Program-made: the position numbers and the translations under genes
From: a virus
Strand: one strand, 5' to 3'
Length of the DNA stretch: 63,846 nt
Virus record (IMG/VR): IMGVR_UViG_3300036766_002130
Span: 1-63,846 of that record
Notes under the pieces: generated by a model
What the model saw: the letters and a program-made list of their open reading frames with translations, nothing else
Told to the model about the DNA's origin: nothing
The model's database searches: none
Part shown: in pieces, positions 1-63,846 of the stretch
Layout: every line of letters starts with the position of its first letter
Position numbering within the stretch: position 1 is the first letter of the stretch

Positions 1-607
1 CCTGGTCAATTAGAAACAAGGTGGTGTTACTCTCAGCAATAGCTTTGATATACTTTCTAAATCCAAGAGATAGCTGCTTAGCACGATATGCTCCAAAACC
101 TTGCTCATCCATCCTCCTCTCATCTTCAATCTTTGCAGGAAGAGCTGTAACACTATCAGTTACATTAATCTTTGGATTAGTATTTAGTTTCTTTTTCTTA
201 TCATCCTTATAAATAATTGAAGTAATCCAGTCGTCAAACAACTCCTCCAGAGTTCCTGGGTATCCTTTTTTAGTCTTGTTCCAGTCAAATCCATACATTA
301 AAGCAAATTCCGGGTCCATAGTATGTTCAACATCATTATAGTAAGTTTCTATCCCCGCCCGTTGGGCATAGCCAAGAATAGTAGCTGCTAACACAGATTT
401 ACACGTACTCATACCTCCATAGGCCTGCACAATTCTTCCAAGTGGGATGCCACCAGGAAATCTGTTAGCAATAGCAAAATCAAGAACAGTGCACCCTGTT
501 TGAATCCACGTACTTACAGGAGGAAGATCAACTATCTCACTCGCCTTTTCAGAGGTTTTTTCAACTTCCGATTTTTCTTCAACTTCTGGTTTTTCTCTTT
601 TGTTCAT
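1..607 (-). CDS. RecA/UvsX-like recombinase, 3' end beyond window
   Basis: This is the N-terminal 202 residues of a RecA-family strand-exchange ATPase; the gene runs off the left edge. It starts at an ATG two bases after the previous stop. An acidic/lysine-rich N-terminus of about 25 residues is followed by the RecA core (IQTGCTVLDFAIANRFPGG, then the P-loop). The Walker A reads GGMSTCKS, with Cys where most RecA proteins have Gly; T4 UvsX (GPSKSFKS) also departs there. The stretch ending LFLIDQ at the window edge is the start of Walker B. It is the last visible gene of the leftward replication block, after an SSB gene, which suits phage recombination-dependent replication. Confidence 0.88.
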   Translation of the reverse strand, partial: MNKREKPEVEEKSEVEKTSEKASEIVDLPPVSTWIQTGCTVLDFAIANRFPGGIPLGRIVQAYGGMSTCKSVLAATILGYAQRAGIETYYNDVEHTMDPEFALMYGFDWNKTKKGYPGTLEELFDDWITSIIYKDDKKKKLNTNPKINVTDSVTALPAKIEDERRMDEQGFGAYRAKQLSLGFRKYIKAIAESNTTLFLIDQ

Positions 608-608
608 C

Positions 609-1142
609 TTATTCCTCCTCTACTTCATGCTCATTTTCTTCTCGATCTTCGTTTGCCTTCTTACCCCGCAAATCCAAAATTGCCTGCTCCGCCGACTTCC
701 AGCCTCCCTGGCTAACTACATCCTCTTGACTATAATAAGAATAGATAAACAGCCGAACCAAATCTCTAAGCATCGACTTTCGCTGCTCAACAGCAGCCAA
801 GAGAACTGAAGCTTCATTAGCCAGCTTGTCAGCTTCAATATAAGTAGTAACAGCACCCTGATACTCATCACTAGTTGTTATTACTGCATCTACTGATCCC
901 TCTGTAACTTTACCAGATAAACTGTATGTCTCTGGGTTCTTTCTTATCTTCAGAGACAAGTCTGCCTTAATAAAATCAAGATGCTCCTTTGATCGTTTAG
1001 CTTCTGCTCTAACAGAAGAAACCCACTCACCAATTTCTTCATACAAAGCGGCTTGCTGTAAACATTCCTGCTCCAAACTAAACTGGTTTATTGGCAAACG
1101 TTGCCTGAAATGGTTCAAAGCTTCTTTACTTTCTTCGTTCAT
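609..1142 (-). CDS. hypothetical helical protein next to recombinase
   Basis: A 177-residue, mostly helical, charged protein with a very acidic C-terminal tail (EENEHEVEEE). I do not recognise the family. It ends one base before the recombinase start, so the two are translationally linked, and it lies between an SSB and a RecA-like gene. A role in recombination (mediator or loader) is possible from context only. Confidence 0.7.
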   Translation of the reverse strand: MNEESKEALNHFRQRLPINQFSLEQECLQQAALYEEIGEWVSSVRAEAKRSKEHLDFIKADLSLKIRKNPETYSLSGKVTEGSVDAVITTSDEYQGAVTTYIEADKLANEASVLLAAVEQRKSMLRDLVRLFIYSYYSQEDVVSQGGWKSAEQAILDLRGKKANEDREENEHEVEEE

Positions 1143-1231
1143 TATCAGAGCTCCTCAACTCTAATTATAGAATATAATTCCAAAAAGCCTCCGTGCCAGT
1201 TTTCTCCTAACAACAAGACTCTCTTTTATTT

Positions 1232-1456
1232 CTATTTAGTTAAGGTTAAATCAATCTGAGCTATATCCATACAACTGACACCCCTTACAAAAATATCTCC
1301 TAACTTTCCATAATCTTGCTCTCGCGCTGCCAAATAAGCTTTGTCACGTGCTAACTGAATGGATTCAGCTTCCACAAGAACTTGTGCTACTATAGGACAA
1401 TAAACTACACTAGAATCATCTTCAAACTGTACACCAATATCAACCAACCATTTCAT
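1232..1456 (-). CDS. small hypothetical protein
   Basis: A 74-residue protein with alternating hydrophobic strands and a helix rich in Ala and charged residues (QLARDKAYLAAREQDYG). Family not recognised. It lies between the SSB gene and the helical protein, in the same direction. Confidence 0.55.
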   Translation of the reverse strand: MKWLVDIGVQFEDDSSVVYCPIVAQVLVEAESIQLARDKAYLAAREQDYGKLGDIFVRGVSCMDIAQIDLTLTK

Positions 1457-1570
1457 CTTACTACCTCACTTTCTTATCCTAACAAACCCATATCCACTTT
1501 TTTATAAACTTCAAACGTTGTTTTACTACTCAACTTTCAACTCCTAGCCCGCTCTCAAACGCTTGGAGTG

Positions 1571-1615
1571 GTAACCGAACCGAACGCAACTCAACATAAC
1601 TAAACTTAACTTAAC
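1571..1615. repeat. nine tandem pentamers NNAAC
   Basis: Nine consecutive 5-base units, each ending AAC with the first two bases varying. On the transcribed (minus) strand this is (GTTNN)x9, just downstream of the SSB stop codon and upstream of the next gene. It is non-coding. The strict period with variable leading bases is not a simple microsatellite. Confidence 0.8.
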
Positions 1616-1657
1616 AGAAGTGTGGCTTTTTAATACTGTCCACGTCAGCTTGTTCTT

Positions 1658-2602
1658 TTATTCCTTCGCACGCCTTCGAGCTTCGATCTCTGCTAACTTT
1701 TGCCTAACCGAAGCAGCTTGTGCAGAATTCTCAGGTGCTCCATCCCTAGATCGAACTCTACTCTTCCTATTCTCAGCTCCGGCCTCTTCTACAACCTCTT
1801 TTGCTTCATTCTTCCCAGGCTCCTCTACCACACTCTTTTCTGGTTCCTTCACGGATTCGTCTCTAGTCCTCTCCCCTCTTGTAGCAGAACCAGTTTCTTT
1901 TTCCTTATTCTCTTCAGAGGGGGTCATACCAGAAACAGCTTGAACCATTTCTTCTTCATCCGGAACAAGAAGGATATCATCAGGAGAAGGGAGATCCTTA
2001 TACCAGCATTCAGGAACTTCCCCAGCCTCTTTCAGTACAAAGTTACCATAGGAAGTTCTCTTCCCATCAATCCGGGTAAACTCAATATCTCTTCCTTCCT
2101 TTGGATCAGTAGGATCAATCTTTTTGCCTGTTCTCTTGTCCACTGATAGTGAACAGATCTGTTGATAAATAGTAGGTGGGCAGTCAAACCACTTAGGCCC
2201 CTCTTCTTCGGTCTGAGAGGAAGTAGTATCGACAACAAAAAGCAAGTACCTTTTAGCAGCAGCAAGTTCCCCAATAACAATGGGATCTGCATTCTCACTC
2301 TTAAGCTTCTTTATGTAATCACAAACAGGGCATCTCTTCTTAAACATTGCTTGTAAACAAAGAAAGGTATTTCCATCTGCCCCAACATTGGAATGCTTCC
2401 AGATTTCCTTAGCAAAAGGTCCCACCTTACTTGGAGTTACGACCCTAATAAAGTTGTTACCTTTAGGCTTTTTTGTATCGTAGCGATCAATCCCTAATCT
2501 TTCTAGTTTAGCTGTGTCAACATAATTAAAGTTGACTCTCCGGCCAGTAGCCTTTGCACCGGCTGAGATTGCTTCCTCTCTACTTGGATCAATTGAACTC
2601 AT
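1658..2602 (-). CDS. gp32-like single-stranded DNA-binding protein
   Basis: A 314-residue protein resembling phage T4 gp32-type SSBs: an N-terminal basic segment, a core with a CPVC pair (RCPVCDYIKK, about residue 95) that may bind zinc, and aromatic-rich strands (GPKWFDCPPTIYQ). The C-terminal third is a highly charged low-complexity tail, as in SSBs that recruit partners. The start is the ATG at 2602, because GGAGG lies about eight bases upstream; the frame is open further to a TTG but that would contain the ribosome site. It would coat ssDNA for the polymerase and recombinase encoded nearby. Confidence 0.75.
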   Translation of the reverse strand: MSSIDPSREEAISAGAKATGRRVNFNYVDTAKLERLGIDRYDTKKPKGNNFIRVVTPSKVGPFAKEIWKHSNVGADGNTFLCLQAMFKKRCPVCDYIKKLKSENADPIVIGELAAAKRYLLFVVDTTSSQTEEEGPKWFDCPPTIYQQICSLSVDKRTGKKIDPTDPKEGRDIEFTRIDGKRTSYGNFVLKEAGEVPECWYKDLPSPDDILLVPDEEEMVQAVSGMTPSEENKEKETGSATRGERTRDESVKEPEKSVVEEPGKNEAKEVVEEAGAENRKSRVRSRDGAPENSAQAASVRQKLAEIEARRRAKE

Positions 2603-2626
2603 CTGATTTACCTCCAAAAATTGTTT

Positions 2627-2773
2627 CTATTCTTTTTTGATATCTTTCTTCCAATTTTTCACTTTGTCTGTCCATAGTTCACAAACTATTCCATCAGTAG
2701 CCCACTCCTTTACAGGAATATCTTCACAGATTGAAGCCCTACAATTTCTACAAGTCTTTTTCTTACTATTCAT
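2627..2773 (-). CDS. 48-residue zinc-ribbon-like protein
   Basis: A small basic protein with CRNC and further cysteines (KTCRNCRASICED) in its N-terminal half. Its ATG overlaps the clamp-loader stop (ATGAATAG), indicating coupled translation. Function unknown. Confidence 0.6.
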   Translation of the reverse strand: MNSKKKTCRNCRASICEDIPVKEWATDGIVCELWTDKVKNWKKDIKKE

Positions 2774-3728
2774 TTTCATCCCCCCAAGTCTCAAAGCAAG
2801 CACGAGCTATCAAAGCTCCTAACTGAGATTTCCCTCCATAGTATACGCTTGTAGCAAATATTCCCAGAAGATGAGTAATATCTTTTGCAGCTTGCATATC
2901 AGTTTGTTTCTTCAATTTATTGAATAGAAAAGTAAGTATAGACCTACGAACTTTCTCTGGCTCTTCATCAATTAAAGAGAACTTTTCAATTATCTGTTTC
3001 CACTTCTTCTCTCTCTGCTCTGGAGCCATTATAAGAAGTTTCAACAAATCCAACATGGTAGCATCTCTTTCTGTACCTTCTACGAGTAACTCAAGAGCTT
3101 CATCCACGTTTGTGATATCAGAAACTTGCTCCAGAGAAACTAAAGCTGCTCTTGGAGATCCCGCACATATTAGAGCTATTGCTTCTATGATATCTTTGTG
3201 AATCTCCAACTTCTTTTCTTTACAAGCTCGCTTCAGTACTTCTACTATCCCTTTTTCAGAAAGTAGGGTAACCTCATACTCAGCACACCTGTTTCGAACG
3301 GTTTCAATAATCCTTGAAGGATCTGTTGTACAAAGGATATAGTAACAATATGAAGGGTTATCCTCTAGAATCTTTAGTAGAGCCTGCTGGGCATCATTGG
3401 TAAGAGCATGGGATTCGTCTATGATATAAGTTTTTGTAGTTCCTCCAAGTCCACGAAAGGATGAGGTTGAACCAATTTCTCGAATAGTATCTATTCCTCT
3501 GGTATTTGCCGCATCTAGTCCAAAAGTGCTATCTCTATTAGAACCAAACGCTGTCGCTAGAATGCGAGCTATTGTGGTCTTTCCACAACCACTAGGACCT
3601 TTCAAAAGAATGGCATGTGGTTGCTCGCTAGCAGGCTTTCTCAGCATCTTTGAAAGAGCACCAATAGTAGATGCGTTTCCTACAATTTCTTCAAGTCTTG
3701 TTGGTCGTACAGCTTGATAAAGGGACAT
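2766..3728 (-). CDS. clamp loader AAA+ ATPase
   Basis: A 320-residue AAA+ protein of the RFC/DnaX/T4 gp44 type that opens and loads the sliding clamp. It shows the N-terminal RPTRLEEIVGN motif, Walker A GPSGCGKTTIAR (about 45-56), Walker B YIIDESHAL, sensor 1 CTTDPSR and the clamp-loader SRC-like arginine finger segment (VRNRCAEYE). A helical collar domain follows. ATG at 3728 is preferred over an upstream TTG because GAGG lies just before it. A beta clamp and polymerase are encoded in the same block. Confidence 0.9.
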   Translation of the reverse strand: MSLYQAVRPTRLEEIVGNASTIGALSKMLRKPASEQPHAILLKGPSGCGKTTIARILATAFGSNRDSTFGLDAANTRGIDTIREIGSTSSFRGLGGTTKTYIIDESHALTNDAQQALLKILEDNPSYCYYILCTTDPSRIIETVRNRCAEYEVTLLSEKGIVEVLKRACKEKKLEIHKDIIEAIALICAGSPRAALVSLEQVSDITNVDEALELLVEGTERDATMLDLLKLLIMAPEQREKKWKQIIEKFSLIDEEPEKVRRSILTFLFNKLKKQTDMQAAKDITHLLGIFATSVYYGGKSQLGALIARACFETWGDENE

Positions 3729-3740
3729 CTTCAATTTACC

Positions 3741-3899
3741 TCATTCTTTATTTTTATTCTCGTACAAAAAGAATAGCCTCATATCTTGGATTGCACCATT
3801 ATAACCCTTTGACCAATCACAATCTTTTTCAAAACCACCAACATTCCTAACACGATTTCGTAAGTATTCCTCCAGATGTTTAAGTTCTTTCTCTGCCAT
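3741..3899 (-). CDS. small hypothetical protein, 52 aa
   Basis: A charged helical protein (MAEKELKHLEEYLRNRV) just upstream of the clamp loader, same strand. Family not recognised; the position and intact frame support a real gene. Confidence 0.5.
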   Translation of the reverse strand: MAEKELKHLEEYLRNRVRNVGGFEKDCDWSKGYNGAIQDMRLFFLYENKNKE

Positions 3900-3917
3900 A
3901 AATCTTCTCCTTATCTT

Positions 3918-3950
3918 TGCTCATAAAGTTAAACTCTTTTAGATTGACCT
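3918..3950 (-). promoter_or_regulatory. promoter-like repeat, copy 1
   Basis: A block of about 33 bases, read on the minus strand as AGGTCAATCTAAAAGAG followed by TTTAACTTTATGAG, is nearly identical to one at 7184-7216 upstream of the polymerase. Both lie directly upstream of leftward genes. There is no clear sigma-70 -10 box, so this may be a different promoter class or an operator. Confidence 0.45.
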
Positions 3951-3968
3951 GACTTTTTGTCTAATTTG

Positions 3969-4361
3969 TTATTCTGCACCACACAAAGGGCAATCGCCTG
4001 GAATATGTGCTTCTTCACATTCTATTGCAGATAATGTACCTTCCGGCCAACCATAAAGCTTTCTAGCAAGAATTTTCTTTTGAAGGGGTAATCTTTTTTC
4101 TCTTTCAATCACAGAATGATAAAACTTATCCTCCCTCCAACCAAAATAAATTATTTTACCTATATTAAGAAAATAGGCTACAGCACCAGAACAGAAGGCG
4201 ATAAAACAACAAAGTTGACTAAATTTGCTATTAGCTATTAGTAAGCCCAAAACTCCTATTAGCATTAACCCAGCCGTTCCCCAGTACAATCGAAAAGATG
4301 GTTCAGGCCTTTTTTCAAAATAATAGTATAACAACATTTCATCTAAGGACATTATTTTCAT
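3969..4361 (-). CDS. membrane protein with C-terminal CxxC
   Basis: A 130-residue protein with two hydrophobic segments (about 30-48 and 50-70), then a basic stretch and a C-terminal GDCPLCGAE. Probably an inner-membrane protein with a small cytosolic metal-binding end. Family not recognised. Confidence 0.6.
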   Translation of the reverse strand: MKIMSLDEMLLYYYFEKRPEPSFRLYWGTAGLMLIGVLGLLIANSKFSQLCCFIAFCSGAVAYFLNIGKIIYFGWREDKFYHSVIEREKRLPLQKKILARKLYGWPEGTLSAIECEEAHIPGDCPLCGAE

Positions 4362-4441
4362 ATTACTACCTCCTTAACTTTACCTCTTTTACATTATAAT
4401 TATACAAGAACTACCCACCCTTCTTATAATTTTTCCTACCA

Positions 4442-7129
4442 TTAAACCACTTTTAAGGGAAGTTGTTTACTTTCAATCAAACTCCGAAGTAGAACATGAA
4501 ATGCTGTTCCCTGAATAATGTTGTTGCCTAATTGGTTAACACTCAAAGGTCCAACCCTTCGCCAACCAGTAGGAGCTTCTACATAACCATCCTTCAAGTA
4601 ATCATGTATAACTTTATTTTGCCACTCCTTAACATAGTGGTACTCTTCCCAGAATTCTTTTTGTGTTTTAATTATATGCTCAACTGGAACTTCCGGAAAA
4701 GATCGGGCAATACTCTTAGCCGTTGAATTATAAACACTTGGGAATACAAATCCATTCTTACCTCGATATCTTTCATCTTTTGTTACCTCTTCTATCAACT
4801 TTTGAAAAACTTTACCTGCCCACCTTCTATGAGTATCAAAAGGATTCGCTCCACCTTCAGGATGTTCTTTACTCCACTTTTGACCTTCCTTAATCTGTCT
4901 AGTAAGTTCTGGATCTTTGGAAATCATCGCAATAAGCCTTACTTCCATCCCACTATAATCAACTTCGAGAAGAACTCTTGTTCTTCCACTTCCATCATTA
5001 AGAAACTCCTCTAACTTAACTTTCTTGTCTTTTCCAATTCTAACATAAAAACCGGACTCAGTAATCCCAACCGCGTGCATTTCATACCAATTCCATCCTA
5101 CTTCCCATTCAACCTCTAACGGAATATCCCCTTGCCAATCGAACCACTTGGAACACATAATTTCAGTTACTGTGTTAATTGCCTCTTTAACTACATATAT
5201 ATTGGTATCAAATGTAACACTATCATGAACTTCAAAAACTGGAACAATAGGAAACTTTCGTTCTACAGAAGGAATAATACATTTCCGAAACACCTTCAAT
5301 TCTTTATCATGCTTGAACACATTTTGAATGTTAGGGCTATCCGCACTAGATCTATAACTTTCAGCAAAATTCAAATTATATGAAGGATGTACATAACAAT
5401 TAGCATCCATTACATTTCTATAATTAGCTACCCGTTCGGTCAAACTGCAGCACTTCCGAAACCTAAAAAGAGAATTAACTAAAGTTCTTACTTCTTCATT
5501 CCTAGTTTTTTCAAGTATAGTATTTAGAGCTTCTTCATCAGTTGAACCTTTTTTGGTAGCAGTTTCTTTATACTTCTCCTCTCTATAAGTATCATATAAG
5601 ATTTTCTCTAATTGTGCTGGGGAATCTGGGTTAAAAATGCTATTGTGTTCCTCTTCATACTTCTTAACTCCAGGAAGAGAACGCATTTCTAAAACTCGAA
5701 GATCTTTTTCTTCTTGATAATCTTTTTCAAGTTTCTCCAGACAGTTCACATCAAGACGAATCCCATCCTCTCTCATATTCACAAGAGCCTTCGATCCTTC
5801 ATGAAGAAGTTGATAAAACTCTTCTAATCTACCTCTCTCCTCAAGAATTTTCCGTTGCCTATAATATGACATCAAGGTATATTGAACATCCCAACCCGTG
5901 TAATTACAAACATTTTTCAGTGGCTCGGACAGTAATTTTTTCACATCAACTGTTTTCTTGTACTCATGCCCGGTCATTTCATAAGCTTGAAAACCCAAAC
6001 TAGTAGTATAACGAGTATTATTTATAACATGTGCAGCTATCATGGTATCGTGCACATAGTTGTTCATAGGCTGATGTAAAAATACTCTATTCCAAATTTC
6101 CTCCATATTCACATTCTGAACAGCCTTTGGAGTATTACTTGCTAGAAAACTTTGCCATGCTCCAATTATCTTCTTTCGCTCTTCTTCTGTAAAAATTTCT
6201 TTCCCATCATCCCAGTGCAACTTAAGTGGAATAACTACAGCCGATTCAACATCATCCGTTATCGAAATAGACAAAAGATCAGCTCCAGCCTCCCAAGGAG
6301 TTAATGTAGTTGTTTCATAGTCATAAGAAATAACCTGTTTGGAGTCGGAAAAATATTCAAGGAGTTCTGTAATCTCAGAAACATCTGTAACGCATTTATT
6401 TCCATCTTCAGTTAGAGGCTTAGGAAGTGGTGTTCCAAGATATGATATCACATTTGCTAAATCATATCCAAACACAATTTCATCGTCTGGATACTTATCT
6501 GGCTTTCCTTTTCTATGGAGAAAGAATGCAGGATGAAACAAACAGCCAACCCAGCAATTATACTTATGGCAAGGAATAGCTCTTCCATGCATTTGATTTG
6601 CAGTAAAGCTAGATAGGTGCTGAGGTTTGAGAACTGCATTCATAGCAGGAGCACCCAAACATATAATAAAGTCAGGTTTTGTTTCTTCTATATCTTTCTC
6701 AAGTAAAGAATGGCAACACCTAATCTGGTCTTTGGTTGGGTTCTTATCCTTACCCTTCTTATCTTTTCCCGGATAGCACCGAACAACATTTGTTCTCCAA
6801 CAATCTTTATCTACATCAATACCAACGTAGCTAAGATACTTTCTCAACATGCTTCCAGAAGCACCAACAAAGGGAATACCTTGCTTATCTTCATTCCAAC
6901 CAGGGCAAAGTCCAACTATGAGAATCTTTTTCTTTCCATCTCCAAACCTCTCTATCTTTGGACTTCTACAGCTTTCACATAGTTTGCATGTGGAGCAATC
7001 ATAGACTTTTGGGGAAGATTTCCTGCCAGAGGTGCTTCCTCCACTAGATCTTCTCCTTCGAGATTCCTCAGGATGATCTCTCTGATACTCTTCAAAAGTG
7101 CTCATGAAGAAAGCGCGTTGCTTTGACAT
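4442..7129 (-). CDS. UDG-exonuclease-family A DNA polymerase, palm permuted
   Basis: An 895-residue replicative polymerase. Residues 41-230 are a family 4 type uracil-DNA glycosylase domain: cysteines C45/C48/C51/C54, GLCPGWNED (73-81), TNVVRCYP and the HPAFF box (H199). Residues 245-430 are a 3'-5' exonuclease (D270/E272, D361, Y410/D414). A thumb-like helical region follows to about 590. The palm order is unusual: the sequence that normally ends family A enzymes (VHDS, D636, then VGWNWYEMH at 677-685) lies before motif A (DYSGMEVR, D724) and motif B (KNGFVFPSVY, 791-800). The protein ends just after IIQGTAF, where motif C would normally follow. Phage SPO1 polymerase is a known UDG-like fusion. 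The start has GGAAAGGG just upstream. Confidence 0.9.
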   Translation of the reverse strand: MSKQRAFFMSTFEEYQRDHPEESRRRRSSGGSTSGRKSSPKVYDCSTCKLCESCRSPKIERFGDGKKKILIVGLCPGWNEDKQGIPFVGASGSMLRKYLSYVGIDVDKDCWRTNVVRCYPGKDKKGKDKNPTKDQIRCCHSLLEKDIEETKPDFIICLGAPAMNAVLKPQHLSSFTANQMHGRAIPCHKYNCWVGCLFHPAFFLHRKGKPDKYPDDEIVFGYDLANVISYLGTPLPKPLTEDGNKCVTDVSEITELLEYFSDSKQVISYDYETTTLTPWEAGADLLSISITDDVESAVVIPLKLHWDDGKEIFTEEERKKIIGAWQSFLASNTPKAVQNVNMEEIWNRVFLHQPMNNYVHDTMIAAHVINNTRYTTSLGFQAYEMTGHEYKKTVDVKKLLSEPLKNVCNYTGWDVQYTLMSYYRQRKILEERGRLEEFYQLLHEGSKALVNMREDGIRLDVNCLEKLEKDYQEEKDLRVLEMRSLPGVKKYEEEHNSIFNPDSPAQLEKILYDTYREEKYKETATKKGSTDEEALNTILEKTRNEEVRTLVNSLFRFRKCCSLTERVANYRNVMDANCYVHPSYNLNFAESYRSSADSPNIQNVFKHDKELKVFRKCIIPSVERKFPIVPVFEVHDSVTFDTNIYVVKEAINTVTEIMCSKWFDWQGDIPLEVEWEVGWNWYEMHAVGITESGFYVRIGKDKKVKLEEFLNDGSGRTRVLLEVDYSGMEVRLIAMISKDPELTRQIKEGQKWSKEHPEGGANPFDTHRRWAGKVFQKLIEEVTKDERYRGKNGFVFPSVYNSTAKSIARSFPEVPVEHIIKTQKEFWEEYHYVKEWQNKVIHDYLKDGYVEAPTGWRRVGPLSVNQLGNNIIQGTAFHVLLRSLIESKQLPLKVV

Positions 7130-7183
7130 TTACCCTTTCCTTTTGTTTGTAATGAACTGCTCTTCAAAGTAGTTTAATATCCT

Positions 7184-7216
7184 TACTCATAAAATTAAAC
7201 TCTTTTAGATTGACCT
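7184..7216 (-). promoter_or_regulatory. promoter-like repeat, copy 2
   Basis: Second copy of the element at 3918-3950, 55 bases or more upstream of the polymerase start and in the same orientation. The conserved minus-strand core is AGGTCAATCTAAAAGAG. Confidence 0.45.
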
Positions 7217-7258
7217 GTTAGTTTTATGTTTGGTTTTGGGGAGCTTGGTCCTGGCAAG

Positions 7259-7537
7259 TTATTCATTCATCCCGCCTTTTGGAGAATTAAGGTGATATTC
7301 ATCTAATGCTTCTTTAAGTTTTTTCATAACACGATCTAATTCAATACTTGCCGTCTGATCTCTCGGTTCGTATAATGCTTTTTTAAGTTCTTTCATAACA
7401 TGATCTAAGTTGATGCTTGTTGTCTTATCTCTGGGTCGAGGCCAAGCTTTAGGTGGTTCAATCCAACCTCCGCCACTTTGTAGACACCGGTTTATAATTA
7501 TTGTAAGTAAAGCCAATGTGAACCAACCTAAGACCAT
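7259..7537 (-). CDS. small membrane-anchored protein with internal duplication
   Basis: A 92-residue protein with an N-terminal hydrophobic helix (MVLGWFTLALLTIII) and then two copies of a unit of about 23 residues beginning PRDKTTSIN and PRDQTASIE, each ending in a K/E-rich helix. Function unknown. It sits between the sliding clamp and the polymerase. Confidence 0.6.
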   Translation of the reverse strand: MVLGWFTLALLTIIINRCLQSGGGWIEPPKAWPRPRDKTTSINLDHVMKELKKALYEPRDQTASIELDRVMKKLKEALDEYHLNSPKGGMNE

Positions 7538-7581
7538 TCCACCTATAATCTGATCCTAATTCAAATCTGATATATCCATTT

Positions 7582-8640
7582 CTATTCCTCCTCTTCACCT
7601 GATTTTGTTTGTAACAAGTAACGTAAGCTCCCTTTCTCAACTAAAGTTAAGCCTGTATCGGGAAAATACTTGATACTAGAGCACACCCCGGAAACATCTT
7701 TTAGAAAAACAGGGTTAACATTAAATGTAAAATTAGAGTTTAGATTTTCTGTTATCTCAAGTTCTTCTACAAGCTCTCCAAGCTCTGCATTCTTTGAAAT
7801 TACAGTGCATTTATTTTTACAAACTTCCAGAACAATCTCCTTATCAATAGGGTTAACATTAGCAAGAAAGATGGTATGTCGCTCTAACACATCCCCCAAT
7901 CCGCTGATAAATTTAATCTCTACGAAAGGAGAACCAGTAGCAGGAAAATACTGTAGAACATCCCGGTATTCTCCTTCATAAGTACTGGAAGCAATCCGCG
8001 TACCGTCCTCTAGCAAAACTACAAATGAGTTACTCTCTTTATCATAACCTATTGCAGAGATTTCGTGCCTATTTTTGATCATAATGCTGATAAGTTTGAG
8101 GGGCAAAATACATACCAACCCATCAAAACTACTTCCTAGGGACCAGCAAGCTATCCGATACCTATCCGTACTTAGCAAAGTATCCTTATTAATCATAACA
8201 CCACAAATTGGCCCAGCGGTTTCATCTTTAGAAACTGCAAGTCTACAAAAATTGAGACCTTCAACTATGTCTTCTATCTTAGATTTATCATCATAAACAA
8301 GTTGAGGAATTTCTATATCTCTAACATCAATGCTCTTTTGAATAGTAAAAGAGCCTTTCAAACCCCCTGCTTTTACAAGAATACTGCTTTCACTTTGTAC
8401 TAATTCCACTTCCTCTTCAGCCAAACTCCTTAGTAGAGAAAGTATGGGTGCTCCGGGGACTCCACATTCAAATTCTGTATCTTCAGGAAGCTCAGTATGA
8501 ATTCTCATGATTCCATCATAAGCTTGGACAATCTTCCCCTTAAACTGGAAGCACTGGAACTCGGGAACAAGTACATTTACACCCACTACGGGATAGACTT
8601 TTTCCAGACTGTTAACCAAATTTTTTCTGTTCATCTTCAT
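7582..8640 (-). CDS. DNA polymerase sliding clamp (beta-like)
   Basis: A 352-residue protein with the three-domain pattern of bacterial DnaN: repeated alpha/beta units, INKDTLLSTDRYRIA in the middle domain (compare the DnaN ATDGHRLA region) and FTFNVNPVFLKDV in the third domain (compare DnaN FNxxYLxDV). The C-terminus ends in an acidic tail instead of the usual MPMRL. It would hold the polymerase on DNA and be loaded by the AAA+ protein at 2766-3728. GGAG lies eight bases before the ATG. Confidence 0.85.
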   Translation of the reverse strand: MKMNRKNLVNSLEKVYPVVGVNVLVPEFQCFQFKGKIVQAYDGIMRIHTELPEDTEFECGVPGAPILSLLRSLAEEEVELVQSESSILVKAGGLKGSFTIQKSIDVRDIEIPQLVYDDKSKIEDIVEGLNFCRLAVSKDETAGPICGVMINKDTLLSTDRYRIACWSLGSSFDGLVCILPLKLISIMIKNRHEISAIGYDKESNSFVVLLEDGTRIASSTYEGEYRDVLQYFPATGSPFVEIKFISGLGDVLERHTIFLANVNPIDKEIVLEVCKNKCTVISKNAELGELVEELEITENLNSNFTFNVNPVFLKDVSGVCSSIKYFPDTGLTLVEKGSLRYLLQTKSGEEEE

Positions 8641-8688
8641 ATTCTTTTCTCCAAATTTTTAATCACCCTTAAGCATTTTTTACAAACC

Positions 8689-9798
8689 TTAGAAGAAAGA
8701 CTTACCACTTTTATATTTAGAAGGCTGGTGAATACTTTCACACCCCAGGAGCTGTTCATAGTAATAGATATTAGTTTTCATTCTTTCCAATGCATCGGTT
8801 TTTAGCTTTTCTGGATCAACACCAGCTTCAACAAAGTACTGTTCTATCCTTTCAACTACTTCCTTAGGAAATGCAAGTGTATAGTGGGGTTTTTTCGAAG
8901 ATTTAACCATCGAAATAATAGACACTGGAACTACAAGAGGGGAGTGGGCGTAGTCAAACTTCTCTTTTGCAGGATCGTAGTTAGGGACCATTACTTCCCC
9001 GTATACAGCGTGTTTTAACCAGGTGGTTGAATCCGTAGAATACCACGGGAAGTGCTGCATTAAACTGATTGATGTTACAGCAAAACCATGAACTTTTATT
9101 CCAGGGTTGGTATGAGAAATATATTCAAACGCTCTATTCCCTAATGACTGAACAAACTGCTGAAGAGTAATTCCTCCAGCAACTCCCCCAATTCCTATAT
9201 AGTCATAGTTGTTAACGTAGTGTTCTAACCATTTAAAATCTTCCCCATAATGAAAAACTGGTATTGGTCTAAGTCCATTACTCTCCATGTACTGCTGATT
9301 TTCAAAGGACTCCTCAGCATTGTATATAATATCTAGATTCACATACCCTAACAATTGATTTTTATACTTATGAATGAACTCAATATACTCATCCAAGTAC
9401 TTTCGAACATCTGGCTTCTTATTAAAAGACCAATCTGCAAAGAACTGAACTGCTCCACCCTTTTTAGCAGCATAAGAAATCCTTTGATTTATTGTAAGCC
9501 GATCTTCAAACTCTTCAGATGTAAATGTAATTTTGTCATTCTCAACTTTTTTCTCAGTTTCAACAGTATTTCCTTTGTTGATAAGGCCTACCTGAGCATT
9601 CAGCAAAGAATGAGCACCTGAATCTAGAAAAATCTTTATGTCAGGGTTTGCATCAAGAATTTTTGTTAGTTCTTGTCTTTTCCAAAAAGTTTCCAGTGCG
9701 GTGATCTTGCCCTCTTTAAGCTTCCCCATAACAAACTCATCCCTTGAAGTATAACCATTGCTAAAAAGGCCAGCAAGATGGATAAACTGTACAGACAT
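8689..9798 (-). CDS. dpdA: DpdA-like DNA-guanine transglycosylase
   Basis: A 369-residue TGT-superfamily enzyme of the phage DpdA type, which swaps guanine in DNA for a 7-deazaguanine base. Visible signatures are IFLDSGAHS with D59, GYVNLDIIYN with D156, PVFHYGEDFKWLEHY (181-194) and YIGIGGVAGG (200-209), in the order seen in TIM-barrel TGT/DpdA proteins. The tRNA-TGT zinc-site cysteines are not obvious. The lysine-rich C-terminus may contact DNA. It lies beside queC, with queF and queE a few kb upstream, as in phages that make preQ0 or preQ1 and insert it in their DNA. Confidence 0.85.
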   Translation of the reverse strand: MSVQFIHLAGLFSNGYTSRDEFVMGKLKEGKITALETFWKRQELTKILDANPDIKIFLDSGAHSLLNAQVGLINKGNTVETEKKVENDKITFTSEEFEDRLTINQRISYAAKKGGAVQFFADWSFNKKPDVRKYLDEYIEFIHKYKNQLLGYVNLDIIYNAEESFENQQYMESNGLRPIPVFHYGEDFKWLEHYVNNYDYIGIGGVAGGITLQQFVQSLGNRAFEYISHTNPGIKVHGFAVTSISLMQHFPWYSTDSTTWLKHAVYGEVMVPNYDPAKEKFDYAHSPLVVPVSIISMVKSSKKPHYTLAFPKEVVERIEQYFVEAGVDPEKLKTDALERMKTNIYYYEQLLGCESIHQPSKYKSGKSFF

Positions 9799-9889
9799 TC
9801 ATTTCTCCTTGTTGAAGGTATCGAGAACCTATTGAGCTGCTTGCAGAACTAACAACACAATGGATTCCCTACCTCTTTTCCCGGGAGTA

Positions 9890-10020
9890 TTAGAATATTG
9901 CATTTCCTGGCTTTCCCAACTCCAACCACCAACATCTTACTTGTGTGCCTCTATTCACTTTAAGTGCTTCAGCCCACTCTTCATCAGATCAAATTTTACT
10001 GGATCTTTAGGACTTGGCAT
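9890..10020 (-). pseudogene. frameshifted small gene after queC
   Basis: A short reading frame starts at an ATG overlapping the queC stop (MPSPKDPVKFDL...) and is interrupted. A one-base shift restores a coherent sequence (DEEWAEALKVNRGTQV, then CWWLELGKPGNAIF) to a TAA. The two parts look like one protein of about 43 residues with a single-base deletion. It is either a real mutation or a sequencing error. Confidence 0.45.
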
Positions 10021-10711
10021 TATTATATTTTTTACATCCTGCCCAATCAACCTCAATTTCGTACTCAACTGGATCAATTATCTTATTCAGCTTGAAAGCC
10101 TCTATCCTCTCTACATCTGTGCCACACAAACCGCAGTGCTTCTCCCCTCCTTTATAACAACTCCAGGAGAGCTCCAAAGGCGCACCGATTTCCACCCCAT
10201 ACCTAACAATATCGTTCTTACCCCAATCAACGAAAGGTGAATGAATAATAATCTCTCCATACCCTCCTAATCTAATTCCTGCCGCAAAGGCCTTGATATA
10301 CTCCTTTTGACAATCTGGGTAGATTTCATGATCCCCAGCATGGTTAGCAATAGCAACATACTTTGCTCCAATACTCTCCGCGAATCCAGCAGCAATAGAA
10401 AGCATAATACTATTCCTATAAGGAACAACGGTTCTCCTCATAATTGGGTCTTCGTAATGTCCCTCCGGAATTGTACCACCAGATTGAAGAAGATTGGACT
10501 TGAATAACTCATTTATGAAAGGAAGATTCACTTCAACAAGTTTCACATCTAGTATCTTGCAAACTTTCCTTGCAGCTCCTCTTTCTTTGTCATTGTGTTT
10601 TGAGCCATAATTGAAGTTCAAGGCAACGATCTCATCAAACTCCTTCTTACATTTTGTTAGGAGGACTGTGGAGTCGAGCCCGCCACTGTAGATGATTACT
10701 GCTTTATTCAT
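10007..10711 (-). CDS. queC: QueC, 7-cyano-7-deazaguanine (preQ0) synthase
   Basis: A 234-residue ATP-dependent enzyme that turns 7-carboxy-7-deazaguanine into preQ0. The PP-loop is SGGLDS (9-14), RRTVVPYRN (92-100) is the conserved substrate segment, and the C-terminal metal site lies in SCYKGGEKHCGLCGTD. The family normally has four cysteines; here C185, C193 and C196 are present and the fourth position is Asp199. It is next to dpdA and probably supplies a DNA-modification pathway, though preQ0 could also enter tRNA queuosine. Confidence 0.92.
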   Translation of the reverse strand: MNKAVIIYSGGLDSTVLLTKCKKEFDEIVALNFNYGSKHNDKERGAARKVCKILDVKLVEVNLPFINELFKSNLLQSGGTIPEGHYEDPIMRRTVVPYRNSIMLSIAAGFAESIGAKYVAIANHAGDHEIYPDCQKEYIKAFAAGIRLGGYGEIIIHSPFVDWGKNDIVRYGVEIGAPLELSWSCYKGGEKHCGLCGTDVERIEAFKLNKIIDPVEYEIEVDWAGCKKYNNAKS

Positions 10712-10765
10712 AACAGTTCCTTTTCTTAATTTCCTTTCGTTCTTTACTACCTTTTTGCCCCCGCG

Positions 10766-11119
10766 TCATACTCGCGCATCGCTAATAAAGGAAGCACTGT
10801 TAGGAATATCACCGATTGTTATCAAACCAGCATCTAAAGCTGCTGCCCTATTAAGAATGAAACTTGCCAGAAATCCTTTATTTTTACATTCCTTTTGTCC
10901 TTTTTGAGTTCCCCAAGCAATTTGATTTTCAACTGCCCCACGAGTGTAGCTTCTACCACTTATTAAGTGTAATGCTGGGATAAGCTTTTCAAGAAACCTG
11001 TTATATTCCTGTCTATCCCCTGGAGGATTTGTCAGTCTCTTCCAACTACTAATAGGACCATACTCCTTTTTTAACGCCTCATACATTATTCTTCTTAAAT
11101 CTTGATTCCACTTTACCAT
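10766..11119 (-). CDS. hypothetical protein, 117 aa
   Basis: A basic, mostly helical protein (WNQDLRRIMYEALKKEYG) with a central GRSYTRGAVENQIAWG segment. Family not recognised. It is the first gene behind the conserved promoter at 11163-11215, upstream of queC, so it may be expressed with the modification genes. Confidence 0.65.
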   Translation of the reverse strand: MVKWNQDLRRIMYEALKKEYGPISSWKRLTNPPGDRQEYNRFLEKLIPALHLISGRSYTRGAVENQIAWGTQKGQKECKNKGFLASFILNRAAALDAGLITIGDIPNSASFISDARV

Positions 11120-11162
11120 TTTTTCTCCTTTTAAAACTTTGTTTCTTTCTTTCTCTATATAA

Positions 11163-11215
11163 AGTATAACCTATTTTTGAGGGGATACAAATGAAAAATG
11201 GTAAAAATCTAAGAA
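11163..11215 (-). promoter_or_regulatory. conserved phage promoter, class P1
   Basis: On the minus strand: an upstream block ATTTTTACCATTTTTCA, a -35 TTGTAT (11185-11190), a 16-base spacer and a -10 TATACT (11163-11168), then TTTATATA. Near-identical copies stand upstream of many genes in the window. Confidence 0.75.
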
Positions 11216-11241
11216 ATTTTTATCGAGTTCTTCCATCTGTT

Positions 11242-11613
11242 TCACAATGTCCTTTCTATCTGCTTCACAACATCTAACCAATTTCCAGTATACCTTATTG
11301 CCTTATCATCAATATAGAACTCTGCTACTGGTTTATCCATACTTTCACTCGTAATAATTTCATCATATGGTAACTGGTTCCTTTTCATAAACTCTTGGAT
11401 GAGTATAAAATGACAAAGTCTCTCTTTTCTGCTACCCCAGTATGTTGCAGTTCGGCAGGAGTGTATCTTAATCACATACCCGAGCTCCTTCATCTTCAAG
11501 AGTGCTTCTCGGACGTTTGGTTCAGGAGAACCTTCATTTGGAAACTCGTCTCGGCATAAGGTTCCATCAAAATCAATTACCACCACTTTAGGTATATCTC
11601 TTTGTGAACCCAT
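11242..11613 (-). CDS. HAD-superfamily hydrolase
   Basis: A 123-residue small HAD-like phosphatase. Motif I is VVIDFDGTLC (residues 11-20), motif II lies in IKIHSCRTA, and the C-terminal FYIDDKAI gives the acidic motif IV. There is no cap domain. Its ATG overlaps the queF stop (TAATG), so the two genes are coupled. Phage proteins of this size act on nucleotides or sugars; linkage with queF suggests a possible role in 7-deazaguanine metabolism, but the substrate is unknown. Confidence 0.75.
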   Translation of the reverse strand: MGSQRDIPKVVVIDFDGTLCRDEFPNEGSPEPNVREALLKMKELGYVIKIHSCRTATYWGSRKERLCHFILIQEFMKRNQLPYDEIITSESMDKPVAEFYIDDKAIRYTGNWLDVVKQIERTL

Positions 11614-12062
11614 TACAAACTCCTCTCTTTACTTTCCCTCTTATCTCTCCACACCTTAACTGTAATAGGTATTCCTCCTCTGGGTGCCATAGTTAATTCC
11701 ACCTTAAGATATTTTGGGTCGCAGGCTTTCACCCAGTCATCTGCAATTTGGTTTGATAGAGTTTCGATGAATGCTCCATAGCTTCGATAACTATGGAAAT
11801 AGAACTTTGCAGATTTAGATTCAATACATTTTTCATCCGGAGTATAACTGATCTTCAAGGTATAGAAATCCGGCATACTTGTCAATGGACACAAAGCAGT
11901 TAGTTCATTAGTAGAAATCTCTACTGTAAAATCAATCCCCTTCTTAGGGTTGTCAAAGGTCTTAAGTATTCGGCAATCCGGTTTGCTGAACTGATGCCAG
12001 GATATTCCTTTCCCTGGAAGTAAAGCTTTATCATCATTAAGAAGATGTTCTTCGGTATCCAT
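11613..12062 (-). CDS. queF: QueF, NADPH-dependent preQ0 reductase
   Basis: A 149-residue unimodular T-fold nitrile reductase that converts preQ0 to preQ1. The catalytic pair is in TALCPLTSMPDF: Cys58 (thioimide) and Asp65, with the expected seven-residue spacing. The QueF signature for NADPH binding is ESKSAKFY (81-88), which QueF-like amidinotransferases lack. PRGG (127-130) is typical. The usual FHE is FIE here (Glu100 kept, His replaced). With dpdA nearby, this predicts preQ1 rather than preQ0 in DNA. Confidence 0.88.
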   Translation of the reverse strand: MDTEEHLLNDDKALLPGKGISWHQFSKPDCRILKTFDNPKKGIDFTVEISTNELTALCPLTSMPDFYTLKISYTPDEKCIESKSAKFYFHSYRSYGAFIETLSNQIADDWVKACDPKYLKVELTMAPRGGIPITVKVWRDKRESKERSL

Positions 12063-12129
12063 TTTTTTACCTCTCTATTCTACTTCATACCCATTATCAA
12101 ACAACCATTTATGACGAAAGCAACCTTTC

Positions 12130-12235
12130 ATCTCCACAGGCGTTGATTTGGCTGGCCCCCAGCCTATTAAATTTGAATCCTCTTACCTCAACTTCTGTAT
12201 CCTATGGCTAAAGCCCATAGGTTTTAGAAGTTACC
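12130..12235. mobile_element. internally deleted IS605/tnpB-derived element
   Basis: This stretch joins three pieces that lie apart in the intact tnpB element: a block matching tnpB codons near its C-terminus (CAGGCGTTGATTTGGCTGGC), a block matching the tnpB start region (TTACCTCAACTTCTGTATCC), and the terminal hairpin (12201-12221, CCTATG...CATAGG). It looks like a non-autonomous (MITE-like) derivative. The end of the next gene reads into the hairpin. Confidence 0.7.
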
Positions 12236-12648
12236 CCTCTTTTATAACTTCGAATATCTACCTTCACAGGTACATTAAAAAGTTCAGACATTTCAGAAGC
12301 ATAATTACTTATCTCATTTGGATCACTAGAAGCAAACCAAAGGCAATGCTTTCCGGATTGGTCCTCTGCATATAACCCGCACTCACCAGAAGGAGTCTCC
12401 ATCACTCGAAGTCTAGTAAAGGAGCAAAGGGAGTCCCCTTTACTTTCACTCCGCAGGTCTTTCGCTTTACTTGCATAGAATGCCACTCCAAGAATCCCCG
12501 CAACACGCTTACCAAAGGATTCTGCACTCTCTTTTGTCTCTACTCCAAACAAAGGGAAACCTTGATTAGATCCAGTGCACTTACAAATCTGGAAATTCTT
12601 ATCTCCTGGAAACTGAGTAATGTAAATACTTTTTGTATCAAGTTCCAT
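12208..12648 (-). CDS. hypothetical protein, 146 aa
   Basis: A mixed alpha/beta protein with a KESAESFGKRVAGILGVAFY segment. Family not recognised. The last few residues (KTYGL) are encoded by the IS-derived hairpin, so the native C-terminus was probably replaced by the insertion. It lies downstream of the P1 promoter at 12692. Confidence 0.6.
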   Translation of the reverse strand: MELDTKSIYITQFPGDKNFQICKCTGSNQGFPLFGVETKESAESFGKRVAGILGVAFYASKAKDLRSESKGDSLCSFTRLRVMETPSGECGLYAEDQSGKHCLWFASSDPNEISNYASEMSELFNVPVKVDIRSYKRGVTSKTYGL

Positions 12649-12691
12649 TTTAATTTATCCCCAAAAACTTTGTTTCTGCTCCTCTATGTAA

Positions 12692-12735
12692 AGTATAACC
12701 TATATTTGAGGGGATACAACTAAAAAATGGTAAAA
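12692..12735 (-). promoter_or_regulatory. conserved phage promoter, class P1
   Basis: Same architecture as the copy at 11163: -10 TATACT at 12692-12697, -35 TTGTAT at 12714-12719, and upstream TTTTTACCATTTTTT. It reads toward the gene at 12208-12648 and overlaps the 3' end of the small gene at 12720-12875. Confidence 0.7.
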
Positions 12736-12875
12736 AATTCTAAAACTTGCCCACTGGAAATATACTCTGCTTCTGCTAAAGCAATTGCTACCCCAACATC
12801 TGTAGCTTCAATTACCTTGGACAATTTCCATTTCTCTTGGACATTTTTACGAGTTAATATCTTGTACCTGTTCAT
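12720..12875 (-). CDS. small hypothetical protein, 51 aa
   Basis: A 51-residue reading frame (MNRYKILTRKNVQEKWKLSK...) with a typical small-protein composition. A start four codons earlier is possible. A well-spaced promoter lies upstream at 12916-12944. The stop falls within the next promoter. Confidence 0.5.
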   Translation of the reverse strand: MNRYKILTRKNVQEKWKLSKVIEATDVGVAIALAEAEYISSGQVLEFFTIF

Positions 12876-12915
12876 CCTTTCACCCATTTTATTTATTTTG
12901 TTTCCAACTAATTAA

Positions 12916-12944
12916 AGTATACCTTGGCATTTCCATATACCCAA
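12916..12944 (-). promoter_or_regulatory. sigma-70-like promoter
   Basis: -10 TATACT (12916-12921) and -35 TTGGGT (12939-12944) with a 17-base spacer, reading leftward to the 51-aa gene. It lacks the upstream block of the P1/P2 family. Confidence 0.5.
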
Positions 12945-13149
12945 GAATTTCCATCATGGGAAAGATTCTTTTCCTTTCATAGCAGTGGTAATAGTAATAA
13001 TGTTCTAAAACATTCGTCCAAATATAATATGCAATTGAAATAACTCAGTGTCATATATATGAATTGCTCCACGGATCCTCATATTGGCATTTAACAAATT
13101 ATTGAATATAGGAAGGACCAATCCCCTCTGGCTTACCTTACATCCCAAA
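12945..13149. other. AT-rich stretch, no convincing gene
   Basis: An open frame of up to 55-69 codons runs leftward here from within the end of the cysteine-rich gene, but it has no ribosome-binding site or recognisable protein pattern. I see nothing else in this stretch. Confidence 0.4.
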
Positions 13150-13497
13150 TTAGGTATAGTCCTCGTATTCATCACCCATATCTTTATTTGAATTATCCTC
13201 AATTTCTTCTTCAATTATATTATGAATCGTCTGACCGTCTAGTGGGGGGAGTAATTTTCTAATGCATTCCCTGCAACACTTACATTCATAATAATAGTCG
13301 GCCTTCTTACCACAGATATCACAACCTTTGTCTATCCTGCAGGCTTCAGTGCAACATCTATTTTCTTGATCCCAATCGCACTTACTCAAATCACATTTGT
13401 CCTCATCCCCTTTAAAGTACATGTTGATCGGGCAAATTGGCTGCGGTACGTTCTTTAGGTTTTCAGTCATTTGTTTCCCCCTAATTCGAGATTTCAT
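13150..13497 (-). CDS. cysteine-rich, probably zinc-binding protein
   Basis: About 115 residues with at least 13 cysteines in CxxC-like groups (CDICGKKADYYYECKCC) and an acidic C-terminus. Likely a metal-binding adaptor; family not recognised. Two starts have good ribosome sites: ATG 13497 (AAGGGG upstream) and ATG 13470 (AGGGGG six bases upstream). The longer open frame would begin inside the promoter at 13519 and is unlikely. Confidence 0.6.
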   Translation of the reverse strand: MKSRIRGKQMTENLKNVPQPICPINMYFKGDEDKCDLSKCDWDQENRCCTEACRIDKGCDICGKKADYYYECKCCRECIRKLLPPLDGQTIHNIIEEEIEDNSNKDMGDEYEDYT

Positions 13498-13518
13498 TTC
13501 ATTCCCCTTTCTATATAA

Positions 13519-13553
13519 AGTATAACACACTCTTGAATAGTGTTCCCTCACTT
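13519..13553 (-). promoter_or_regulatory. promoter with palindromic operator-like site
   Basis: -10 TATACT (13519-13524) followed by TTTATATAG as in the P1 family, but the upstream half is different. The -35 region holds an inverted repeat ACACT-7 bases-AGTGT. This may be a repressible variant serving the cysteine-rich gene. Confidence 0.5.
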
Positions 13554-14012
13554 TAATCTTGCTTTAATTCTTCTCCACTCCCCCCATTCCCCTCTTTGAG
13601 GTAAAGGTCTTTCAACCACATACCCAACGGAATTTTGAAGCTCATCGTACTTTGTTCCATATCCAGCTGCGGTAATAAACTGATGCACTTGAACTTCCCC
13701 CCAACCAGCCCCGGATAGCTTCCTAGTAAAGTTGAGCATCATAGTATCTAACCCATCCCCAAGTAGGTCGGAGACGTTAAACAAATCTCGGAAGTATTGA
13801 ACAATTTCAGTGGGATTCAGAAGGTCGACTTCTGCAGGTCCTCTACTCCTTTTCTTAATAGATATGATATTTTCATCTCCACAGTTCTTGCAAGGAGCTT
13901 TCTCAACATCCACCATGGTTTCTAGTTCTGGAGAAGTTGAATAGTGAACTATCCCCACTTCCTTGTTACAGTTTTTACACTTCATTACTGGTTGTTTGCT
14001 TTTCTTAGCCAT
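13548..14012 (-). CDS. zinc-ribbon protein, 154 aa
   Basis: The N-terminal 50 residues form a two-knuckle zinc ribbon (CKNCNK and CKNCGD). The rest is helical with a GLDTMMLNFTRKL segment. Possibly a nucleic-acid-binding phage protein; family not recognised. It is the first gene behind the P1 promoter at 14049. Confidence 0.6.
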   Translation of the reverse strand: MAKKSKQPVMKCKNCNKEVGIVHYSTSPELETMVDVEKAPCKNCGDENIISIKKRSRGPAEVDLLNPTEIVQYFRDLFNVSDLLGDGLDTMMLNFTRKLSGAGWGEVQVHQFITAAGYGTKYDELQNSVGYVVERPLPQRGEWGEWRRIKARLK

Positions 14013-14048
14013 TTTTAATCCTCCAAAATAACTATCTCTTATATATAA

Positions 14049-14140
14049 AGTATAACCTATTTTTGAGGGAATACAACTAAAAAATGGTAAAAATCTAAGA
14101 ATTACTCAATTCCCATTGTAATCCTTATAGACCTTTATTC
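14049..14140 (-). promoter_or_regulatory. conserved P1 promoter with extended upstream homology
   Basis: -10 TATACT at 14049-14054 and -35 TTGTAT at 14071-14076. The homology continues well upstream: about 95 bases match the opposite-strand promoter at 35545-35640, including TATAAGGATTACAATGGGAA. Confidence 0.75.
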
Positions 14141-14143
14141 TCA

Positions 14144-14263
14144 TTACTCCTCCTCCTCCGAGCAGAAAATTTCACCACATTCCTCACAAATGTGAGAATC
14201 GTTGTCAACTTCATCCTCTTGAACATTTCCACAATATGGATATTCAACTTCTTTCAGTTCCAT
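14144..14263 (-). CDS. 39-residue zinc-knuckle protein
   Basis: A short acidic protein with YPYCG and CEECG, a minimal zinc ribbon. Its ATG overlaps the QueE stop (TAATG), so it is probably co-translated with queE. Confidence 0.6.
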   Translation of the reverse strand: MELKEVEYPYCGNVQEDEVDNDSHICEECGEIFCSEEEE

Positions 14264-15042
14264 TATCTTTCCTCCTTTGCACCTGGCCACAAGAGTTTGT
14301 GCAACTGGAGCGAAAACTGAGCAGGAATCTTATCTCTAATCATCATCTCAACGAGCTGACGTGGCCAAGACATATTTAATTCTGGAGTCAAATTTAACTT
14401 TGTTCCGGTAGCCCCCCAATAGTTACGTTCAACAAGTTCCATCATTGGGCTAAAGACCATCTTTGCTATCCAATTTGGGTTTTTCTCTATCAATTCACAA
14501 GCTCTCTTGTAATCCTTCTCATCTGAAATAACAAATTTGATTACATCAATATCTCGAAGCTTTTCAAAAAGATTCAAATTCATACAATGTTCAACCCCCG
14601 AACTTGGAAGCTTATAATCAACCACAAAACGAAACATGAAATGGTCTAGTCTGGTATGAGCAGGGAGTTTCACCCCTAAGAATTTTTCTTCTTCATAGAA
14701 CATATCTGATATATCTATTGAACCATTCGTTTCGATTGTAACAAGATATCTTTTTTCTATTAGTTTATATACAAGTTTTTTTAGACCAATTCTCTGGAAA
14801 GCAGGTTCACCCCCGGTGACTGTAACCTTTGGAAAGTGAACTTGCTTCATAATTTCATCTATAGTCATCAAGTTAGCAGGTTCAGATTCTTGGGCATACC
14901 TAGTATCGCAATAGGAACACCCGGGATGAAAGTTACATCCTTTCAAACGGATGAAAGTGCAAAGTTGACCTGCTCCATCAAAGCCGTTGGCTTCCCCGTC
15001 GATGGAGTCGAAAACGGATTGGATGTTAAGTTTGTTATTCAT
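14263..15042 (-). CDS. queE: QueE, 7-carboxy-7-deazaguanine synthase
   Basis: A 259-residue radical SAM enzyme that rearranges 6-carboxytetrahydropterin to 7-carboxy-7-deazaguanine. Near the N-terminus it has SIDGEANGFDGAGQLCTFIR, and the cluster cysteines are C36, C42 and C45 in GCNFHPGCSYCDT. TVTGGEPAFQ (about 73-82) binds SAM, and VTIETNGS follows. It supplies QueC. No QueD homologue was recognised in the window. Confidence 0.92.
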   Translation of the reverse strand: MNNKLNIQSVFDSIDGEANGFDGAGQLCTFIRLKGCNFHPGCSYCDTRYAQESEPANLMTIDEIMKQVHFPKVTVTGGEPAFQRIGLKKLVYKLIEKRYLVTIETNGSIDISDMFYEEEKFLGVKLPAHTRLDHFMFRFVVDYKLPSSGVEHCMNLNLFEKLRDIDVIKFVISDEKDYKRACELIEKNPNWIAKMVFSPMMELVERNYWGATGTKLNLTPELNMSWPRQLVEMMIRDKIPAQFSLQLHKLLWPGAKEER

Positions 15043-15066
15043 CTTTATTCACCTCTCTCTAAGATA

Positions 15067-16002
15067 CTATTCCGCTTGCTTTATCAGTTCAAACAAAGCT
15101 TCCTGCCCATAATCCCTTCCATAGCTATCCGGGTCTTCTCCTTCTGGAAATCTTACAATTCCTACACTTTCAATGAAAGGCTTAAAGAAATCAGCAGCTT
15201 TTCTCGCCTTCCAATAGGCATCCCCATCCCATGCAAAAATTAGTTCCTTCAGGTTCTTCTCAAGAATAAGATACTTCTGTCTCTCAGTAATATGAGTTCC
15301 AAATGTTGCAAGAGCATTCCTCCCAACTCGCCAAGCGTCAAGAATTCCTTCAACAAGAACAACCTTTCCACTTTCTATTTTGTCATATCCATACAAGAAA
15401 TCATTTATGTGATCTGCTGATGTTTTGTACTTCAGTTCAGCAAATCCTGTAAGATCCGCCGCTTGAAATGCTACTACTTCTTGCTGGAAGAAGACCGGTA
15501 TTATTAAACGATTCATGCAAGACCCACTTCTACAGATTCCACAACCATGCTCAATAATAGTATCAATCGAGATACCTCTCCTTTCAAGATAAGAATAAAG
15601 AAGTGGAAACTTTGTATTACGAGTAACCAGTTCAAACCTTTCCGGAAGATTCATCTTTCCATGCACAACTGGAATAGATTCAGGAACATTTTCGGAAAAA
15701 ACTTTATCAATATAATCAATAGCAGATTCTTGGAATGAAACAGAAGGAGTCGAGATAATATCCTTACATTCCTTATAAGAAAGTCCAGTTAGTTCAATAA
15801 GCAGATCAATAAGACTTCCTGTCTTTCCACATTTCCAGCAGTTAAATCTTTCTGTTCTTGGGTCTACCCCACAATGATTTGATTCATCACCGCAGAAAGG
15901 GCACGAAATATTGACCCATCCTTTAGTAACATTTTTTCCGTCGATCCAGTGCGGAATCTCAAAGTGCTTGTAGATATTAATTATCTTTTCTTTATCAATC
16001 AC
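15067..16002 (-). CDS. DNA primase (CHC2 zinc finger + TOPRIM)
   Basis: A 311-residue DnaG-type protein. Residues 34-60 form the zinc finger (CPFCGDES...CWKCG). The TOPRIM domain has the glutamate in VLVEGILDAWRVG (about 217-229), ATFGTHIT, and the acidic pair in FAWDGDAYWKA. It lacks the long helicase-binding C-terminus of DnaG and is short compared with about 600 residues in bacteria. It would make RNA primers for the phage fork with the helicase at 29183-30565. Confidence 0.85.
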   Translation of the reverse strand: MIDKEKIINIYKHFEIPHWIDGKNVTKGWVNISCPFCGDESNHCGVDPRTERFNCWKCGKTGSLIDLLIELTGLSYKECKDIISTPSVSFQESAIDYIDKVFSENVPESIPVVHGKMNLPERFELVTRNTKFPLLYSYLERRGISIDTIIEHGCGICRSGSCMNRLIIPVFFQQEVVAFQAADLTGFAELKYKTSADHINDFLYGYDKIESGKVVLVEGILDAWRVGRNALATFGTHITERQKYLILEKNLKELIFAWDGDAYWKARKAADFFKPFIESVGIVRFPEGEDPDSYGRDYGQEALFELIKQAE

Positions 16003-16043
16003 TATCTGCCTCTTTCTTCCCCTCCAAAAGCTGAGTCGTTTTT

Positions 16044-16868
16044 TTAGCCACGGATAATTCCAAAAATCTCTTTGCTCGCCTTTAGCAGGCTCTCAAGCCA
16101 ATCTATCGGCATAATACTGGCGGCGTCCGACTTGGCTTTATCCGGCTGAGTATGGACTTCAATAAAAAGCCCGTTCGCCCCGGCGGCTACTGCCGCCTTT
16201 GCCAGTATCGGGGCCATTTCACGTCGACCTGCGCTGGCGTAACCTAAGCCGCCCGGCTGCTGCGTGCTGTGGGTGGCGTCAAAGACCACTGGATAGCCAA
16301 GTTTCTTCATAACCTCGATAGCCGTCATATCGTTGACCAGCCGGTTATAGCCAAAGAAAGTGCCCCGTTCGGTAAGTATAATCTTCTCGTTGTCGCAGGC
16401 ACGAATCTTTTCCACCACGTTCTTCATCTCATCGGGCGAGAGAAACTGGCCCTTTTTGACGTTCACGGGCTTGCCCGTTCGCGCGCAGGCACAAAGAAGG
16501 TCGGTCTGCCTGCACAAAAAAGCCGGCACCTGCAGACAGTCAACAACTTCCCCGGCAAGGCAAGCTTGCGCCGGCTCGTGCACATCGGTCATAACGGGCA
16601 AACTTGTCTTCTGGCGAACTGCTGCCAGAATCTCCAGACCTTTCTCCAGCCCGGGCCCGCGAAAACTGCGCAGGCTGGAGCGATTGGCCTTATCGAAACT
16701 CGCCTTAAAAATCACGCCTACGCCGGTCCTGCAGCCAATATCCGCAAGTCCGCGGGCAATATCCAGACAGCAGGTTTTGCTCTCGATAACGCAGGGCCCA
16801 GCCATGACAAATAAGGGTGCTTCTAAACCAATTTGAACGTTGCCAATCTTGAAATCGCCTCTATTCAT
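16044..16868 (-). CDS. kdsA: KdsA, KDO-8-phosphate synthase
   Basis: A full-length 274-residue enzyme that joins phosphoenolpyruvate and arabinose-5-phosphate to make KDO-8-P, the first committed step to the KDO of LPS. Signatures: FVMAGPCVIES, KASFDKANRSS, LPVMTDVHEP, LCRQTDLL, NVKKGQFLSP and VFDATHSTQQPGG. The ATG at 16868 overlaps the upstream stop (ATGAATAG). Base composition is much more GC-rich than all neighbours, a sharp sign of recent acquisition from a bacterium. It could remodel the host surface or feed the glycosyltransferase block at 46-56 kb. Confidence 0.93.
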   Translation of the reverse strand: MNRGDFKIGNVQIGLEAPLFVMAGPCVIESKTCCLDIARGLADIGCRTGVGVIFKASFDKANRSSLRSFRGPGLEKGLEILAAVRQKTSLPVMTDVHEPAQACLAGEVVDCLQVPAFLCRQTDLLCACARTGKPVNVKKGQFLSPDEMKNVVEKIRACDNEKIILTERGTFFGYNRLVNDMTAIEVMKKLGYPVVFDATHSTQQPGGLGYASAGRREMAPILAKAAVAAGANGLFIEVHTQPDKAKSDAASIMPIDWLESLLKASKEIFGIIRG

Positions 16869-17175
16869 ACCTATCCCAGAGCTCTGAGTGAGAATTATCA
16901 TCCAAACCACTTATTGAGCCATTCTCCTGCTTCTTCTTATCTTCGTATGGGGCAGCAATTTGCCTGTACAACTCCATCTTGGCACATTCAAGTATTCCAA
17001 TTACCTCATTTAGGTGTAAGTAGGAAACTCCTATCCTTTGCAAATAGTTATGCAGAAGCATAGTTATGGTAAAGTTAAGTTCCCCAGCATTGTTTGGCCC
17101 ACCACTCGGGAGCAATGCTAGCATAGTTTGACAAGCTTCGATTCTCGCACGATCTTCTCTTTTAATGTAAGGCAT
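16861..17175 (-). CDS. DUF6899-like phage protein
   Basis: A 104-residue protein starting MPYIKREDR, an N-terminus common to a family of small phage proteins of unknown function, with a helical body containing ELNFTITMLLHNYL. GAGGA precedes the ATG. Its stop overlaps the kdsA start. Confidence 0.65.
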   Translation of the reverse strand: MPYIKREDRARIEACQTMLALLPSGGPNNAGELNFTITMLLHNYLQRIGVSYLHLNEVIGILECAKMELYRQIAAPYEDKKKQENGSISGLDDNSHSELWDRYE

Positions 17176-17178
17176 CTT

Positions 17179-17313
17179 TTATTCCTCCTCGAAAGTTTTA
17201 ACTGGCTTTCTACACTTCTTTTTGTTTTCTTCTTTCTTCTCGTCTTCGTGAACCTTAGCTGGAGGTGGCATTCTACCTCGGGGTAGGCTTGGTCTTTTAT
17301 TTTTCTTTTTCAT
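17179..17313 (-). CDS. small basic protein, 44 aa
   Basis: A lysine/proline-rich peptide (MKKKNKRPSLPRGRMPPPAK) ending FEEE, with GAGGA near its end serving the next gene. It overlaps the end of the DUF488-like gene. Function unknown. Confidence 0.5.
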   Translation of the reverse strand: MKKKNKRPSLPRGRMPPPAKVHEDEKKEENKKKCRKPVKTFEEE

Positions 17314-17602
17314 CTTTTCTTAACTCATTTTCCACTTCAAGTACTAACCTCTTAACAATGTGCCTATGGCAGTGTGGGTTTTCTTCTTTCTCATAGCAAA
17401 GTAGCGTAATTGTTTCCCCGTGGAGTGAACGCTTTGCAAGCTCAGCTATCACTTCTTTACTTTGTGGGGACTTCATTTCCTCAATAAAACGCTCCTCATA
17501 CTCATCCCAGCTAATTGATTTTCCTTTCCAGCCTTTATAAGCACCAAGTAAATTTAAACTTGGTCCAAGTACACCAGTATGCTCATCAAAAGGAAGCCCC
17601 AA
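17297..17602 (-). CDS. DUF488-like protein, start uncertain
   Basis: The C-terminal part matches the DUF488 pattern (ITLLCYEKEENPHCHRHIV). The annotated start is a TTG; the frame stays open about 20 codons further (FVSVPITNYS) but contains no ATG or GTG, while GGAGG sits near 17650-17660. Either an unusual start or a small frameshift near the N-terminus is likely. Confidence 0.6.
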   Translation of the reverse strand: MGLPFDEHTGVLGPSLNLLGAYKGWKGKSISWDEYEERFIEEMKSPQSKEVIAELAKRSLHGETITLLCYEKEENPHCHRHIVKRLVLEVENELRKDEKEK

Positions 17603-17682
17603 GCTATAGTTTGTTATGGGAACACTAACGAATTGGATGCAGCAATTTGTTGATCGTCTTCACCTCCAGTTTTGTAGTCTAA

Positions 17683-17865
17683 TCAACTATAGAGATACTT
17701 TACTAAAATGCAGGGTCTTATTCGGCACTTCTCACAAACTTCAGGATTCTTTTTTAACTGGGGAAGTATTTCTCTTGCCTTAGAGTGGGATAGCTCTAAC
17801 CCTCTTTTACAAAGTCTTCTCACTTTTACGCCTACGGTCGGTTTCATTTTATCCCCCTTGCTCAT
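17683..17865 (-). CDS. small basic CxxC protein, 60 aa
   Basis: A basic protein with CEKCRIRPC near its C-terminus. Its ATG overlaps the RNA ligase stop (ATGA), so it is coupled to the ligase. Function unknown. Confidence 0.55.
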   Translation of the reverse strand: MSKGDKMKPTVGVKVRRLCKRGLELSHSKAREILPQLKKNPEVCEKCRIRPCILVKYLYS

Positions 17866-19121
17866 AAATTGTCCTCCACATCTCCAATTTCTTTATCTCT
17901 TAACTCACTTTCTCTAATCAAGAACTCTTCAGACTTGTGCTTGAGGCAGTCCCATTTTCCGTAGATATTCTTGAACCAAACAACAATCCCTTCTCGCATA
18001 GTATTAGCGTCAAGAGCAGATTTACCTTTAGCTAATTTGGTCAAAAGATCAAATTGAGTATACGGTTCCATAACTCCGGGAATAGCTATGGGATCAAGGA
18101 ATAAAAGCTCTTTAGATCTTGTACAATATACATTCAATAAAAGAGTTGGCTTTTCCAATCCAAGCTCTTCAGCTCGTTTGTAAACCTGCTCTCTATCTAA
18201 ATCAATACAGAAACCGTCGGGGGTGGTAATAGTGACTCTGTACAATAACACTTTGTACTGACGAGGCAAACAACCATAGGAAAACCCATGTTGAATTGGC
18301 TTTCCACCTTCTGAGTCAAACCCATAAATTTCGTAGTAAATTTGCTCACCTTTACGAAGGTGTGGAGCAACTTTTTCTTGAATTTCACTCCTAACAGAAG
18401 CAATATGACGGCGTCTAATACTATCTACCCGCCTAGTCCCGCTCATAATCACCCACTTAGTTTCTGGCTTCCAGAATTGCCACCACTTTTTTCCTGTATC
18501 ACAAAGAACACGCCCGGTCCTTCCGGAAGTTCCGTGTATCTTCTCCTCCACATACAACACGCCAGGAGCAATTTTATCTTTCTCACGCATCAAATGTTTA
18601 ACATCATAATGTTTCCAGAAATACTTTGCTCTGGTACCATGTGGTTTTTTACAAGTCAAGAATCGTTCACTATATATTTCGGAGGGAACAATATACTTCT
18701 CGCAAATCTTGACTCCATTTATGCAGGTAAACTCGTCCCCCTCTTGTAACTCCAACTCATCATAGTTTTTGATCGCTCCAGGAAATATCAAACTACCTAG
18801 TGGCATAACAAAGCCATTTGAAATCTCCCCACGAAACTTTTGAGCCTTAACTCGGCCATTCTTGCCAAAATACCCTTTCTGAGAAACATCGTGATTCATC
18901 TCCTTGTTGGAATACAAGTTGTTCCAGTGAAGATACTCGTGAGAGAGTCTAAGGTTGGAATCGAAATAGACAACAGAATCTCCTTCTTCTGCGTCTAGCC
19001 CCACAATTACCTGAGTACCCAAAACAGTAGCTAACTTAAGCCGATCAGCATTTGGGTGCTTCCGAACATTACTTAGGCAAGTAATAATAGCATTGTTACT
19101 GTCTTTAGACTTTTGCAACAT
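17862..19121 (-). CDS. RNA ligase, OB-fold + nucleotidyltransferase
   Basis: A 419-residue ATP-dependent polynucleotide ligase of the Rnl5/DraRnl type. An N-terminal OB-like domain (to about 150) precedes the adenylation domain: motif I EEKIHGTSGR with the nucleotide-accepting Lys, VIMSGTRR, IYYEIYGFD (motif IIIa), EGIVVWF (motif IV) and LKHKS (motif V). It may repair host nuclease cuts in tRNA or other RNA. Confidence 0.82.
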   Translation of the reverse strand: MLQKSKDSNNAIITCLSNVRKHPNADRLKLATVLGTQVIVGLDAEEGDSVVYFDSNLRLSHEYLHWNNLYSNKEMNHDVSQKGYFGKNGRVKAQKFRGEISNGFVMPLGSLIFPGAIKNYDELELQEGDEFTCINGVKICEKYIVPSEIYSERFLTCKKPHGTRAKYFWKHYDVKHLMREKDKIAPGVLYVEEKIHGTSGRTGRVLCDTGKKWWQFWKPETKWVIMSGTRRVDSIRRRHIASVRSEIQEKVAPHLRKGEQIYYEIYGFDSEGGKPIQHGFSYGCLPRQYKVLLYRVTITTPDGFCIDLDREQVYKRAEELGLEKPTLLLNVYCTRSKELLFLDPIAIPGVMEPYTQFDLLTKLAKGKSALDANTMREGIVVWFKNIYGKWDCLKHKSEEFLIRESELRDKEIGDVEDNL

Positions 19122-19158
19122 CCCAAACTCCTAATCCTCAATATTAATTACTTTCTTT

Positions 19159-19251
19159 TCACTCTGGTTCCTCAAGCTTCTTTATAAGAGCTTCTATATA
19201 CTTTTGCCTCTCCTCTAGATCAGGAATTGCCTGTTCAATGGAAAACTTCAT
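19159..19251 (-). CDS. micro-ORF, 30 aa
   Basis: A short helical peptide (MKFSIEQAIPDLEERQKYIE...). A GTG seven codons earlier is an alternative start. Its position just downstream of the next micro-ORF and its coding-like composition support it weakly. Confidence 0.35.
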   Translation of the reverse strand: MKFSIEQAIPDLEERQKYIEALIKKLEEPE

Positions 19252-19261
19252 CCTCAAAAGT

Positions 19262-19345
19262 TCAAGAGCCACCTTTTTTCGGAAAGAGTTCTTCCCCAGT
19301 TATACTACGTCGTTTCTTGAATTTTGGTTTTATCTTACTACTCAA
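19262..19345 (-). CDS. micro-ORF, 27 aa, TTG start
   Basis: A basic peptide (SSKIKPKFKKRRSITGEEL...) whose TTG overlaps the stop of the upstream gene (TTGA). Coupled translation makes it plausible. Confidence 0.35.
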   Translation of the reverse strand: MSSKIKPKFKKRRSITGEELFPKKGGS

Positions 19346-19560
19346 CCCCCACCCTTTTTTTCATTATTTGCTACCATTTTCTTTTCATAATATCGCACTT
19401 GACACTGATACTTCTTAACTAACTTGCTTGCTCGCTTCACTTTGCGTTGCCACTCCTCTCTCTTCCTTCTCATATTCTCATAACTTTGGTTCACTATCTC
19501 AGCGAACTTTCCCAGTGTACTCTCTTGTTCTTCTTCTGCCATTTCATTATTCTTCTTCAA
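19342..19560 (-). CDS. small coiled-coil protein, 72 aa
   Basis: A highly charged, probably coiled-coil protein rich in Lys, Arg and Glu. It overlaps the end of the upstream metallopeptidase-like gene by 14 bases. Confidence 0.55.
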   Translation of the reverse strand: MKKNNEMAEEEQESTLGKFAEIVNQSYENMRRKREEWQRKVKRASKLVKKYQCQVRYYEKKMVANNEKKGGG

Positions 19561-20098
19561 GCCAAATTGCTAGATCAAGTATCAAATCATCCACCCCATA
19601 AAGTTTCTTAGCCTCAGCAACATATGCATTAGCTCGCTGTTCCTCTATTCGGTCGTCATGTCGAACCCGTCGACCACTTGGAGTTCGAGGGGATACTTCT
19701 CTAACACCTTGTTGGTAATCCCGGATGTGCCCCCATTCATGTTGAGCTACTTCATAGAAATATGCAGCTCGCTTAAGGGAGTCCAAATTTTCAAAAGTGC
19801 TCTTTGCTGGTAATCGTATTTCAACCCAGCCTCCATCCGTTCGAATCAGCTTACCAAGAGGAACTTTACCCAAAGGCACCCTATGGATGTGTCCACGTCT
19901 ACTTTTGAAATTTCTAAGATGCCAAGAATACACAAGTGGTTGTTGATAGGCAACACCACTTCCCTCACGATAGGATTGACGGATCTGAGTTACCTTAACC
20001 ACTACACCTGTAGTTCGTGCCCCTACTGACTTACCTGCAGCTATAAGAAGCGGCTTAAGTATGCTACCCGGGCACTTAGTTTTGTTGTATAGCTTCAT
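19547..20098 (-). CDS. metallopeptidase-like protein (HEWGH)
   Basis: A 183-residue basic protein with a zinc-peptidase motif AQHEWGHIRDYQ (about 137-148) and a downstream Glu in EEQRANAYVAEAKK that could be the third ligand, as in small gluzincins. The N-terminal half is beta-rich. It could be a phage protease against a host factor, but no specific family is recognised. It is the first gene behind the P2 promoter at 20162. Confidence 0.6.
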   Translation of the reverse strand: MKLYNKTKCPGSILKPLLIAAGKSVGARTTGVVVKVTQIRQSYREGSGVAYQQPLVYSWHLRNFKSRRGHIHRVPLGKVPLGKLIRTDGGWVEIRLPAKSTFENLDSLKRAAYFYEVAQHEWGHIRDYQQGVREVSPRTPSGRRVRHDDRIEEQRANAYVAEAKKLYGVDDLILDLAIWLEEE

Positions 20099-20161
20099 AA
20101 TCCTGAACCATCGCGTTATGGTAGAACAATCTTTTTACTAATTTTGTCTCCTTTTTTATAA

Positions 20162-20215
20162 ATTATAAGTTATTTTTGAGGATTTCAAAATGAAAAATTG
20201 GAATTTTTCAAATTT
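20162..20215 (-). promoter_or_regulatory. conserved phage promoter, class P2
   Basis: Minus strand: upstream AAAAATTCCAATTTTTCATT, spacer ending CTCAAAAATAACT, -10 TATAAT (20162-20167), then TTATAAAAAAGG. It drives the metallopeptidase-like gene. Confidence 0.7.
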
Positions 20216-20247
20216 TTGTAAGAATCATTACCCAACTCACGAGAGTA

Positions 20248-20301
20248 TCACCCATTAGAATTCATTAGGCCTTCAATTCTCCAAAACATATCTAACTTCA
20301 T
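20248..20301 (-). CDS. micro-ORF, 17 aa
   Basis: A very short frame whose ATG overlaps the stop of the 69-aa gene (ATGA). Its RIEGL stretch also occurs at the end of the frameshifted gene at 21925-22105, so it may be a decayed relative. Confidence 0.25.
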   Translation of the reverse strand: MKLDMFWRIEGLMNSNG

Positions 20302-20507
20302 CTTGGATATGTGTAACCAAATAAAGATTCATAAACTGCCTGATAAATATCAATTCTATTACAAATCAATACTGCTTTGAACTCATCAACCTCAGCATCC
20401 CGAACACAACGCCAATATTTAATACACTCCTCTAAGTATGCCATCACATCTTTTTTCGTGAACTTAACCACATCCACGCCATTAATTGACTCGGTTTTGT
20501 ACTTCAT
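20298..20507 (-). CDS. hypothetical protein, 69 aa
   Basis: A small alpha/beta protein (VVKFTKKDVMAYLEECIKYW). Family not recognised; the composition and tight packing support it. Confidence 0.5.
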   Translation of the reverse strand: MKYKTESINGVDVVKFTKKDVMAYLEECIKYWRCVRDAEVDEFKAVLICNRIDIYQAVYESLFGYTYPR

Positions 20508-20519
20508 TATTTTTCCCTT

Positions 20520-20882
20520 TCAACCTCGCCCAAATTCCTTACCACATTCATTGCAGCGAAAGATCCAAATTTTTTCGAGAGGATCATAATTTGCGCTTAG
20601 ACACCCACAACATTCACCATCATATACCGTACCTTCTGGACAAGCAATTGTAGTCGCCATTGTTTCTGTTTTGTTCGCTGTTGTAATCTTCGGCGGATTT
20701 GTATTCATATTTGACTCTAGTAACTGGCAAATAAAATCTATTGCATCCTTTGGTGTTGCTCCTTTAGATGAAGGATAATTCCATTCAGGAGGCCAATCAT
20801 GGGTGAATTTGCTATAAAACTTTTGTTCCCAACCATCAGTATCTCTACTTCTCTCTTTATTTATAATCTCTTGTTTCGTCAT
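20520..20882 (-). CDS. zinc-ribbon protein, 120 aa
   Basis: The C-terminal 45 residues hold a zinc ribbon (GECCGC ... CNECGKEF). The N-terminal part has WPPEWNYPSSKGATPKDAID. Function unknown. Confidence 0.55.
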   Translation of the reverse strand: MTKQEIINKERSRDTDGWEQKFYSKFTHDWPPEWNYPSSKGATPKDAIDFICQLLESNMNTNPPKITTANKTETMATTIACPEGTVYDGECCGCLSANYDPLEKIWIFRCNECGKEFGRG

Positions 20883-20903
20883 TTTATTCTCCTGTTAATG
20901 TAC

Positions 20904-21041
20904 TTAGTCCTTAATTTTTCCACATTCATCATCAAACGCTAATGTAGTAGCTATTATACTTGGAAACCCTGCGGGCCTTTGGCATGCGCTGCAACACGCT
21001 TTGCGATAAGACGGTCTTACCGGTAAAAAAAGAAAAGCCAT
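20904..21041 (-). CDS. small cysteine-containing protein, 45 aa
   Basis: A 45-residue frame with CCSAC and a later CG. It includes a locally GC-rich segment. The ribosome site is weak, so this is tentative. Confidence 0.35.
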   Translation of the reverse strand: MAFLFLPVRPSYRKACCSACQRPAGFPSIIATTLAFDDECGKIKD

Positions 21042-21054
21042 CCTTGGCTAAGAG

Positions 21055-21183
21055 TTAACCACTTTGCTTTTTCCGCTTTAATGACAATGTTACCTTTGAA
21101 CCTCCACACATGTATTGTAGACGGAGGTAATTACTAATATCCTCAAAAGCATCGTCTGTAATTTCAAGTATTATCTTTTTCAT
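21055..21183 (-). CDS. small hypothetical protein, 42 aa
   Basis: A short protein (MKKIILEITDDAFEDISNYL...) with a good GGAGGAAGG upstream. Function unknown. Confidence 0.55.
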   Translation of the reverse strand: MKKIILEITDDAFEDISNYLRLQYMCGGSKVTLSLKRKKQSG

Positions 21184-21272
21184 TAGGTCTTGCCTTCCTC
21201 CTTACGGAAATCCAAAATGTACCACAAGATCAAGAGGTAGTAAAAATTACCAAAAATTTATGTACTTTTTAA

Positions 21273-21437
21273 CTATTGACAATTTCTTCTCTCAAGTTCC
21301 TTCTGTATCTTCGAAACAACAGCTTCCACTGCAGATGTAGGAATATAAACTGCTTTAGATCTTTCAATTAAACTCTCACCATCTGCCAGAAGCTTCTGCA
21401 ACTCCTCTGTAGATATATCTTGTATTTGCTTAGCCAT
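21273..21437 (-). CDS. small hypothetical protein, 54 aa
   Basis: A helical protein (MAKQIQDISTEELQKLLADG...). Family not recognised. Confidence 0.5.
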   Translation of the reverse strand: MAKQIQDISTEELQKLLADGESLIERSKAVYIPTSAVEAVVSKIQKELERRNCQ

Positions 21438-21474
21438 TATCAACCTTTTTAGTAAAGCAGTGCCACCCTAACCT

Positions 21475-21819
21475 TTATATACTGCTCCACAACCACGGTA
21501 GTACTGTGTTGCTTTCTAGCCTCTTCACAATAACATCAAGAAAAAATTCTTCAAACTCAAGAATCCTGCAGTCTTTCATCTTGTATAGCCCTTGATCTAA
21601 CCATATTAATAGACAGGGAGACATCCCCAATCTTTCTCTAATCTCAACACATTTCTTTGGATCTTTTGAATAAGCTACCAATATTTTACGCTTAATTTTT
21701 GCTTGTTCAAGATCTTTTGCAATAGGATTAGTTGAAAATATAAAATCATCTTTAGTTAAAGCGGGACAAGGTATTTCTTCTAATTTAATAGATAGACCAA
21801 GCAAATTCTCATTTGCCAT
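21475..21819 (-). CDS. hypothetical protein, 114 aa
   Basis: A mixed alpha/beta protein (KIKRKILVAYSKDPKKCVEI). Family not recognised. Its start overlaps the stop of the resolvase remnant, as if the two once formed an operon. Confidence 0.5.
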   Translation of the reverse strand: MANENLLGLSIKLEEIPCPALTKDDFIFSTNPIAKDLEQAKIKRKILVAYSKDPKKCVEIRERLGMSPCLLIWLDQGLYKMKDCRILEFEEFFLDVIVKRLESNTVLPWLWSSI

Positions 21820-21901
21820 TTAACTTTCTCCCTTCATATTTGGCTATCAATAAAGCGTCGCTTCGACCATCAAGTTTCCTTCCTCTCGGAGTAGACAGTT
21901 T
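21809..21901 (-). pseudogene. remnant of a RuvC-like resolvase
   Basis: An open frame of 30 codons, without a start, reads TPRGRKLDGRSDALLIAKYE. That resembles the C-terminal DGRxDALLIA segment of phage RuvC-like Holliday junction resolvases with its catalytic acidic residues. Upstream stops cut it off, so the gene is largely gone. Confidence 0.5.
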
Positions 21902-21924
21902 TCATTTTTCTCTTTAAGAGCACT

Positions 21925-22105
21925 TCACTCTAATCCTTCAATTCTCCAAACACTATTCTCACAAATAGCTGGTATATCCTCCTTCAAAAGCTCAATTATC
22001 TCTTGTTCCTTCTCTTCTTTAGTTGTATTCCCCAAACCTTCTAAAAGGTCATCAATGCCCCACCAGTCTTCAATTTCATACTCAATAACAAGTTTTCAGC
22101 TTCAT
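21925..22105 (-). pseudogene. frameshifted small gene
   Basis: An ATG with AAGGGG six bases upstream encodes MKLKT and then stops; removing one T restores VIEYEIEDWWGIDDLLEGLG and runs on to a TGA, about 59 residues in all. One extra base (181 = 3x60+1) explains it. Mutation or sequencing error. Confidence 0.55.
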
Positions 22106-22242
22106 TTTTAACCCCTTCATTCTTCAACTTATTCTCCTGCTCAACTAATATTTTTCATAGTAATAGTCCATTCTTGTTCTCCTCAGAAATTCAAAAATTC
22201 TTGTCTCATAGCTTTATTCGTTCGCATCTTACCAAGTATTAG

Positions 22243-23286
22243 TTATTGTTTGATTAAGGATAAAAACTCAGATCGCACCTCATCCTCTGAAAAACTCCCT
22301 TCTATCGCACTCGTAACAAGCTCCGAGGAGTTTGTCTTCACTCCTCGAATCTTCATACACATATGCTCCCCTTTCAACAAAACAAACACCCCTCGGGGTT
22401 TCAACATACTGGAAAGTGAATCCTTTACTTTACTGGTAATATTTTCTTGCAAGTCTGGGACAGAACAAAATAGCTCTACCAATCTCTGAGGTTTGGATGC
22501 TCCAAGAACAAATCCATTAGGAATAATCCCAATATAATACTTGTATAGCACAGGCAACAAATGATGTGGACACATCCCTATAGTCTCTCCTTTATAAATA
22601 ATCATCTCATCATTTTGGGAAGGAAAAACTGTAGATAGGATGTCCTTTACTTCTGCTCCAAAGTTTAGAAACAAACCTGAGCAGAGCTCCATATACATTC
22701 TAGATACTCTTTGGGGGGTTTCCTTGAAATTAGGATCATCTAAAGGAATCTTCATTGAATGCAGGAGGGCATGAATTGCTCGCTTAATCATGTTCATACC
22801 TGCAAATTTTTGTTCTTCTCTTCTAATCCTGTTATGAAGCTTTCCATGGCAACTTTTACATAACAAAATATAGTTGGATAAGTCAGAAGAGTAGTAGTCA
22901 TAGGATAAGTGATGGGAACACAACTGACCAGCACAATCACACTTCTTCCCACACCTCTCACAAACCAACCCCCTCTCATCTACCAACTTCTTTTTGATAG
23001 TTCTATCATTTTTTTGGTAAGTTATTACAAGAGTTTTGCTCCCCCTTCTTTTTATTTGCTTTGCCCTCTTCTTTCCATAAATCTTTTCATATGTTTTACC
23101 TCTAGTATTTTGATTCTTCAACTTCTTGGTTTGCTCTGTCTCAATAGGAGCGTCTGGAAACTTCCCCATATACTCTTTCACGGTTATTCCATGAAACTTT
23201 CCTAGATGAGTATTAGTAATCTCTTTAAAACGTTTTTGACACAATCTACAAACCACAAAATCAACTTCTTCTTTACCTTCCATCAT
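22243..23286 (-). CDS. folE: HNH nuclease-GTP cyclohydrolase I (FolE) fusion
   Basis: A 347-residue two-part protein. Residues 10-50 are a zinc finger (CRLCQKRF...HLGKFHGIT) typical of phage HNH proteins, and 108-152 are an HNH domain (CERCGKK, CSHHLSYDYY, CKSCHGKLHN). Residues 164-347 are GTP cyclohydrolase I, with zinc/active-site motifs MCPHHLLPV (C239, H242) and GEHMCMKIRGV (H308, C310). FolE makes dihydroneopterin triphosphate, the first step to preQ0. The frame is unbroken; internal Met164/166 could restart the FolE part but lack a spaced ribosome site. Confidence 0.85.
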   Translation of the reverse strand: MMEGKEEVDFVVCRLCQKRFKEITNTHLGKFHGITVKEYMGKFPDAPIETEQTKKLKNQNTRGKTYEKIYGKKRAKQIKRRGSKTLVITYQKNDRTIKKKLVDERGLVCERCGKKCDCAGQLCSHHLSYDYYSSDLSNYILLCKSCHGKLHNRIRREEQKFAGMNMIKRAIHALLHSMKIPLDDPNFKETPQRVSRMYMELCSGLFLNFGAEVKDILSTVFPSQNDEMIIYKGETIGMCPHHLLPVLYKYYIGIIPNGFVLGASKPQRLVELFCSVPDLQENITSKVKDSLSSMLKPRGVFVLLKGEHMCMKIRGVKTNSSELVTSAIEGSFSEDEVRSEFLSLIKQ

Positions 23287-23365
23287 AGAACACTTCCCCT
23301 TTCAAAAGTAAACAATATCAGTCTTCATCTTTAACTAACACAAAACAAGCCTATCCTAATTGTAA

Positions 23366-24871
23366 TTATACCTCTACCTCACGTGAACTCTTGTGGAAAT
23401 CCTTGATGTAAGCCATTGTTTCTTGTACCAAGTTAAATCGCTCGGATCTCTTCTCAATAACTCTTTCCTCAATCGAATTTTCCATCACCAAATCAACAAC
23501 CAGAGATTTCTTTGTTTGTCCCTTCCTGTGCACTCTCCCCACACATTGTTTCCGCATCTTAGGTGAGGATAATGGGGTGAAGAATACAACCATGTTAGCT
23601 ATAAATGCGTCAAATCCCTCACTCGCACAAGTACATTGTGATAACAAAACTTTAGTATTACCATCTTCAGAGAATCGCGTGATTTCAGCTTCTCTATCCA
23701 AACTGCTCTGCCCCCCAAAAGCCGAACAGAAAGAAATATTCTGCCTTCTAAGAGCTTCTGATATAATGTTTCTCTCCTCAGTATACCAGTAAAAAACAAT
23801 CACCTTTGAACCTGTATCTTCGAGCAAATCAAGAAGTGCCTCAACTTTTGGATTCTTTTTCAATCTATATACTTCATTATCTTCTCCATAGTAGAAAAAT
23901 CCACTCGGGAGTTCTCTTAACACATGTGCTTTCACTTTTATCTTCTTATCAAGTAGAATCTCAGTTTCGGGAAGCTTTAGTAATTTATTCTCTATAATAC
24001 CCTTTTGAAGTTTAAGAAATTGCTCCGAAGGATGAATATACCTGACTATCTCCTGAATAGGAGGTAGCTCAAAACACTCCTCTCTGGAAAAACTTAGGGT
24101 AGTATCGGAGATCCTATTTAGTATTTTCTCCTCACAACCGGGTTTAAGGTTCCACTCAACCCACTTTCTTCCCCACTTGCTCCCGCAAACCTTCCTATCA
24201 AAATACTGATACCGATAGTTGAAGAAGTTAGTACCTAATGACTTCCCAAGATCGATAACCCGAAAAATATTGAACAATTCAAGGTAGCTCTTGTCTACCG
24301 GAGTCCCTGTTAGGCCAATAACATATTTTGCTCTCTTTGATAGTTCAAGACAAATTTTGGATTGTAAGGCGTCGTAGTTCTTGCACTTGTGAACTTCATC
24401 CAGGATAATACAATCAAATTCGTGCACAAAGGAGTCCGGAATTATTTTCCAACCCTCCCCTTTGTATAACTTAGCATAGATCGTCTTTAGGCCCTCATAG
24501 GTAATTATAAATATGTCTTTTTTTCTCTTTATAGCTCTTTTTCTATCCCTTCCACTATCCTTTCCACTACCTGTAAGAAAGGAGTAAGAAAAGTCTGTAT
24601 AGTTTTTGAGGTCTCTTCTCCAAGATCCGAATGCAGAAGAAGGGCAAACCACTAGCGTTTTCCTACAGTCCCAGAGTTTAAGCGTAGCTAGTGCTGCCAA
24701 AGTCTTTCCAACACCAACATCATGAAAGAATGCGACTCTGAATTTCTCAGAAGCAAAAGCCAATGAGATGAGTTGATGCCACATGAGAGGTATCTTGATA
24801 TCTATCTTAGCATCTTCAAATGCAAAATTCAACTCATCTTTAGTAAGTGACTTGTAATCAAGGTTTAGCAC
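23366..24871 (-). CDS. SNF2-type DEAD/DEAH helicase
   Basis: A 501-residue superfamily 2 ATPase of the SWI2/SNF2 kind. Motif I FHDVGVGKTLAALA (about 49-62), motif II IILDEVHKCKN, motif III GLTGTPV, motif V near SEGFDAFIA and motif VI QCVGRVHRKGQTKK. Such phage proteins remodel nucleoprotein or help replication or recombination; the exact role is unknown. Confidence 0.85.
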   Translation of the reverse strand: MLNLDYKSLTKDELNFAFEDAKIDIKIPLMWHQLISLAFASEKFRVAFFHDVGVGKTLAALATLKLWDCRKTLVVCPSSAFGSWRRDLKNYTDFSYSFLTGSGKDSGRDRKRAIKRKKDIFIITYEGLKTIYAKLYKGEGWKIIPDSFVHEFDCIILDEVHKCKNYDALQSKICLELSKRAKYVIGLTGTPVDKSYLELFNIFRVIDLGKSLGTNFFNYRYQYFDRKVCGSKWGRKWVEWNLKPGCEEKILNRISDTTLSFSREECFELPPIQEIVRYIHPSEQFLKLQKGIIENKLLKLPETEILLDKKIKVKAHVLRELPSGFFYYGEDNEVYRLKKNPKVEALLDLLEDTGSKVIVFYWYTEERNIISEALRRQNISFCSAFGGQSSLDREAEITRFSEDGNTKVLLSQCTCASEGFDAFIANMVVFFTPLSSPKMRKQCVGRVHRKGQTKKSLVVDLVMENSIEERVIEKRSERFNLVQETMAYIKDFHKSSREVEV

Positions 24872-24932
24872 TCTTACCCTCTTCCTTAGAACTACATCCC
24901 ACTAAATCAAATGGTTCCATTAAAATTCTCCT

Positions 24933-25241
24933 TCAGTAGTTAGATGTAATTGTTAGATGAAACGGGTCCTTACACTCATCCTTCTTCGACCACAAGTAGG
25001 TATCAACTTGCTCACAGGTACAACCAGCGTAATCTGCTATCATTTTACAAGCTACTATAGTAGCTGCTCGAATCTCACATTCCATTTGAGAACCTTCCGG
25101 AATTGGATTTCCTACCTTCACATGAAAATTTAACAAGGGGTCATAACCAATACATCCACACCACCTTAACATCTTTGGAACCTGATAATCTACTGGAACC
25201 GGAAGTTTGTAAATACCCTTAGAAAAGAGACTATACCCCCT
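24933..25241 (-). pseudogene. C-terminal remnant of queuosine-salvage hydrolase (QNG1/DUF2419)
   Basis: An open frame of 102 codons without an early start. It contains PVDYQVPKMLR, GCIGYDPLL, PEGSQMECEIRAATI and YLWSKKD...PFH, in the order found at the C-terminus of DUF2419/QNG1 enzymes (DYRxPQxL, EIRA, YLWD, PFH), which release queuine from queuosine 5'-phosphate. The first two-thirds of a roughly 330-residue enzyme is missing and I do not see it nearby. The first in-frame ATG (25172) would give only 79 residues. Confidence 0.6.
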
Positions 25242-25437
25242 CTAACTCTTGCTGTATATCTAATACAATATCAGATTCACTAAGTTCCTCTCCATAATGA
25301 AAATTTATTCTATCCAATACCCAATTCAAAGCAGCAATATAACCTTCTTTCTTTTTCTGCCGCCAACCATCAACAATTTGTTGATCCGGAACAGCTGTTA
25401 AAATCTCACGCGGAAATATCTTATCAAATTGACTCAT
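25231..25437 (-). CDS. hypothetical protein, 68 aa
   Basis: A small helical protein (ALNWVLDRINFHYGEELS). It overlaps its upstream neighbour and the QNG1 remnant. Function unknown. Confidence 0.5.
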   Translation of the reverse strand: MSQFDKIFPREILTAVPDQQIVDGWRQKKKEGYIAALNWVLDRINFHYGEELSESDIVLDIQQELEGV

Positions 25438-26200
25438 TTCTACCCTCCTCTAATTCTTTCTCAAGGTCATCAAGTTCTGCACACTTATCCCCAGTAGCTT
25501 GCTTAAGTTCGGATATCATTTCTTTAATATCCTCTTTAACCCCATTCCAAGTTTCATCTCTTTTCTCCGGAACACCAGCAAAACTAATCTCATTCAAAAC
25601 TTCTGAAATCAACTCATATACTGTGAAACAAGTTGTTCCTGATACATAAACATAATCAAAGGGGCTCTCCCACCGCTTTAAGGGAATTCCAAATTTCTTT
25701 CCCAACGTAATAAGAAAACGGATAAACTTTGAAGGGATCTTTAGCTCACTCACCTTAAAAGTTTTATTCAACCGAAGTGGGATATATTTCATCTCATTAA
25801 GTGGGGAAAATTCAATACCATAACCATCGCCGGTTTTTTCATTTACCCCACAAACATCAACCCATATTTCAACTTCTCCGTCGAAACGCTCCCCATATCT
25901 CCTAAGTTCAACATAGTCTATTTTACTCCTTTCCCCACCCTCTGGCATTGGTTTCCTTATTTCATCAATGAAAGCCTGGAGTGGGTGATGCCCAAGATGA
26001 GAACTAAAAACTGCATTGAACAAATCTTTTTCCCTTTCAATGTAGTCAAATAGATCAGCAAAGGTAAAATTGTCGTCAAGTTCAACTACTTCGTTGAAAT
26101 AAGGGGAAAGTTTGTCAACCTCTTTCTCAACATATTTATCACAATTCGGTTTATACCAATGTGTTGCGTAGATAATTTTATTTTTTGTCAATCTAATCAT
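25424..26200 (-). CDS. hypothetical protein, 258 aa
   Basis: An alpha/beta protein with an acidic C-terminal helix. Segments such as YATHWYKPNCDKYVEKEV and SSHLGHHPLQAFIDE are distinctive, but I do not recognise the family. The ATG overlaps the stop of the preceding small gene. Confidence 0.65.
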   Translation of the reverse strand: MIRLTKNKIIYATHWYKPNCDKYVEKEVDKLSPYFNEVVELDDNFTFADLFDYIEREKDLFNAVFSSHLGHHPLQAFIDEIRKPMPEGGERSKIDYVELRRYGERFDGEVEIWVDVCGVNEKTGDGYGIEFSPLNEMKYIPLRLNKTFKVSELKIPSKFIRFLITLGKKFGIPLKRWESPFDYVYVSGTTCFTVYELISEVLNEISFAGVPEKRDETWNGVKEDIKEMISELKQATGDKCAELDDLEKELEEGRNESI

Positions 26201-26336
26201 TTCTTATTCTCCTATATTCTATTCTACTATAATCAGAAAAATAAAAGGGAGGAAATAATCTATTTCTAGCTGCCTTGTTTATACAAGGGGTACCATATTG
26301 TTGGTCCGTGTTATAAGCAAATAGTTTATACATCAT
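26193..26336 (-). CDS. small aromatic/basic protein, 47 aa
   Basis: Rich in Tyr, Phe and Arg (KAARNRLFPPFYFSDYSRIE). The start ATG overlaps the radical SAM stop (ATGATG/TGA), and the stop overlaps the next start. It is coupled to the radical SAM gene; whether it is a substrate is unknown. Confidence 0.5.
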   Translation of the reverse strand: MMYKLFAYNTDQQYGTPCINKAARNRLFPPFYFSDYSRIEYRRIRND

Positions 26337-27232
26337 GCTTTCAATCCTCTTACTTTCTGAAACATTTCTCGAATGTTTAAACCAGCAACATTCACTCTCT
26401 CCGAGATCGAATTCTTTGCATACTGCATTTTAACTGCATCAACATACATTGTAAACTGGCCATCATCCCCCATATAATACTTATCCCAAACCTTCCCCGG
26501 TAACTTGCTCTTCAAATCAAGTTGCTCTATAGCAAGGTTATCAAAGGAGACAAGTAAATCTTCTCTACTCAAAACCATTCCCAGGTGGTATTTCCAGTAA
26601 TCTATTTTGGGTTTATCATTAGCAAAGTAATCTTTACCTCTTCCATATTTCTTATCCCCAAGCAGAAGTACTTTACAAGGTCGCTTCAAAGCCAAAACAT
26701 CAAATGGGGTACTCTCTCCTAAAATACAATGCCAAACAACATCATTAAGTTGATTATCAAGAAGGCTATTTGGTAAGTACCCCCGAATGGAAATACCAAT
26801 TCCATATATCAACCCACATTGTTGCCATTCCTTCAAGAGAACTACTCTCAGAGGATGCAATAAAAATAAATGAAGCTCATTCACAGTTAGGCTAGCAACC
26901 AAGCCCTTATTCTTTAGTAGTATAAGAATTTCCTTTAGTTGTGGGTGCTCAAAAGGATTTCCACCCCCAATAGCAATTTCTACTCCTGGGGGAAGTCCAT
27001 TTGTTACCTTGTCAATATTTTCAACCCTTGCATGGTTTCCATTCTCTCGACCATTCTCGTGACAGTAAGAACAATTCAAGTCACAGACTTCAGTTATTTT
27101 CAGGTCGATAGACTCTGGAAACTCAACTATACCTTCACTGTCAGTCTGCTCCCTTACTTTAGTACCATCGCTGTAAAGCGAAACTAGGAAAGAGCCATTC
27201 CGGTATTGAGCGAGTTTTCTAGTGGTTATCAT
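26333..27232 (-). CDS. radical SAM protein
   Basis: A 299-residue radical SAM enzyme: CDLNCSYCHEN (residues 50-60) holds the CxxxCxxC cluster motif, followed by a glycine-rich VEIAIGGGNPFEHP. The C-terminal half has no recognised auxiliary-cluster motif. The reaction is unknown. It is embedded in a cluster of small phage genes. Confidence 0.75.
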   Translation of the reverse strand: MITTRKLAQYRNGSFLVSLYSDGTKVREQTDSEGIVEFPESIDLKITEVCDLNCSYCHENGRENGNHARVENIDKVTNGLPPGVEIAIGGGNPFEHPQLKEILILLKNKGLVASLTVNELHLFLLHPLRVVLLKEWQQCGLIYGIGISIRGYLPNSLLDNQLNDVVWHCILGESTPFDVLALKRPCKVLLLGDKKYGRGKDYFANDKPKIDYWKYHLGMVLSREDLLVSFDNLAIEQLDLKSKLPGKVWDKYYMGDDGQFTMYVDAVKMQYAKNSISERVNVAGLNIREMFQKVRGLKA

Positions 27233-27656
27233 TGTCTATCACCAAGATTGAATTTGGGTTAAAGATAAAGTTTTCCAAAACATCTTCACTAACAAACAAT
27301 TCTCGTCCTACCTCTGAACTCTGATGGTCAATATGCCCCCATGGAGAATATGTTACACAAGATCCCGCAAACTCTACTTCATATCCCGTAACTTCCATAA
27401 TAACTGTTTCCAGCATCTCTAAACACTCTTCGCTCTCTGCTTGTTTAGCCCAAGTCAGAGCATAGGAAGCTTTCGTTGCAGCATCACTAAACCTCTCTGG
27501 GCCCCATCCAAATTCTCCCGGATATATCCTTATCACCCCTCCTTCTACATCAAATCTGTTGCCAGTTCTCTCGAAATCCCCTTTTCCTAGTATTATAGAA
27601 TGGCAACTAGAGCTATTTGTTTCAAAAATACCTTTCCTCACCTTTTTCTTATACAT
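27219..27656 (-). CDS. conserved phage protein (FETNSSSCHSI)
   Basis: A 145-residue protein whose N-terminus carries VRKGIFETNSSSCHSI, a short motif found in many phage proteins of unknown role. It is acidic overall. It overlaps the radical SAM start by 14 bases, suggesting co-expression. Confidence 0.65.
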   Translation of the reverse strand: MYKKKVRKGIFETNSSSCHSIILGKGDFERTGNRFDVEGGVIRIYPGEFGWGPERFSDAATKASYALTWAKQAESEECLEMLETVIMEVTGYEVEFAGSCVTYSPWGHIDHQSSEVGRELFVSEDVLENFIFNPNSILVIDNDNH

Positions 27657-27680
27657 AGATAAACCTCACTTTCTATTGTT

Positions 27681-27902
27681 TTATTCTTCTTCTACTAAAG
27701 CTTCCCCAAATAATCTCCAGCACTCAGCAACAGTATACCGCTGCATACCTTCTATTAGATGGTATTCTGTCTTGGAGAAGGTATTAGTTAGCCGGATAAT
27801 CATCTCAAAGTATTCATCCGATTCAGCATCGTACCCAAGGGCCTCTAAATCTCCTCCAAACATTGCTAAATCGCTTAAGTTGACTGTAGAAGTATTATTC
27901 AT
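27681..27902 (-). CDS. hypothetical protein, 73 aa
   Basis: A small acidic protein. Family not recognised. Between it and the next upstream gene (27903-28015) I see only a weak hydrophobic micro-ORF. Confidence 0.5.
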   Translation of the reverse strand: MNNTSTVNLSDLAMFGGDLEALGYDAESDEYFEMIIRLTNTFSKTEYHLIEGMQRYTVAECWRLFGEALVEEE

Positions 27903-28015
27903 CTTTTACCCCCTGCACAGTATTAAAATAGGAAGTGGTAAGCATAGCAATATTAGCATCGCCGAAGTGAGCAAGATCACTTTAGCATTACCACCCCCAA
28001 GTTATTATACTCAAC

Positions 28016-28447
28016 TTATCTTGGAATTACCGTCAGGTTTAACATTGCGACCTGTATCTGCTTCCCAGCCATACCCATCAAATCTGAATCGAGTAAATCA
28101 GCCATATTTACTCTAATGCAGACCTCAGTAGTTCCACCTGGCCAATTAATATACTTTCCGGGATTCTGGAACCAGCACTTCCAAGCACCTGCAAATACAG
28201 GGTCTGAAATTGCACATGTAATACTGAAGTTGAAATTACAAGCAAACTGAAGTTGACCACAACCTTGAAAATTTCGCCCAAGCAAGCCCCCTTCTTGTGC
28301 TAGAACTATTGGGCTAACTGGGCTTATCTCGATATACCAAGGAACGTTCATTTTAACTGGAATGTCCACTGGGTAAGTTGGAGCAGAATTTGCCCACAGC
28401 ACCGAACTAAAAAGAACCATAATTAACAATACAATTAGCTTTTTCAT
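28016..28447 (-). CDS. exported hypothetical protein
   Basis: A 143-residue protein with a signal peptide (MKKLIVLLIMVLFSSVLWA, cleavage after LWA). The mature part has four cysteines. The 5' end, GAAAGGACAGTAAGATGAAA, belongs to the signal-peptide cassette shared with genes at 34-38 kb. Confidence 0.65.
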   Translation of the reverse strand: MKKLIVLLIMVLFSSVLWANSAPTYPVDIPVKMNVPWYIEISPVSPIVLAQEGGLLGRNFQGCGQLQFACNFNFSITCAISDPVFAGAWKCWFQNPGKYINWPGGTTEVCIRVNMADLLDSDLMGMAGKQIQVAMLNLTVIPR

Positions 28448-28448
28448 C

Positions 28449-28640
28449 TTACTGTCCTTTCAAATAAAGTTTAGTTAGCTCTTCGATTGCACAATAAATT
28501 ACCATTATTGGGCACAAAATGAACCCAAGCACTATAAGCGTATAACGCTTACTCCAAAGTCTTCCCCAATTACAAAATATGTATATAGCAAAAACTAAAT
28601 AACAGATAGTGCAGTAATACCGAATAATGCTTGATAGCAT
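28449..28640 (-). CDS. small membrane protein, 63 aa
   Basis: Two hydrophobic segments of about 18 residues around a short loop, with no recognised family. It is one base from the exported protein start. Confidence 0.55.
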   Translation of the reverse strand: MLSSIIRYYCTICYLVFAIYIFCNWGRLWSKRYTLIVLGFILCPIMVIYCAIEELTKLYLKGQ

Positions 28641-28658
28641 TTGCTTTACCCCTCTTTC

Positions 28659-29051
28659 TTATTCCTCTTTTATTTCTTTGACTTCCCGAATGCTAACTGA
28701 AGGATCCCCAACTTTCTTTAACGCATTAATCTCCGGATGACCAACAGCATAACCTTCAAGAGCCCTTGCATCCCAAGTGGTCCTTCCTTTGGTAAATATA
28801 GCTTGCAGCTTTTGACCTTTTCTCGATAACCCAGATTTAACCACCTCCACTTTGATCTCTTCAGTCAGATCGACTTCCTGCTTTGCCATAAGCTTTAGTG
28901 CATCCTGAACTTCATCATTCCTACCTTTGAGATCTGGGCATCTTGATAGAGCCTCATAAATAAGAGTCTGAGCCTCTTTAGTGAAATCCTTCTGAACTTC
29001 CCTAATCTCTGCCAATTGGTCTAACTTTTTTTCTATCTCGATCTTTGCCAT
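28659..29051 (-). CDS. hypothetical helical protein, 130 aa
   Basis: A charged helical N-terminal half, then a DUF-like basic segment (KGRTTWDARALEGYAVGHPE) that recurs in phage proteins near replication genes. First gene after the P2 promoter at 29097. Confidence 0.6.
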   Translation of the reverse strand: MAKIEIEKKLDQLAEIREVQKDFTKEAQTLIYEALSRCPDLKGRNDEVQDALKLMAKQEVDLTEEIKVEVVKSGLSRKGQKLQAIFTKGRTTWDARALEGYAVGHPEINALKKVGDPSVSIREVKEIKEE

Positions 29052-29096
29052 CTGTTTATCCTTTATAAAAACCTTGTTTTTTGTCCTCTTTTATAA

Positions 29097-29148
29097 ATTA
29101 TAACCTATTTTTGGGGGAGATACAAATGAAAAATTGGAATTTTTCAAG
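29097..29148 (-). promoter_or_regulatory. conserved phage promoter, class P2
   Basis: Upstream AAAAATTCCAATTTTTCATT, -35 TTGTAT, -10 TATAAT (29097-29102), then TTATAAAAGAGG. It reads toward 28659-29051. Confidence 0.7.
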
Positions 29149-29182
29149 ATTTTTTATTGTCTTTTGCATCTTCTCTTCCTTC

Positions 29183-30565
29183 CTACTCCGGTCTATCTAT
29201 TTGTGTTTCTCGTTGTATGGGCTTACAGAACTGGGCAAACTGCCCTATCTTAAACACATTATAAATTATGCACCCAAAACCTTGCGGTCCGGAACGGTTA
29301 ACTTCTATGTACACATTCATTAGATTTTGAGCTACTTGAGCTTCATTAGTACATAAAGAAATGCCCAAATCAATATTAGCTAACTTACGAATATCTCCCG
29401 CCGGCAGCTGAGCTTGAGAAACATGACTCTTACCATATCCTGCTCTAGTAATCTGACTCGCTGTAACTACTAAGATATTACGCTGATCAGCAATACTTTT
29501 CAAACCAATATAAGTTTCGTTAATAGCCTCGTGCTTTTCTTCGGAATGTGGAAGCTTCATAATCTCAACGTAGTCTGTTATCAAAACATCAGGAATAAAA
29601 TTATTAAAGGCTTCAAGATAATTTAGAACCCTCTCAATCTCTCCTAAACTACATGTACCCATAGGATATTTGCGAATTTTCATTTTACCACCGGACCTAG
29701 TCAGTAACCGGGTTACCTCTTCTTGTTCATTTAAGTCCGAGAGCAGTTTCGGAGAAAATAAGGATTCTTTTTCCACCCCATCCTCCCAGTACTTCGTGAC
29801 GACGGAATCAATCTCTTCCAAGGAGAGACTTCTCACTTTTTGATAGAGGCGTTGCCCCACTTCTGACGCTTTAAGTTCGTGAGTCAAATAAAGAACGTTA
29901 TGTCCAAGAGTTAATGCCTCGTTCGCTACGTTCAGGCATGCCCAGGATTTTGCTCCTTTCGCTGGACCAAAGAAGCATATTAGTTGACCACGTTTTAAAC
30001 CTCCAACTTTCTCATCGAGAAGAGGTACACCAAGGTTACTTATAATCTCGCTCTTCAAATCTTTTTCTTGAAGGAAATCTGAGCCATCATCGGGAATGGT
30101 TAAGAAAGTTTCTTTTTCTGGAACCCCTCTTCTCAAGGCCTTCATCAGAATTTGTTCTACTTCTTCCTCTTCTCCTCTTTCAACTAGAGGTGCAGCCTGC
30201 TTTAATGCTTCTTCAATAGATCGAGCTCTTATAAATTTGTTGATCCTTGCAAGAACATATTCCTTACTAGGGGGTGCCATCTCTTGAAGTTTCTCCAAGT
30301 ATCTAAAATATAGCTTTTTCCTCTCCTCATCAAATCTTTCTACGAAATGTTCAATCTCACCATTAAAATCAGCCCATCCCTCACCTACTGGAGCTCGTCC
30401 AAATTGGTCGTAGTAGTTGTAACACAAGCGAACAATGTCACTCGTGATTGAAGAGAAGTAGTTTGAAGGAATAGATAGCCTGGATATTCTAGCGAATTCG
30501 CTGTCTGTAATTATTAGGTACAGAAAACAATCTTGTAAGTATTGGCCTATAATTTTTTCACCCAT
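29183..30565 (-). CDS. DnaB-like replicative helicase
   Basis: A 460-residue protein with an N-terminal helical domain and a C-terminal RecA-fold ATPase. It has FFGPAKGAKSWACLNVANEA (Walker A, with Ala in place of the usual Gly before Lys), LTHELKASEVGQRLYQKV and the Walker B segment VLITDYVEIMKLP. The SQxxR-like segment TASQITRAGYG follows. It would unwind DNA for the phage polymerase and primase. Confidence 0.8.
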   Translation of the reverse strand: MGEKIIGQYLQDCFLYLIITDSEFARISRLSIPSNYFSSITSDIVRLCYNYYDQFGRAPVGEGWADFNGEIEHFVERFDEERKKLYFRYLEKLQEMAPPSKEYVLARINKFIRARSIEEALKQAAPLVERGEEEEVEQILMKALRRGVPEKETFLTIPDDGSDFLQEKDLKSEIISNLGVPLLDEKVGGLKRGQLICFFGPAKGAKSWACLNVANEALTLGHNVLYLTHELKASEVGQRLYQKVRSLSLEEIDSVVTKYWEDGVEKESLFSPKLLSDLNEQEEVTRLLTRSGGKMKIRKYPMGTCSLGEIERVLNYLEAFNNFIPDVLITDYVEIMKLPHSEEKHEAINETYIGLKSIADQRNILVVTASQITRAGYGKSHVSQAQLPAGDIRKLANIDLGISLCTNEAQVAQNLMNVYIEVNRSGPQGFGCIIYNVFKIGQFAQFCKPIQRETQIDRPE

Positions 30566-30576
30566 TTCTACTCCTT

Positions 30577-31716
30577 TTACAAAATGTTATTTATCTGCTT
30601 CCAGATAGGAAAGTCATTCTCCCACACCATAGGTTTGAGTAACACAGATAATCGAGGAACAATTCCTTTGTTCTTGTATTCACTTTCCAAGAATTTCCCA
30701 AAGGTTGTAATCCAAGTCCACTTATCCTGGATTGGGGAACCTTTATAAGCAACATATAGGTTATTTGCTATTTGAATAAGATCGTTCAAAACTTCAGATG
30801 AGGGTTTCCATTCTTCGGTAGAAGTAGCTTGACCAGTAAATTGCCCCCAGTAGTTAATAAGCAGCTTTGACAATTCAGGGTCCTTTTCTCGAACATCATA
30901 CTTCTTACTCTTCAGTTTTGCTTCTTCGAGAAGAATATCGAATTTCCGAACAATAGCTCCTGCACTGAAGCGATCATTAGGCCACCCAAGTGGGGACATC
31001 ACAAAATCAATAACTTCAACAATCTCGTTATAATCCCTTTCATCTTTTGAAAGAGCTCTCTGGTATTCCTTTGCCCATTTTTGAAGAGTTCTCTCCTTTT
31101 CGAGTTTTCGGTCCGGGTAACATTTGAGAAGAGATAGTGCTTGGTGTTCTGCAAGTTTGTAAGCTGGGGAGCTGTGATTGGTGAGCCTAAGTTGCTTCCC
31201 CTTATCATCCTTCTTATTAGGAGTAGGAAGGTTAGATTCCTGAAAGGGAAAACCTGAAGGGTTATCTTCCGTAGGAAGATTATCTGTCTTTCTAAATACA
31301 TGCTCTTTATTTATATTATTATCTTTATTTATATACACCTGCTTTTCTCGAGCCTTGAGTTTCTTTGACTCTCGAAAAATGTTAAGACTCGAAACATCTA
31401 TTGTCTCGACTACTTCCTTCCATTCAGAGGTGCTCATAGATAGAAATGAGACCACGCGGATAGTACCTTTAAGCTGACCACCTTTCCAGTAAAATAGATA
31501 TCCTTTTTTTTCCAATTCTCGTAGAATAGTGCTTAAAGCATTCTTGTTCATCTTGTAGCGCTTTAGTATTTCTGAATTATGAATTACCCAGTTCTTAGGG
31601 TAGGAAAGGCACTCTACTAATAAACCAAATGCTTGGACACTTAAATTGTAATCTCTCACGAGAGTGTTAGGAATAGCAGTATATTCCCCTCCTTCAGGGA
31701 TATATTTAATTATCAT
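30577..31716 (-). CDS. replication initiator-like, N-terminal winged helix
   Basis: A 379-residue protein whose first 90 residues form a winged-helix DNA-binding fold typical of RepA/DnaD-like initiators (LVECLSYPKNWVIHNSEILK, then TILRELEKKGYL). The middle is a low-complexity linker and the rest is helical. It lies directly upstream of the helicase with the same direction, so it may load it. A 61-bp piece of this gene is duplicated beside the tnpB element. Confidence 0.65.
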   Translation of the reverse strand: MIIKYIPEGGEYTAIPNTLVRDYNLSVQAFGLLVECLSYPKNWVIHNSEILKRYKMNKNALSTILRELEKKGYLFYWKGGQLKGTIRVVSFLSMSTSEWKEVVETIDVSSLNIFRESKKLKAREKQVYINKDNNINKEHVFRKTDNLPTEDNPSGFPFQESNLPTPNKKDDKGKQLRLTNHSSPAYKLAEHQALSLLKCYPDRKLEKERTLQKWAKEYQRALSKDERDYNEIVEVIDFVMSPLGWPNDRFSAGAIVRKFDILLEEAKLKSKKYDVREKDPELSKLLINYWGQFTGQATSTEEWKPSSEVLNDLIQIANNLYVAYKGSPIQDKWTWITTFGKFLESEYKNKGIVPRLSVLLKPMVWENDFPIWKQINNIL

Positions 31717-31752
31717 CCTTTTACCTCCTCATCAGCGGATCTCTTTCATACT

Positions 31753-31813
31753 GAGTTCTTTCTTTTTCGAGTTTTCGGTCCGGGTAACATTTGAGAAGAG
31801 ATAGTGCTTGGTG
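31753..31813 (-). repeat. 61-bp duplicate of initiator gene segment
   Basis: Differs from 31086-31146 of the initiator-like gene at only two positions. On the minus strand it encodes QALSLLKCYPDRKLEKERT in the same reading frame. It directly abuts the right end of the tnpB element, so this is the remaining flank of a second, disrupted copy. Confidence 0.85.
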
Positions 31814-33030
31814 AGCCTCCTATGGCTAAAGCTCATAGGCTTCCAACAGGTTATCCTGTTCTTCTTTTTCCTGCTTCAGCGAGGACCACTGCTCCAAAGG
31901 AGCTGTAACCTTATCCTCTCCACAGGCGTTGATTTGGCTGGCCCCCAGCCTATGTATGTTTATAGCTGCGTTAAGATCTCTATCTAAGCTAAATCCACAA
32001 ACCTTACAATTAAATACTCTATCACTTAAAGTTAGCTCCTCGTTCTTCCAACCACATCTACTGCAAGTCTTACTACTTGGATAGAATTTATCTATCTTCA
32101 AGAAGTACTTGCTGTTCCAAAGCGCTTTATACTCTAACTGTCTTACAAATTCGGACCAAGCTACATCAGCAACAGATTTTGCAAGGTGATGATTCCTCAT
32201 CATTCCAGATATATTTAGATCTTCAACCACAACACCATCATACTTGGCTATCATATGAGATGTTAGTTTGTGAAGAAAATCTAATCTTACATCCTTTATC
32301 TTCTGATGTATCCTATGGACCTTCTTTCTTTGCTTATTCCTGTTAACACTTCCTTTCTGTTTTCTACTCAATCTTCTTTGTTCTCTAACCAACTTTTCCT
32401 CATACCTCTTCATGTGTTTTGGATTAATAATTATGGTCCCGTCTGATAAAGTAGCAAACGCATTTAACCCTAAATCTACTCCAACAAGATTATTTGCCTT
32501 TTTCTCTTTCTCCCGAATCTCAAATTCACAAGTTACTGAACAATACCATCTATTTCCATCTTGTAAAACCGTAATATGTTTTGGTTTACCTTGAAGAGAT
32601 CGATGTTTTATCCATCTTACTTCTCCTATTTTTGGAATATGAACAAAGCTTTTCTTCAACTTCCATCCTTGAGGACAAGTAAAGGAATCATTGTCTTTCT
32701 TCTTCTTAAACTTTGGAAAACCTCTGTTACTCCTAAAGCTATCTCTTAATGCTCTATCCAATTGTCTTGCTACAGTTTGTAAAGATTGAGAAAAAGATAG
32801 ATTTAGAAAATCAAATTCTTTCTTCAACTTAGGTATGGACATTGACATTTCGTAGAAAAATTTGAATTTCTTTGTTTCCTTATAATAGTCAGTATTGTTC
32901 TTGAGCAAGTAATTCCAGAGAAAACGAGCATTACCTCCCTGCTGAAGCAGCATAACTCTCTGCTCCTCTGTTGGATATATTCTAAATTTAAACCCTTTTT
33001 GAATCTTCATCTTACCTCAACTTCTGTATC
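31814..33030 (-). mobile_element. IS605-type element carrying tnpB, no tnpA
   Basis: The right end has a hairpin at 31819-31839 (CCTATG...CATAGG), overlapping the tnpB stop as in IS200/IS605 elements where the omega RNA arises. The left end lies just upstream of tnpB around 33020-33060. There is no tnpA (Y1 transposase), so it cannot move alone. Confidence 0.75.
31826..33010 (-). CDS. tnpB: TnpB, IS605 OrfB-type RNA-guided nuclease
   Basis: A 394-residue OrfB protein. The RuvC catalytic acids are in VGVDLGLNAFA (about 187-197), VVEDLNISGM and DRDLNAAINIH. The zinc ribbon is CSRCGWKN ... CKVCGFSL. The N-terminal wedge-like region starts with FKFRIYPTEEQ. All three acids are present, so it may be active; its guide would come from the sequence beyond the right end. 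The last codons lie in the terminal hairpin. Confidence 0.9.
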   Translation of the reverse strand: MKIQKGFKFRIYPTEEQRVMLLQQGGNARFLWNYLLKNNTDYYKETKKFKFFYEMSMSIPKLKKEFDFLNLSFSQSLQTVARQLDRALRDSFRSNRGFPKFKKKKDNDSFTCPQGWKLKKSFVHIPKIGEVRWIKHRSLQGKPKHITVLQDGNRWYCSVTCEFEIREKEKKANNLVGVDLGLNAFATLSDGTIIINPKHMKRYEEKLVREQRRLSRKQKGSVNRNKQRKKVHRIHQKIKDVRLDFLHKLTSHMIAKYDGVVVEDLNISGMMRNHHLAKSVADVAWSEFVRQLEYKALWNSKYFLKIDKFYPSSKTCSRCGWKNEELTLSDRVFNCKVCGFSLDRDLNAAINIHRLGASQINACGEDKVTAPLEQWSSLKQEKEEQDNLLEAYEL

Positions 33031-33203
33031 CTAATATCATTATACTGTCTCCCCTATTCCTTTTTAGTTTTTTTATTTTTTCCTTAAACTTTCCCTTGCT
33101 ATTCCCCGCCCTTCTTCCTCACTCTCTTAACCGACTTACGTAATCCAATCAGCTACTGAGGAAATATGGAAGGGTTATATTTAATTATCATCCTTTTCTC
33201 CTT

Positions 33204-33530
33204 TTACTTCGTCTTCTTACTACTACGTCGAGCCCTATTAGAATTCTTCAACTGCTTTTTAGTGGGATACTCTGTTTCTACCTTAAGTTTCAGATTATCC
33301 AGGATGTTCACAAATTTGTTTAAAACTTCATTTTGATTCTTGGCAATAAGGATGAGCCTATCTATTTGATCATACTGAATATCATTGGTGCTACTTATTT
33401 TGACTACTACAGTCCACAGTTTTGAGATGTCCCTTTCATAGATCTTTGCAGCTCGGCAAAAACCACAGTACAAACCTACTATAAAGCTAAACACAATACA
33501 AGAAATAGTGATCAGAATTGTTGTAACCAT
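33204..33530 (-). CDS. membrane-anchored coiled-coil protein
   Basis: A 108-residue protein with one N-terminal transmembrane helix (TTILITISCIVFSFIVGLYC) followed by a helical, basic tail. It resembles spanin- or lysis-region proteins only in form; function unknown. Confidence 0.5.
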   Translation of the reverse strand: MVTTILITISCIVFSFIVGLYCGFCRAAKIYERDISKLWTVVVKISSTNDIQYDQIDRLILIAKNQNEVLNKFVNILDNLKLKVETEYPTKKQLKNSNRARRSSKKTK

Positions 33531-33550
33531 CTTCTTTCTCCTTACAAAAT

Positions 33551-34507
33551 TTATTTTAATCTTACAAAATCTTCTAGCTTAATACCTGCCTTCTGCAACG
33601 TTCCAGCTTCTTCCACATCCTTCAAAAATCTGAGCCCATCAACGTAGTATCCTGCGGTTGGCCTTAGACCAGGCTGTAGCTTAGTAAAGAAGTTATTCAT
33701 ATATTCCATCACTTTTTCTCGAACATACTTCCCAACCATTGAAGCCAGAGCTACTGGGAAATAGTTACTATCAGCTCCTACTTCAAATAGAATATCTAAA
33801 CTTGTTTTTCCTGAGCACATTTTATATTCTGATTCTTCCAGACCCGAATTACTTGAAATTAAATTAAAATCTGGTAACTTTGTAAGCATTTCTTCATAGT
33901 AAGTCCGACCCCCAATCCTATCACAAACCACAAAAACCTGTTTTTCATTGAAAAAAGAAGCAAGAGCAGTAGCTGATTGAATATGTTCAAGTACCGAACT
34001 TATTACTAACTCCGCTTTGTTTCCGGTAGCTTGAACTCTCTGGTTAAACTCAGAAACATCAAAATAGCAGCATCTAGTATCCAAAAGCCGGATTCCCTGC
34101 TCTTTCATGTTCTTGGATAATTTAGTCGTAGCATCTACATCCTTCTTGAAGAGAAGGTTCTCACAAGTCTTTGGATACCAAGGGTATTTCCGAAGTTGAG
34201 AATTTGCAGTTATAGATACCGAAGCTAACAAATGAGGGAAGTTATCTATCTCCAAACCAAGTTGACCAAGGAAAGCCAAAGTAGTTCGCTCAAGGTGTTT
34301 GATTCCAGAACTTTGGCTAAAGGCTTTTTTGCTATCGGTAACTAATAGTCGGCTTTTAAGATTTCTTTTCTTCTTAGAAACAGCTTCTTTGAGATAGTAC
34401 CACAAGTCGTCTTTAGGGTTTGGGACCGAGAAGACAGTGGAAGTTACTACTAAAGGGCCTAGAATGGAACCATAACCATTTTCGTCGATTCCAGCAACAA
34501 TTGGCAT
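33551..34507 (-). CDS. RNase HII-like nuclease
   Basis: A 318-residue protein with the RNase HII pattern: GIDENGYGSILGPLVV near the N-terminus (D8, E9), LVTDSKKAF, VVCDRIGGR and the ALASMVGKYVREK segment that matches HII AAASIxAKxxRD. It is longer than HII and has a C-terminal RPTAGYYVDGLRFL. It may remove RNA primers or ribonucleotides. The start at 34507 has AAGGAG upstream; a longer frame comes from an inserted IS-derived sequence. Confidence 0.75.
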   Translation of the reverse strand: MPIVAGIDENGYGSILGPLVVTSTVFSVPNPKDDLWYYLKEAVSKKKRNLKSRLLVTDSKKAFSQSSGIKHLERTTLAFLGQLGLEIDNFPHLLASVSITANSQLRKYPWYPKTCENLLFKKDVDATTKLSKNMKEQGIRLLDTRCCYFDVSEFNQRVQATGNKAELVISSVLEHIQSATALASFFNEKQVFVVCDRIGGRTYYEEMLTKLPDFNLISSNSGLEESEYKMCSGKTSLDILFEVGADSNYFPVALASMVGKYVREKVMEYMNNFFTKLQPGLRPTAGYYVDGLRFLKDVEEAGTLQKAGIKLEDFVRLK

Positions 34508-34530
34508 TTCAGATCTCCTTACAGAAGACA

Positions 34531-34660
34531 GTGAGCTACCTATGGCTGAACCACAGGCTTCCTGCTTCAGCGAAGCGTACTTGTGCTTCTCCACAGGCAT
34601 TGTCTTGATAGGCTCCCTACCAATTTGTAAAGATATCACTATCATTATACTGTCTCTCCT
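34531..34660. mobile_element. IS605-derived MITE-like element
   Basis: Holds a hairpin variant (34539-34557, CCTATGG...CCACAGG), a block shared with the tnpB 3' region (CCTGCTTCAGCGA, CTTCTCCACAGGC), and an end TATCATTATACTGTCTC-like sequence also found at 33030-33060. It lacks tnpB. It sits just upstream of the RNase HII-like gene. Confidence 0.65.
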
Positions 34661-34721
34661 TCTCTTCTTTAGAAAAATCTTCGTAAAGAATCTGCATCAT
34701 ACTGGGTGGCGAGAAAAGTGC

Positions 34722-35234
34722 TTAAAACAATAATGTGTCCTCTCCAGTCAAAATTTCTCCACCCATTTCTACTGGTTTCCAAAATCTAATCTCAACTTTA
34801 CCCCACCCTGAAGGTTTGCAACCCAACACTGAGTATTTTAGCCTTCCAAGGCAGCAGGCGACAACTTCGCGTTGGAAAGATCCCAAACCCACGGTTGCTT
34901 TCTGAAAATAATCCTTGGAAACTATAAGAGAAAATGTAAAGATTTCCTTTTCCCCTTCAAAGATGTTTATTGTAACTGTACCACTATTGCAAGCAATTGT
35001 CTTTCCTTGCGCATCTGCCAGAGTAAAGTAAACTACTATGCCATCCGAACCTTCCTTATAGGCACAAACATTTTTAATGTACTCTGGATTCCCATACACA
35101 AGCTCTAACTGCTCCGGTTTAGTTTCGTGAACCGGTATATATCCACATCTTAAATAAGAGCTAGTTACTAATATCACGCTTACTGCTACTATCAACCCCA
35201 CAAACATCAACATTGCCATAATTAGCTTCTTCAT
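34722..35234 (-). CDS. exported/membrane-anchored protein
   Basis: A 170-residue protein beginning MKKLIMAMLMFVGLIVAVSV, a signal or anchor helix from the shared cassette. The remainder is beta-rich with no recognised domain (IEIRFWKPVEMGGE-like end). Confidence 0.6.
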   Translation of the reverse strand: MKKLIMAMLMFVGLIVAVSVILVTSSYLRCGYIPVHETKPEQLELVYGNPEYIKNVCAYKEGSDGIVVYFTLADAQGKTIACNSGTVTINIFEGEKEIFTFSLIVSKDYFQKATVGLGSFQREVVACCLGRLKYSVLGCKPSGWGKVEIRFWKPVEMGGEILTGEDTLLF

Positions 35235-35288
35235 TTTACTGTCCTTTCAAAAAGGTTAAAATTAGTTTGTTTTTGTTTCTTCTTATAA

Positions 35289-35345
35289 ATTATATGCACA
35301 AAACCCGAGGCTTCCAAATAAATTTTTGAAATTTTTTATTTTTCA
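35289..35345 (-). promoter_or_regulatory. P2-like promoter for leftward genes
   Basis: -10 TATAAT (35289-35294) and downstream TTATAAGAAG, with a diverged upstream half. It reads leftward to 34722-35234 and lies back to back with rightward promoters. Confidence 0.55.
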
Positions 35346-35544
35346 TTTGGAACCTTTTCAACAATTCATTATACTTTACATAACAGAAGTACCAAATAGG
35401 AAAGGCAAGGATAGAGGTTTAACCTCCTTCTATCCCTTTAATCTACCTATCGCACTTAACGCAGAACAAGATATCTCCAACTGGAGGATATGTAGGCAGG
35501 TTCAAGGGATTGAGGTAAGTGTTGAGGGGTAAGGATTATAAGGT
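35346..35544. other. divergent intergenic region, no clear gene
   Basis: Contains a possible rightward TATACT box near 35371, a hairpin around 35413-35440, and a stretch (CACTTAACGCAGAACAA) that recurs in altered form near 44565. The minus-strand reading of that stretch, LFCVKCDR, suggests a decayed small gene. No convincing full gene. Confidence 0.4.
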
Positions 35545-35640
35545 CTATAAGGATTACAATGGGAATTGAGTATTTCTCAAATTTTTACCATTTTTCATTT
35601 TGATCTCTCCAAAAATAGGTTATACTTTATATGAAGAAGA
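35545..35640 (+). promoter_or_regulatory. conserved P1 promoter, rightward
   Basis: -10 TATACT (35621-35626), upstream CAAATTTTTACCATTTTTCA and CTCCAAAAATAGGT spacer. About 95 bp matches the leftward copy at 14049-14140. It drives the 35.7-38.3 kb exported-protein genes. Confidence 0.75.
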
Positions 35641-35664
35641 ACAAAAGTTTGAGAAAGGGAAAAA

Positions 35665-36039
35665 ATGAAATTTGAAACAATGGTAGTAATAGGTTTTTTG
35701 ATTGTTATAGGTATTCCACTAATCCTAGCAATCGTGAACTTGATTCTTCGCATTGCCTTAGGTTATTGGTCACCTGTCTTTGTATGGATACTATTTGGCT
35801 ACCTCGCTATCTTAGGAGCCATCTATGCTGCGATGGCAGTGTTCTTCCGTGCTCGGGAAAAAGCACTAGAAGTAGAGCGCCAAAGATCCTTAACCTTGAG
35901 CCAGGAAAGATGTGCTAGATCACTAAGCAATATTGAGAACCAGTTATCCTGGGATAGGATGAACCACAGAAACACTAACACTTCCAATGATGCTGCTTAT
36001 GCGAAGTTTGAAAGAGCTTTGAGAAATGTTAGAAGGTAA
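35665..36039 (+). CDS. membrane protein, 124 aa
   Basis: Two long hydrophobic segments (about 5-30 and 36-60) then a charged helix (AREKALEVERQRSLTLSQER). Topology suggests both ends in the cytosol. Family not recognised. First gene of the rightward block. Confidence 0.6.
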   Translation: MKFETMVVIGFLIVIGIPLILAIVNLILRIALGYWSPVFVWILFGYLAILGAIYAAMAVFFRAREKALEVERQRSLTLSQERCARSLSNIENQLSWDRMNHRNTNTSNDAAYAKFERALRNVRR

Positions 36040-36069
36040 AAATGCAATCCTTTTTGAAAGGGTAGTAAG

Positions 36070-36501
36070 ATGACAAATAAGTCTTGGAACTGTGATAAGT
36101 TGATCGTGACTATACTGGTAGTTGGGGTGGCCTGGGTGATCTGGGCGGGTACGACAGGAAAAACGGATCTTCAAAAAGCTCAACTCACCACCCAGGCACA
36201 AGTTCAAAAGGAACATAAAATCCAAGAACAGAAGGAATTAAATTCAATAGCTATTGCTTGGATGAATGAAGTTTTACAGAAAGGAGTTTTTACTCACATA
36301 AACGAAGGTGCTCATACTGTTCGTATGAACCCGCTTGTTTGGTTGGGTATATCTTTGGAAGATAAGCAAGGTCTGGTTGCTGGATGTTCAACTTACTTTG
36401 AGGCTCTTACTGGTTTACCTGGGGCAACAATTCTGAATAATCAAAATGATACCAAACTCGGAGAAACGGGTTGGTTAGGTGGAATAAAGATTTACTATTA
36501 G
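36070..36501 (+). CDS. exported or anchored protein, 143 aa
   Basis: One N-terminal hydrophobic helix (KLIVTILVVGVAWVIWAG) from the shared cassette, then a helical linker and a globular C-terminus (GLPGATILNNQNDTK). Function unknown. Confidence 0.6.
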   Translation: MTNKSWNCDKLIVTILVVGVAWVIWAGTTGKTDLQKAQLTTQAQVQKEHKIQEQKELNSIAIAWMNEVLQKGVFTHINEGAHTVRMNPLVWLGISLEDKQGLVAGCSTYFEALTGLPGATILNNQNDTKLGETGWLGGIKIYY

Positions 36502-36514
36502 AAAGGAAAGAAAG

Positions 36515-36886
36515 ATGAAGAAACTAATTGTGACAATGCTGGTGATGTTAGGAGTGTTGGTGAGTGGGTGTACATCACTTATGCCACATCCACGACCCTG
36601 GACAAATCAGGAGAAGATGGCAGCAGTATTCTTCATAGCTGCTCACACTGCTAATGCATTGACAACTGAAGCTCATCAAGACCACCCAGAGCTTTATTAT
36701 GAACGAAATCCAATCCTGGGAAGACACCCATCTGATGCAGAGATTGGTGGATACTTCTCAATAACTGGCGTTGGAACACTATTGGTAGCCCATCTGTATC
36801 CAGAATTGAGAAAGCCACTACTTGTTGGGTATGGGGCAGTAAATTGTTGTTGGACTGTACACGATTACAAACTTATGAAAGATTAA
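36515..36886 (+). CDS. lipoprotein, 123 aa
   Basis: Signal peptide MKKLIVTMLVMLGVLVSGC ends in a lipobox (LVSGC, lipidated Cys19). The mature part has hydrophobic helices (GVGTLLVAHLYPELRKPLLVG) that resemble membrane-integrated segments. Small phage lipoproteins often block superinfection, but that is only analogy here. Confidence 0.65.
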   Translation: MKKLIVTMLVMLGVLVSGCTSLMPHPRPWTNQEKMAAVFFIAAHTANALTTEAHQDHPELYYERNPILGRHPSDAEIGGYFSITGVGTLLVAHLYPELRKPLLVGYGAVNCCWTVHDYKLMKD

Positions 36887-36978
36887 CAATGGATCCACAA
36901 GCACAATGTAGGAGTTATTTTATAAAAAGAGCTAATTTCTAAAACCTAAAAGGGAACAGAGTTTGAAAGGGTAGAAAG

Positions 36979-37575
36979 ATGAAGAAGCTAATTGTGACAA
37001 TAATAGTGTTGGTGGGGATGTTTGGTTCCCCAATAGTTGCTAGAGAAGGTTACTTTACTATTGGTGGTGGGCATGGTGGTCCAACTGATTCTTCTAACAT
37101 AACTTTTGAATTTGGAAGGATTACGGAGAATTATTTTGACCGCGACAATTTAATCGCTCTGGGTATCCCCATTATTCTAAACAATGAAGGTCTTCCTAAA
37201 GATGCGGTGCGGACAAATGATCCAGATTGGTCGGGATGGTATCGTTTTGAGTCCCGGTATGGATATCTTACCGATGAGGGAGCAGTGCGGAGCATGCCGG
37301 AGTTTGGGTTCTTTGTAAAATATGGTATCGAGACTATCAAACACTCACGGTTATTTGCAACAGTGTTCGGTGGAGTAACATTCGCAGATGAGGTTCACCT
37401 GTATACCTCTGCGTTAGGTCCTCCTGATTACTACAAAGATGAAGGTTGGAATGTTTATGGCTTATATGGTGTTGGGTTAAGCTATTTTCCAATAAATAGC
37501 AAACTTGTTGTAACAGTTGATTGTGATAGTAGGCGGGGTGTTACCGGTAGTGTAGGATGGCGTTGGGAATTCTAA
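36979..37575 (+). CDS. outer-membrane beta-barrel-like protein
   Basis: A 198-residue protein with a signal peptide (MKKLIVTIIVLVGMFGSPIVA, cleavage after VA), many alternating-residue strands, and a C-terminal WRWEF ending in Phe, the usual signal for barrel insertion. It resembles small eight-stranded OmpA/OmpW-like barrels in form, not in sequence. A phage-encoded porin-like protein could alter the host surface or mask a receptor. Confidence 0.6.
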   Translation: MKKLIVTIIVLVGMFGSPIVAREGYFTIGGGHGGPTDSSNITFEFGRITENYFDRDNLIALGIPIILNNEGLPKDAVRTNDPDWSGWYRFESRYGYLTDEGAVRSMPEFGFFVKYGIETIKHSRLFATVFGGVTFADEVHLYTSALGPPDYYKDEGWNVYGLYGVGLSYFPINSKLVVTVDCDSRRGVTGSVGWRWEF

Positions 37576-37624
37576 GGAGGATACTGATAGGCTAGCAAGA
37601 TTAACCATTTGAAAGGACAGTAAA

Positions 37625-37786
37625 ATGGCTCTACTATTCTTAATTTGTTTATATTTCCTTCCAACTTTTGTTGCAGCAATAAATAAGAAGCGAAATGGTT
37701 GTGCTATTCTTTTACTTAATTTGCTTCTTGGGTGGACATTAATTGGGTGGGTAGTTGCTCTTGTGTGGGCAGCTTGTAAAGATTAA
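37625..37786 (+). CDS. superinfection immunity protein (Imm-like)
   Basis: A 53-residue membrane protein, FLPTFVAAINKKRNGCAILL then NLLLGWTLIGWVVALVWA, matching the T4 Imm family (FLPT...N...LGWTLIGWVVALVWA). Such proteins block DNA injection by related phages. GAAAGGACAG is upstream. Confidence 0.8.
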   Translation: MALLFLICLYFLPTFVAAINKKRNGCAILLLNLLLGWTLIGWVVALVWAACKD

Positions 37787-37807
37787 CTTTTTTGAAAGGA
37801 CAGTAAG

Positions 37808-38275
37808 ATGAACAAGCTAATTGTGACAATGATAGTAGGATTGCTGGGGGCCTGCCTAATAATAATTGTAGCAGAACATACAAAGAAGCCAGAACCAGAA
37901 CCTACAAAGAAGCCAATTACTTTAGCAACTGAACAGCAGCGAATGGATCAAGTGAATAAACAAGGACGAGCAGTATTAACCAATATACCCTGCCCATATA
38001 TTGGGGATGTCCCCGAAATTAAAGAGTGGAAAGTTGAAGATAACAATTTATTTCTTGCTTTTTCTTCGCGCCCACCAGACTGGAAAACTATTACTTGTGT
38101 GGCAGCTGCGAATTTTTGGGAGAAACATGGTGGTCTAGTTTATGCTTGGGCAATTCGAGGGTGTGACCTAAATAATGGGGTGCTCCGAGACGATTGGCGT
38201 TTCTACGGATATCGAACGCTGGGAGATGGTGAAGATACTTGGCAGTATGGAGGGCGTTCACATTGGGGCCAATAA
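37808..38275 (+). CDS. exported protein, 155 aa
   Basis: N-terminal hydrophobic segment from the shared cassette (MNKLIVTMIVGLLGACLIII), possibly a lipobox-like LLGAC, then a proline-rich linker (KKPEPEPTKKP) and a compact domain with several Trp. Function unknown. Confidence 0.6.
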   Translation: MNKLIVTMIVGLLGACLIIIVAEHTKKPEPEPTKKPITLATEQQRMDQVNKQGRAVLTNIPCPYIGDVPEIKEWKVEDNNLFLAFSSRPPDWKTITCVAAANFWEKHGGLVYAWAIRGCDLNNGVLRDDWRFYGYRTLGDGEDTWQYGGRSHWGQ

Positions 38276-38295
38276 CTAAACATTTTACTATCCAT

Positions 38296-38331
38296 GCCCG
38301 GTATTGAGAACATTTCTCTGCCGGGCTTTTT
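38296..38331 (+). terminator. rho-independent terminator
   Basis: Stem GCCCGG / CCGGGC around a 19-base loop, followed by TTTTT. It ends the rightward exported-protein block. Confidence 0.75.
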
Positions 38332-38444
38332 GGGATAAAAATGATATGCTCAAAACACTTTGTAATATGGCTGGTATTGAATGGCAAGTAGTGCTACTTG
38401 CTATTTATGCCTATTGTTGTTTATGTTGAAAGTGAGGTGCAGAA

Positions 38445-38522
38445 GTGAAACCCAAAAACCCCTGTACGTGTAAGAAATGTCAAACTGCTTGTGAGAGACC
38501 AGGTTGGTTTATAAAAGAGTAA
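38445..38522 (+). CDS. 25-residue CxC..C zinc-like microprotein
   Basis: Starts GTG with GAGGTG upstream. CTCKKCQTACERPGWF matches a recurrent phage microprotein pattern (CxCxxCxxxC...PGWF). Probably binds zinc; function unknown. The terminal hairpin copy at 38531 follows directly. Confidence 0.55.
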   Translation: MKPKNPCTCKKCQTACERPGWFIKE

Positions 38523-38530
38523 CTTCTAAA

Positions 38531-38551
38531 CCTATGAGCTTTAGCTATAGG
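38531..38551 (+). repeat. IS605-type terminal hairpin, solo copy
   Basis: CCTATGAGCTTTAGC then TATAGG, with upstream AACTTCTAAA as in other copies. It lies after a stop codon and before the methyltransferase. Confidence 0.7.
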
Positions 38552-38598
38552 AGGCCCACTCTCTTCTTTCTGGCCATTCTAAAAAGAACAAAATAGGG

Positions 38599-39348
38599 AT
38601 GAAAATGAACAACTACCTCAACAAAATACTAACCGGGGACTGCATCAAAGTCTTACAAGAAATGCCAGCCGAGTCTGTAGATCTGGTCGTGACGAGTCCA
38701 CCTTACAACTGCGGGATTGAATATAACAACTACAATGACCCCCGTCCATTTGATGAATACTATTCTTGGTGTAAAGAATGGGTATCTTTATGTTACAAAG
38801 TCTTAAAGGATAACCGGCGAATAGCTCTAAACGTTTTAGTTAACATGGGAAATAGACAGATAGGAAGAGACCTACCATGCGTTAGGTTTAGCAACCTACT
38901 CGAACAGGTAGGGTTTAACTTGAATAACATTATCCTTTGGGAAGACGAAACTAGAGCAACCCTCACTGCCTGGGGAAGTTGGGCTTCTGCTAGTGCTCCC
39001 TACATATACTGTCCTTATGAAGCAATTATCATAGCCAGTAAAGGTGATTGGAAAAGGCAGGATAAAGGAATATCCAATATAACTGGGGATGAGTTCAAAA
39101 AGTGGGTTCGAGGAACGTGGAGGTTTCCCCCGGTAAGGAATAAATCTTTTCCAGTTTCTTTCCCAGAAGAACTTCCAAGAAGATGCATAAAGTTGTTATC
39201 ATATGTTGGGGACATAGTACTTGACCCATTTTGCGGGATTGGAACCACTTGTACAGTCGCGAAAAAGTTGAACCGGGAGTATATTGGAATTGACATATCT
39301 CCGAAGTACTGCAAACTGGCAAGAAATCGACTAAGGACATTTTTTTGA
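38599..39348 (+). CDS. DNA methyltransferase (beta class)
   Basis: A 249-residue amino-methyltransferase. The catalytic motif IV is TSPPYNCGI (about 32-40) at the N-terminal end and motif I is LDPFCGIGTT (about 210-219) at the C-terminal end, the beta-class order. TSPPY suits either N6-adenine or N4-cytosine; no target can be read. No restriction partner is visible, so it is an orphan that may protect phage DNA or regulate. Confidence 0.85.
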   Translation: MKMNNYLNKILTGDCIKVLQEMPAESVDLVVTSPPYNCGIEYNNYNDPRPFDEYYSWCKEWVSLCYKVLKDNRRIALNVLVNMGNRQIGRDLPCVRFSNLLEQVGFNLNNIILWEDETRATLTAWGSWASASAPYIYCPYEAIIIASKGDWKRQDKGISNITGDEFKKWVRGTWRFPPVRNKSFPVSFPEELPRRCIKLLSYVGDIVLDPFCGIGTTCTVAKKLNREYIGIDISPKYCKLARNRLRTFF

Positions 39349-39366
39349 AGAAAAGAGAGTAGATAA

Positions 39367-39634
39367 ATGGGAAAAGAAAAAATAATAGTCTATCTAAGAA
39401 AACTTACATCGAAGACTCCAGAGTTTACTGGTCAAGCTGGTTACTATATTGTTGATAGTGATCAAGCACACCCCCCTCCTACATAAAGATGGGGGATGGC
39501 GCGGCTCAATAGGATTATACCTAAGCCATACAGCAAATAAGTTTCTTTGGGACGCACCTGGGTGCTTTGAAACAAAAGAAGAAGCAATAAAGCTAGCAGA
39601 AAAACTTGGATACAAATTAGTAGAACAATGTTAA
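39367..39634 (+). pseudogene. small gene split by a C-tract frameshift
   Basis: The first frame (MGKEKIIVYLRKLTSKTPE...) stops soon after a run of six C; the second frame (LHKDGGWRGSIGLYLSHTAN...) continues to a TAG-type stop. Together they form one protein of about 88 residues. The total is 3x89+1 bases. A C-run is a classic site for sequencing error, but programmed slippage is possible. Confidence 0.55.
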
Positions 39635-39650
39635 GGATTGGTAAAGTGAA

Positions 39651-40142
39651 ATGGAAACGCAACTTGAACGGTATATCAAACTCATTGAAGATCACGCACG
39701 GGTAGCTTACCACAAGATAAGGAAGCCTTCGCAATACACAACTAAGGATTTAGTTCAGGAAGGAGTGATTGTCTTTTTACTTACTAAAGAGGCCTACTCT
39801 AGCGAAAAAGGCGCTTCCTTCAGGACTTATCTTACTATGAGACTTCGGCAGCGCTTCTATGATATTATAAAAGAATCGTACCAACATTTCAAGGACGGTT
39901 CGGACCGAAAGGAGAAGTTAGAAAGAAGACCAAAAAATAGTGTAAACCCTGTAGAAGCTGCCTCCATCACATTTTTACTCAAAAAACTTACTTCAGAAGA
40001 GTTAGAGTATACCAAAACAATGCTGTGGTTATATGGAGAAAAATACTTTGTGAGGAGGAAAGTAGCTAGGGAAATGCTTGGAATTACCTATGGGAGGGAG
40101 ATTAAACTAAGAAATAGCATTAGAAGTAAAGTAAGAAGATGA
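39651..40142 (+). CDS. phage sigma factor (region 2-like)
   Basis: A 163-residue sigma-70-type protein. Its core is region 2-like: TTKDLVQEGVIVFLLTKEAY, then SFRTYLTMRLRQRFYDII. The C-terminal basic part could hold a short HTH. It could direct host polymerase to phage promoters and lies just upstream of a P2 promoter. Confidence 0.7.
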   Translation: METQLERYIKLIEDHARVAYHKIRKPSQYTTKDLVQEGVIVFLLTKEAYSSEKGASFRTYLTMRLRQRFYDIIKESYQHFKDGSDRKEKLERRPKNSVNPVEAASITFLLKKLTSEELEYTKTMLWLYGEKYFVRRKVAREMLGITYGREIKLRNSIRSKVRR

Positions 40143-40149
40143 GAATTTT

Positions 40150-40205
40150 TAGAAAAATTCCAATTTTTCATTTGTATCCCCCCCAAAAAGAGGTTATAAT
40201 TTATA
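40150..40205 (+). promoter_or_regulatory. conserved P2 promoter and leader ORF
   Basis: Upstream AAAAATTCCAATTTTTCATT, -35 TTGTAT, spacer, -10 TATAAT (40195-40200). A 14-codon leader (ATG 40220, AGGA upstream) ends on the start of the next gene. It drives the 40.25-41.4 kb small genes. Confidence 0.7.
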
Positions 40206-40253
40206 AAAGAGGACCAAAAATGGGTAATCAAATTTATTTTGGAAGGTATCTAG

Positions 40254-40439
40254 ATGGAAGCTAAAGCATATTCAAAGCGAAATGCAGAAGAGCTTAGAAT
40301 CCTTTTAGAAGCAGATTTTTACAATATCAACCGAGACCCACACAAAATTCTAGAAGAGATTTGGAACTACGTCCTATTCCTCGAGAAGAGAATCAAAAAG
40401 TTAGAACGTAAGAACAACAGGATAAAGAAAAATGGATAA
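40254..40439 (+). CDS. small basic helical protein, 61 aa
   Basis: A helical protein rich in Lys/Arg/Glu ending KRIKKLERKNNRIKKNG. The ATG overlaps the leader ORF stop. Function unknown. Confidence 0.5.
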   Translation: MEAKAYSKRNAEELRILLEADFYNINRDPHKILEEIWNYVLFLEKRIKKLERKNNRIKKNG

Positions 40440-40623
40440 GAATAAAATAGATGAAGAAGCAGAACGCGAAGGAATAGCACTTGAAAGGGTAAGGGAATTT
40501 CAAGCAAAGAAGCCCAGTAAAAAATTAAAAGCCAAACCCGTGACCACAAAAGTATTGGATGAGTCATTTTTTGACCACTATGGGTATGGTGGATACACTT
40601 CGAAAAAGGAGAGTGAAAAATGA
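40432..40623 (+). CDS. small charged protein, 63 aa
   Basis: Highly charged (Lys/Glu rich) with an aromatic C-terminus (FFDHYGYGGYTS). It overlaps its neighbours on both sides, a compact operon. Function unknown. Confidence 0.5.
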   Translation: MDKNKIDEEAEREGIALERVREFQAKKPSKKLKAKPVTTKVLDESFFDHYGYGGYTSKKESEK

Positions 40624-40805
40624 AACTAAAACAACAATGTCAAGGATTAGATTATAGAAATGGTAGAAGGTGTCGACGGAAAGCAACGCGCAGTCTTAGA
40701 CTTCATCTTGACAATGAATGTCACGGTTGCAACTGGATTCAGATCCCTCTCTGTAGTCGATGTTTACATTTTATAGAAAATCGAGAACCTATTGCCTTTG
40801 GCTAA
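40620..40805 (+). CDS. small cysteine-containing protein, 61 aa
   Basis: Contains CQGLDYRNGRRCRRKAT and CHGCNW, CSRC groups suited to zinc. Its start overlaps the upstream stop. Function unknown. Confidence 0.5.
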   Translation: MKLKQQCQGLDYRNGRRCRRKATRSLRLHLDNECHGCNWIQIPLCSRCLHFIENREPIAFG

Positions 40806-40828
40806 GAAAAAGTAAGGGATAAATACTA

Positions 40829-41194
40829 ATGCTTTCCAATGTAGAAACTATATATTTATACTGTGCTGCCGCTCTTCGCAAACTTGGTTTCAGCCGAAGT
40901 GAGATTGCAATCCTGGTATTAGGAAAAGATAGCCTTCTATCTGTCTCTTCAAACTACGTACCAGATAGTACTAAGGATTTGATCGAAAAATTTACAAAAG
41001 AGCAGGAAAAAGAGAAGGAAACAACAGATCCACTTGATAAAAAACTCCATAGAATTCAAGCAGAGTTATTATATTTTATGATTAAGAAGCAATTAGATAA
41101 GTACATAAAAGTCTTTGAAGAGGCTGAATCTGTTACAGCCATAAGCCGAGAAGGGTGTGGGGGACCAGAGTATTTGAGAGGAAGAGTTTGCTAA
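40829..41194 (+). CDS. hypothetical helical protein, 121 aa
   Basis: Helical throughout, with a highly charged centre (KFTKEQEKEKETTDPLDKKL). Family not recognised. Confidence 0.55.
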   Translation: MLSNVETIYLYCAAALRKLGFSRSEIAILVLGKDSLLSVSSNYVPDSTKDLIEKFTKEQEKEKETTDPLDKKLHRIQAELLYFMIKKQLDKYIKVFEEAESVTAISREGCGGPEYLRGRVC

Positions 41195-41246
41195 GTTACT
41201 TGAAGATTTACCTGACAAATAACAACTATTTTTGGGGGTATGAAAA

Positions 41247-41420
41247 ATGAGTGACAGAACAGTAGTATGGTTAACGGGAATTACGTGTACTACATTACTC
41301 GCTCTGGTCCTGGGTATTTTTGCTATGGCTAACTGGAGAACAAAAATTTTTGTCGAGAATGGATATACCCGGCAGACAATTCAGAGCCAGTCCAGTGTAG
41401 AGTGGGTAAAAACTAAGTAG
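41247..41420 (+). CDS. small membrane protein, 57 aa
   Basis: One transmembrane helix (TTLLALVLGIFAMA) and a short soluble C-terminus. Function unknown. Confidence 0.45.
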   Translation: MSDRTVVWLTGITCTTLLALVLGIFAMANWRTKIFVENGYTRQTIQSQSSVEWVKTK

Positions 41421-41470
41421 TGTTTTTTAAGAAAAAAATTAAACTACTCATAATTTGGAGGTAAAAAATC

Positions 41471-42499
41471 ATGAAAGTAAACGAACTAAAAGGTGTTCTA
41501 ACAAAGGAGCAGCTATTGGATCAGGTAAAGGACTACGAAGCTTCAGAACCCTTAGAAGTAGAATTAGGAAGTAGTATAGAATTCCAGGTTAATCCAGAAG
41601 GGGTTGTTTCCTTGGCTCATAGAGCAGGAGTGACCACATTAAGTCCGAAAGCACTTGACAACTTGGTATCTTACGTTGGTTTTCCAAGACCATATCTGTC
41701 AAAGATTCCAGCTGAGCAAGTCAAGGACCTAGTAGTTCCTCATCTTAACTACTGGTACCAGCATGAACTCGCTGAGGAAACTCTCCGGCTCCTCACCATT
41801 GGAGACAACGCTGTTATGGCTATTCCAAAAGCCAACTTCAAGCACGTTAAGATATCAGAAGTTGTCAACGCTGCTGAAAGTGTTCTTGGGAAGTCAGTAG
41901 CAGGGTACCATAAAGCTTATTTTGGTCCCCTATCCTTTCAGTTTAGTGTTCTAACACCAAGAGAAGTTAAGCTAACTGACCGAGATACTTACAATGCTGG
42001 GATTAGGATTGAACACAGTCTTGAGGGAAAAGCTTCTACCAGGATTGCACCATACCTGTTTAATCAGTGGTGCACTAATGGTGCAACGACCGAGCACCAA
42101 CTTGAATCATGGAAGAGGAAAAATCAAAAGGAAGATATTGGGATTTGGATGCAGAGGATGGTAACTGAAGCGAGCAAGCTCTTTGATATGGAGGTGGATA
42201 ATCTTAAGCAGCTTTGCGGGATCAAGGTGGATGAGCAGACCTCTGCAGTACTTGATTCAGTCCTTCAGCAGTCAAGAGTACCGGAGAGGCTGCAGAAAGA
42301 GGTCAAGAATGTTCTGATTGACAACAAGGCAGAAACACTCTATGATCTTTATCTTTGTCTAACTAATGTAGATACACACTCAAGCGTTTTTGAAGAGCAT
42401 CCAAATAGCCGAGGTGTATTAAATCGAGTAGCGGCGCATCTAGCTAGCCACTCGAAGCTGTGCCCGGTTTGCCATAAGCAGCTAAATGGTGAAGCGTAG
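41471..42499 (+). CDS. DUF932-like phage protein
   Basis: A 342-residue protein resembling the DUF932 family of phage/plasmid proteins (TLSPKALDNLVSYVGFPRPY, MAIPKANFKHVKISEVV, and a C-terminal CPVCHKQL). The function of the family is not known. Moderate similarity by eye only. Confidence 0.6.
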   Translation: MKVNELKGVLTKEQLLDQVKDYEASEPLEVELGSSIEFQVNPEGVVSLAHRAGVTTLSPKALDNLVSYVGFPRPYLSKIPAEQVKDLVVPHLNYWYQHELAEETLRLLTIGDNAVMAIPKANFKHVKISEVVNAAESVLGKSVAGYHKAYFGPLSFQFSVLTPREVKLTDRDTYNAGIRIEHSLEGKASTRIAPYLFNQWCTNGATTEHQLESWKRKNQKEDIGIWMQRMVTEASKLFDMEVDNLKQLCGIKVDEQTSAVLDSVLQQSRVPERLQKEVKNVLIDNKAETLYDLYLCLTNVDTHSSVFEEHPNSRGVLNRVAAHLASHSKLCPVCHKQLNGEA

Positions 42500-42552
42500 T
42501 TTGATAAAAAATAATCAAAACAAATTTCTAACATAATTGAAGGGAGAGTAAA

Positions 42553-42789
42553 ATGAAAGCCGTTTTAGGAATTACTTTAATTCTAATTGGTGTTGTTACT
42601 GGATTGTACATCGGTCTCTGGTGGGCATTCATTGGAGGAATTGTTCAAGTAATTAACGCAATCAGAGCACCTGAAATAGCTCCACTTACTATTGCTCTCG
42701 GAATCGCAAAGATAGTACTTGCTTCCTTTCTAGGGTGCATTAGTGCATTGATCCCTATTGTTCCAGGATGGATGTTAGTTAGCAGGTAA
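42553..42789 (+). CDS. small membrane protein, 78 aa
   Basis: Two hydrophobic segments (LGITLILIGVVTGLYIGL, then IALGIAKIVLASFLGCISAL). Topology and function unknown. Confidence 0.5.
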   Translation: MKAVLGITLILIGVVTGLYIGLWWAFIGGIVQVINAIRAPEIAPLTIALGIAKIVLASFLGCISALIPIVPGWMLVSR

Positions 42790-42800
42790 AACCGTGCATG

Positions 42801-42862
42801 GTGGCCGTAGTGTAACTGGTAGCACAGCAGACCGTGGATCTGTGGGAGTGGATTCAAATGAA
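42801..42862 (+). tRNA. truncated tRNA-His-like remnant
   Basis: The first two-thirds read as a tRNA: acceptor-like GTGGCCG, a D arm, and an anticodon stem-loop with anticodon GTG (42834-42836), followed by variable-loop and T-loop-like TTCAAAT. The expected T-stem and CGGCCAC acceptor partner are absent; instead an ORF starts (42858). C replaces U33. It is not likely to be functional. Confidence 0.5.
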
Positions 42863-43043
42863 CTTTCCTTATACAGTTGAAGAAGAATATGCAAATCTAA
42901 AAGATGGTAGGTGTTGTCATACAGTAACCGATTCCACAGGATTTCATTTCTATAGATGCAGCAAAAAAGTTAAAGAATACATAGATGGTGTAGGACTTTG
43001 TGGAGTACATACTCGCTCCGTAAAAAGATGGAGAAAAATGTAG
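42858..43043 (+). CDS. small cysteine-containing protein, 61 aa
   Basis: Basic protein with CCH and paired Cys (FHFYRCSKKVKEYIDG). The ATG lies where a tRNA T-arm should end; a GTG upstream is in frame. Function unknown. Confidence 0.5.
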   Translation: MNFPYTVEEEYANLKDGRCCHTVTDSTGFHFYRCSKKVKEYIDGVGLCGVHTRSVKRWRKM

Positions 43044-43065
43044 AATTTCTTACAAGAGAGCAAGA

Positions 43066-43095
43066 ATGACCAACTTCTTTAATCAACAGAAGTGA
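43066..43095 (+). CDS. 9-residue leader peptide
   Basis: ATG with GAGAGCAAG upstream; the TGA stop overlaps the GTG start of the radical SAM gene, so it probably sets translation of that gene. Confidence 0.4.
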   Translation: MTNFFNQQK

Positions 43096-44192
43096 TAAAA
43101 TATCGTATCGTCGAATTTGGAAAAGATGTGAACGATTTCTTAAAGAAGGTTAAGGGAAAAATGCAGGAACGATATTGGGACAGTTTTGCAAAACGGATAG
43201 ACGAAACGGTTGCCGCGGAGTTGAAAAATACTCACCCACCACTGGGTCGCATTGCTCTGCATATTACCTCCCGGTGCAACTTTAGATGTGATTATTGCAA
43301 TGAGTATCATAATGGTTGCACTTTACCCAAGGAGTTGTTTGCAAAAATTGTCCAAGAATATTCTCAAATAGGTGGTGGTATTTTACACATTACCGGTGGG
43401 GAGCCAACTATGGTAAGTTGGTTGGATGAAGCTATACAAAACAGACCAGAAAATGTAACAATAAATCTTAACTCTAACTGTTTCAAGTTACTTAACAAGG
43501 AAACTTACAAATTTATTGACAGGATAAAAGTATCTCTTGATACCTATAAAGAGCAGTATTTTGATAGCATAGTTCATCATGAAGGAGCTTTCAAAAGAAT
43601 TGTAATAAATCTTTGGCAACTAGAAAATTATGATAAAGCTCGAGATACCAGCATTACATATACCTTAACCAAAGAAAATTATCAAGATACCCCCACATTT
43701 CTGGCTTGGTGTTATAATACACTACCTTCACTCTATGCTATTTTCTTTTCAGTTTATAAAGGAAGTAACAAAAGGTTTCTTTTCACCGAGGAAGACCAGG
43801 AACTGTTTTGGGGTCAAATTGCTCCAGCAATGAAAAGAATGTTTGAAATTAACAATGATAAAGAAAGCCTATGGTTGTTTGAACAATCCTATAATGCTAA
43901 AACTTTATCTTCATCCTGTAAATATCCTGAAAATCTAAACGGCTTATGCTATATTTCCAAAAGTGAGTTAACCATAGATGAACAAGGAAGGGTTTGGAGA
44001 TGCTCACATCTATTTCGGGACAAGTTACCTCCGAGTTTCTTTAACATTAGAGATACAACTTTAGAAGAGATACATCATAGTTTAGACCAACAACTCTACC
44101 CTCAGTGTTTGACTGGATGTAATCTAAAACTCGTAAGATTTAACCAGGAAGTGCAGGCAAAAATAAACCGGGTTTTTGAAAAGAACAAATAA
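43092..44192 (+). CDS. radical SAM protein
   Basis: A 366-residue radical SAM enzyme: HITSRCNFRCDYCNEYHNGC includes the CxxxCxxC motif, and ILHITGGEPT follows. A C-terminal cysteine group (SSCKYP ... CYISKSELTIDEQGRVWRC ... CLTGCNL) could bind an extra cluster, as in SPASM-type enzymes. The start is GTG, coupled to a leader peptide; ATG at about 43158 is an alternative. The substrate is unknown. Confidence 0.75.
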   Translation: MIKYRIVEFGKDVNDFLKKVKGKMQERYWDSFAKRIDETVAAELKNTHPPLGRIALHITSRCNFRCDYCNEYHNGCTLPKELFAKIVQEYSQIGGGILHITGGEPTMVSWLDEAIQNRPENVTINLNSNCFKLLNKETYKFIDRIKVSLDTYKEQYFDSIVHHEGAFKRIVINLWQLENYDKARDTSITYTLTKENYQDTPTFLAWCYNTLPSLYAIFFSVYKGSNKRFLFTEEDQELFWGQIAPAMKRMFEINNDKESLWLFEQSYNAKTLSSSCKYPENLNGLCYISKSELTIDEQGRVWRCSHLFRDKLPPSFFNIRDTTLEEIHHSLDQQLYPQCLTGCNLKLVRFNQEVQAKINRVFEKNK

Positions 44193-44207
44193 GAAAGGGG
44201 AACTAAA

Positions 44208-44504
44208 ATGGAAGTTCAATTTGTAAGAGAAGACCTTAGCGTAAGAAAACAAGCATGGACAAGTGGTCCGCTTGGATTTCCAGCTGTGGATACCCCAGCT
44301 TCACAGTTTGTATTCATACAAACCACCCATGCTGTATACAACCGGGCTAAAGTAATTAGTGAATCACCCAATAGCATTACTATCGAGTATACGAGGAAAA
44401 GTGATGCTGATAAGCCCCAAAATGCTAACAAGTCTCAAATGGAAAAGCGGGTGGAATCACTGAAGAGGTCAGAAATTGTAGTTCTCAGGAATTATGTGGA
44501 CTGA
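44208..44504 (+). CDS. hypothetical protein, 98 aa
   Basis: A small protein with a mixed composition and a basic C-terminal half. Family not recognised. Last gene of the rightward block. Confidence 0.5.
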   Translation: MEVQFVREDLSVRKQAWTSGPLGFPAVDTPASQFVFIQTTHAVYNRAKVISESPNSITIEYTRKSDADKPQNANKSQMEKRVESLKRSEIVVLRNYVD

Positions 44505-44513
44505 CTTCTAAAA

Positions 44514-44534
44514 CCTATGGGCTTTAGCCATAGG
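44514..44534 (+). repeat. IS605-type terminal hairpin, solo copy
   Basis: Hairpin CCTATGGGCTTTAGCC-ATAGG with upstream ACTTCTAAAA, at the convergence of the rightward and leftward blocks. The rest of 44535-44788 holds a GC-rich patch, a weak hairpin near 44697-44725 and no gene. Confidence 0.65.
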
Positions 44535-44788
44535 TAGATGACAACACCTTAAATTACCTATCTCACTTACAGCAGAACAAATAACCTTTCAAATCAAAGA
44601 AAGGGTGATTTGTACGAAGTGTTATGCCATTGAGAAGGTGCTGGAGGTTAAAAGACGAAAGCGGAGCAACGTCCATCGCTGCCCCGCCCCCGCGAAGGAA
44701 GTGAGAAAAACTTTGCTACTTCTTTGCACACATAAATGTGTAAAGTTACTTTGATATTCTATTTGTCTTTTCCAACAATTCTATTTCT

Positions 44789-45952
44789 TTACATTTGCTT
44801 CCGATAAGAAAGAACGATAGGGAACTCGGCCGTTTTCCCAAACTTTGGGTGTAAAATAAAGAAGCTCTGTTGTGGTGGTTCGTAATCTGCTTTAATTAAC
44901 TCAGCAAACTCAGAGTAGCCAATAACCGATCCATTGATAACATAATCTCTGCTGGTTTCCCGCGTATGCCAATGCGCTAGAATATCCAAATCTGCATGTT
45001 GCGCTTTATTCCACTGGGCAATTGCTTTCCTTAATGGAATATGTATCCCTCCAACTCCACCGTGATAGCCTATTCTCTCTCCATGGTGAAATCTCAACTT
45101 TTTATCAAACACAGTTAGCCAGTTAAAGTAACCTTGTGGAAGCTTGAACTTAATTCGAGTCTCTCCTTGCATAGCAAACCACTTAGCTAAGAACTGATAT
45201 AACAACCATTCGTAAGTCTTTTTGGGAGACTTTTTAGTTTGGATTCTATCCGTAATTCTAGAATGATTTCCACAGCAGCATACCATATCTATCTCTTCAA
45301 GATCCCCCTCATTAAGAAGGAAGTGTAATCCGTTGATCCACAATTCAAATATTTCAACTACAGCTTCAGGAGGGGTCATCGAGCTATCCTCTTTGAGCTC
45401 TTCATGAATCCATCCAGTCATAAAATCCCCTAAAGCTCCTATAACAAGTCTTCTGATATCAGATTCCTTCCTACACATATTGAGAAGCCTTAAGGTATAC
45501 TTGAAATACCACTCAATTCGTTCCTTTCCTATTTTCCTATTGTATTCATTAACCCCACCAACTACAGTTTTGTCCACATTCTCATCAATATGCCAGTCAC
45601 TTGCTAGAGTAAAAGCTACTACCTCTTTTCTATGGGTAGGTTCAATTTTCCAGTTTGCTGGAGCAAGAACAGAGCTTAACTTTGTGAGACTTTCATATTG
45701 ACGGAGTTCTTCTTGAAGAGATTTTACTTCATCTAGTGCAACGTTGTATCTTGATCTTTGATCTGCTAATCCCTGTCTGAGCTCTCGCACTTCTAAATCA
45801 TGGGATACTGTTTTTATACCTTCCCCCTTCACTCCTGACTTAACACGATAAACCGTTCTCTTACTAACTCCGTACGTCTGAGCTATCTCTTTAACTGAAA
45901 GGCCATTGCTAATATCATTACGGATGCCTTGTTTGATAGTTTCGTGGATCAT
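44789..45952 (-). CDS. HTH-metallophosphoesterase fusion
   Basis: A 387-residue protein. The first 45 residues form a resolvase-like helix-turn-helix (GLSVKEIAQTYGVSKRTVYR). After a coiled-coil linker, residues 115-380 form a calcineurin-like phosphoesterase: LASDWHIDEN, IGALGDFMTG, CCCGNHSR and LAHWHT, the metal-binding set in order. The HTH could bind DNA to position the phosphoesterase. The reaction is unknown. Confidence 0.75.
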   Translation of the reverse strand: MIHETIKQGIRNDISNGLSVKEIAQTYGVSKRTVYRVKSGVKGEGIKTVSHDLEVRELRQGLADQRSRYNVALDEVKSLQEELRQYESLTKLSSVLAPANWKIEPTHRKEVVAFTLASDWHIDENVDKTVVGGVNEYNRKIGKERIEWYFKYTLRLLNMCRKESDIRRLVIGALGDFMTGWIHEELKEDSSMTPPEAVVEIFELWINGLHFLLNEGDLEEIDMVCCCGNHSRITDRIQTKKSPKKTYEWLLYQFLAKWFAMQGETRIKFKLPQGYFNWLTVFDKKLRFHHGERIGYHGGVGGIHIPLRKAIAQWNKAQHADLDILAHWHTRETSRDYVINGSVIGYSEFAELIKADYEPPQQSFFILHPKFGKTAEFPIVLSYRKQM

Positions 45953-46038
45953 ACTTTCTCCTTACAGAAATGGATACTTAAGTTCTCTCACTTACAGATT
46001 TGCCTTCCTAATGGAGTAAACTTCCTTCCTTACTATAA

Positions 46039-46644
46039 TTATACTTTTCTCACTTGTACTCTCTTGAAATTCCTTTTATTTCGAAACTCTCTAGAAGCCT
46101 GGTAATGTTTTATCACAGGATCTTTAACACTACTCATATAATCAAAGATCACGCACAAATTCTCTGGCAACAGGTGATATTTGTGCTGCTTTAGAACTAT
46201 AGCTAATGCACACTGGTCCCACAACTTTGAATCTTTTGAACATTCAGAGATCCACTCTTTAATAATTATACGAACTTCTTCATTGTTTTTAAGAAAAATT
46301 GTACCACTAAGTAACTCAGGGGGATGATTTTTTCTTCTGTACTTTGAGTGATCCAAAATATGAACTGCAATGTTTACATCTGGATCGATATCAAGTTTAT
46401 CGAAATAACCTGGATATTGAAGAAACTCCGCATCAGCATCGACATACACAATAGACTTGGGAAAGTGCTTTTCTAACATTTGTTGAAGAAAAACAGGCTT
46501 AAACTGTGTGTTTTTATACCAATCACCTAAGTCATTAACCAGATGAATATCATTAGGAATATTGAACCTTTTCAAGGATTCAACAAGTCGATTAGCATGT
46601 TTTTGATAATCAGGAGTAAAATAAGAAATGATTAACCAGTTCAT
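46039..46644 (-). CDS. nucleotide-sugar transferase-like (GT8-type)
   Basis: A 201-residue protein with the DxD of a retaining GT-A fold: SIVYVDADAEFL. N-terminal LIISYFTPDYQKHANRL is the nucleotide-sugar strand. ATG at 46644 has GGAG upstream. It is the downstream end of the surface-sugar block. Confidence 0.6.
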   Translation of the reverse strand: MNWLIISYFTPDYQKHANRLVESLKRFNIPNDIHLVNDLGDWYKNTQFKPVFLQQMLEKHFPKSIVYVDADAEFLQYPGYFDKLDIDPDVNIAVHILDHSKYRRKNHPPELLSGTIFLKNNEEVRIIIKEWISECSKDSKLWDQCALAIVLKQHKYHLLPENLCVIFDYMSSVKDPVIKHYQASREFRNKRNFKRVQVRKV

Positions 46645-46645
46645 C

Positions 46646-46753
46646 TCATCTCCTTCTTCTGCCAAAAATGAAAGCTACACAACACAATAAGACCAATATA
46701 AAAATTGTAGACCATTCCGGAGTATACCAAGAAACTAAATCAAAGCTATACAT
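46646..46753 (-). CDS. small membrane peptide, 35 aa
   Basis: One hydrophobic helix (STIFILVLLCCVAFIFG) with a basic C-terminus. Its ATG overlaps the upstream stop (ATGTATAG). It could anchor a neighbour; function unknown. Confidence 0.5.
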   Translation of the reverse strand: MYSFDLVSWYTPEWSTIFILVLLCCVAFIFGRRRR

Positions 46754-47633
46754 TTGGTGTAATCCTTTCAAAGAAATTAACATAGTTTTGAGCCACTAAT
46801 CGAATGTCATGATTATCAACAGCAAATTTTCTTGCTTCTTCTCGCATACTTCTGTATAGGCTTGGGTTCTCAACCATTTGCAAAATAGCTTTCTTGATTG
46901 ATTCTCCTGCTCTTTCTACAAAAATACACTGTTTGTAATTCTCAAGGGCGTGTCCGTGGTATCCTATTTTGGTGCAAATTGCAGGAACTCCACAAGATAG
47001 TGCTTCAGCAATAACATTTGAACATCCTTCATTCTTGCTTGGAAGCACCAAACAGTCTATTTTATGATAGAAATCAGGAACCATTCGATTGGCAGCGATT
47101 TGATGTTTACCACGAATAGCATTTCTCTGCTCTATCCTGTCTCCCAAAGAATTTACTGCTTCTTGATATGGTGGCCACCCCTTGTAATCGGCATTAGCGC
47201 CCTCGATATTTGCTGCAAATCCAACAGTAAACTTCTCAGTATTTCTCCATGGTAGAGGATAATACGAATCTAAGTTTACACCATTGGGTTGCAAAATTAC
47301 ATTACTGTTCTTAGTGCAGGCGACATCAAACAAAACTTTGTTGGTGCAAATTACACCAGCTACTTTGGAAAGTATCTCTAGTCTTGAAGGAGTTAGCGCA
47401 CGAACACTATCAAGAATAGAAACCAAGTTGTCAAATCTTTTGTATAAATGTAAACACGTTGGATTCATAGCCACCACAATATCAACCCGCCGGCCCAAGT
47501 TCTCCAAAACTTCTTGGAATTTCTTCTTGTATCCGTGATAATGTTTGCACTGAGGCATATTTGCAGCCAGCATTTTGGCATTGATATCATAAGCCCAATC
47601 AGGAACGTCACAAATCCATAGTATACTTTTCAT
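46746..47633 (-). CDS. glycosyltransferase, GT4-like
   Basis: A 295-residue GT-B fold enzyme: SKVAGVICTNKVLF, QPNGVNLDSYYP and the C-terminal PSKNEGCSNVIAEALSCGVP with the donor-binding EGCxNVIxE. Typical of retaining family 4 enzymes that add hexoses. Confidence 0.8.
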   Translation of the reverse strand: MKSILWICDVPDWAYDINAKMLAANMPQCKHYHGYKKKFQEVLENLGRRVDIVVAMNPTCLHLYKRFDNLVSILDSVRALTPSRLEILSKVAGVICTNKVLFDVACTKNSNVILQPNGVNLDSYYPLPWRNTEKFTVGFAANIEGANADYKGWPPYQEAVNSLGDRIEQRNAIRGKHQIAANRMVPDFYHKIDCLVLPSKNEGCSNVIAEALSCGVPAICTKIGYHGHALENYKQCIFVERAGESIKKAILQMVENPSLYRSMREEARKFAVDNHDIRLVAQNYVNFFERITPNV

Positions 47634-48340
47634 GGTATTTCCTTAATAATTGGACTGTTTACAGCACGTTGATTTGCCAACGCTATGATGTCAATTGGAG
47701 TTCTTAGTAACCGCATTACAGAATCTTTTCTATACGTACGGTAATAGAGAATTTCCTGAACGACTCTTCCTTCAAAAAATTGTTGTACTCTTCTGGTATA
47801 GTTGTATGTTTCACCAGTGAGCGCTAGAGGATCAAAGTAACCGACCTTCTCCACAGCAGCCCTAGAGTAAATCATTGAAGGATCAATCATACATAATTTC
47901 TTTGGGTAGATATTTTTTAAATCATCATCTGTACACCGGCAATGAATATCTACATATTTTCTTATTGCTATCCCGTGTTCATCAAATGATTGGCCCCAAC
48001 AACCAACAAACCCGATATTTTGTTCAAACTTTAACAGCTGCTTACTAATTCTCTCTGGATGACTTTCATCATCAGCGTCCATTCTTGCTATAAACTCACC
48101 TTTGGCCAAATCCAAACATTGATTCAACCGAATGGTAAGCCCTTTATTCTCATCTTCTCTAAAAGCTCTTATCCTTGGATCATTGTATGTTTTGATTCTA
48201 TCAAACACAGCCTCTGTAGAACCATCATCAATAATAATAAATTCTAAATCCTTTTCTGTTTGATTAAGAATACTCTGGATAGCTCTGTCCAAAAACCGGA
48301 TTCCGTTGAAAACCGGCATTATAACTGATACTTTAGGCAT
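47630..48340 (-). CDS. glycosyltransferase, GT2
   Basis: A 236-residue inverting GT-A enzyme: VSVIMPVFNG, QTEKDLEFIIIDDGS and the DxD-like FIARMDADDESHPER. It lacks membrane helices. It overlaps both neighbours, so the sugar genes are transcribed together. AGGAAG precedes the ATG. Confidence 0.85.
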   Translation of the reverse strand: MPKVSVIMPVFNGIRFLDRAIQSILNQTEKDLEFIIIDDGSTEAVFDRIKTYNDPRIRAFREDENKGLTIRLNQCLDLAKGEFIARMDADDESHPERISKQLLKFEQNIGFVGCWGQSFDEHGIAIRKYVDIHCRCTDDDLKNIYPKKLCMIDPSMIYSRAAVEKVGYFDPLALTGETYNYTRRVQQFFEGRVVQEILYYRTYRKDSVMRLLRTPIDIIALANQRAVNSPIIKEIP

Positions 48341-48342
48341 AA

Positions 48343-48954
48343 TTACTTCCTCGCCCAAAACTCCCAAAGCCAATCAAAGCAAAAAACGGAAGTATGCGTC
48401 TTAGATAACCCATCTTGAATTGCTTGTCTTCGAGAGACACTTTCTTCGCCGTATTGATGAAATTGAATAGCTATATGTTCGAATTTATTTACCAATCCAC
48501 TTTCTATCATAGCTGGGAGTATTTCATACTCGCCACCCTCACAATTACACTGCAGCAAATCAATACCTTCTATATGATTCTCAGTTATAAAATCTACAAC
48601 GGATTTTATCTGGATGTTCCTATGTTTTCCTGGACAGAATATTCCGGTGGCATCCTCCTTAACACCCACTTTCTGAAGTCTAGTACTGCTACCTAAACCA
48701 AAAGGAAACATTGTAACCTTAGAATTATTGACAAATTCCTTCTTGCCATCCAAGTACCATTCCTCTATCGGTTCGAACGCAAAGATAAATGGGTTATATC
48801 TTTGCACTATTTCCCTCACCCAGCGGCCGTGCCAGTAACCAACTTCCCAGACTTTGCTTTTTTCATTCAAAAAGGGAAAAATCTCAATCTGGTGATCCCC
48901 ACCGGCTGCAAGCCACCTTTTGTATTCATCTGATTTTTTTACCTTTGCACTCAC
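48343..48954 (-). CDS. FkbM-type methyltransferase
   Basis: A 203-residue SAM-dependent enzyme: VWEVGYWHGRWVREIVQ, IFAFEPIEEW and IDLLQCNCEGGEYEILPAM, the FkbM signature order. GTG start with GGAAG upstream; an ATG at 48984 lies inside the neighbour. It probably methylates a sugar. Confidence 0.7.
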   Translation of the reverse strand: MSAKVKKSDEYKRWLAAGGDHQIEIFPFLNEKSKVWEVGYWHGRWVREIVQRYNPFIFAFEPIEEWYLDGKKEFVNNSKVTMFPFGLGSSTRLQKVGVKEDATGIFCPGKHRNIQIKSVVDFITENHIEGIDLLQCNCEGGEYEILPAMIESGLVNKFEHIAIQFHQYGEESVSRRQAIQDGLSKTHTSVFCFDWLWEFWARK

Positions 48955-48958
48955 GTTA

Positions 48959-49711
48959 CTACTTCCTAAAACAAAAATCTGCATTCGTATCTACAGTTGA
49001 AGCATGATTACCCTCAACAAATTCAACTATATTAAAACCTGTTTTTCCTCGTACAACTGGACTATACACCCTGTTTTTATTGAAAAAACCTGCCCAAAAA
49101 CTGAATGTAGAATTAGCCCTCAAGAGAACATCCGCGTTCACCATTAAGAAGAAATCAGGCAAAAATTGCAAATCTCTCTCCAATCTGGGGTCCTCAGTTT
49201 GTGTCTCTTCTGCTACCCATCTAATATTCCCTTTTGGTATATTAAATTTGTCACACGCCCGTAGGTAGGACTCTTTAGATATCTCGCAGTATTCATTTGA
49301 AAACTTACTAACGTAATCACCCTTGCGAAGATGAGCTACCACAGAAAAAGTGGCTTCTTTCGGAAAAAGGCTTACCCATTTATCTTGAAATTGAAGCCAA
49401 CTTCTTATTTTTGCTTCAGACAAAATGTCTATAAATTCTTTCCTTTGAAAGTATCCACACAAATCTATATTTATTGTCCCCCACTTTACACAATCCGTTT
49501 TTGTTGGTGGTAATTTTACAGATGGTTTTGGATGTTCTACATTCTTAAATATCTTCTGACCCACCCAGTTAGGTATTTCAAGAGTAGCACCATACTTTTC
49601 AGCGTAGGTTCTGGCAAATAAATATTGAAATATTTGATTGCCAAAACGTCCCATCTTACCAAGCCGGGCAACTTGTACTATCCCTTTAGGCACCTGGCTG
49701 GCCCCTAGCAT
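48959..49711 (-). CDS. GT11-type fucosyltransferase
   Basis: A 250-residue enzyme matching family 11: GRFGNQIFQYLFARTYAEKY near the N-terminus and VVAHLRKGDYVS (HxRRxDY-like). Likely an alpha-1,2-fucosyltransferase acting on a surface sugar, although the acceptor is unknown. Confidence 0.75.
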   Translation of the reverse strand: MLGASQVPKGIVQVARLGKMGRFGNQIFQYLFARTYAEKYGATLEIPNWVGQKIFKNVEHPKPSVKLPPTKTDCVKWGTINIDLCGYFQRKEFIDILSEAKIRSWLQFQDKWVSLFPKEATFSVVAHLRKGDYVSKFSNEYCEISKESYLRACDKFNIPKGNIRWVAEETQTEDPRLERDLQFLPDFFLMVNADVLLRANSTFSFWAGFFNKNRVYSPVVRGKTGFNIVEFVEGNHASTVDTNADFCFRK

Positions 49712-50363
49712 CTAAAGCCCAAATCTTGTAATTAGAAACATCATTATCTTTTATCTCAAAAAGTGGAAACAACTGCTTGGTCACAAAGAAAGCGTTAATT
49801 GCACAAACAGATATCAATTCGTAGCCTTTTCTCTTCGCCAATTTCGTTAAGGAAGCTAATGATGTTCCCACATACTTCTTACGTGGGAATGGGATGTGTT
49901 GAATAAACTCCTCACCATTTCTAAGTGTTGGGCTACACTCAACACAGACAATACTGGGGGTATACTCTACAAAAGCTTCCCAAATATAATAATCGGGGCC
50001 GTCAACATCAATCGAAAGAAAGTCAAAATCTTTTGGGCAAGGAGTATTTTTAAGAAGACTATCTAAGCTGTTAATTCCGTCTATCTCTACTTTAGAATTT
50101 AAACACATCACTGGAAAACCTTTATAGGTCGTCTTCAGTTCAGCAAACTTTCCAGCATCTGATTCAATCTCAACCCCATTCCAACCTCTGTTTACAATCA
50201 AATTAAAGGTGTTACTGTAGAGTTTGCCATCCCAAGCTCCAAATTCAACACACCATTTATTTTTAGAACCAATAATCTCAAAAATCTTCTCTATAACACC
50301 ATCCTCTCCGTGCTGGGAAGTAACGACTTTACGATATTCTGCTAGCCAATTCGGTAGATTCAT
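49686..50363 (-). CDS. methyltransferase-like protein
   Basis: A 225-residue protein with SQHGEDGVIEKIFE, WCVEFGAWDGKLYSNT and DFLSIDVDGPDYYIWEA, a Rossmann-type SAM methyltransferase pattern seen beside glycosyltransferases. The start is uncertain (ATG 50363 preferred over TTG 50384). Confidence 0.65.
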   Translation of the reverse strand: MNLPNWLAEYRKVVTSQHGEDGVIEKIFEIIGSKNKWCVEFGAWDGKLYSNTFNLIVNRGWNGVEIESDAGKFAELKTTYKGFPVMCLNSKVEIDGINSLDSLLKNTPCPKDFDFLSIDVDGPDYYIWEAFVEYTPSIVCVECSPTLRNGEEFIQHIPFPRKKYVGTSLASLTKLAKRKGYELISVCAINAFFVTKQLFPLFEIKDNDVSNYKIWALDARGQPGA

Positions 50364-50367
50364 TCTA

Positions 50368-50907
50368 CTATATCTCCGCAGCAATTATATCGTCTTTGAA
50401 TAATGGGCTGTCTACATAACTTATGTTGTACCCCGGATTTATTTCTTTGAGTTTGGCAATAACATCTGATTCCTTAATAACTGGCCAACTTCCAAAGTTA
50501 TCTGCAAATAATCGTCTGTCGTCTATAAGAAGCGTATGATTCCTAATTGGATGTTGCTTTATCTGCTCCAATTCTAAAAGCAACGGAAATGATTCTGTCA
50601 AAGGTTCAGGCCAACCCAAATCTTTATTGGAATGAGCATCTAGCCAGAAAATAGCGTGTTCAGATACGTCCTTAAGAATATTTTTAAGCTGCTCTGCACT
50701 ACTCCCAAGTACAATTTTAACATTACTATTTTCTCTGAATCTTCTACAACAACGATCATAATACAGCTTGGAAAATTCAATACTATAAATCTGCTGAAAC
50801 CCGGCTTTAATTGCGGTAACAATACCATCTCCCTTGTATGTGCCGGTCTCAACAAAGACGTTTATATCCTTCTTGAACTTTTCCAAAACCTGGAACGACA
50901 AAGGCAT
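50368..50907 (-). CDS. class I methyltransferase-like protein
   Basis: A 179-residue Rossmann protein: NVFVETGTYKGDGIVTAI, IYSIEFSKLYYDRC and AIFWLDAHSNKD, like enzymes that modify sugars. No donor can be assigned. Confidence 0.6.
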   Translation of the reverse strand: MPLSFQVLEKFKKDINVFVETGTYKGDGIVTAIKAGFQQIYSIEFSKLYYDRCCRRFRENSNVKIVLGSSAEQLKNILKDVSEHAIFWLDAHSNKDLGWPEPLTESFPLLLELEQIKQHPIRNHTLLIDDRRLFADNFGSWPVIKESDVIAKLKEINPGYNISYVDSPLFKDDIIAAEI

Positions 50908-50908
50908 T

Positions 50909-51070
50909 CTATCCTCCTTTTACAATATGAAGACGAAGTTTCTCCGTAAAACAGTACTTTTTCTTGTCCTTTAAAGCAAAAAATTCAGACAGCATTTTGT
51001 GTAAACAGTATGCTTGGGCATTACCCCCAACATTATTATGATACGGAGTTAGAAAATACATAGCTCTCAT
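50909..51070 (-). CDS. small hypothetical protein, 53 aa
   Basis: A short frame (MRAMYFLTPYHNNVGGNAQA) with no recognised family, located within the sugar block in the same direction. Confidence 0.5.
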   Translation of the reverse strand: MRAMYFLTPYHNNVGGNAQAYCLHKMLSEFFALKDKKKYCFTEKLRLHIVKGG

Positions 51071-51079
51071 ATAACTTTC

Positions 51080-51958
51080 CTAATGTTCAACAATCTTTCG
51101 GTAATACCATTCGCCAATTTTTTCAGGGCGGAGCTTCATCTCCCAAAGATCCACAATATTCTTTCGAATGCAGTTCATCCTCTTAGGATCTTCTAACAAT
51201 TCTATAGCTTTCGACCCAAATTGTTTGGGGTCGCTGCAAAAGACACAATGAACATTATCTTCAAAAATAACGTCGTTAGCAAATGGATAATCCTTTCCCA
51301 AAGGTTCTGTAATCATGATAATCCCTTGCTGAATAAACTCTGGGATCTTCCATCCAAGGTAGGCAGAGGCACTCCAAACAAAGCCCAATTTTGTATCCAG
51401 TAGCAATTTTTCGTATTCACTTTGTGGTGATTTATGTCCGTATCTTGTGTTGAACCCTCTCTCTTCCAAAAGTTTAGCCTGCTCAATGAGGGTTCGCCGA
51501 GCAACAGCCCATGGTTTATTAGAATTTGGGGGAGTACCTCTATTCCAGTATCGCATCAAAGCAACCACATCTATTGGCCTGGCTCGATTGAGCAAATCAG
51601 ATTTGTTAAAGGACCGATTCCGCCACCATCTGTAGAGACCACAAGGTATTATCCTCTTACTATACTCACCATATATAGAGTAATCAAAAAGGTTTGGACT
51701 GTAATGAAACTTAAAAACCCGCTTGTAATCTCTTTCCTGTAGATTTGGCCAGTCAAATTTGTTGAATTCAAAACCATCTGCGTGTGCTATGTAGGCAACA
51801 ATTTCCCCGTCTACAGAAATACTACAGACCGGAATAGTTGGGTCTACCCCCAAAGAAAATCCCAACTTCTTCTCAACTAATTTCATGGCATCAAAGATGG
51901 GACAAAGATACCCCTCATACGGGCCAAGATTCATTCGTATACTTCTGCTCATTGCCAT
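51080..51958 (-). CDS. glycosyltransferase-like, GT-B
   Basis: A 292-residue protein with a C-terminal GT-B donor domain (GWKIPEFIQQGIIMITEPLG, then AIELLEDPKRM). The N-terminal half is unusual. A sugar transferase is likely; family unassigned. Confidence 0.55.
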   Translation of the reverse strand: MAMSRSIRMNLGPYEGYLCPIFDAMKLVEKKLGFSLGVDPTIPVCSISVDGEIVAYIAHADGFEFNKFDWPNLQERDYKRVFKFHYSPNLFDYSIYGEYSKRIIPCGLYRWWRNRSFNKSDLLNRARPIDVVALMRYWNRGTPPNSNKPWAVARRTLIEQAKLLEERGFNTRYGHKSPQSEYEKLLLDTKLGFVWSASAYLGWKIPEFIQQGIIMITEPLGKDYPFANDVIFEDNVHCVFCSDPKQFGSKAIELLEDPKRMNCIRKNIVDLWEMKLRPEKIGEWYYRKIVEH

Positions 51959-51967
51959 CCCACTTTT

Positions 51968-52762
51968 TTATCCAAATCCGTAATACTCGGTGTTTAACCA
52001 GTCATCTGAAATGTTAATATACTCCAGCATTTTCTTGGCTACATCATCAATCCTTTGGCCCACCCTCTTATATTCCTCTCGGATTGATGTAACAATATCT
52101 GAGGCACCTTTCCAATGAATAGCATTAGGAAGTTCCCCATTATAGATGCATCTACGGCCCATCAGGCCCAGTTCAACAACAGTATTGGATAATCCATCGT
52201 GCTTTATGGGTCTCAGTCCTATAAAACACTGCTTATAAATGTTTTGCATTTCTGCAGGAGAATACTTTCCCCAAGCTGTGGGAAGGATTTCAATATCCTT
52301 AAGAGAAGCCAGAACCTCGTCTATAATACTTTGTCCATATCTCAAACACTTCTGTCCATAATTGTAGATGTAGATTTTGCTACCTAGTTCTGTGGGCTTA
52401 AATTGTTCCACAGGAACATGTGAGATTGGCAGAAAAATGTACGGAACCCCACATAATTTTAAATCTTGAGCTACAAAACTGGAAATGGCTATATGCTTTA
52501 CATTTTTTCTCTGAAAGAGTTCTGCAAAGCCTTTTCTTGCTTCAATATTCTGAAGGGCCTGTGCATCGCTACCACGCCAAACAAGAACCACTAAAGAATC
52601 TGGATCATGCGAAAGTATTTTAGCCAGATTTTTCTGGTTGTAGCAACCAAAGAAGATAACTGGTTCTTTTGTATTTGTGTATTCTACAAAGTTATATTTC
52701 TTGAAAATGCGGGCCTTAAAGGCTTTTATCGCATTACAAACGTAGCACTGCTCTATCCTCAC
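51968..52762 (-). CDS. glycosyltransferase-like, GT-B
   Basis: A 264-residue protein with GT-B donor-like C-terminus (IGLRPIKHDGLSNTVVELGL). Its role is inferred from the pattern and the surrounding sugar genes. Confidence 0.6.
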   Translation of the reverse strand: MRIEQCYVCNAIKAFKARIFKKYNFVEYTNTKEPVIFFGCYNQKNLAKILSHDPDSLVVLVWRGSDAQALQNIEARKGFAELFQRKNVKHIAISSFVAQDLKLCGVPYIFLPISHVPVEQFKPTELGSKIYIYNYGQKCLRYGQSIIDEVLASLKDIEILPTAWGKYSPAEMQNIYKQCFIGLRPIKHDGLSNTVVELGLMGRRCIYNGELPNAIHWKGASDIVTSIREEYKRVGQRIDDVAKKMLEYINISDDWLNTEYYGFG

Positions 52763-53451
52763 CTTTGACCTTTCATATATTCAAGTGTATCTACAAATGA
52801 CATTCCTTTTCTAACATCAGAGGGAAGTTGTTTATATCTTCTCTTTGCCACCCCAATTCTTTCAATATGGGATCTTACATAGTACAATACCTGGTCGAGA
52901 GTATAGGTTTTGTACTCCTTTGTCATTTTTAGATACCATGCTGCATCTGTTCCAAACCAGCTTGTATTCTCCGGAAATCTAATTTTTTTATCTACAGGAA
53001 AAAGTAATGAGCCAGTAACAAATTTAATTACTCTACCCTTATTATCTCTTCGTGGCTCTTCTCGATGGTTAATCTGCTTGCGTTCACTAAACCATACCCC
53101 TCCAGTCGCTATCATCTTTTTTTCTTTTTGAAGAGCTTTTAGTTGTAGTTCAAGTCTATAAATATTTGATACGTCATCACTACCCATCCAACAAGCATAC
53201 TCAGTTTTGCACGCATCAAGAAGCCTGTTCATAGTGTAGGGTACACCTTTATTCAATTTATTTCTAAGCAAGGATATTCTTGGGTCTTTCTTAGCATAGA
53301 CTTTAAGAGCTTTCCAAGTATTGTCTGTTGAACCGTCATCGCAAATAAGAAAGGTAAAATCCTTGTATGTTTGATCGAGAATACTCGCTATCGAAGATCG
53401 CATGAGAGTTTGCCTATTAAACGTCCCCATTAGAACACTTACTTTAGGCAT
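52759..53451 (-). CDS. glycosyltransferase, GT2
   Basis: A 230-residue GT-A enzyme: VSVLMGTFNRQTLMRSSIAS, FTFLICDDGSTDNTW and ACWMGSDDVSN with the catalytic DxD-like acids. Overlaps its upstream neighbour by four bases. Confidence 0.85.
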   Translation of the reverse strand: MPKVSVLMGTFNRQTLMRSSIASILDQTYKDFTFLICDDGSTDNTWKALKVYAKKDPRISLLRNKLNKGVPYTMNRLLDACKTEYACWMGSDDVSNIYRLELQLKALQKEKKMIATGGVWFSERKQINHREEPRRDNKGRVIKFVTGSLLFPVDKKIRFPENTSWFGTDAAWYLKMTKEYKTYTLDQVLYYVRSHIERIGVAKRRYKQLPSDVRKGMSFVDTLEYMKGQR

Positions 53452-53510
53452 TATTATAATTTCCTTCCATTCTAAAGTATAGTTGTTTACAAGTATTGTG
53501 AACAGGAAAG

Positions 53511-53531
53511 CCTATGAGCTTTAGCCATAGG
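53511..53531 (+). repeat. IS605-type terminal hairpin, solo copy
   Basis: CCTATGAGCTTTAGCC-ATAGG followed by TAGCTCAC, identical in layout to the right end of the intact element, but in the opposite orientation to the surrounding genes. Confidence 0.7.
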
Positions 53532-53535
53532 TAGC

Positions 53536-54423
53536 TCACATTCTTCTATAAGTACTGGGATGATGTAAATTGGTTCCAAGAGTAGTAGCAAGGTGTGAAA
53601 TAGTCTCAAAACTTTTTTCTATTTTTTCTTTCGCAGACTCTGCATATTGATAGGCCTGTAGAACTAACTCTTTTGCTCTTGCTCTTTTCTGTACAATCTC
53701 CTCTTTACTAGTAATTATCAAATCTGAACATCCACAATCCTCCAGTAACCCCTCGATTTTATGGGAATTTGAGGGGATAGCCAAAAAAGGAACTTTTAGC
53801 ATCATAGCTAAGCAAACCCCATGAAATCTTCCAGTAATGTACAAATCTAAACTCTTTAACCAGTTAACATAGGCATACAAATCAGGATGTGTTGCTTCAA
53901 CTTGCATTGGAAAATAGTTGTTTTCTTCCATAAACCTTTTTCTTATATCCATGACACTATCACTAAATCCTATATCATGCATCCTAATACTTCCAGTGCT
54001 ATAAAAACTTAGATCTGGCACGATACAAACCCGTTCTTCTGGAATGCACTTTCTAATCTCGTTATACGATCTACTTTCTCTAACAGAAATATACCAAAAC
54101 TTATCCAGAATACCAGTTGCAAAGTACATTTTCTCCCAAACAGCGTTGATTAAAATTTTAGGTTTTTCACCAAAACATAACAATTTTAGGGCATTTCCAG
54201 CACAGTGATGGCAAGTTCCTTCCCCATTAACTATAATAAAGTCGCAAGCTCCTACTTTACTCATTAACTCTACGTTAGTATCAGAAATGGAATTCCTATC
54301 AAAAGATCCAATTAAATCAATCCCATATTTTCTACAGAGAGTTTTTATATTCTGAATTACCATCTCACACCCAAAATGAAACTCTTTACTTGTATCATTA
54401 AGTAAAATTGCTCTCTTGTTCAT
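53536..54423 (-). CDS. polysaccharide pyruvyltransferase-like protein
   Basis: A 295-residue protein: LLNDTSKEFHFGCEMVIQNI, IIVNGEGTCH, and the C-terminal LYITGRFHGVCLAMMLKVPF with SNSHKIEGLL, the pattern of the PS_pyruv_trans family, which adds pyruvate ketals to exported sugars. The last codons read toward the hairpin. Confidence 0.75.
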   Translation of the reverse strand: MNKRAILLNDTSKEFHFGCEMVIQNIKTLCRKYGIDLIGSFDRNSISDTNVELMSKVGACDFIIVNGEGTCHHCAGNALKLLCFGEKPKILINAVWEKMYFATGILDKFWYISVRESRSYNEIRKCIPEERVCIVPDLSFYSTGSIRMHDIGFSDSVMDIRKRFMEENNYFPMQVEATHPDLYAYVNWLKSLDLYITGRFHGVCLAMMLKVPFLAIPSNSHKIEGLLEDCGCSDLIITSKEEIVQKRARAKELVLQAYQYAESAKEKIEKSFETISHLATTLGTNLHHPSTYRRM

Positions 54424-55067
54424 TCAAGAACCTCCTGCACATTTCTGTAGGAAATAATTTTGTTTAGGCTACTTCTCTCCGAACACGAAAAAACTTGAAT
54501 CCTACTTTTCCTTTGTAGCTCTTCTAAGCCAGATTTAAAATAATTATAATACATGGGTAGTTTTGAATCAAACTTCTCTTTAGGTTCACCATAACCCTTA
54601 TGGAAGTGAGAAGATTTGTCTGATGTGTTTAAATCTACTCCAAGTAGATATATCTCTTTATATCCTAATATAATAGCTAATTGTAGTGCACAAAAACCTG
54701 AGTTTTTGCCCGTTCGAAAATCATTGAAGGTAAGCCCTATTCCATCCTGCTTATAACTTTTAATCACCATGTTGTATTCATTTAGACAATATATTAGGTT
54801 AAACCTTGTATCAACAATTCTTCCTTCCTCCTCCCGAAGAAAAGGGTGGCCTAAATCTGCAACAAACACTTTCGTGGTATTAATCTTATTAAAATCTGAA
54901 TGGCTTACTTTTTTAAGGAAGGTATAATCTACAGAAATGAAGAAATTTGGGTTTGGAACATAGAATACTGATTTATTAACAGCAATGGTATCCTCATCTT
55001 GGAGAGAACAAAAATTAAAATTCCCAAGACTTGGTCCTCCAGCTACAACAAATACTCTTTCTCTCAC
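54420..55067 (-). CDS. DUF115-like protein
   Basis: A 215-residue protein: VVAGGPSLGNFNF and NSGFCALQLAIILGYKEIYLLGVD, the DUF115 / motility-associated (Maf-like) pattern, often found with glycan or flagellin glycosylation genes. Paralogous to the next gene. Function not proven. Confidence 0.65.
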   Translation of the reverse strand: MRERVFVVAGGPSLGNFNFCSLQDEDTIAVNKSVFYVPNPNFFISVDYTFLKKVSHSDFNKINTTKVFVADLGHPFLREEEGRIVDTRFNLIYCLNEYNMVIKSYKQDGIGLTFNDFRTGKNSGFCALQLAIILGYKEIYLLGVDLNTSDKSSHFHKGYGEPKEKFDSKLPMYYNYFKSGLEELQRKSRIQVFSCSERSSLNKIISYRNVQEVLE

Positions 55068-55084
55068 CTCTTCCTACCTCTTAC

Positions 55085-55828
55085 TTATCTAGATAAAAAT
55101 GCTTGAAAGTCCTCCTTAGGAAAACATTCAAGAGCACTATCCAAATCCAAGTTAACAACCTCGATCCCATTTGACCTTATCGAGGGTGTAAATTCTTCAA
55201 AACACTGAGCAAAACTTCTTAACTTTCTGGGAAGTTCCCTTGAACTTTGACCTGAGTAACCCTCGTGCCAATGGGTTCTACCCTTCTTTTCGTCTACTTT
55301 CATTGAAAATCCCAGCAGTCCTATTTTTTTCGATCCAAGAGCTACAGCTAACATGAGCGCCCCAAATCCTGAATTATTACCACCCCATATTCCTTTCTTA
55401 AGGTCAAAGCTAATAGCTTTATTTGGTAAAGAGTTAACAACATATACACTTGGATCGAATCTAGTCTTCTCAGACCTCTTGAGAAAAACTTTTATTCCCT
55501 TATAGGCAACCCACTTGTTATGTAGTTCAACTGCTTTAAGATCCCTTTTGTCTGGAGAATTAAGAGCATCATAGAATCTTAAATCCATGGCATAGTTTAT
55601 TGTTGGGGAGAAAGCAATAAATGCTTTGTTTACCCCAATAGTTAGTTCCCCATCAAGTTTGTGAAAATCAAAGTTTTCTAAGCTAGGTCCCCCACCAATT
55701 ATAAAACATCGCTTCCCTTGCCACTCGTTAGATGAAAGAATTGATGCTATGTTTGAAGCCTGGCAAAGGCTACATTTAGTTGGAATAGCTATTCTAGTAG
55801 TTTTAGTGTGGTTTATTACACAACTCAT
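55085..55828 (-). CDS. DUF115-like protein, paralogue
   Basis: A 247-residue relative of the previous protein with IIGGGPSLENFDF and NNSGFGALMLAVALGSKKIGL plus an extra N-terminal CSLCQ segment. Two adjacent copies suggest gene duplication. Confidence 0.65.
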   Translation of the reverse strand: MSCVINHTKTTRIAIPTKCSLCQASNIASILSSNEWQGKRCFIIGGGPSLENFDFHKLDGELTIGVNKAFIAFSPTINYAMDLRFYDALNSPDKRDLKAVELHNKWVAYKGIKVFLKRSEKTRFDPSVYVVNSLPNKAISFDLKKGIWGGNNSGFGALMLAVALGSKKIGLLGFSMKVDEKKGRTHWHEGYSGQSSRELPRKLRSFAQCFEEFTPSIRSNGIEVVNLDLDSALECFPKEDFQAFLSR

Positions 55829-55831
55829 TAG

Positions 55832-56881
55832 TTACGTTCCCACTGGCATCCAGTAAACCGTGCTACAATTCTCTGCTTTCCAGTAATCATTTTTTCTTAC
55901 GGGACAAAAAGTAAAACTACCGGAAGGAGCATTTGTTGACTGTGACATCGACGCTCTAACTGTTGTTGGAGGATTACTACCATCGGTTAAAACTCTGCAA
56001 TTCACACCAGCAGCAAACGTAGAACCAACGACAAAACCATCAGTTGCCGCTAGATACACCGTGTTATTTGCTCTAGCTGCCCAACTACCAAAAATTCCAG
56101 AAACTATGGGTGTCGAATTGGTAATAAATGCACGGACATCTGTTATTCTACTAGCTGGGATATATGTATCCCCATTTACTATTCTAACCTCAGCAAGAAC
56201 CAATTTTCCTCCATAAGATGGAGCAGATGGTGAAACTGCTGCGGTACCTTGGAATATATTAACAGTTCCATCTGTATCTACATAAACAAGATCAATACGT
56301 GAATTGGAACCTCCTGGAACACTAAAAGGACCCACCTTCTGATCTGCTATAGGTACATAACCTGTAGTACTTTGGATTCTTCCAGCCCTTACCCTAACAT
56401 ACATTTCACTAGCCTCTGATGGCTCAACCTTTAGAAATAAATTCTGAACATTCAAAAAGGTTCTATCAGCATAATCAAACCCGGTTAAAGTAGCTCCTTC
56501 AAATACACACTTCCCAACTATGATATCGTTAGCCAGAGCAGCAGCTACAGCGTGAATCTCCATATAGTTCCCTGGAGTAGCAGCATAGCTCCATCTTAAA
56601 ACTATATATGGAGTAGCTGAAGCTATTAAACCAGAATCTAAATTACCAGTTTTAAGTGTATATGTATCTGCTGTTCTAACACTTATCTGAAGGGAACTGT
56701 CCCCTATCTCAACAACAAGAGGGGATAATGTAACCTCAGAATCATTTACCTTTGTAAGGTATCCTCCACTGTAGATACCTCTTGGTCGGATATCTTTGTG
56801 CCTTTTATCCCACTGACTAGCAACAGCATCTTCAAAATATTGATGAACTATTGTTTGCGAGCCGCGATTAGTTGCACCCAC
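55832..56881 (-). CDS. tail/fibre protein A
   Basis: A 349-residue beta-rich protein with repeats of short strands, RGIYSGGYLTKVNDSEVTLS near the N-terminus, and a related layout to the next gene (GRIQTTG-like core). It looks like a tail or baseplate-associated protein. Paralogous to 56900-58159; the two share the order of most blocks. Confidence 0.7.
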   Translation of the reverse strand: MGATNRGSQTIVHQYFEDAVASQWDKRHKDIRPRGIYSGGYLTKVNDSEVTLSPLVVEIGDSSLQISVRTADTYTLKTGNLDSGLIASATPYIVLRWSYAATPGNYMEIHAVAAALANDIIVGKCVFEGATLTGFDYADRTFLNVQNLFLKVEPSEASEMYVRVRAGRIQSTTGYVPIADQKVGPFSVPGGSNSRIDLVYVDTDGTVNIFQGTAAVSPSAPSYGGKLVLAEVRIVNGDTYIPASRITDVRAFITNSTPIVSGIFGSWAARANNTVYLAATDGFVVGSTFAAGVNCRVLTDGSNPPTTVRASMSQSTNAPSGSFTFCPVRKNDYWKAENCSTVYWMPVGT

Positions 56882-56899
56882 GTTTGTTTCCTCCTATTA

Positions 56900-58159
56900 T
56901 TAAGCAACTTTCCAAAATCTTGCTATGGTGTATTGCTCCCAACTACCAAAATTACAAGCTACGCCAAAACCATAAGTTGCTTGGGTTGCTGAGCATCTGT
57001 GTTGGACTTCAAATACTTTAGGGGAGGCTATAGTAAATCTTCCACAGGCCACACTATGGGTAACACACACTTGCGAGTTATACATAACTGCCCCAGAAGT
57101 AACAATTGAAGCATCAGATATATTATATAGCCTTACTTGGTGAGCCCCGACAAGATACCCAGGGGCGGACACTTCAAATTCATACGTACCAGCAGCTAAT
57201 GTAATACGATTAGCTCCTAAACCCGCGTGTCCTCCAACATCAGAAGATAACTCTGTCAAATCCCTAGTACGCCAGGCTCCGGAAGTAAACGTCCCACCAT
57301 TCACACCAGCAGCTTTAATGTCACGAACCAAAATATAATCCCTGAAACAACGCTTAGTTGTTAATTTACCATCAACATCATTTTCAATCATTACATCATC
57401 CGGAACTGCCGGCGAAGATATAAAATTTCGAACATCTTCTATCTTATCCACAGTTATGCTTGTATCCGTACTTGCAAGAGTTACTTCTGCAAGAACTAGT
57501 TTCCCTTTATAACTTGGTGCCACTGGAGTAGCAGATGCTGTTCCGGAACTATCAATTGCAATAACACCTGCTGCAGTAACATACACAAGGTATACTTTGC
57601 TATTTGAAGCAGGAGGGATAAACAAATCACTTTTCTGATCTGGTATATCTATCACTCCACTGTTTGTTTGAATTCTTCCACCTCGTATTCTAACTCTTAG
57701 TTCTACCTCTCCTGTGGACTCAACTCGAAGGAACAAGTGTTGAATATCTGGATCGCTTCTCTCACTATAGTCAAAGCCCTGAAGTACTCCTCCTCCATCA
57801 AACGAGCATTTCCCAACTACAATATCATTTGTTAGTGGGGAAGTAACTGCAAGAATTGCCATGTAATCATCAGCAGCAACCCCAGTATATGTCCATCGAA
57901 GAACAACCCATTCCTTTGTTGTTTTTGCTACTGCCAAGGACACGGCTTCAGTAGTTTCTACCCGAACTTGGTGTGTGCCATCTGATATTTCACACACAAG
58001 TGGTGACAGACTGACATTTAATGGAGGAACCAGAGTTATATACCCCCCTTTGTATATTCCTAACATCCGCGTATCTTTATGCCTTCGATTCACAATAGAA
58101 GATTGTGCAGAAGCGTGGAATATAATGCTAACTACTTGGCTCCCTTGATCTCCAGGCAT
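56900..58159 (-). CDS. tail/fibre protein B
   Basis: A 419-residue relative of the preceding protein: MLGIYKGGYITLVPPLNVSL, then FLRVESTGEVELRVRIRGGR and a jelly-roll-like C-terminus. The C-terminal part has diverged, as expected for a receptor-contacting domain. Confidence 0.7.
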   Translation of the reverse strand: MPGDQGSQVVSIIFHASAQSSIVNRRHKDTRMLGIYKGGYITLVPPLNVSLSPLVCEISDGTHQVRVETTEAVSLAVAKTTKEWVVLRWTYTGVAADDYMAILAVTSPLTNDIVVGKCSFDGGGVLQGFDYSERSDPDIQHLFLRVESTGEVELRVRIRGGRIQTNSGVIDIPDQKSDLFIPPASNSKVYLVYVTAAGVIAIDSSGTASATPVAPSYKGKLVLAEVTLASTDTSITVDKIEDVRNFISSPAVPDDVMIENDVDGKLTTKRCFRDYILVRDIKAAGVNGGTFTSGAWRTRDLTELSSDVGGHAGLGANRITLAAGTYEFEVSAPGYLVGAHQVRLYNISDASIVTSGAVMYNSQVCVTHSVACGRFTIASPKVFEVQHRCSATQATYGFGVACNFGSWEQYTIARFWKVA

Positions 58160-58185
58160 TTTTTATTTCCTTTCACTTAAAAAAT

Positions 58186-59451
58186 TTATATGTGTGGCAA
58201 ATCTTTCCTATAAACTTCGACCAATACACGAAGCTCAACCCTGGTATCGAGATCGATCCTGGGAAAGCAACTTCCTACTACCAACTTGCCGTCAGAGGTA
58301 AACAAACCGAGCTCGGAAATTCCTTTTTTCGCAGACTTAGGCACGACAAATTCAAATGTTATTTTTTCCGGTAATATGTTAATGTTATCTGGATCAATAT
58401 CCCCATCCAAAACTGGATTTTCTACCACAAAATCTGCTCCGGAATCCGCACAAAGACTGCAGGGGTAGTTTCCGGTTCCAAGTTTCCACTTGAGAATACT
58501 CTTAACAAACGCTTCCGGTGACTCATCAAAATTTGTTCCATCATCAAAATTCCAAGCTTCGCTACTTCCCTCTTGGTCAAAGTACTTTGTAGATACTTGC
58601 CAATCCCCCATAACCTTACAATAGATATCTCCGTCTACTTCAATTACATGTCCAAATTCATCGGTTTTTGGATTCAGAAGAAGAATATAATGTGGAACTG
58701 TATGAACTGGTCTAGTATCCTCAATTCTACTATACAAGTTATCTAAGTAGCTGCTTCGCCACAAGTAATTACTGATTACTCCTCCCGATACCCCTGATTC
58801 TCCACTACCAATGGTATAAACTCTATTTAAAAGGATCTCTACTCCAAAGTGTGGACTTTTATAGTAAGAACTATCAAAACCAGGAGGATTTTCATTTTCA
58901 TCCCCAACAAACCATTCTGTCATATAAAAGGTACTGTAGTCCTTAGTATACATATCATATAGGTTTACTGTGAACTTTTGAACTAGAGCTATAATCTGAA
59001 TAGATTTGTATGTTCCCTTGATCTTGTACCAAGGAATTGCCTGGGCAATATCTCTTTTAATTTCTGCTATAGTAGTTTCATCTTCCGGGGGCAAGCCAAG
59101 TCCAATAAGGGCAGCTATATTCTTCAGGTAAGCTCTTGAGGTTACTAAGTCAGGATTGGATAGTTTAACTATATCTCTAACTTTTGTTAACCAGCTTCCA
59201 ACTTCAAGTTCTACTTCATCCACGTAGTCGAGAAGGATTTGGGATGTATGATATTTTACTGGAATTAGTCTAAGAAGGTCTAAAGCTACAGTGTGTTGAA
59301 TATCAGCACTAAACTCCATTTCCATTTCTATTTCAGTATCTAGAAATGGTCTGTGAGCCATAGTATAGCTAACATCGAAATCCATTTCCATTTCTATAGT
59401 AGCAGAGTTCTCCCAGTCTAAGTGGTAACCTTCATCAGCATGCCAACCCAC
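58186..59451 (-). CDS. baseplate/tail protein, P2 gpI-like
   Basis: A 421-residue protein. A helix-rich segment (SWLTKVRDIVKLSNPDLVTS ... LKNIAALIGLGLPPEDE) and VNLYDMYTKDYSTFYMTEWF resemble the tail protein I family that links baseplate and fibres in contractile phages. The N-terminal MGWHADEGYHLDW is echoed by a remnant at 60765-60812. Confidence 0.6.
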   Translation of the reverse strand: MGWHADEGYHLDWENSATIEMEMDFDVSYTMAHRPFLDTEIEMEMEFSADIQHTVALDLLRLIPVKYHTSQILLDYVDEVELEVGSWLTKVRDIVKLSNPDLVTSRAYLKNIAALIGLGLPPEDETTIAEIKRDIAQAIPWYKIKGTYKSIQIIALVQKFTVNLYDMYTKDYSTFYMTEWFVGDENENPPGFDSSYYKSPHFGVEILLNRVYTIGSGESGVSGGVISNYLWRSSYLDNLYSRIEDTRPVHTVPHYILLLNPKTDEFGHVIEVDGDIYCKVMGDWQVSTKYFDQEGSSEAWNFDDGTNFDESPEAFVKSILKWKLGTGNYPCSLCADSGADFVVENPVLDGDIDPDNINILPEKITFEFVVPKSAKKGISELGLFTSDGKLVVGSCFPRIDLDTRVELRVLVEVYRKDLPHI

Positions 59452-59454
59452 AGC

Positions 59455-60765
59455 CTAACTCCTATCTATGTCGGATTGCAATCTAAATAGATTGTATCTC
59501 CAAGGATTAGTTGTTACAGTTAAGGTTGCTGGATCGGAATATACCTCGCCAGCTACATTGTAAGCTCTACATTTATAAGTTCCAGCATCACCATAATCTG
59601 CATAAAATGACAAAGTTGAATTTGTCTTACCAGTTAACTCAATATCATCTTTGTACCATTGATAACTTGGGGTTGGAGCACCAACGGCAGTAATCGAAAA
59701 GGAAGCCAACTGTCCCTTAGCAACAGTAATACTATCAGGTTGATACGTGATTACTGGTGATGCTTCTATAGTAAGGATAGAAACATACCCAATCCCACTT
59801 CCATAACTATAACTAGTTACCCCAACCTTATCATCTATTAAAGCAGAACTTCCGGAAATTGTACGGTATTCACTTTCAAAAGATTCTGAGGGTACTACTA
59901 TACCCCCACCCTCATCAACTATTACTATACTTAATCCATCTGCTAAAGTAGAAAACATGATGGGTATGGTATTGTCACTTAACTTTACTGCCGTAATGCC
60001 GTAAGTCGGATGATCCCCTATAAGAGTAGTTTTAGCTTGAACTACACCCCCACCCGGTTCATATATTGCGTAGTAAAGGCCGCCTGTACTGGACCAGAGC
60101 AGCATAAAATTGCCAGTACTTAGAGGAACTGGGATTGCTGAGAGAACTACATCATCTACAATTGTTGGACCCTTAACAACAGTACCACTTTGATTATAGA
60201 TAGCAAACTGTAGTTCCTCACCCAAAAATTCCCAATTTCGGTAAGCTACAACAAAATTCCCCCCTACTAAAGTTGAGACCTTGGCAAAGGTGTTAACATC
60301 ATCTGAAGTAATTGTGGTTTCGGCCTTTATCAGATTTCCATCTGCATCATAGATAACAAAATAAAGACTCTCTGGGGCTGTTGTGTCGTAGACAATAACA
60401 AAATTGCCATTATTTAGGGTACAGCAACCTAATCGGGTTAGAGCATAATTGGCTTTGAAAACTGTAGAAGCTTTTACAACCACCCCAGTTGGTGAATAAA
60501 TAACAAAATTGCAATTAAATGTGTCCCAGTCTCCATAAGCTACGACTACATTTCCATTTAACAATTTAGTTACAGCTAGTGGCCAGGGGGCTAAACTAGC
60601 AAAAGTGCCAGAATAAGCTGCTACCAATTCGTTGGTATAGATAGCAAACTTTCCATAGTTTAGATCCCCTTCTTCTTCATATGCAACAAACAGATTACCT
60701 GTATCCAATGCCACACAATCGGATAAGTAAGTGCTATTAGAGAATACTTCAGATATCCAACTCAT
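59455..60765 (-). CDS. tail protein with propeller-like repeats and Ig domain
   Basis: A 436-residue protein: repeated NGNFVIVYD-type blades to about 340, then one Ig-like domain (QPDSITVAKGQLASFSITAV ... YKCRAYNVAG) and a C-terminal tag PWRYNLFRLQSDIDRS. Likely exposed on the virion for weak host binding. Confidence 0.7.
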   Translation of the reverse strand: MSWISEVFSNSTYLSDCVALDTGNLFVAYEEEGDLNYGKFAIYTNELVAAYSGTFASLAPWPLAVTKLLNGNVVVAYGDWDTFNCNFVIYSPTGVVVKASTVFKANYALTRLGCCTLNNGNFVIVYDTTAPESLYFVIYDADGNLIKAETTITSDDVNTFAKVSTLVGGNFVVAYRNWEFLGEELQFAIYNQSGTVVKGPTIVDDVVLSAIPVPLSTGNFMLLWSSTGGLYYAIYEPGGGVVQAKTTLIGDHPTYGITAVKLSDNTIPIMFSTLADGLSIVIVDEGGGIVVPSESFESEYRTISGSSALIDDKVGVTSYSYGSGIGYVSILTIEASPVITYQPDSITVAKGQLASFSITAVGAPTPSYQWYKDDIELTGKTNSTLSFYADYGDAGTYKCRAYNVAGEVYSDPATLTVTTNPWRYNLFRLQSDIDRS

Positions 60766-60812
60766 TATTTACCCTGGTCTAAATGATAATCTTCGTCGGT
60801 GTACCAACCTAT
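60765..60812 (-). pseudogene. remnant of gpI-like protein start
   Basis: GWYTDEDYHLDQGK and a stop, matching the first residues of the protein at 58186-59451 (GWHADEGYHLDW). It lies right after the Ig protein at 60816, so it marks a module duplication. Confidence 0.6.
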
Positions 60813-60815
60813 TTA

Positions 60816-63098
60816 CTAACTTCTGTCCACGTCAGATTGCAATTTAAACAAATTGTATCTCCAAGGGTTATCAACAACAGTCAATGTTGCGGAATCGGAA
60901 GACACTGCTTCACCAACACCATTATCAACATAACATTTGTAGGAACCTGCATCTGCAAAATTGCAGTAGAAGGAAAGACTTGGGCCCATTTCTCCAGCAA
61001 GGATCTGGACACCTTTATACCATTGGTAGGAAGGGGTAGGAACACCTATTGCTGTAACTGAAAAAGAAGCCAGTTGCCCTGCAGCAACAGTAATATCTCC
61101 AGATTGGTCAGTTATCTCCAAATACTGAACTGTAAGCTCTATTGGATCAGACCAATCTTCCCCCACTATGTTGTATGCTCTACATTTATAATAACCAGCA
61201 TCAGTCCTACCAGCAGTAAAATCAAGAGTTGAATTGGTCTCCCCAGTAATTAAATCGTACCCTTCTCCACCATCAAACCACCACTCATATTCAGGATCCG
61301 GGTTGCCAGTTGCTGTAACAAATAAACTAACTGGGTCCTCCTCATCAACAGTAGTATCGCTAGATTGATCGGTTATCTCTGGAACTGTAGCCAGCCCTTC
61401 GGTATAAAGATAATTAATCTCATCCCAAGTTAAGCATCTATTCCAAGCCGCAATGGCATCTAACAGCCCATCGTAATCGTCATAATTAGCGTTAATTTGA
61501 CAATTCTGCCCAAACATTAATGCTTGATTGTTTGAAGCATCACTTGCAGCTTTAGAACTTATATCTGTGGCAACTTTCCCGGCACCGTTGTTAACAATTA
61601 TTTCTAAGAATCCATTACGATCAATGTTGACAACTACAAACGCCCACTCATCTATATCTTCTGTGGAAACTGCTACGCTATATTGAGTTGGGAATAAAAC
61701 TTGAACTCCAACTTGGTCAGTAGCATCGTCACAATAAATTGCGTAGCCTAATGTACCCGAAACTTTAAATTTATGGAGGAGTGTCCCATATTTTCCTGCT
61801 TGAATGACCCCTCGTTTCATCCATAAAGCTATGGCTATATCTTGATTCGGGGCAAGATCAATATTATTAATATCCCCACAATTCACAGTATCCGGCAAGG
61901 ATTGATCAAAATCAAAAGCTCCACCAAAATGGCCGGTTGTGTGAAGAAGATTTGTGTTTCTCGAAGATGCTCCAGTATTTCCTTTTCCACTAATATCCTG
62001 AACGGTGGTATTAGCAGCATCATCATCCAATGGCCAAGCCCCTTGCAATCCATCCCAAATACTTGTTGCTGGATCTGGAGCTGGAGGTGCTGTGCCCAGG
62101 ACGAGCGCATTCAAAGAAGATCCAGTTCCAACATCAAGAAAAGCAAGACGGGTTAAATTATCATCAAATGCTCTAACATTACCAGAGCCACCATCCTGAT
62201 CGGTACCCAAAGCTCCAGCACAGAAAACATAATCAGTTGTACCTCTCTCAACTTTAATTTGCGTTGATTGAGCGCCGGTATCATAGGAAGCTAAAAGAGA
62301 ATCGCCACTTGCAGCAACCTTTCGGATTGAAAGATTGGAAGCTCTAGTTGTTGGAATTAAAAGATTGTTATTACTATCATAATCAAGCTTCTGTGGATAT
62401 GCACCATTACCTAAAGCAAACTCATCCCAATATGCTACTCCTTCTTTGTTAAATTTACGTACTGTAGAAGTCCAGGGACTAACATAAATACTCTGTCCTA
62501 TAGCATAGTCGCCATTTGGCCACATACACATACCATAAGAACATCCAGCAGTGGCCCTTGTCCATAGATAAACCATTTTGGAACCATCAGAACGTAAATA
62601 ACGTGTTGCACATTGACCTCCAGAAAATCTTGTACCACAGCCAACCACATTCCCTTCCGGCAAAAATTTAACATCAAAAGAGTATATTGGAGTCCCGGAT
62701 TGGCCCGAAGCACTCCAGACCTTAACACCAGAGGCATTAAGTAACGTAACTGATTTATCCGGTGTTCCAAATTCGACATGAGCTATAGCTAACCAACCAA
62801 ATGAATCCGCATCAAGCCCGTATGGTTTATAAGAGGAAGAACCAATGTTGTACATCCCACCAACCGCCCAGGTGGCGTCTAGAACCATCAAAGAAGTATA
62901 TTTGTAGACTTTTCCTTCATTCGTACCTACATATAAATTGCCAGTTGAATCTTTGGCCAGGGACAAAACACTTGCGGTTGTCCCAACATCCCAACTGTTT
63001 GAAATAGTCAAAGTCTGGGCTACAGTATCATAGGCAACGAGCCATAGATTCTTATTGCTAACTCTATCACCACCAACTAGGAAATTAATTGTAGCCAT
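60816..63098 (-). CDS. tail protein: propeller, LamG-like and two Ig domains
   Basis: A 760-residue virion protein. Residues 1-330 form WD/propeller-like repeats (SLAKDSTGNLYVGTNEGKVY), about 345-570 a concanavalin/LamG-like domain (GAWPLDDDA ... IALWMKRG ... AIAAWNRCLTWDEINYLY), and 575-745 two Ig-like domains (AGYYKCRAYN, AGSYKCYVDN). The C-terminal PWRYNLFKLQSDVDRS matches the smaller Ig protein. These carbohydrate-binding folds suit host attachment. Confidence 0.8.
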   Translation of the reverse strand: MATINFLVGGDRVSNKNLWLVAYDTVAQTLTISNSWDVGTTASVLSLAKDSTGNLYVGTNEGKVYKYTSLMVLDATWAVGGMYNIGSSSYKPYGLDADSFGWLAIAHVEFGTPDKSVTLLNASGVKVWSASGQSGTPIYSFDVKFLPEGNVVGCGTRFSGGQCATRYLRSDGSKMVYLWTRATAGCSYGMCMWPNGDYAIGQSIYVSPWTSTVRKFNKEGVAYWDEFALGNGAYPQKLDYDSNNNLLIPTTRASNLSIRKVAASGDSLLASYDTGAQSTQIKVERGTTDYVFCAGALGTDQDGGSGNVRAFDDNLTRLAFLDVGTGSSLNALVLGTAPPAPDPATSIWDGLQGAWPLDDDAANTTVQDISGKGNTGASSRNTNLLHTTGHFGGAFDFDQSLPDTVNCGDINNIDLAPNQDIAIALWMKRGVIQAGKYGTLLHKFKVSGTLGYAIYCDDATDQVGVQVLFPTQYSVAVSTEDIDEWAFVVVNIDRNGFLEIIVNNGAGKVATDISSKAASDASNNQALMFGQNCQINANYDDYDGLLDAIAAWNRCLTWDEINYLYTEGLATVPEITDQSSDTTVDEEDPVSLFVTATGNPDPEYEWWFDGGEGYDLITGETNSTLDFTAGRTDAGYYKCRAYNIVGEDWSDPIELTVQYLEITDQSGDITVAAGQLASFSVTAIGVPTPSYQWYKGVQILAGEMGPSLSFYCNFADAGSYKCYVDNGVGEAVSSDSATLTVVDNPWRYNLFKLQSDVDRS

Positions 63099-63139
63099 TT
63101 TTCACTTTCAACAGAAATCTTGTACTATCTTGAGCAGTT

Positions 63140-63649
63140 CTACTTCTGCCTCATCTTTAACTGGAAGTATATAGTATCACCCGCTAGAATTGTTCTCTCT
63201 GGATCGATGGATACTGCACCAATAAGTACTCCGGAGTTGTCGGATGATGTGCATAAGAACGCCCCATTTATTGGACCAATATCCCCACCAACAGCGGTTA
63301 GGGATACTTCCTTTGTAGTAACCCTCCAGTGCCCTTCATATTGATCAAGGGTCGGGAATCCCACATTAGATCTTTCAATCTGAAGCCTAGAATATCCATT
63401 TCCACTAGGTTCATTGGGAACAGTAACTAAAGTGGTTTCCTCAGAAATAGATCCTTTGCAAAGCCCTGTCCAGAAGTTATCAGAAGCAAAGTAAGTCGAA
63501 TCATTCTTTCTAAAAAAGGTATCGACAACAGCTTTTTCTCCCTCGTCAACCAAGATGTTGGAGCGTTCTTCCTTCCAAACTAACCCACCATTTTTATCAA
63601 AGCACCTTATACACCAGATGCACTCATACCATTCGTGTTTCTTACCCAT
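63140..63649 (-). CDS. virion structural protein, tail-associated
   Basis: A 169-residue protein (LVDEGEKAVVDTFFRKNDST) common in form to phage tail-fibre-adjacent proteins. The start is ATG 63649 with GAGGG upstream; its overlap with the upstream stop supports it. Confidence 0.55.
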   Translation of the reverse strand: MGKKHEWYECIWCIRCFDKNGGLVWKEERSNILVDEGEKAVVDTFFRKNDSTYFASDNFWTGLCKGSISEETTLVTVPNEPSGNGYSRLQIERSNVGFPTLDQYEGHWRVTTKEVSLTAVGGDIGPINGAFLCTSSDNSGVLIGAVSIDPERTILAGDTIYFQLKMRQK

Positions 63650-63846
63650 TTTTGAACCCTCGAACTCTATCAATAACAGATTCCATATTATCCAACTCAC
63701 GTTCCCAGATAACTAAAGTTTTCCAACCATGGCGTGCGAAATGGTCAGTTCTTTGTTGCTCTTCTTCTGGCTTATGCCAATAACTACCAAAAAATTCAAT
63801 AATTTTCTTTTGTCCGTTGATGTTGATGAAGTCGGGATTCTTCCCT
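63642..63846 (-). CDS. Vsr/DUF559-like endonuclease, 5' part missing
   Basis: The last 67 codons of a PD-(D/E)xK-type nuclease: PDFININGQKKIIEFFGSYW, then GWKTLVIWERELDN. This matches very-short-patch-repair or homing-type endonucleases. The rest lies beyond the window. A homing role is possible given the HNH fusion elsewhere. Confidence 0.65.
   Translation of the reverse strand, partial: GKNPDFININGQKKIIEFFGSYWHKPEEEQQRTDHFARHGWKTLVIWERELDNMESVIDRVRGFKNG

What the first reader, a model, noticed from the sequence alone, without database searches (positions are those of the whole stretch)
4442..7129. Circularly permuted DNA polymerase palm in a UDG-exo-PolA fusion
In family A polymerases the order is motif A, B, then C at the C-terminus. 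Here the C-terminal block (VHDS D636 to WNWYEMH 685) is inserted between the FRKCIIPS segment (about 614-621) and motif A (D724), and the protein ends right after IIQGTAF where motif C would start. The frame is intact and every catalytic residue is kept, including the exonuclease set. I know of no described example of a permuted family A palm, though palm permutation exists in some viral RNA polymerases.
Basis: partly seen in the sequence, partly recalled or inferred. Interest (0 to 1): 0.9.

Follow-up and report, generated by a model that had tools for sequence, protein, structure and literature searches.

The report
Natural rewiring of phage DNA polymerase
A virus of microbes makes its DNA-copying enzyme with one piece of the catalytic core moved to a different place in the protein chain, a rearrangement known from some RNA-virus enzymes but, as far as I could find, not from this class of DNA polymerase.

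Summary
The 895-aa UDG-exonuclease-PolA protein (4442-7129, minus strand) has its family A polymerase segments in the order thumb/N-palm, motif C block, motif A, motif B, end (C-A-B instead of A-B-C). It is not an assembly error: a 69%-identical gene on a contig from another metagenome (L007) and two near-identical contigs (L001, L002) share both junctions. All other relatives inspected, including the syntenic sisters at 56-63% identity (L003-L006, L109), are canonical. The permuted genes form one clade (100/100) nested among canonical ones, so this was one derived event. Every segment is under purifying selection (dN/dS 0.16-0.21), the polymerase catalytic residues are kept, and the gene sits in the usual slot between sliding clamp and clamp loader. 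AlphaFold2 folds the permuted chain confidently (pLDDT 92.8, pTM 0.88), including the motif C hairpin and both new linkers. Most likely it is a working replicase whose palm was rewired, as in birnavirus and permutotetravirus RNA polymerases. No earlier report of a permuted family A palm was found in the open-access library.

The parts
4442..7129 (-). UDG-3'-5' exonuclease-family A polymerase gene with C-A-B palm (895 aa)
6503..6946 (-). Uracil-DNA glycosylase superfamily domain (residues 62-209)
   Evidence: Pfam UDG 4.9e-23
5870..6391 (-). 3'-5' exonuclease domain (residues 247-420); D270, E272, E343 (in place of Asp), Y410, D414
   Evidence: positions and Klenow alignment
5267..5659 (-). Thumb and N-terminal palm of polymerase (residues 491-621), ending FRKCIIPS
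   Evidence: Pfam DNA_pol_A profile 22-147
5000..5266 (-). Relocated C block (residues 622-710): motif C hairpin, helix, last palm strand and the former C-terminal tail (KLEEF)
   Evidence: Pfam DNA_pol_A profile 330-381; 40-50% identical to the C-termini of the canonical relatives
5219..5230 (-). Motif C VHDS (634-637), H635 and D636
4979..4999 (-). Linker NDGSGRT (711-717) joining the former C-terminus to the motif A strand; DGSGRT identical in L007
4475..4978 (-). A-B block (718-885): motif A D724/E729, O-helix R787 K791 F796 Y800, Q873
4445..4474 (-). New C-terminal tail (886-895), variable (differs between window and L002)
7582..8640 (-). Sliding clamp (upstream neighbour)
   Evidence: PHROG 947, 2.3e-31; synteny
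2766..3734 (-). Clamp loader (downstream neighbour)
   Evidence: PHROG 5846, 1.1e-57; synteny
1658..2617 (-). gp32-like single-stranded DNA binding protein
   Evidence: PHROG 1192 / Pfam gp32
2..607 (-). UvsX/RecA-like recombinase (cut by window end)
   Evidence: PHROG 97

Best explanation
A family A replicative DNA polymerase of a tailed virus in which one rearrangement moved the C-terminal palm block (motif C hairpin, helix, last strand and C-terminal tail) to just before the motif A strand, giving motif order C-A-B. Shown: the order, its conservation in a 69%-identical relative, its derived and single origin, purifying selection on every segment, and a confident structure prediction with both linkers resolved. 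Inferred: the chain folds into the ordinary right hand, with the former C-terminus reaching the start of the motif A strand through the NDGSGRT linker and the thumb-side strand reaching motif C through PSVERKFP, so that D636 again faces D724 and the enzyme copies DNA with the usual two-metal chemistry in the phage replisome. Also inferred: the likely route is duplication of the 3' part of the gene followed by loss of the first A-B copy and the last C copy.
For: Split Pfam order 22-147, 330-381, 153-279 against one run in L003. Same order in L001, L002 and the 69%-identical L007; all other relatives inspected are canonical. Junction scan finds only these three contigs in permuted order. Tree: permuted rows one clade 100/100, sister to canonical L003/L005/L006/L109, nested among canonical. 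dN/dS window vs L007 0.175 (N part), 0.158 (C block), 0.21 (A-B) with dS 0.9-1.5. Catalytic residues present. Clamp / polA / clamp loader / SSB / RecA synteny shared with canonical relatives. AlphaFold2 pLDDT 92.8, pTM 0.88, with C block 86-95 and hairpin strands at residues 628-634 and 637-643. Foldseek best PDB hit Klenow, E 2e-21. Origin: in L002/L007 the new C-terminal tail (LIELDKVLPTKF) and the start of the C block (VERKFP) both resemble the one canonical linker (LIRIEKEFARRKF), as duplication-deletion predicts. The canonical sisters already carry the ~30-aa C-terminal extension that now serves as linker.
Against: No biochemistry. No coordinates of the model were available, so the D636-D724 distance and PAE were not inspected. 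Without relatives' C-block rows the motif C strand was poorly modelled (pLDDT below 50), so confidence depends on the alignment and AlphaFold2 may be recalling the canonical fold. Only two divergent lineages are known. The window is a genome fragment, so a second polymerase elsewhere is possible. The linker resemblances behind the duplication model are short.
Confidence: 0.85

Rival explanations
1. The order is an artefact of assembly or a rare rearranged molecule.
For: Raw reads could not be examined.
Against: Three further contigs with different IMG metagenome numbers share both junctions, one at 69% protein and 74% DNA identity with dS near 1. The frame is intact throughout.
Confidence: 0.02
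2. The protein is no longer a polymerase: the permuted palm is degenerate, and UDG or exonuclease is the kept function, with another polymerase replicating the genome.
For: No activity data; window incomplete; the conserved Gly after the O-helix Tyr is Asn801 in the window and its near-copies; the C-terminal tail drifts.
Against: Polymerase blocks are as constrained as the rest (dN/dS 0.16-0.21). D724, E729, R787, K791, F796, Y800, Q873, H635, D636 are all kept. It occupies the replisome slot and no second polymerase turned up among the roughly 40 larger ORFs scanned.
Confidence: 0.1
3. The C block does not return to its own palm but completes the active site of a neighbouring molecule (domain-swapped dimer).
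For: Not excluded by a monomer prediction. A permuted RdRP has been seen as a dimer (PMC4666646).
Against: Both linkers (8 and 7 residues) are modelled with high confidence in the monomer. No exchange between molecules is needed.
Confidence: 0.08
4. The gene is scrambled and canonical order is restored at DNA, RNA or protein level (inversion, trans-splicing, intein).
For: None direct. A 40-nt direct repeat flanks polA plus ORF130 but lies outside the coding region.
Against: Continuous ORF, conserved junction sequences DGSGRT and FRKCIIPSVERK in both lineages, no Rfam intron, no Pfam intein or recombinase hit within the protein.
Confidence: 0.02

Closest known systems
UDG-exo-PolA fusions of the same phage group (L003, L004, L005, L006; L109 in a Borrarchaeum MAG)
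   Same: Domain set, 56-63% identity, synteny with clamp, clamp loader, SSB, RecA, ~30-aa C-terminal extension
   Different: Canonical A-B-C order, ending with the C block
SPO1-like and Vibrio phage family A polymerases; E. coli Pol I Klenow fragment
   Same: Fold (Foldseek E 2e-21 to Klenow), catalytic residues, exonuclease plus polymerase; the phage enzymes align over the UDG part too
   Different: Canonical order; about 25% identity
Birnavirus and permutotetravirus RNA-dependent RNA polymerases with C-A-B palm (PMC4666646, PMC3121795)
   Same: Motif C placed upstream of motif A in an otherwise normal right hand
   Different: Unrelated RNA polymerases with GDD/ADN-type motifs; independent event in a different enzyme family

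Membership tests
DNA polymerase family A | Match to the family profile (Pfam PF00476) | tested here: met
   E 1.1e-40 in three stretches; pieces E 4.5e-14, 2.8e-20 and 4.2e-5 (the C block alone is below the curated cut-off, as is that of L003)
DNA polymerase family A | Motif A Asp and Glu, O-helix R/K/F/Y, motif C His-Asp | tested here: met
   D724, E729, R787, K791, F796, Y800, H635, D636; O-helix has one extra residue between K and F, as in the relatives
DNA polymerase family A | Descent from family A polymerases | tested here: met
   Nested within a clade of canonical phage PolA at 100/99
DNA polymerase family A | Collinear motif order A, B, C with motif C near the C-terminus (property of all described members; not part of the profile or descent definition) | tested here: not met
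   Order C, A, B
DNA polymerase family A | Template-directed DNA synthesis | not testable with these tools
   needs purified protein
Permuted-palm RNA-dependent RNA polymerases (birna-, permutotetraviruses) | C-A-B order of palm motifs | tested here: met
   order in RdRPs from PMC4666646
Permuted-palm RNA-dependent RNA polymerases (birna-, permutotetraviruses) | RdRP sequence homology | tested here: not met
   Pfam and PDB matches are only to family A DNA polymerases for the polymerase part
UDG superfamily domain fused to phage PolA | UDG domain at N-terminus | tested here: met
   Pfam UDG 4.9e-23 at 62-209; thermophile UDG and UdgX-type structures best in PDB
Proofreading DnaQ-like exonuclease of Pol I | Klenow D355, E357, D424, Y497, D501 equivalents | tested here: inconclusive
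   D270, E272, Y410, D414 present; ExoII Asp is Glu343, conserved across the clade

The most novel reading that the evidence does not exclude
The first natural DNA polymerase with a permuted (C-A-B) palm: an active phage replicase showing that family A palm connectivity can be rewired by one rearrangement, in parallel with the birnavirus and permutotetravirus RNA polymerases.
Probability: 0.78. Interest if true: 0.85.

Novelty: new variant of a known kind. Interest (0 to 1): 0.82.

Why it matters
Palm-domain polymerases copy most genomes, and the A-B-C connectivity of family A has looked invariant. A naturally permuted, selectively maintained case with close canonical sisters in the same genomic slot shows that connectivity is not essential to the active site. 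It makes the evolution of palm permutation testable on a fairly recent event, rather than the ancient one in birnaviruses. It also warns that motif-order-based profiles and structure searches can mis-score or miss such enzymes, and offers a natural template for polymerase engineering.

Tried and rejected
A first mixed alignment (A3) misplaced the canonical C-block fragments and was discarded. A first AlphaFold2 run with only three C-block rows left the motif C strand unresolved; truncated fragments placed correctly fixed it. Remnants of the C block or A-B block around the gene or elsewhere in the window: none beyond chance. Homing endonuclease or intron next to polA as agent of the rearrangement: small ORFs only downstream in L007, no Rfam hit. 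Two-piece hits in SPO1-like phages over the junction query span about 840 bp, the canonical spacing (inferred from the span, not read). PMC7824862 and PMC10853773 mention circular permutation only for methylases; PMC11528492 for a 5S rRNA; PMC11348598 (6560 phage PolA surveyed) uses 'permuted' only for a genome map.

Full report
Observation. The ORF at 4442-7129 (minus) encodes 895 aa with UDG, 3'-5' exonuclease and family A polymerase matches. Motif positions are FRKCIIPS 614-621, VHDS 634-637, EVDYSGMEVR 722-731, RYRGKNGFVFPSVYNS 787-802, NNIIQGTAF 869-877. Cut into three pieces, the protein matches the Pfam DNA_pol_A profile (381 positions) at 22-147, then 330-381, then 153-279; canonical L003 matches 20-380 in one run. 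A profile of the C block from 29 relatives aligns with the very C-termini of Bst, Taq and Klenow polymerases, including VHD-to-VHD and the terminal W. The order C-A-B is therefore a fact of the sequence.

Not an artefact. IMG/VR holds a near-copy (L001, 99.7%), a second close contig (L002, 99%), and a 69%-identical gene on a third contig from another metagenome (L007), all with the same two junctions. The nearest others, L003/L004 (63%), L005 (58%), L006 (57%) and L109 (56%, on a 179-kb contig of a Borrarchaeum MAG), have canonical order. Among all loci fetched by the A-B block, the C block lies before motif A only in these three contigs and the window. In every other relative the ORF continues 70-123 residues past the A-B block, with the C block there wherever the profile detects it. 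Only the best 80 of 442 viral matches could be inspected, so more distant permuted cases are not excluded. A scan with the junction region finds no permuted contig beyond the same three.

History. A tree of the shared parts puts the permuted rows in one clade (100/100), sister to L003/L005/L006/L109 (100/99) and nested among canonical polymerases, so the canonical order is ancestral. The C-block tree also unites them (99/95), though its deeper forks are weak. At the protein level the former C-terminal tail (...KKVKLEEF) runs on through NDGSGRT into the motif A strand, and the canonical sisters already possess that tail. The canonical linker between the A-B and C blocks (LIRIEKEFARRKFK in L003) is echoed at both new ends: the C block starts VERKFP and the L002/L007 proteins end LIELDKVLPTKFLL / LIELDKVLPVSFPS. 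That is what a partial duplication followed by complementary deletions would leave; it is suggestive, not proven. The final ten residues differ between the window and L002 and appear dispensable.

Function. Window against L007 gives dN/dS 0.175, 0.158 and 0.21 for N part, C block and A-B part, with dS 0.9-1.5, so all segments have been constrained for a long time in permuted form. The polymerase residues corresponding to Klenow R668, D705, E710, R754, K758, F762, Y766, Q849, H881 and D882 are R593, D724, E729, R787, K791, F796, Y800, Q873, H635 and D636 (positions; Klenow numbering from general knowledge). Gene order sliding clamp, polA, clamp loader, gp32-like SSB, 609-1142, UvsX-like recombinase is shared with the canonical relatives. 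The window also encodes DnaG-type primase and DnaB-type helicase. The polymerase thus sits where the canonical replicase sits, and no other polymerase was seen among the ORFs scanned.

Structure. AlphaFold2 on residues 236-895 with 46 rows, C-block fragments placed correctly, gives pLDDT 92.8 and pTM 0.88. The motif C hairpin (residues 628-634 and 637-643) and both new linkers have high confidence. With only three C-block rows the motif C strand was unresolved, so the result depends on evolutionary information. Foldseek's best PDB match is Klenow (E 2.2e-21, TM 0.72 on the target); Foldseek aligns in chain order, so this cannot itself test the position of the C block.

Comparison. Palm permutation to C-A-B is established in birnavirus and permutotetravirus RdRPs, where structures keep a normal active site (PMC4666646; PMC3121795). 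Eight literature searches on permutation and one on the UDG fusion found no permuted family A or other DNA polymerase palm. A survey of 6560 phage PolA proteins (PMC11348598) reports two divergent PolA types and does not mention a permuted palm. The library lacks most subscription papers.

Verdict. A genuine, derived, selectively maintained C-A-B family A DNA polymerase; a new variant of a known kind and highly interesting, awaiting biochemistry and a structure.

Noticed in passing
window 3912-3951 and 7178-7217: A 40-nt direct repeat (93%; inner 23 nt identical, none expected by chance) flanks polA plus ORF130 in the same orientation. Also in L001 (two copies) and L002 (one copy, contig starts inside polA); exact core absent from the other loci. 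Possible 5' leader/promoter copy or trace of cassette exchange.
   Followed up: partly
window 3969-4361: Small ORF (130 aa, membrane-like with a C-terminal CPLCG) between polA and the clamp loader; L002 lacks about 380 nt here. L007 has about 1.4 kb of other small ORFs, while L003-L006 have shorter gaps.
   Followed up: partly
window 22243-23286: GTP cyclohydrolase I (FolE) fused behind an N-terminal HNH-endonuclease-like part.
   Followed up: no
window 8689-10711, 14263-15042, 22243-23286: DpdA-like transglycosylase, QueC, QueE and FolE: likely 7-deazaguanine modification of the virus DNA.
   Followed up: no
window 46746-55828: Run of glycosyltransferase-like genes, including a sialyltransferase-like match, next to tail/Ig-domain genes.
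   Followed up: no
L109 (JAHQJS010000001.1, 127088-137591): Syntenic canonical relative on a 179-kb contig binned with Candidatus Borrarchaeum weybense: this virus group may infect Asgard archaea, or the contig may be mis-binned.
   Followed up: no
window 31826-33010: IS605-type TnpB/OrfB gene inside the virus genome.
   Followed up: no
window 4442-7129, polA residue 801: The conserved Gly after the O-helix Tyr is Asn in the window, L001 and L002 but Gly in L007 and the canonical relatives shown.
   Followed up: no

Follow-up and report, generated by a model that had tools for sequence, protein, structure and literature searches.

Introduction

Some homing nucleases have free-standing genes, and others reside in introns or inteins. 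Among described systems, MobE of phages T4 and Aeh1 comes close to the gene analysed here, as it is likewise an HNH nuclease with a homing-type DNA-binding part that is found beside or inside a phage gene of nucleotide metabolism. MobE, however, is encoded by an open reading frame of its own and in Aeh1 splits nrdA into two polypeptides (PMC2988022), whereas the nuclease considered below stands in frame with an unsplit enzyme. HNH inteins, such as those labelled from motifs in QueE and ThyX of two other viral records (loci L222 and L287), do share a frame with their host enzyme, with the QueE intein residing in the very pathway discussed here, but inteins are spliced out and the present protein is without a splicing domain.

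The enzyme in question is GTP cyclohydrolase I (FolE), one of the four enzymes that lead from GTP to preQ0. In a 2019 survey of phage 7-deazaguanine genes, an E. coli deletion is reported to be complemented by the folE gene of phage 9g (PMC6884629). This 9g FolE belongs to the same enzyme family and has the same gene context and likely product as ours but is an ordinary FolE that carries no nuclease. The main text of the same survey does not refer to HNH, homing or fusion, and a 2023 study of phage nucleases makes no mention of GTP cyclohydrolase (PMC10448857). Our own search of titles and the beginnings of abstracts, with partial coverage of the literature, also yielded no description of an HNH-FolE fusion, in line with a first-pass annotation of this DNA that knew of no described case. 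Here, we analyse such a fusion in the viral record IMGVR_UViG_3300036766_002130 of IMG/VR; the whole stretch studied, i.e. positions 1 to 63,846 of that record (63,846 nucleotides), is referred to as the window.

Results

Structure of the fused gene

The first-pass annotation had described a single 347-codon frame that joins a zinc finger and an HNH domain to a complete FolE. This frame is present on the minus strand, and its parts are as follows:

22243..23286, minus strand: HNH-FolE fusion, open reading frame of 347 amino acids including the ATG start, with the stop codon in the span (frame reading)
23158..23262, minus strand: ROS/MUCR-type C2H2 zinc finger, residues 9-43 (Pfam and profile match to Ros, 2jsp)
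23050..23103, minus strand: linker motif RGKTYEKIYGKKRAKQIK, residues 62-79 (RGKTYEKIYG), common to the free-standing endonucleases L268-L280
22828..22962, minus strand: HNH nuclease domain, residues 109-153, with two CxxC pairs, H125/H126, N138 and H151
22252..22788, minus strand: GTP cyclohydrolase I domain, Pfam residues 167-345, with C239, H241, H242, H308 and C310 retained

The FolE half is recognized by GTP_cyclohydroI (PF01227) with 148.1 bits (cut-off 27), over positions 1-178 of the 179 in the profile, and by the GTP cyclohydrolase family of PHROGs (8.3e-43). Its residues C239, H241, H242, H308 and C310 (C-x-H-H ... H-x-C), to which we assign zinc-binding and catalytic roles, are invariant across the window protein and 62 relatives, and the window protein has CPHH in place of CEHH. 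With the NCBIfam equivalog TIGR00063 it scores 143, below the cut-off of 181.6; it is a divergent member, and we therefore claim no equivalog name for it. At the N-terminal end, Pfam scores fall just below their cut-offs (HNH, PF01844, 19.3 bits versus 21.4; ROS_MUCR, 18.6 bits versus 25.4), and at least a dozen HNH endonuclease families of PHROGs match, the best with 1.2e-6. These calls are backed by the relatives, since HNH exceeds the Pfam cut-off in six of the nine other fusions described below and a profile built from six of the N-terminal halves finds matches in the solved structures of the Ros DNA-binding domain (2jsp, 2.3e-4) and of an HNH endonuclease (5h0m, 9.5e-4). H125/H126, N138 and H151 presumably are the catalytic residues of the HNH domain.

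AlphaFold2 models the whole fusion with a mean pLDDT of 90.4 and the N-terminal half alone with 89.8. In the model, the FolE half resembles FolE of T. thermophilus (1wm9_A; target TM-score 0.90, E 7.1e-20), and the HNH part is folded as strand-strand-helix, with top Foldseek matches that are weak (E 0.07-0.7) and include the HNH nucleases Cap5, Gme nickase and EndoVII. The open reading frame is a real fusion of a ROS/MUCR finger, a linker of the GKTYE type, an HNH domain and a complete FolE, and no second place resembling this protein was found elsewhere in the window record. Two familiar arrangements were considered and rejected: an intron, as there is no Rfam match, and an intein, as the protein lacks a splicing domain and its nuclease part, at the extreme N-terminus, has no preceding segment that could be rejoined.

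Occurrence in other viral records

HNH-FolE is no one-off chimera. Ten distinct HNH-FolE genes emerged from scans of IMG/VR, with near-copies counted once, i.e. that of the window and those of L148, L149, L150, L151, L152, L153, L162, L164 and L119. When viral contigs were searched with degenerate patterns that reach from the end of HNH into the FolE motifs, 36 and 24 stretches were retrieved; FolE was present in eight of the resulting loci and all eight carried the HNH extension, with two of them cut at the end of the locus. A profile scan, in which 80 of 204 relatives were kept, contained HNH-FolE in eight of the 80, and L119 makes a ninth fusion; two further candidates (L177 and L217) are cut by contig ends. 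L162 is counted as a fusion by its similarity to the N-terminal half of the window protein (2.9e-6) and by its motif, with neither Pfam nor PHROGs reporting HNH in it. Fingers vary within the set: six fusions have a ROS/MUCR finger, L149 and L153 a C2C2-like one, L150 both, and L162 and L119 none. CPHH is found in nine of the ten FolE halves, whereas most FolEs, including most of the phage FolEs examined, have CEHH. Unfused FolEs with CPHH are found in phage, Myxococcota and Pacearchaeota.

Outside this set, searches were negative or returned ordinary genes. The window fusion protein alone had no match when viral contigs were searched with it, and tblastn of INPHARED with the HNH half gave none at E 0.01. 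With full-length queries, no INPHARED record reached 80% coverage for the window protein (0 of 392), L148 (0 of 392) or L149 (0 of 393); five of 392 did so for L119, but two of these (S0112 and Youna2), as well as D527, have an ordinary folE. HNH-FolE was likewise absent from plasmids (0 of 241) and from bacterial and archaeal contigs (0 of 38), and a FolE-profile scan showed no HNH extension in 80 loci kept from 558 relatives. Lengthening the linker in a third pattern yielded 13 stretches, with FolE in three and HNH in none. The fusion, for which the first-pass annotation had suggested looking in other phages, is thus found in nine further distinct reading frames of IMG/VR and in none of the named phages and genomes tested.

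A separate observation concerns L160 (7128-7907) and L252, where two zinc knuckles precede FolE and there is no H-N-H; this same gene is present both in a viral contig and in one listed under a Thorarchaeota MAG. The knuckles of L160 were rejected as an HNH remnant, with five of 1956 reported shuffles scoring as high and only CxRCG aligning.

Relatives of the N-terminal module

Scanning with the six N-terminal halves yielded 35 loci, among which only HNH-FolE proteins matched across the whole half; such a scan may miss free-standing finger-HNH genes, because its patterns derive from fusions. Among the loci with frames read, L268, L269, L271, L273, L275, L277 and L280 encode free-standing endonucleases that combine this finger and the GKTYE motif with a different nuclease domain; L268 and L275 match endonuclease PHROGs. 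We take the free-standing endonuclease families with this finger and motif to be mobile. In L286, the finger lies inside an intein that interrupts a radical SAM protein, and L287 has an HNH intein in ThyX (both labelled from motifs).

Genomic context

The fused gene shares the window with homologues of further 7-deazaguanine genes:

8689..9798, minus strand: DpdA-like transglycosylase (phrog_887, 9.9e-49)
10007..10711, minus strand: QueC (PF06508, 1.1e-58)
11613..12062, minus strand: QueF-like protein (PF14489, 4.2e-24)
14263..15042, minus strand: QueE-like radical SAM protein (phrog_2076, 2.3e-29)

FolE, QueE, QueC and DpdA are thus present, and QueD was not found in the window record, which may be incomplete. 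The other nine fusion records contain QueD in eight, DpdA in six and QueC in seven cases, and each holds at least two of these three. A single folE above the cut-off was found per record in all 11 records searched (window, the nine other fusions and L160). Since other 7-deazaguanine genes are present and the fused gene is the only folE, the FolE half very probably works in the fusion records and, judging from this context and its residues, is very likely to be active in DNA modification.

Other genes were seen in passing. A DAHP synthase family gene similar to KDO-8-P synthase (16044-16910, minus strand) lies in a stretch of raised GC content (46% versus about 38%) and is possibly host-derived; a TnpB-like OrfB_IS605 gene (31826-33010, minus strand) had no TnpA noticed beside it; a large protein with a laminin-G-like and two Ig-like domains (60816-63098, minus strand) is probably located on the virion surface; and a run of genes similar to glycosyltransferases and methyltransferases, as judged by eye, extends over 46000-56000. 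In another record, the cysteines in the radical SAM motif of QueE are separated by what is likely an HNH intein (L222:7703-9274).

Phylogeny of fused and unfused FolE

In a careful FolE tree of 70 sequences, the ten fused ones require nine changes, four of which are forced by well-supported branches. L177 and L217 were left out because both run off contig ends; also omitted were the Myxococcota sequences, most sequences with CEHH and some long ones (L004, L033, L044, L080). No bootstrap tree, in a bootstrap that had not fully settled, held the fused sequences as one clade, and for the nine CPHH fusions a single clade was rejected by an AU test (p 0.000996). The fused L148 groups with the unfused L180 (68% identity) and L181. 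Judged by these trees, the fused FolEs form no single clade, and the fusion has been gained and/or lost repeatedly. The tree itself fits either, as loss of an old fusion would scatter the fused sequences too.

L148 is also linked to the window by the gene next to the fusion:

23366..24871, minus strand: helicase-like open reading frame directly upstream of HNH-FolE, 47% identical to the neighbour in L148

This gene, presumably a helicase by its sequence motifs, adjoins HNH-FolE in both the window and L148, and used as a query it found the L148 record only.

Probable remnants of replaced folE genes

FolE carries an extra N-terminal domain in yet another set of viral proteins (L009, L019, L021/L023, L029, L032, L045, L319), in which a phosphoribosyltransferase-like domain is fused to its N-terminus. 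The partner is a different one, and in some relatives this gene has apparently been replaced by HNH-FolE. Directly before HNH-FolE, L151 has a FolE N-terminal stub, EMLLKYIGEDPDWEGLLKTSNRVLKA, which covers PF01227 positions 3-43 (E 1e-6) and stops where the ribosome site of HNH-FolE lies. The stub belongs to the GEDPDxEGL type, from which L151's own FolE differs; scored with a profile of phosphoribosyltransferase-FolE fusions it reaches 29.9 bits, with none of 5000 shuffles as high (best 7.9). In L149, L150 and L152, the upstream phosphoribosyltransferase bears a tail of 41-52 amino acids in the place where the phosphoribosyltransferase-FolE fusions hold the N-terminus of FolE. Of 5000 shuffles each, none scored as high as the tail of L152, one as high as that of L149 and 53 as high as that of L150, which is a weak case; Pfam does not recognize the L152 tail. 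Tails resembling the FolE N-terminus are thus found on all three phosphoribosyltransferases before HNH-FolE and on none of ten before unfused folE, all ten of which are free-standing and end within about ten residues of their PWE motif, with the number of independent cases being below ten because L036/L042/L046 are alike and so are L157/L163/L166. No folE stub lies upstream of the fusion in the window, and among the other flanks only those of L151 and L152 rise above controls. L151 is the sole unequivocal stub. These remnants are best read as traces of HNH-FolE having replaced the FolE part of an older FolE or phosphoribosyltransferase-FolE gene in these relatives.

Discussion

Overall, a homing-type nuclease joined without splicing to a DNA-modification enzyme that looks functional recurs in viral genomes, with signs of folE replacement in relatives. 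This union is real and not an ordinary one; homing itself, together with cleavage, its target and the activities of both enzymes, is what we infer. The first-pass annotation had considered that a homing nuclease might have been captured at folE's 5' end, and we favour this origin in view of the module occurring in free-standing endonucleases, the finger in an intein, the nine recurrences and the stub of a replaced folE upstream of HNH-FolE in one relative. The annotation's second option, that the fusion has a specific role, may still apply. We regard it as reasonably probable that a homing-type HNH nuclease has become joined, unspliced, to a working FolE and that the joint gene replaces resident copies of folE. 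The C-terminal FolE would convert GTP to dihydroneopterin triphosphate, the first step to a 7-deazaguanine base, which the phage QueE, QueC, QueF and DpdA homologues would make and place in the phage DNA. Finger, linker and HNH domain would together make up an endonuclease module of the homing type, which stays in the protein unspliced and now forms the N-terminus of the enzyme. The HNH domain might nick or cut the folE region of a co-infecting phage without the cassette, and repair would then copy HNH-FolE over the cut folE, so that the nuclease would spread and at the same time provide a functional enzyme.

An unlikely alternative is that the nuclease is dead or dying and has been kept as a passive, zinc-bound extension of FolE with a DNA-binding or structural role. 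The HNH asparagine is indeed altered in three of the ten fusions (S in L151, D in L162 and L119; N is kept in the other seven), and L160, a candidate relation, has zinc knuckles only before its FolE. However, all ten retain the HH pair and the final H of HNH, and pN/pS in the HNH core is below 1 and indicates about the same constraint as in FolE (eight pairs, with synonymous sites near saturation).

This constraint, along with HNH and FolE identities that track each other among the fusions (rho 0.48), indicates that the two halves often move as one, with gains or losses of HNH in some lineages. Divergence in step and constraint on HNH would also be expected of a nuclease kept for another role, for instance one that is domesticated, no longer homes and cuts unmodified DNA of the host or of rival phages, with the FolE half feeding a protective modification of the phage's own DNA. 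That every fusion found sits in a record with modification genes would fit as well. Yet the module is the same as in free-standing endonucleases and an intein, close kin such as L180 manage without HNH, fusion status is patchy and cutting is only inferred, and such a change of role seems improbable to us.

Doubtful, too, is a scheme in which one gene serves as weapon and shield, i.e. HNH-FolE starts synthesis of a protective base and cuts DNA without that base, rival folE loci first, so that in competitors the resident folE gives way to the fused one. If true, HNH-FolE would be a self-mobilizing metabolic enzyme that does without intron or intein and for which modification is self-protection.

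It is very unlikely that two proteins arise from the one frame by a separate start of FolE. The relevant sites are as follows:

23295..23303, minus strand: Shine-Dalgarno-like GAAAGGGGA, 8 nt ahead of the fusion ATG (23286)
22789..22797, minus strand: Met164 and Met166, the sole candidate internal starts of FolE

Two ATGs do lie exactly where FolE begins, with a weak AGGT six bases ahead of Met166. Their anti-SD pairing of -3.1 (Met164) and -3.8 kcal/mol (Met166) is nevertheless ordinary, being equalled by 47% and 30%, respectively, of 125 internal ATGs, whereas the 5' start pairs at -7.8 kcal/mol, compared with a median of -7.3 over 29 hand-picked gene starts of the window. Among the nine other fusions, seven pair at -5.8 kcal/mol or better at the 5' start and none has a Met at the position of Met164/166; nearby alternative starts are mostly badly spaced, with one well-spaced TTG (L119, codon 136) located within the first helix of FolE. 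An internal start at these methionines, which the annotation had named as what would speak against a single polypeptide, was therefore rejected. That an assembly or indel artefact fused two genes is hardly credible, with nine more fused frames in other records showing the same junction, even if the window is a single metagenomic contig of which no close copy was found.

Returning to the reading that we favour, in which HNH-FolE is a homing-type nuclease joined to a working enzyme, an in-frame and unspliced union of this kind across diverged phages would represent a further way for homing nucleases to persist, as a nuclease should be harder to lose if the enzyme fused to it is needed. HNH-FolE would at the same time provide a concrete route for the exchange of DNA-modification pathways among phages, and the fused and unfused folE genes of close kin offer a testable pair.
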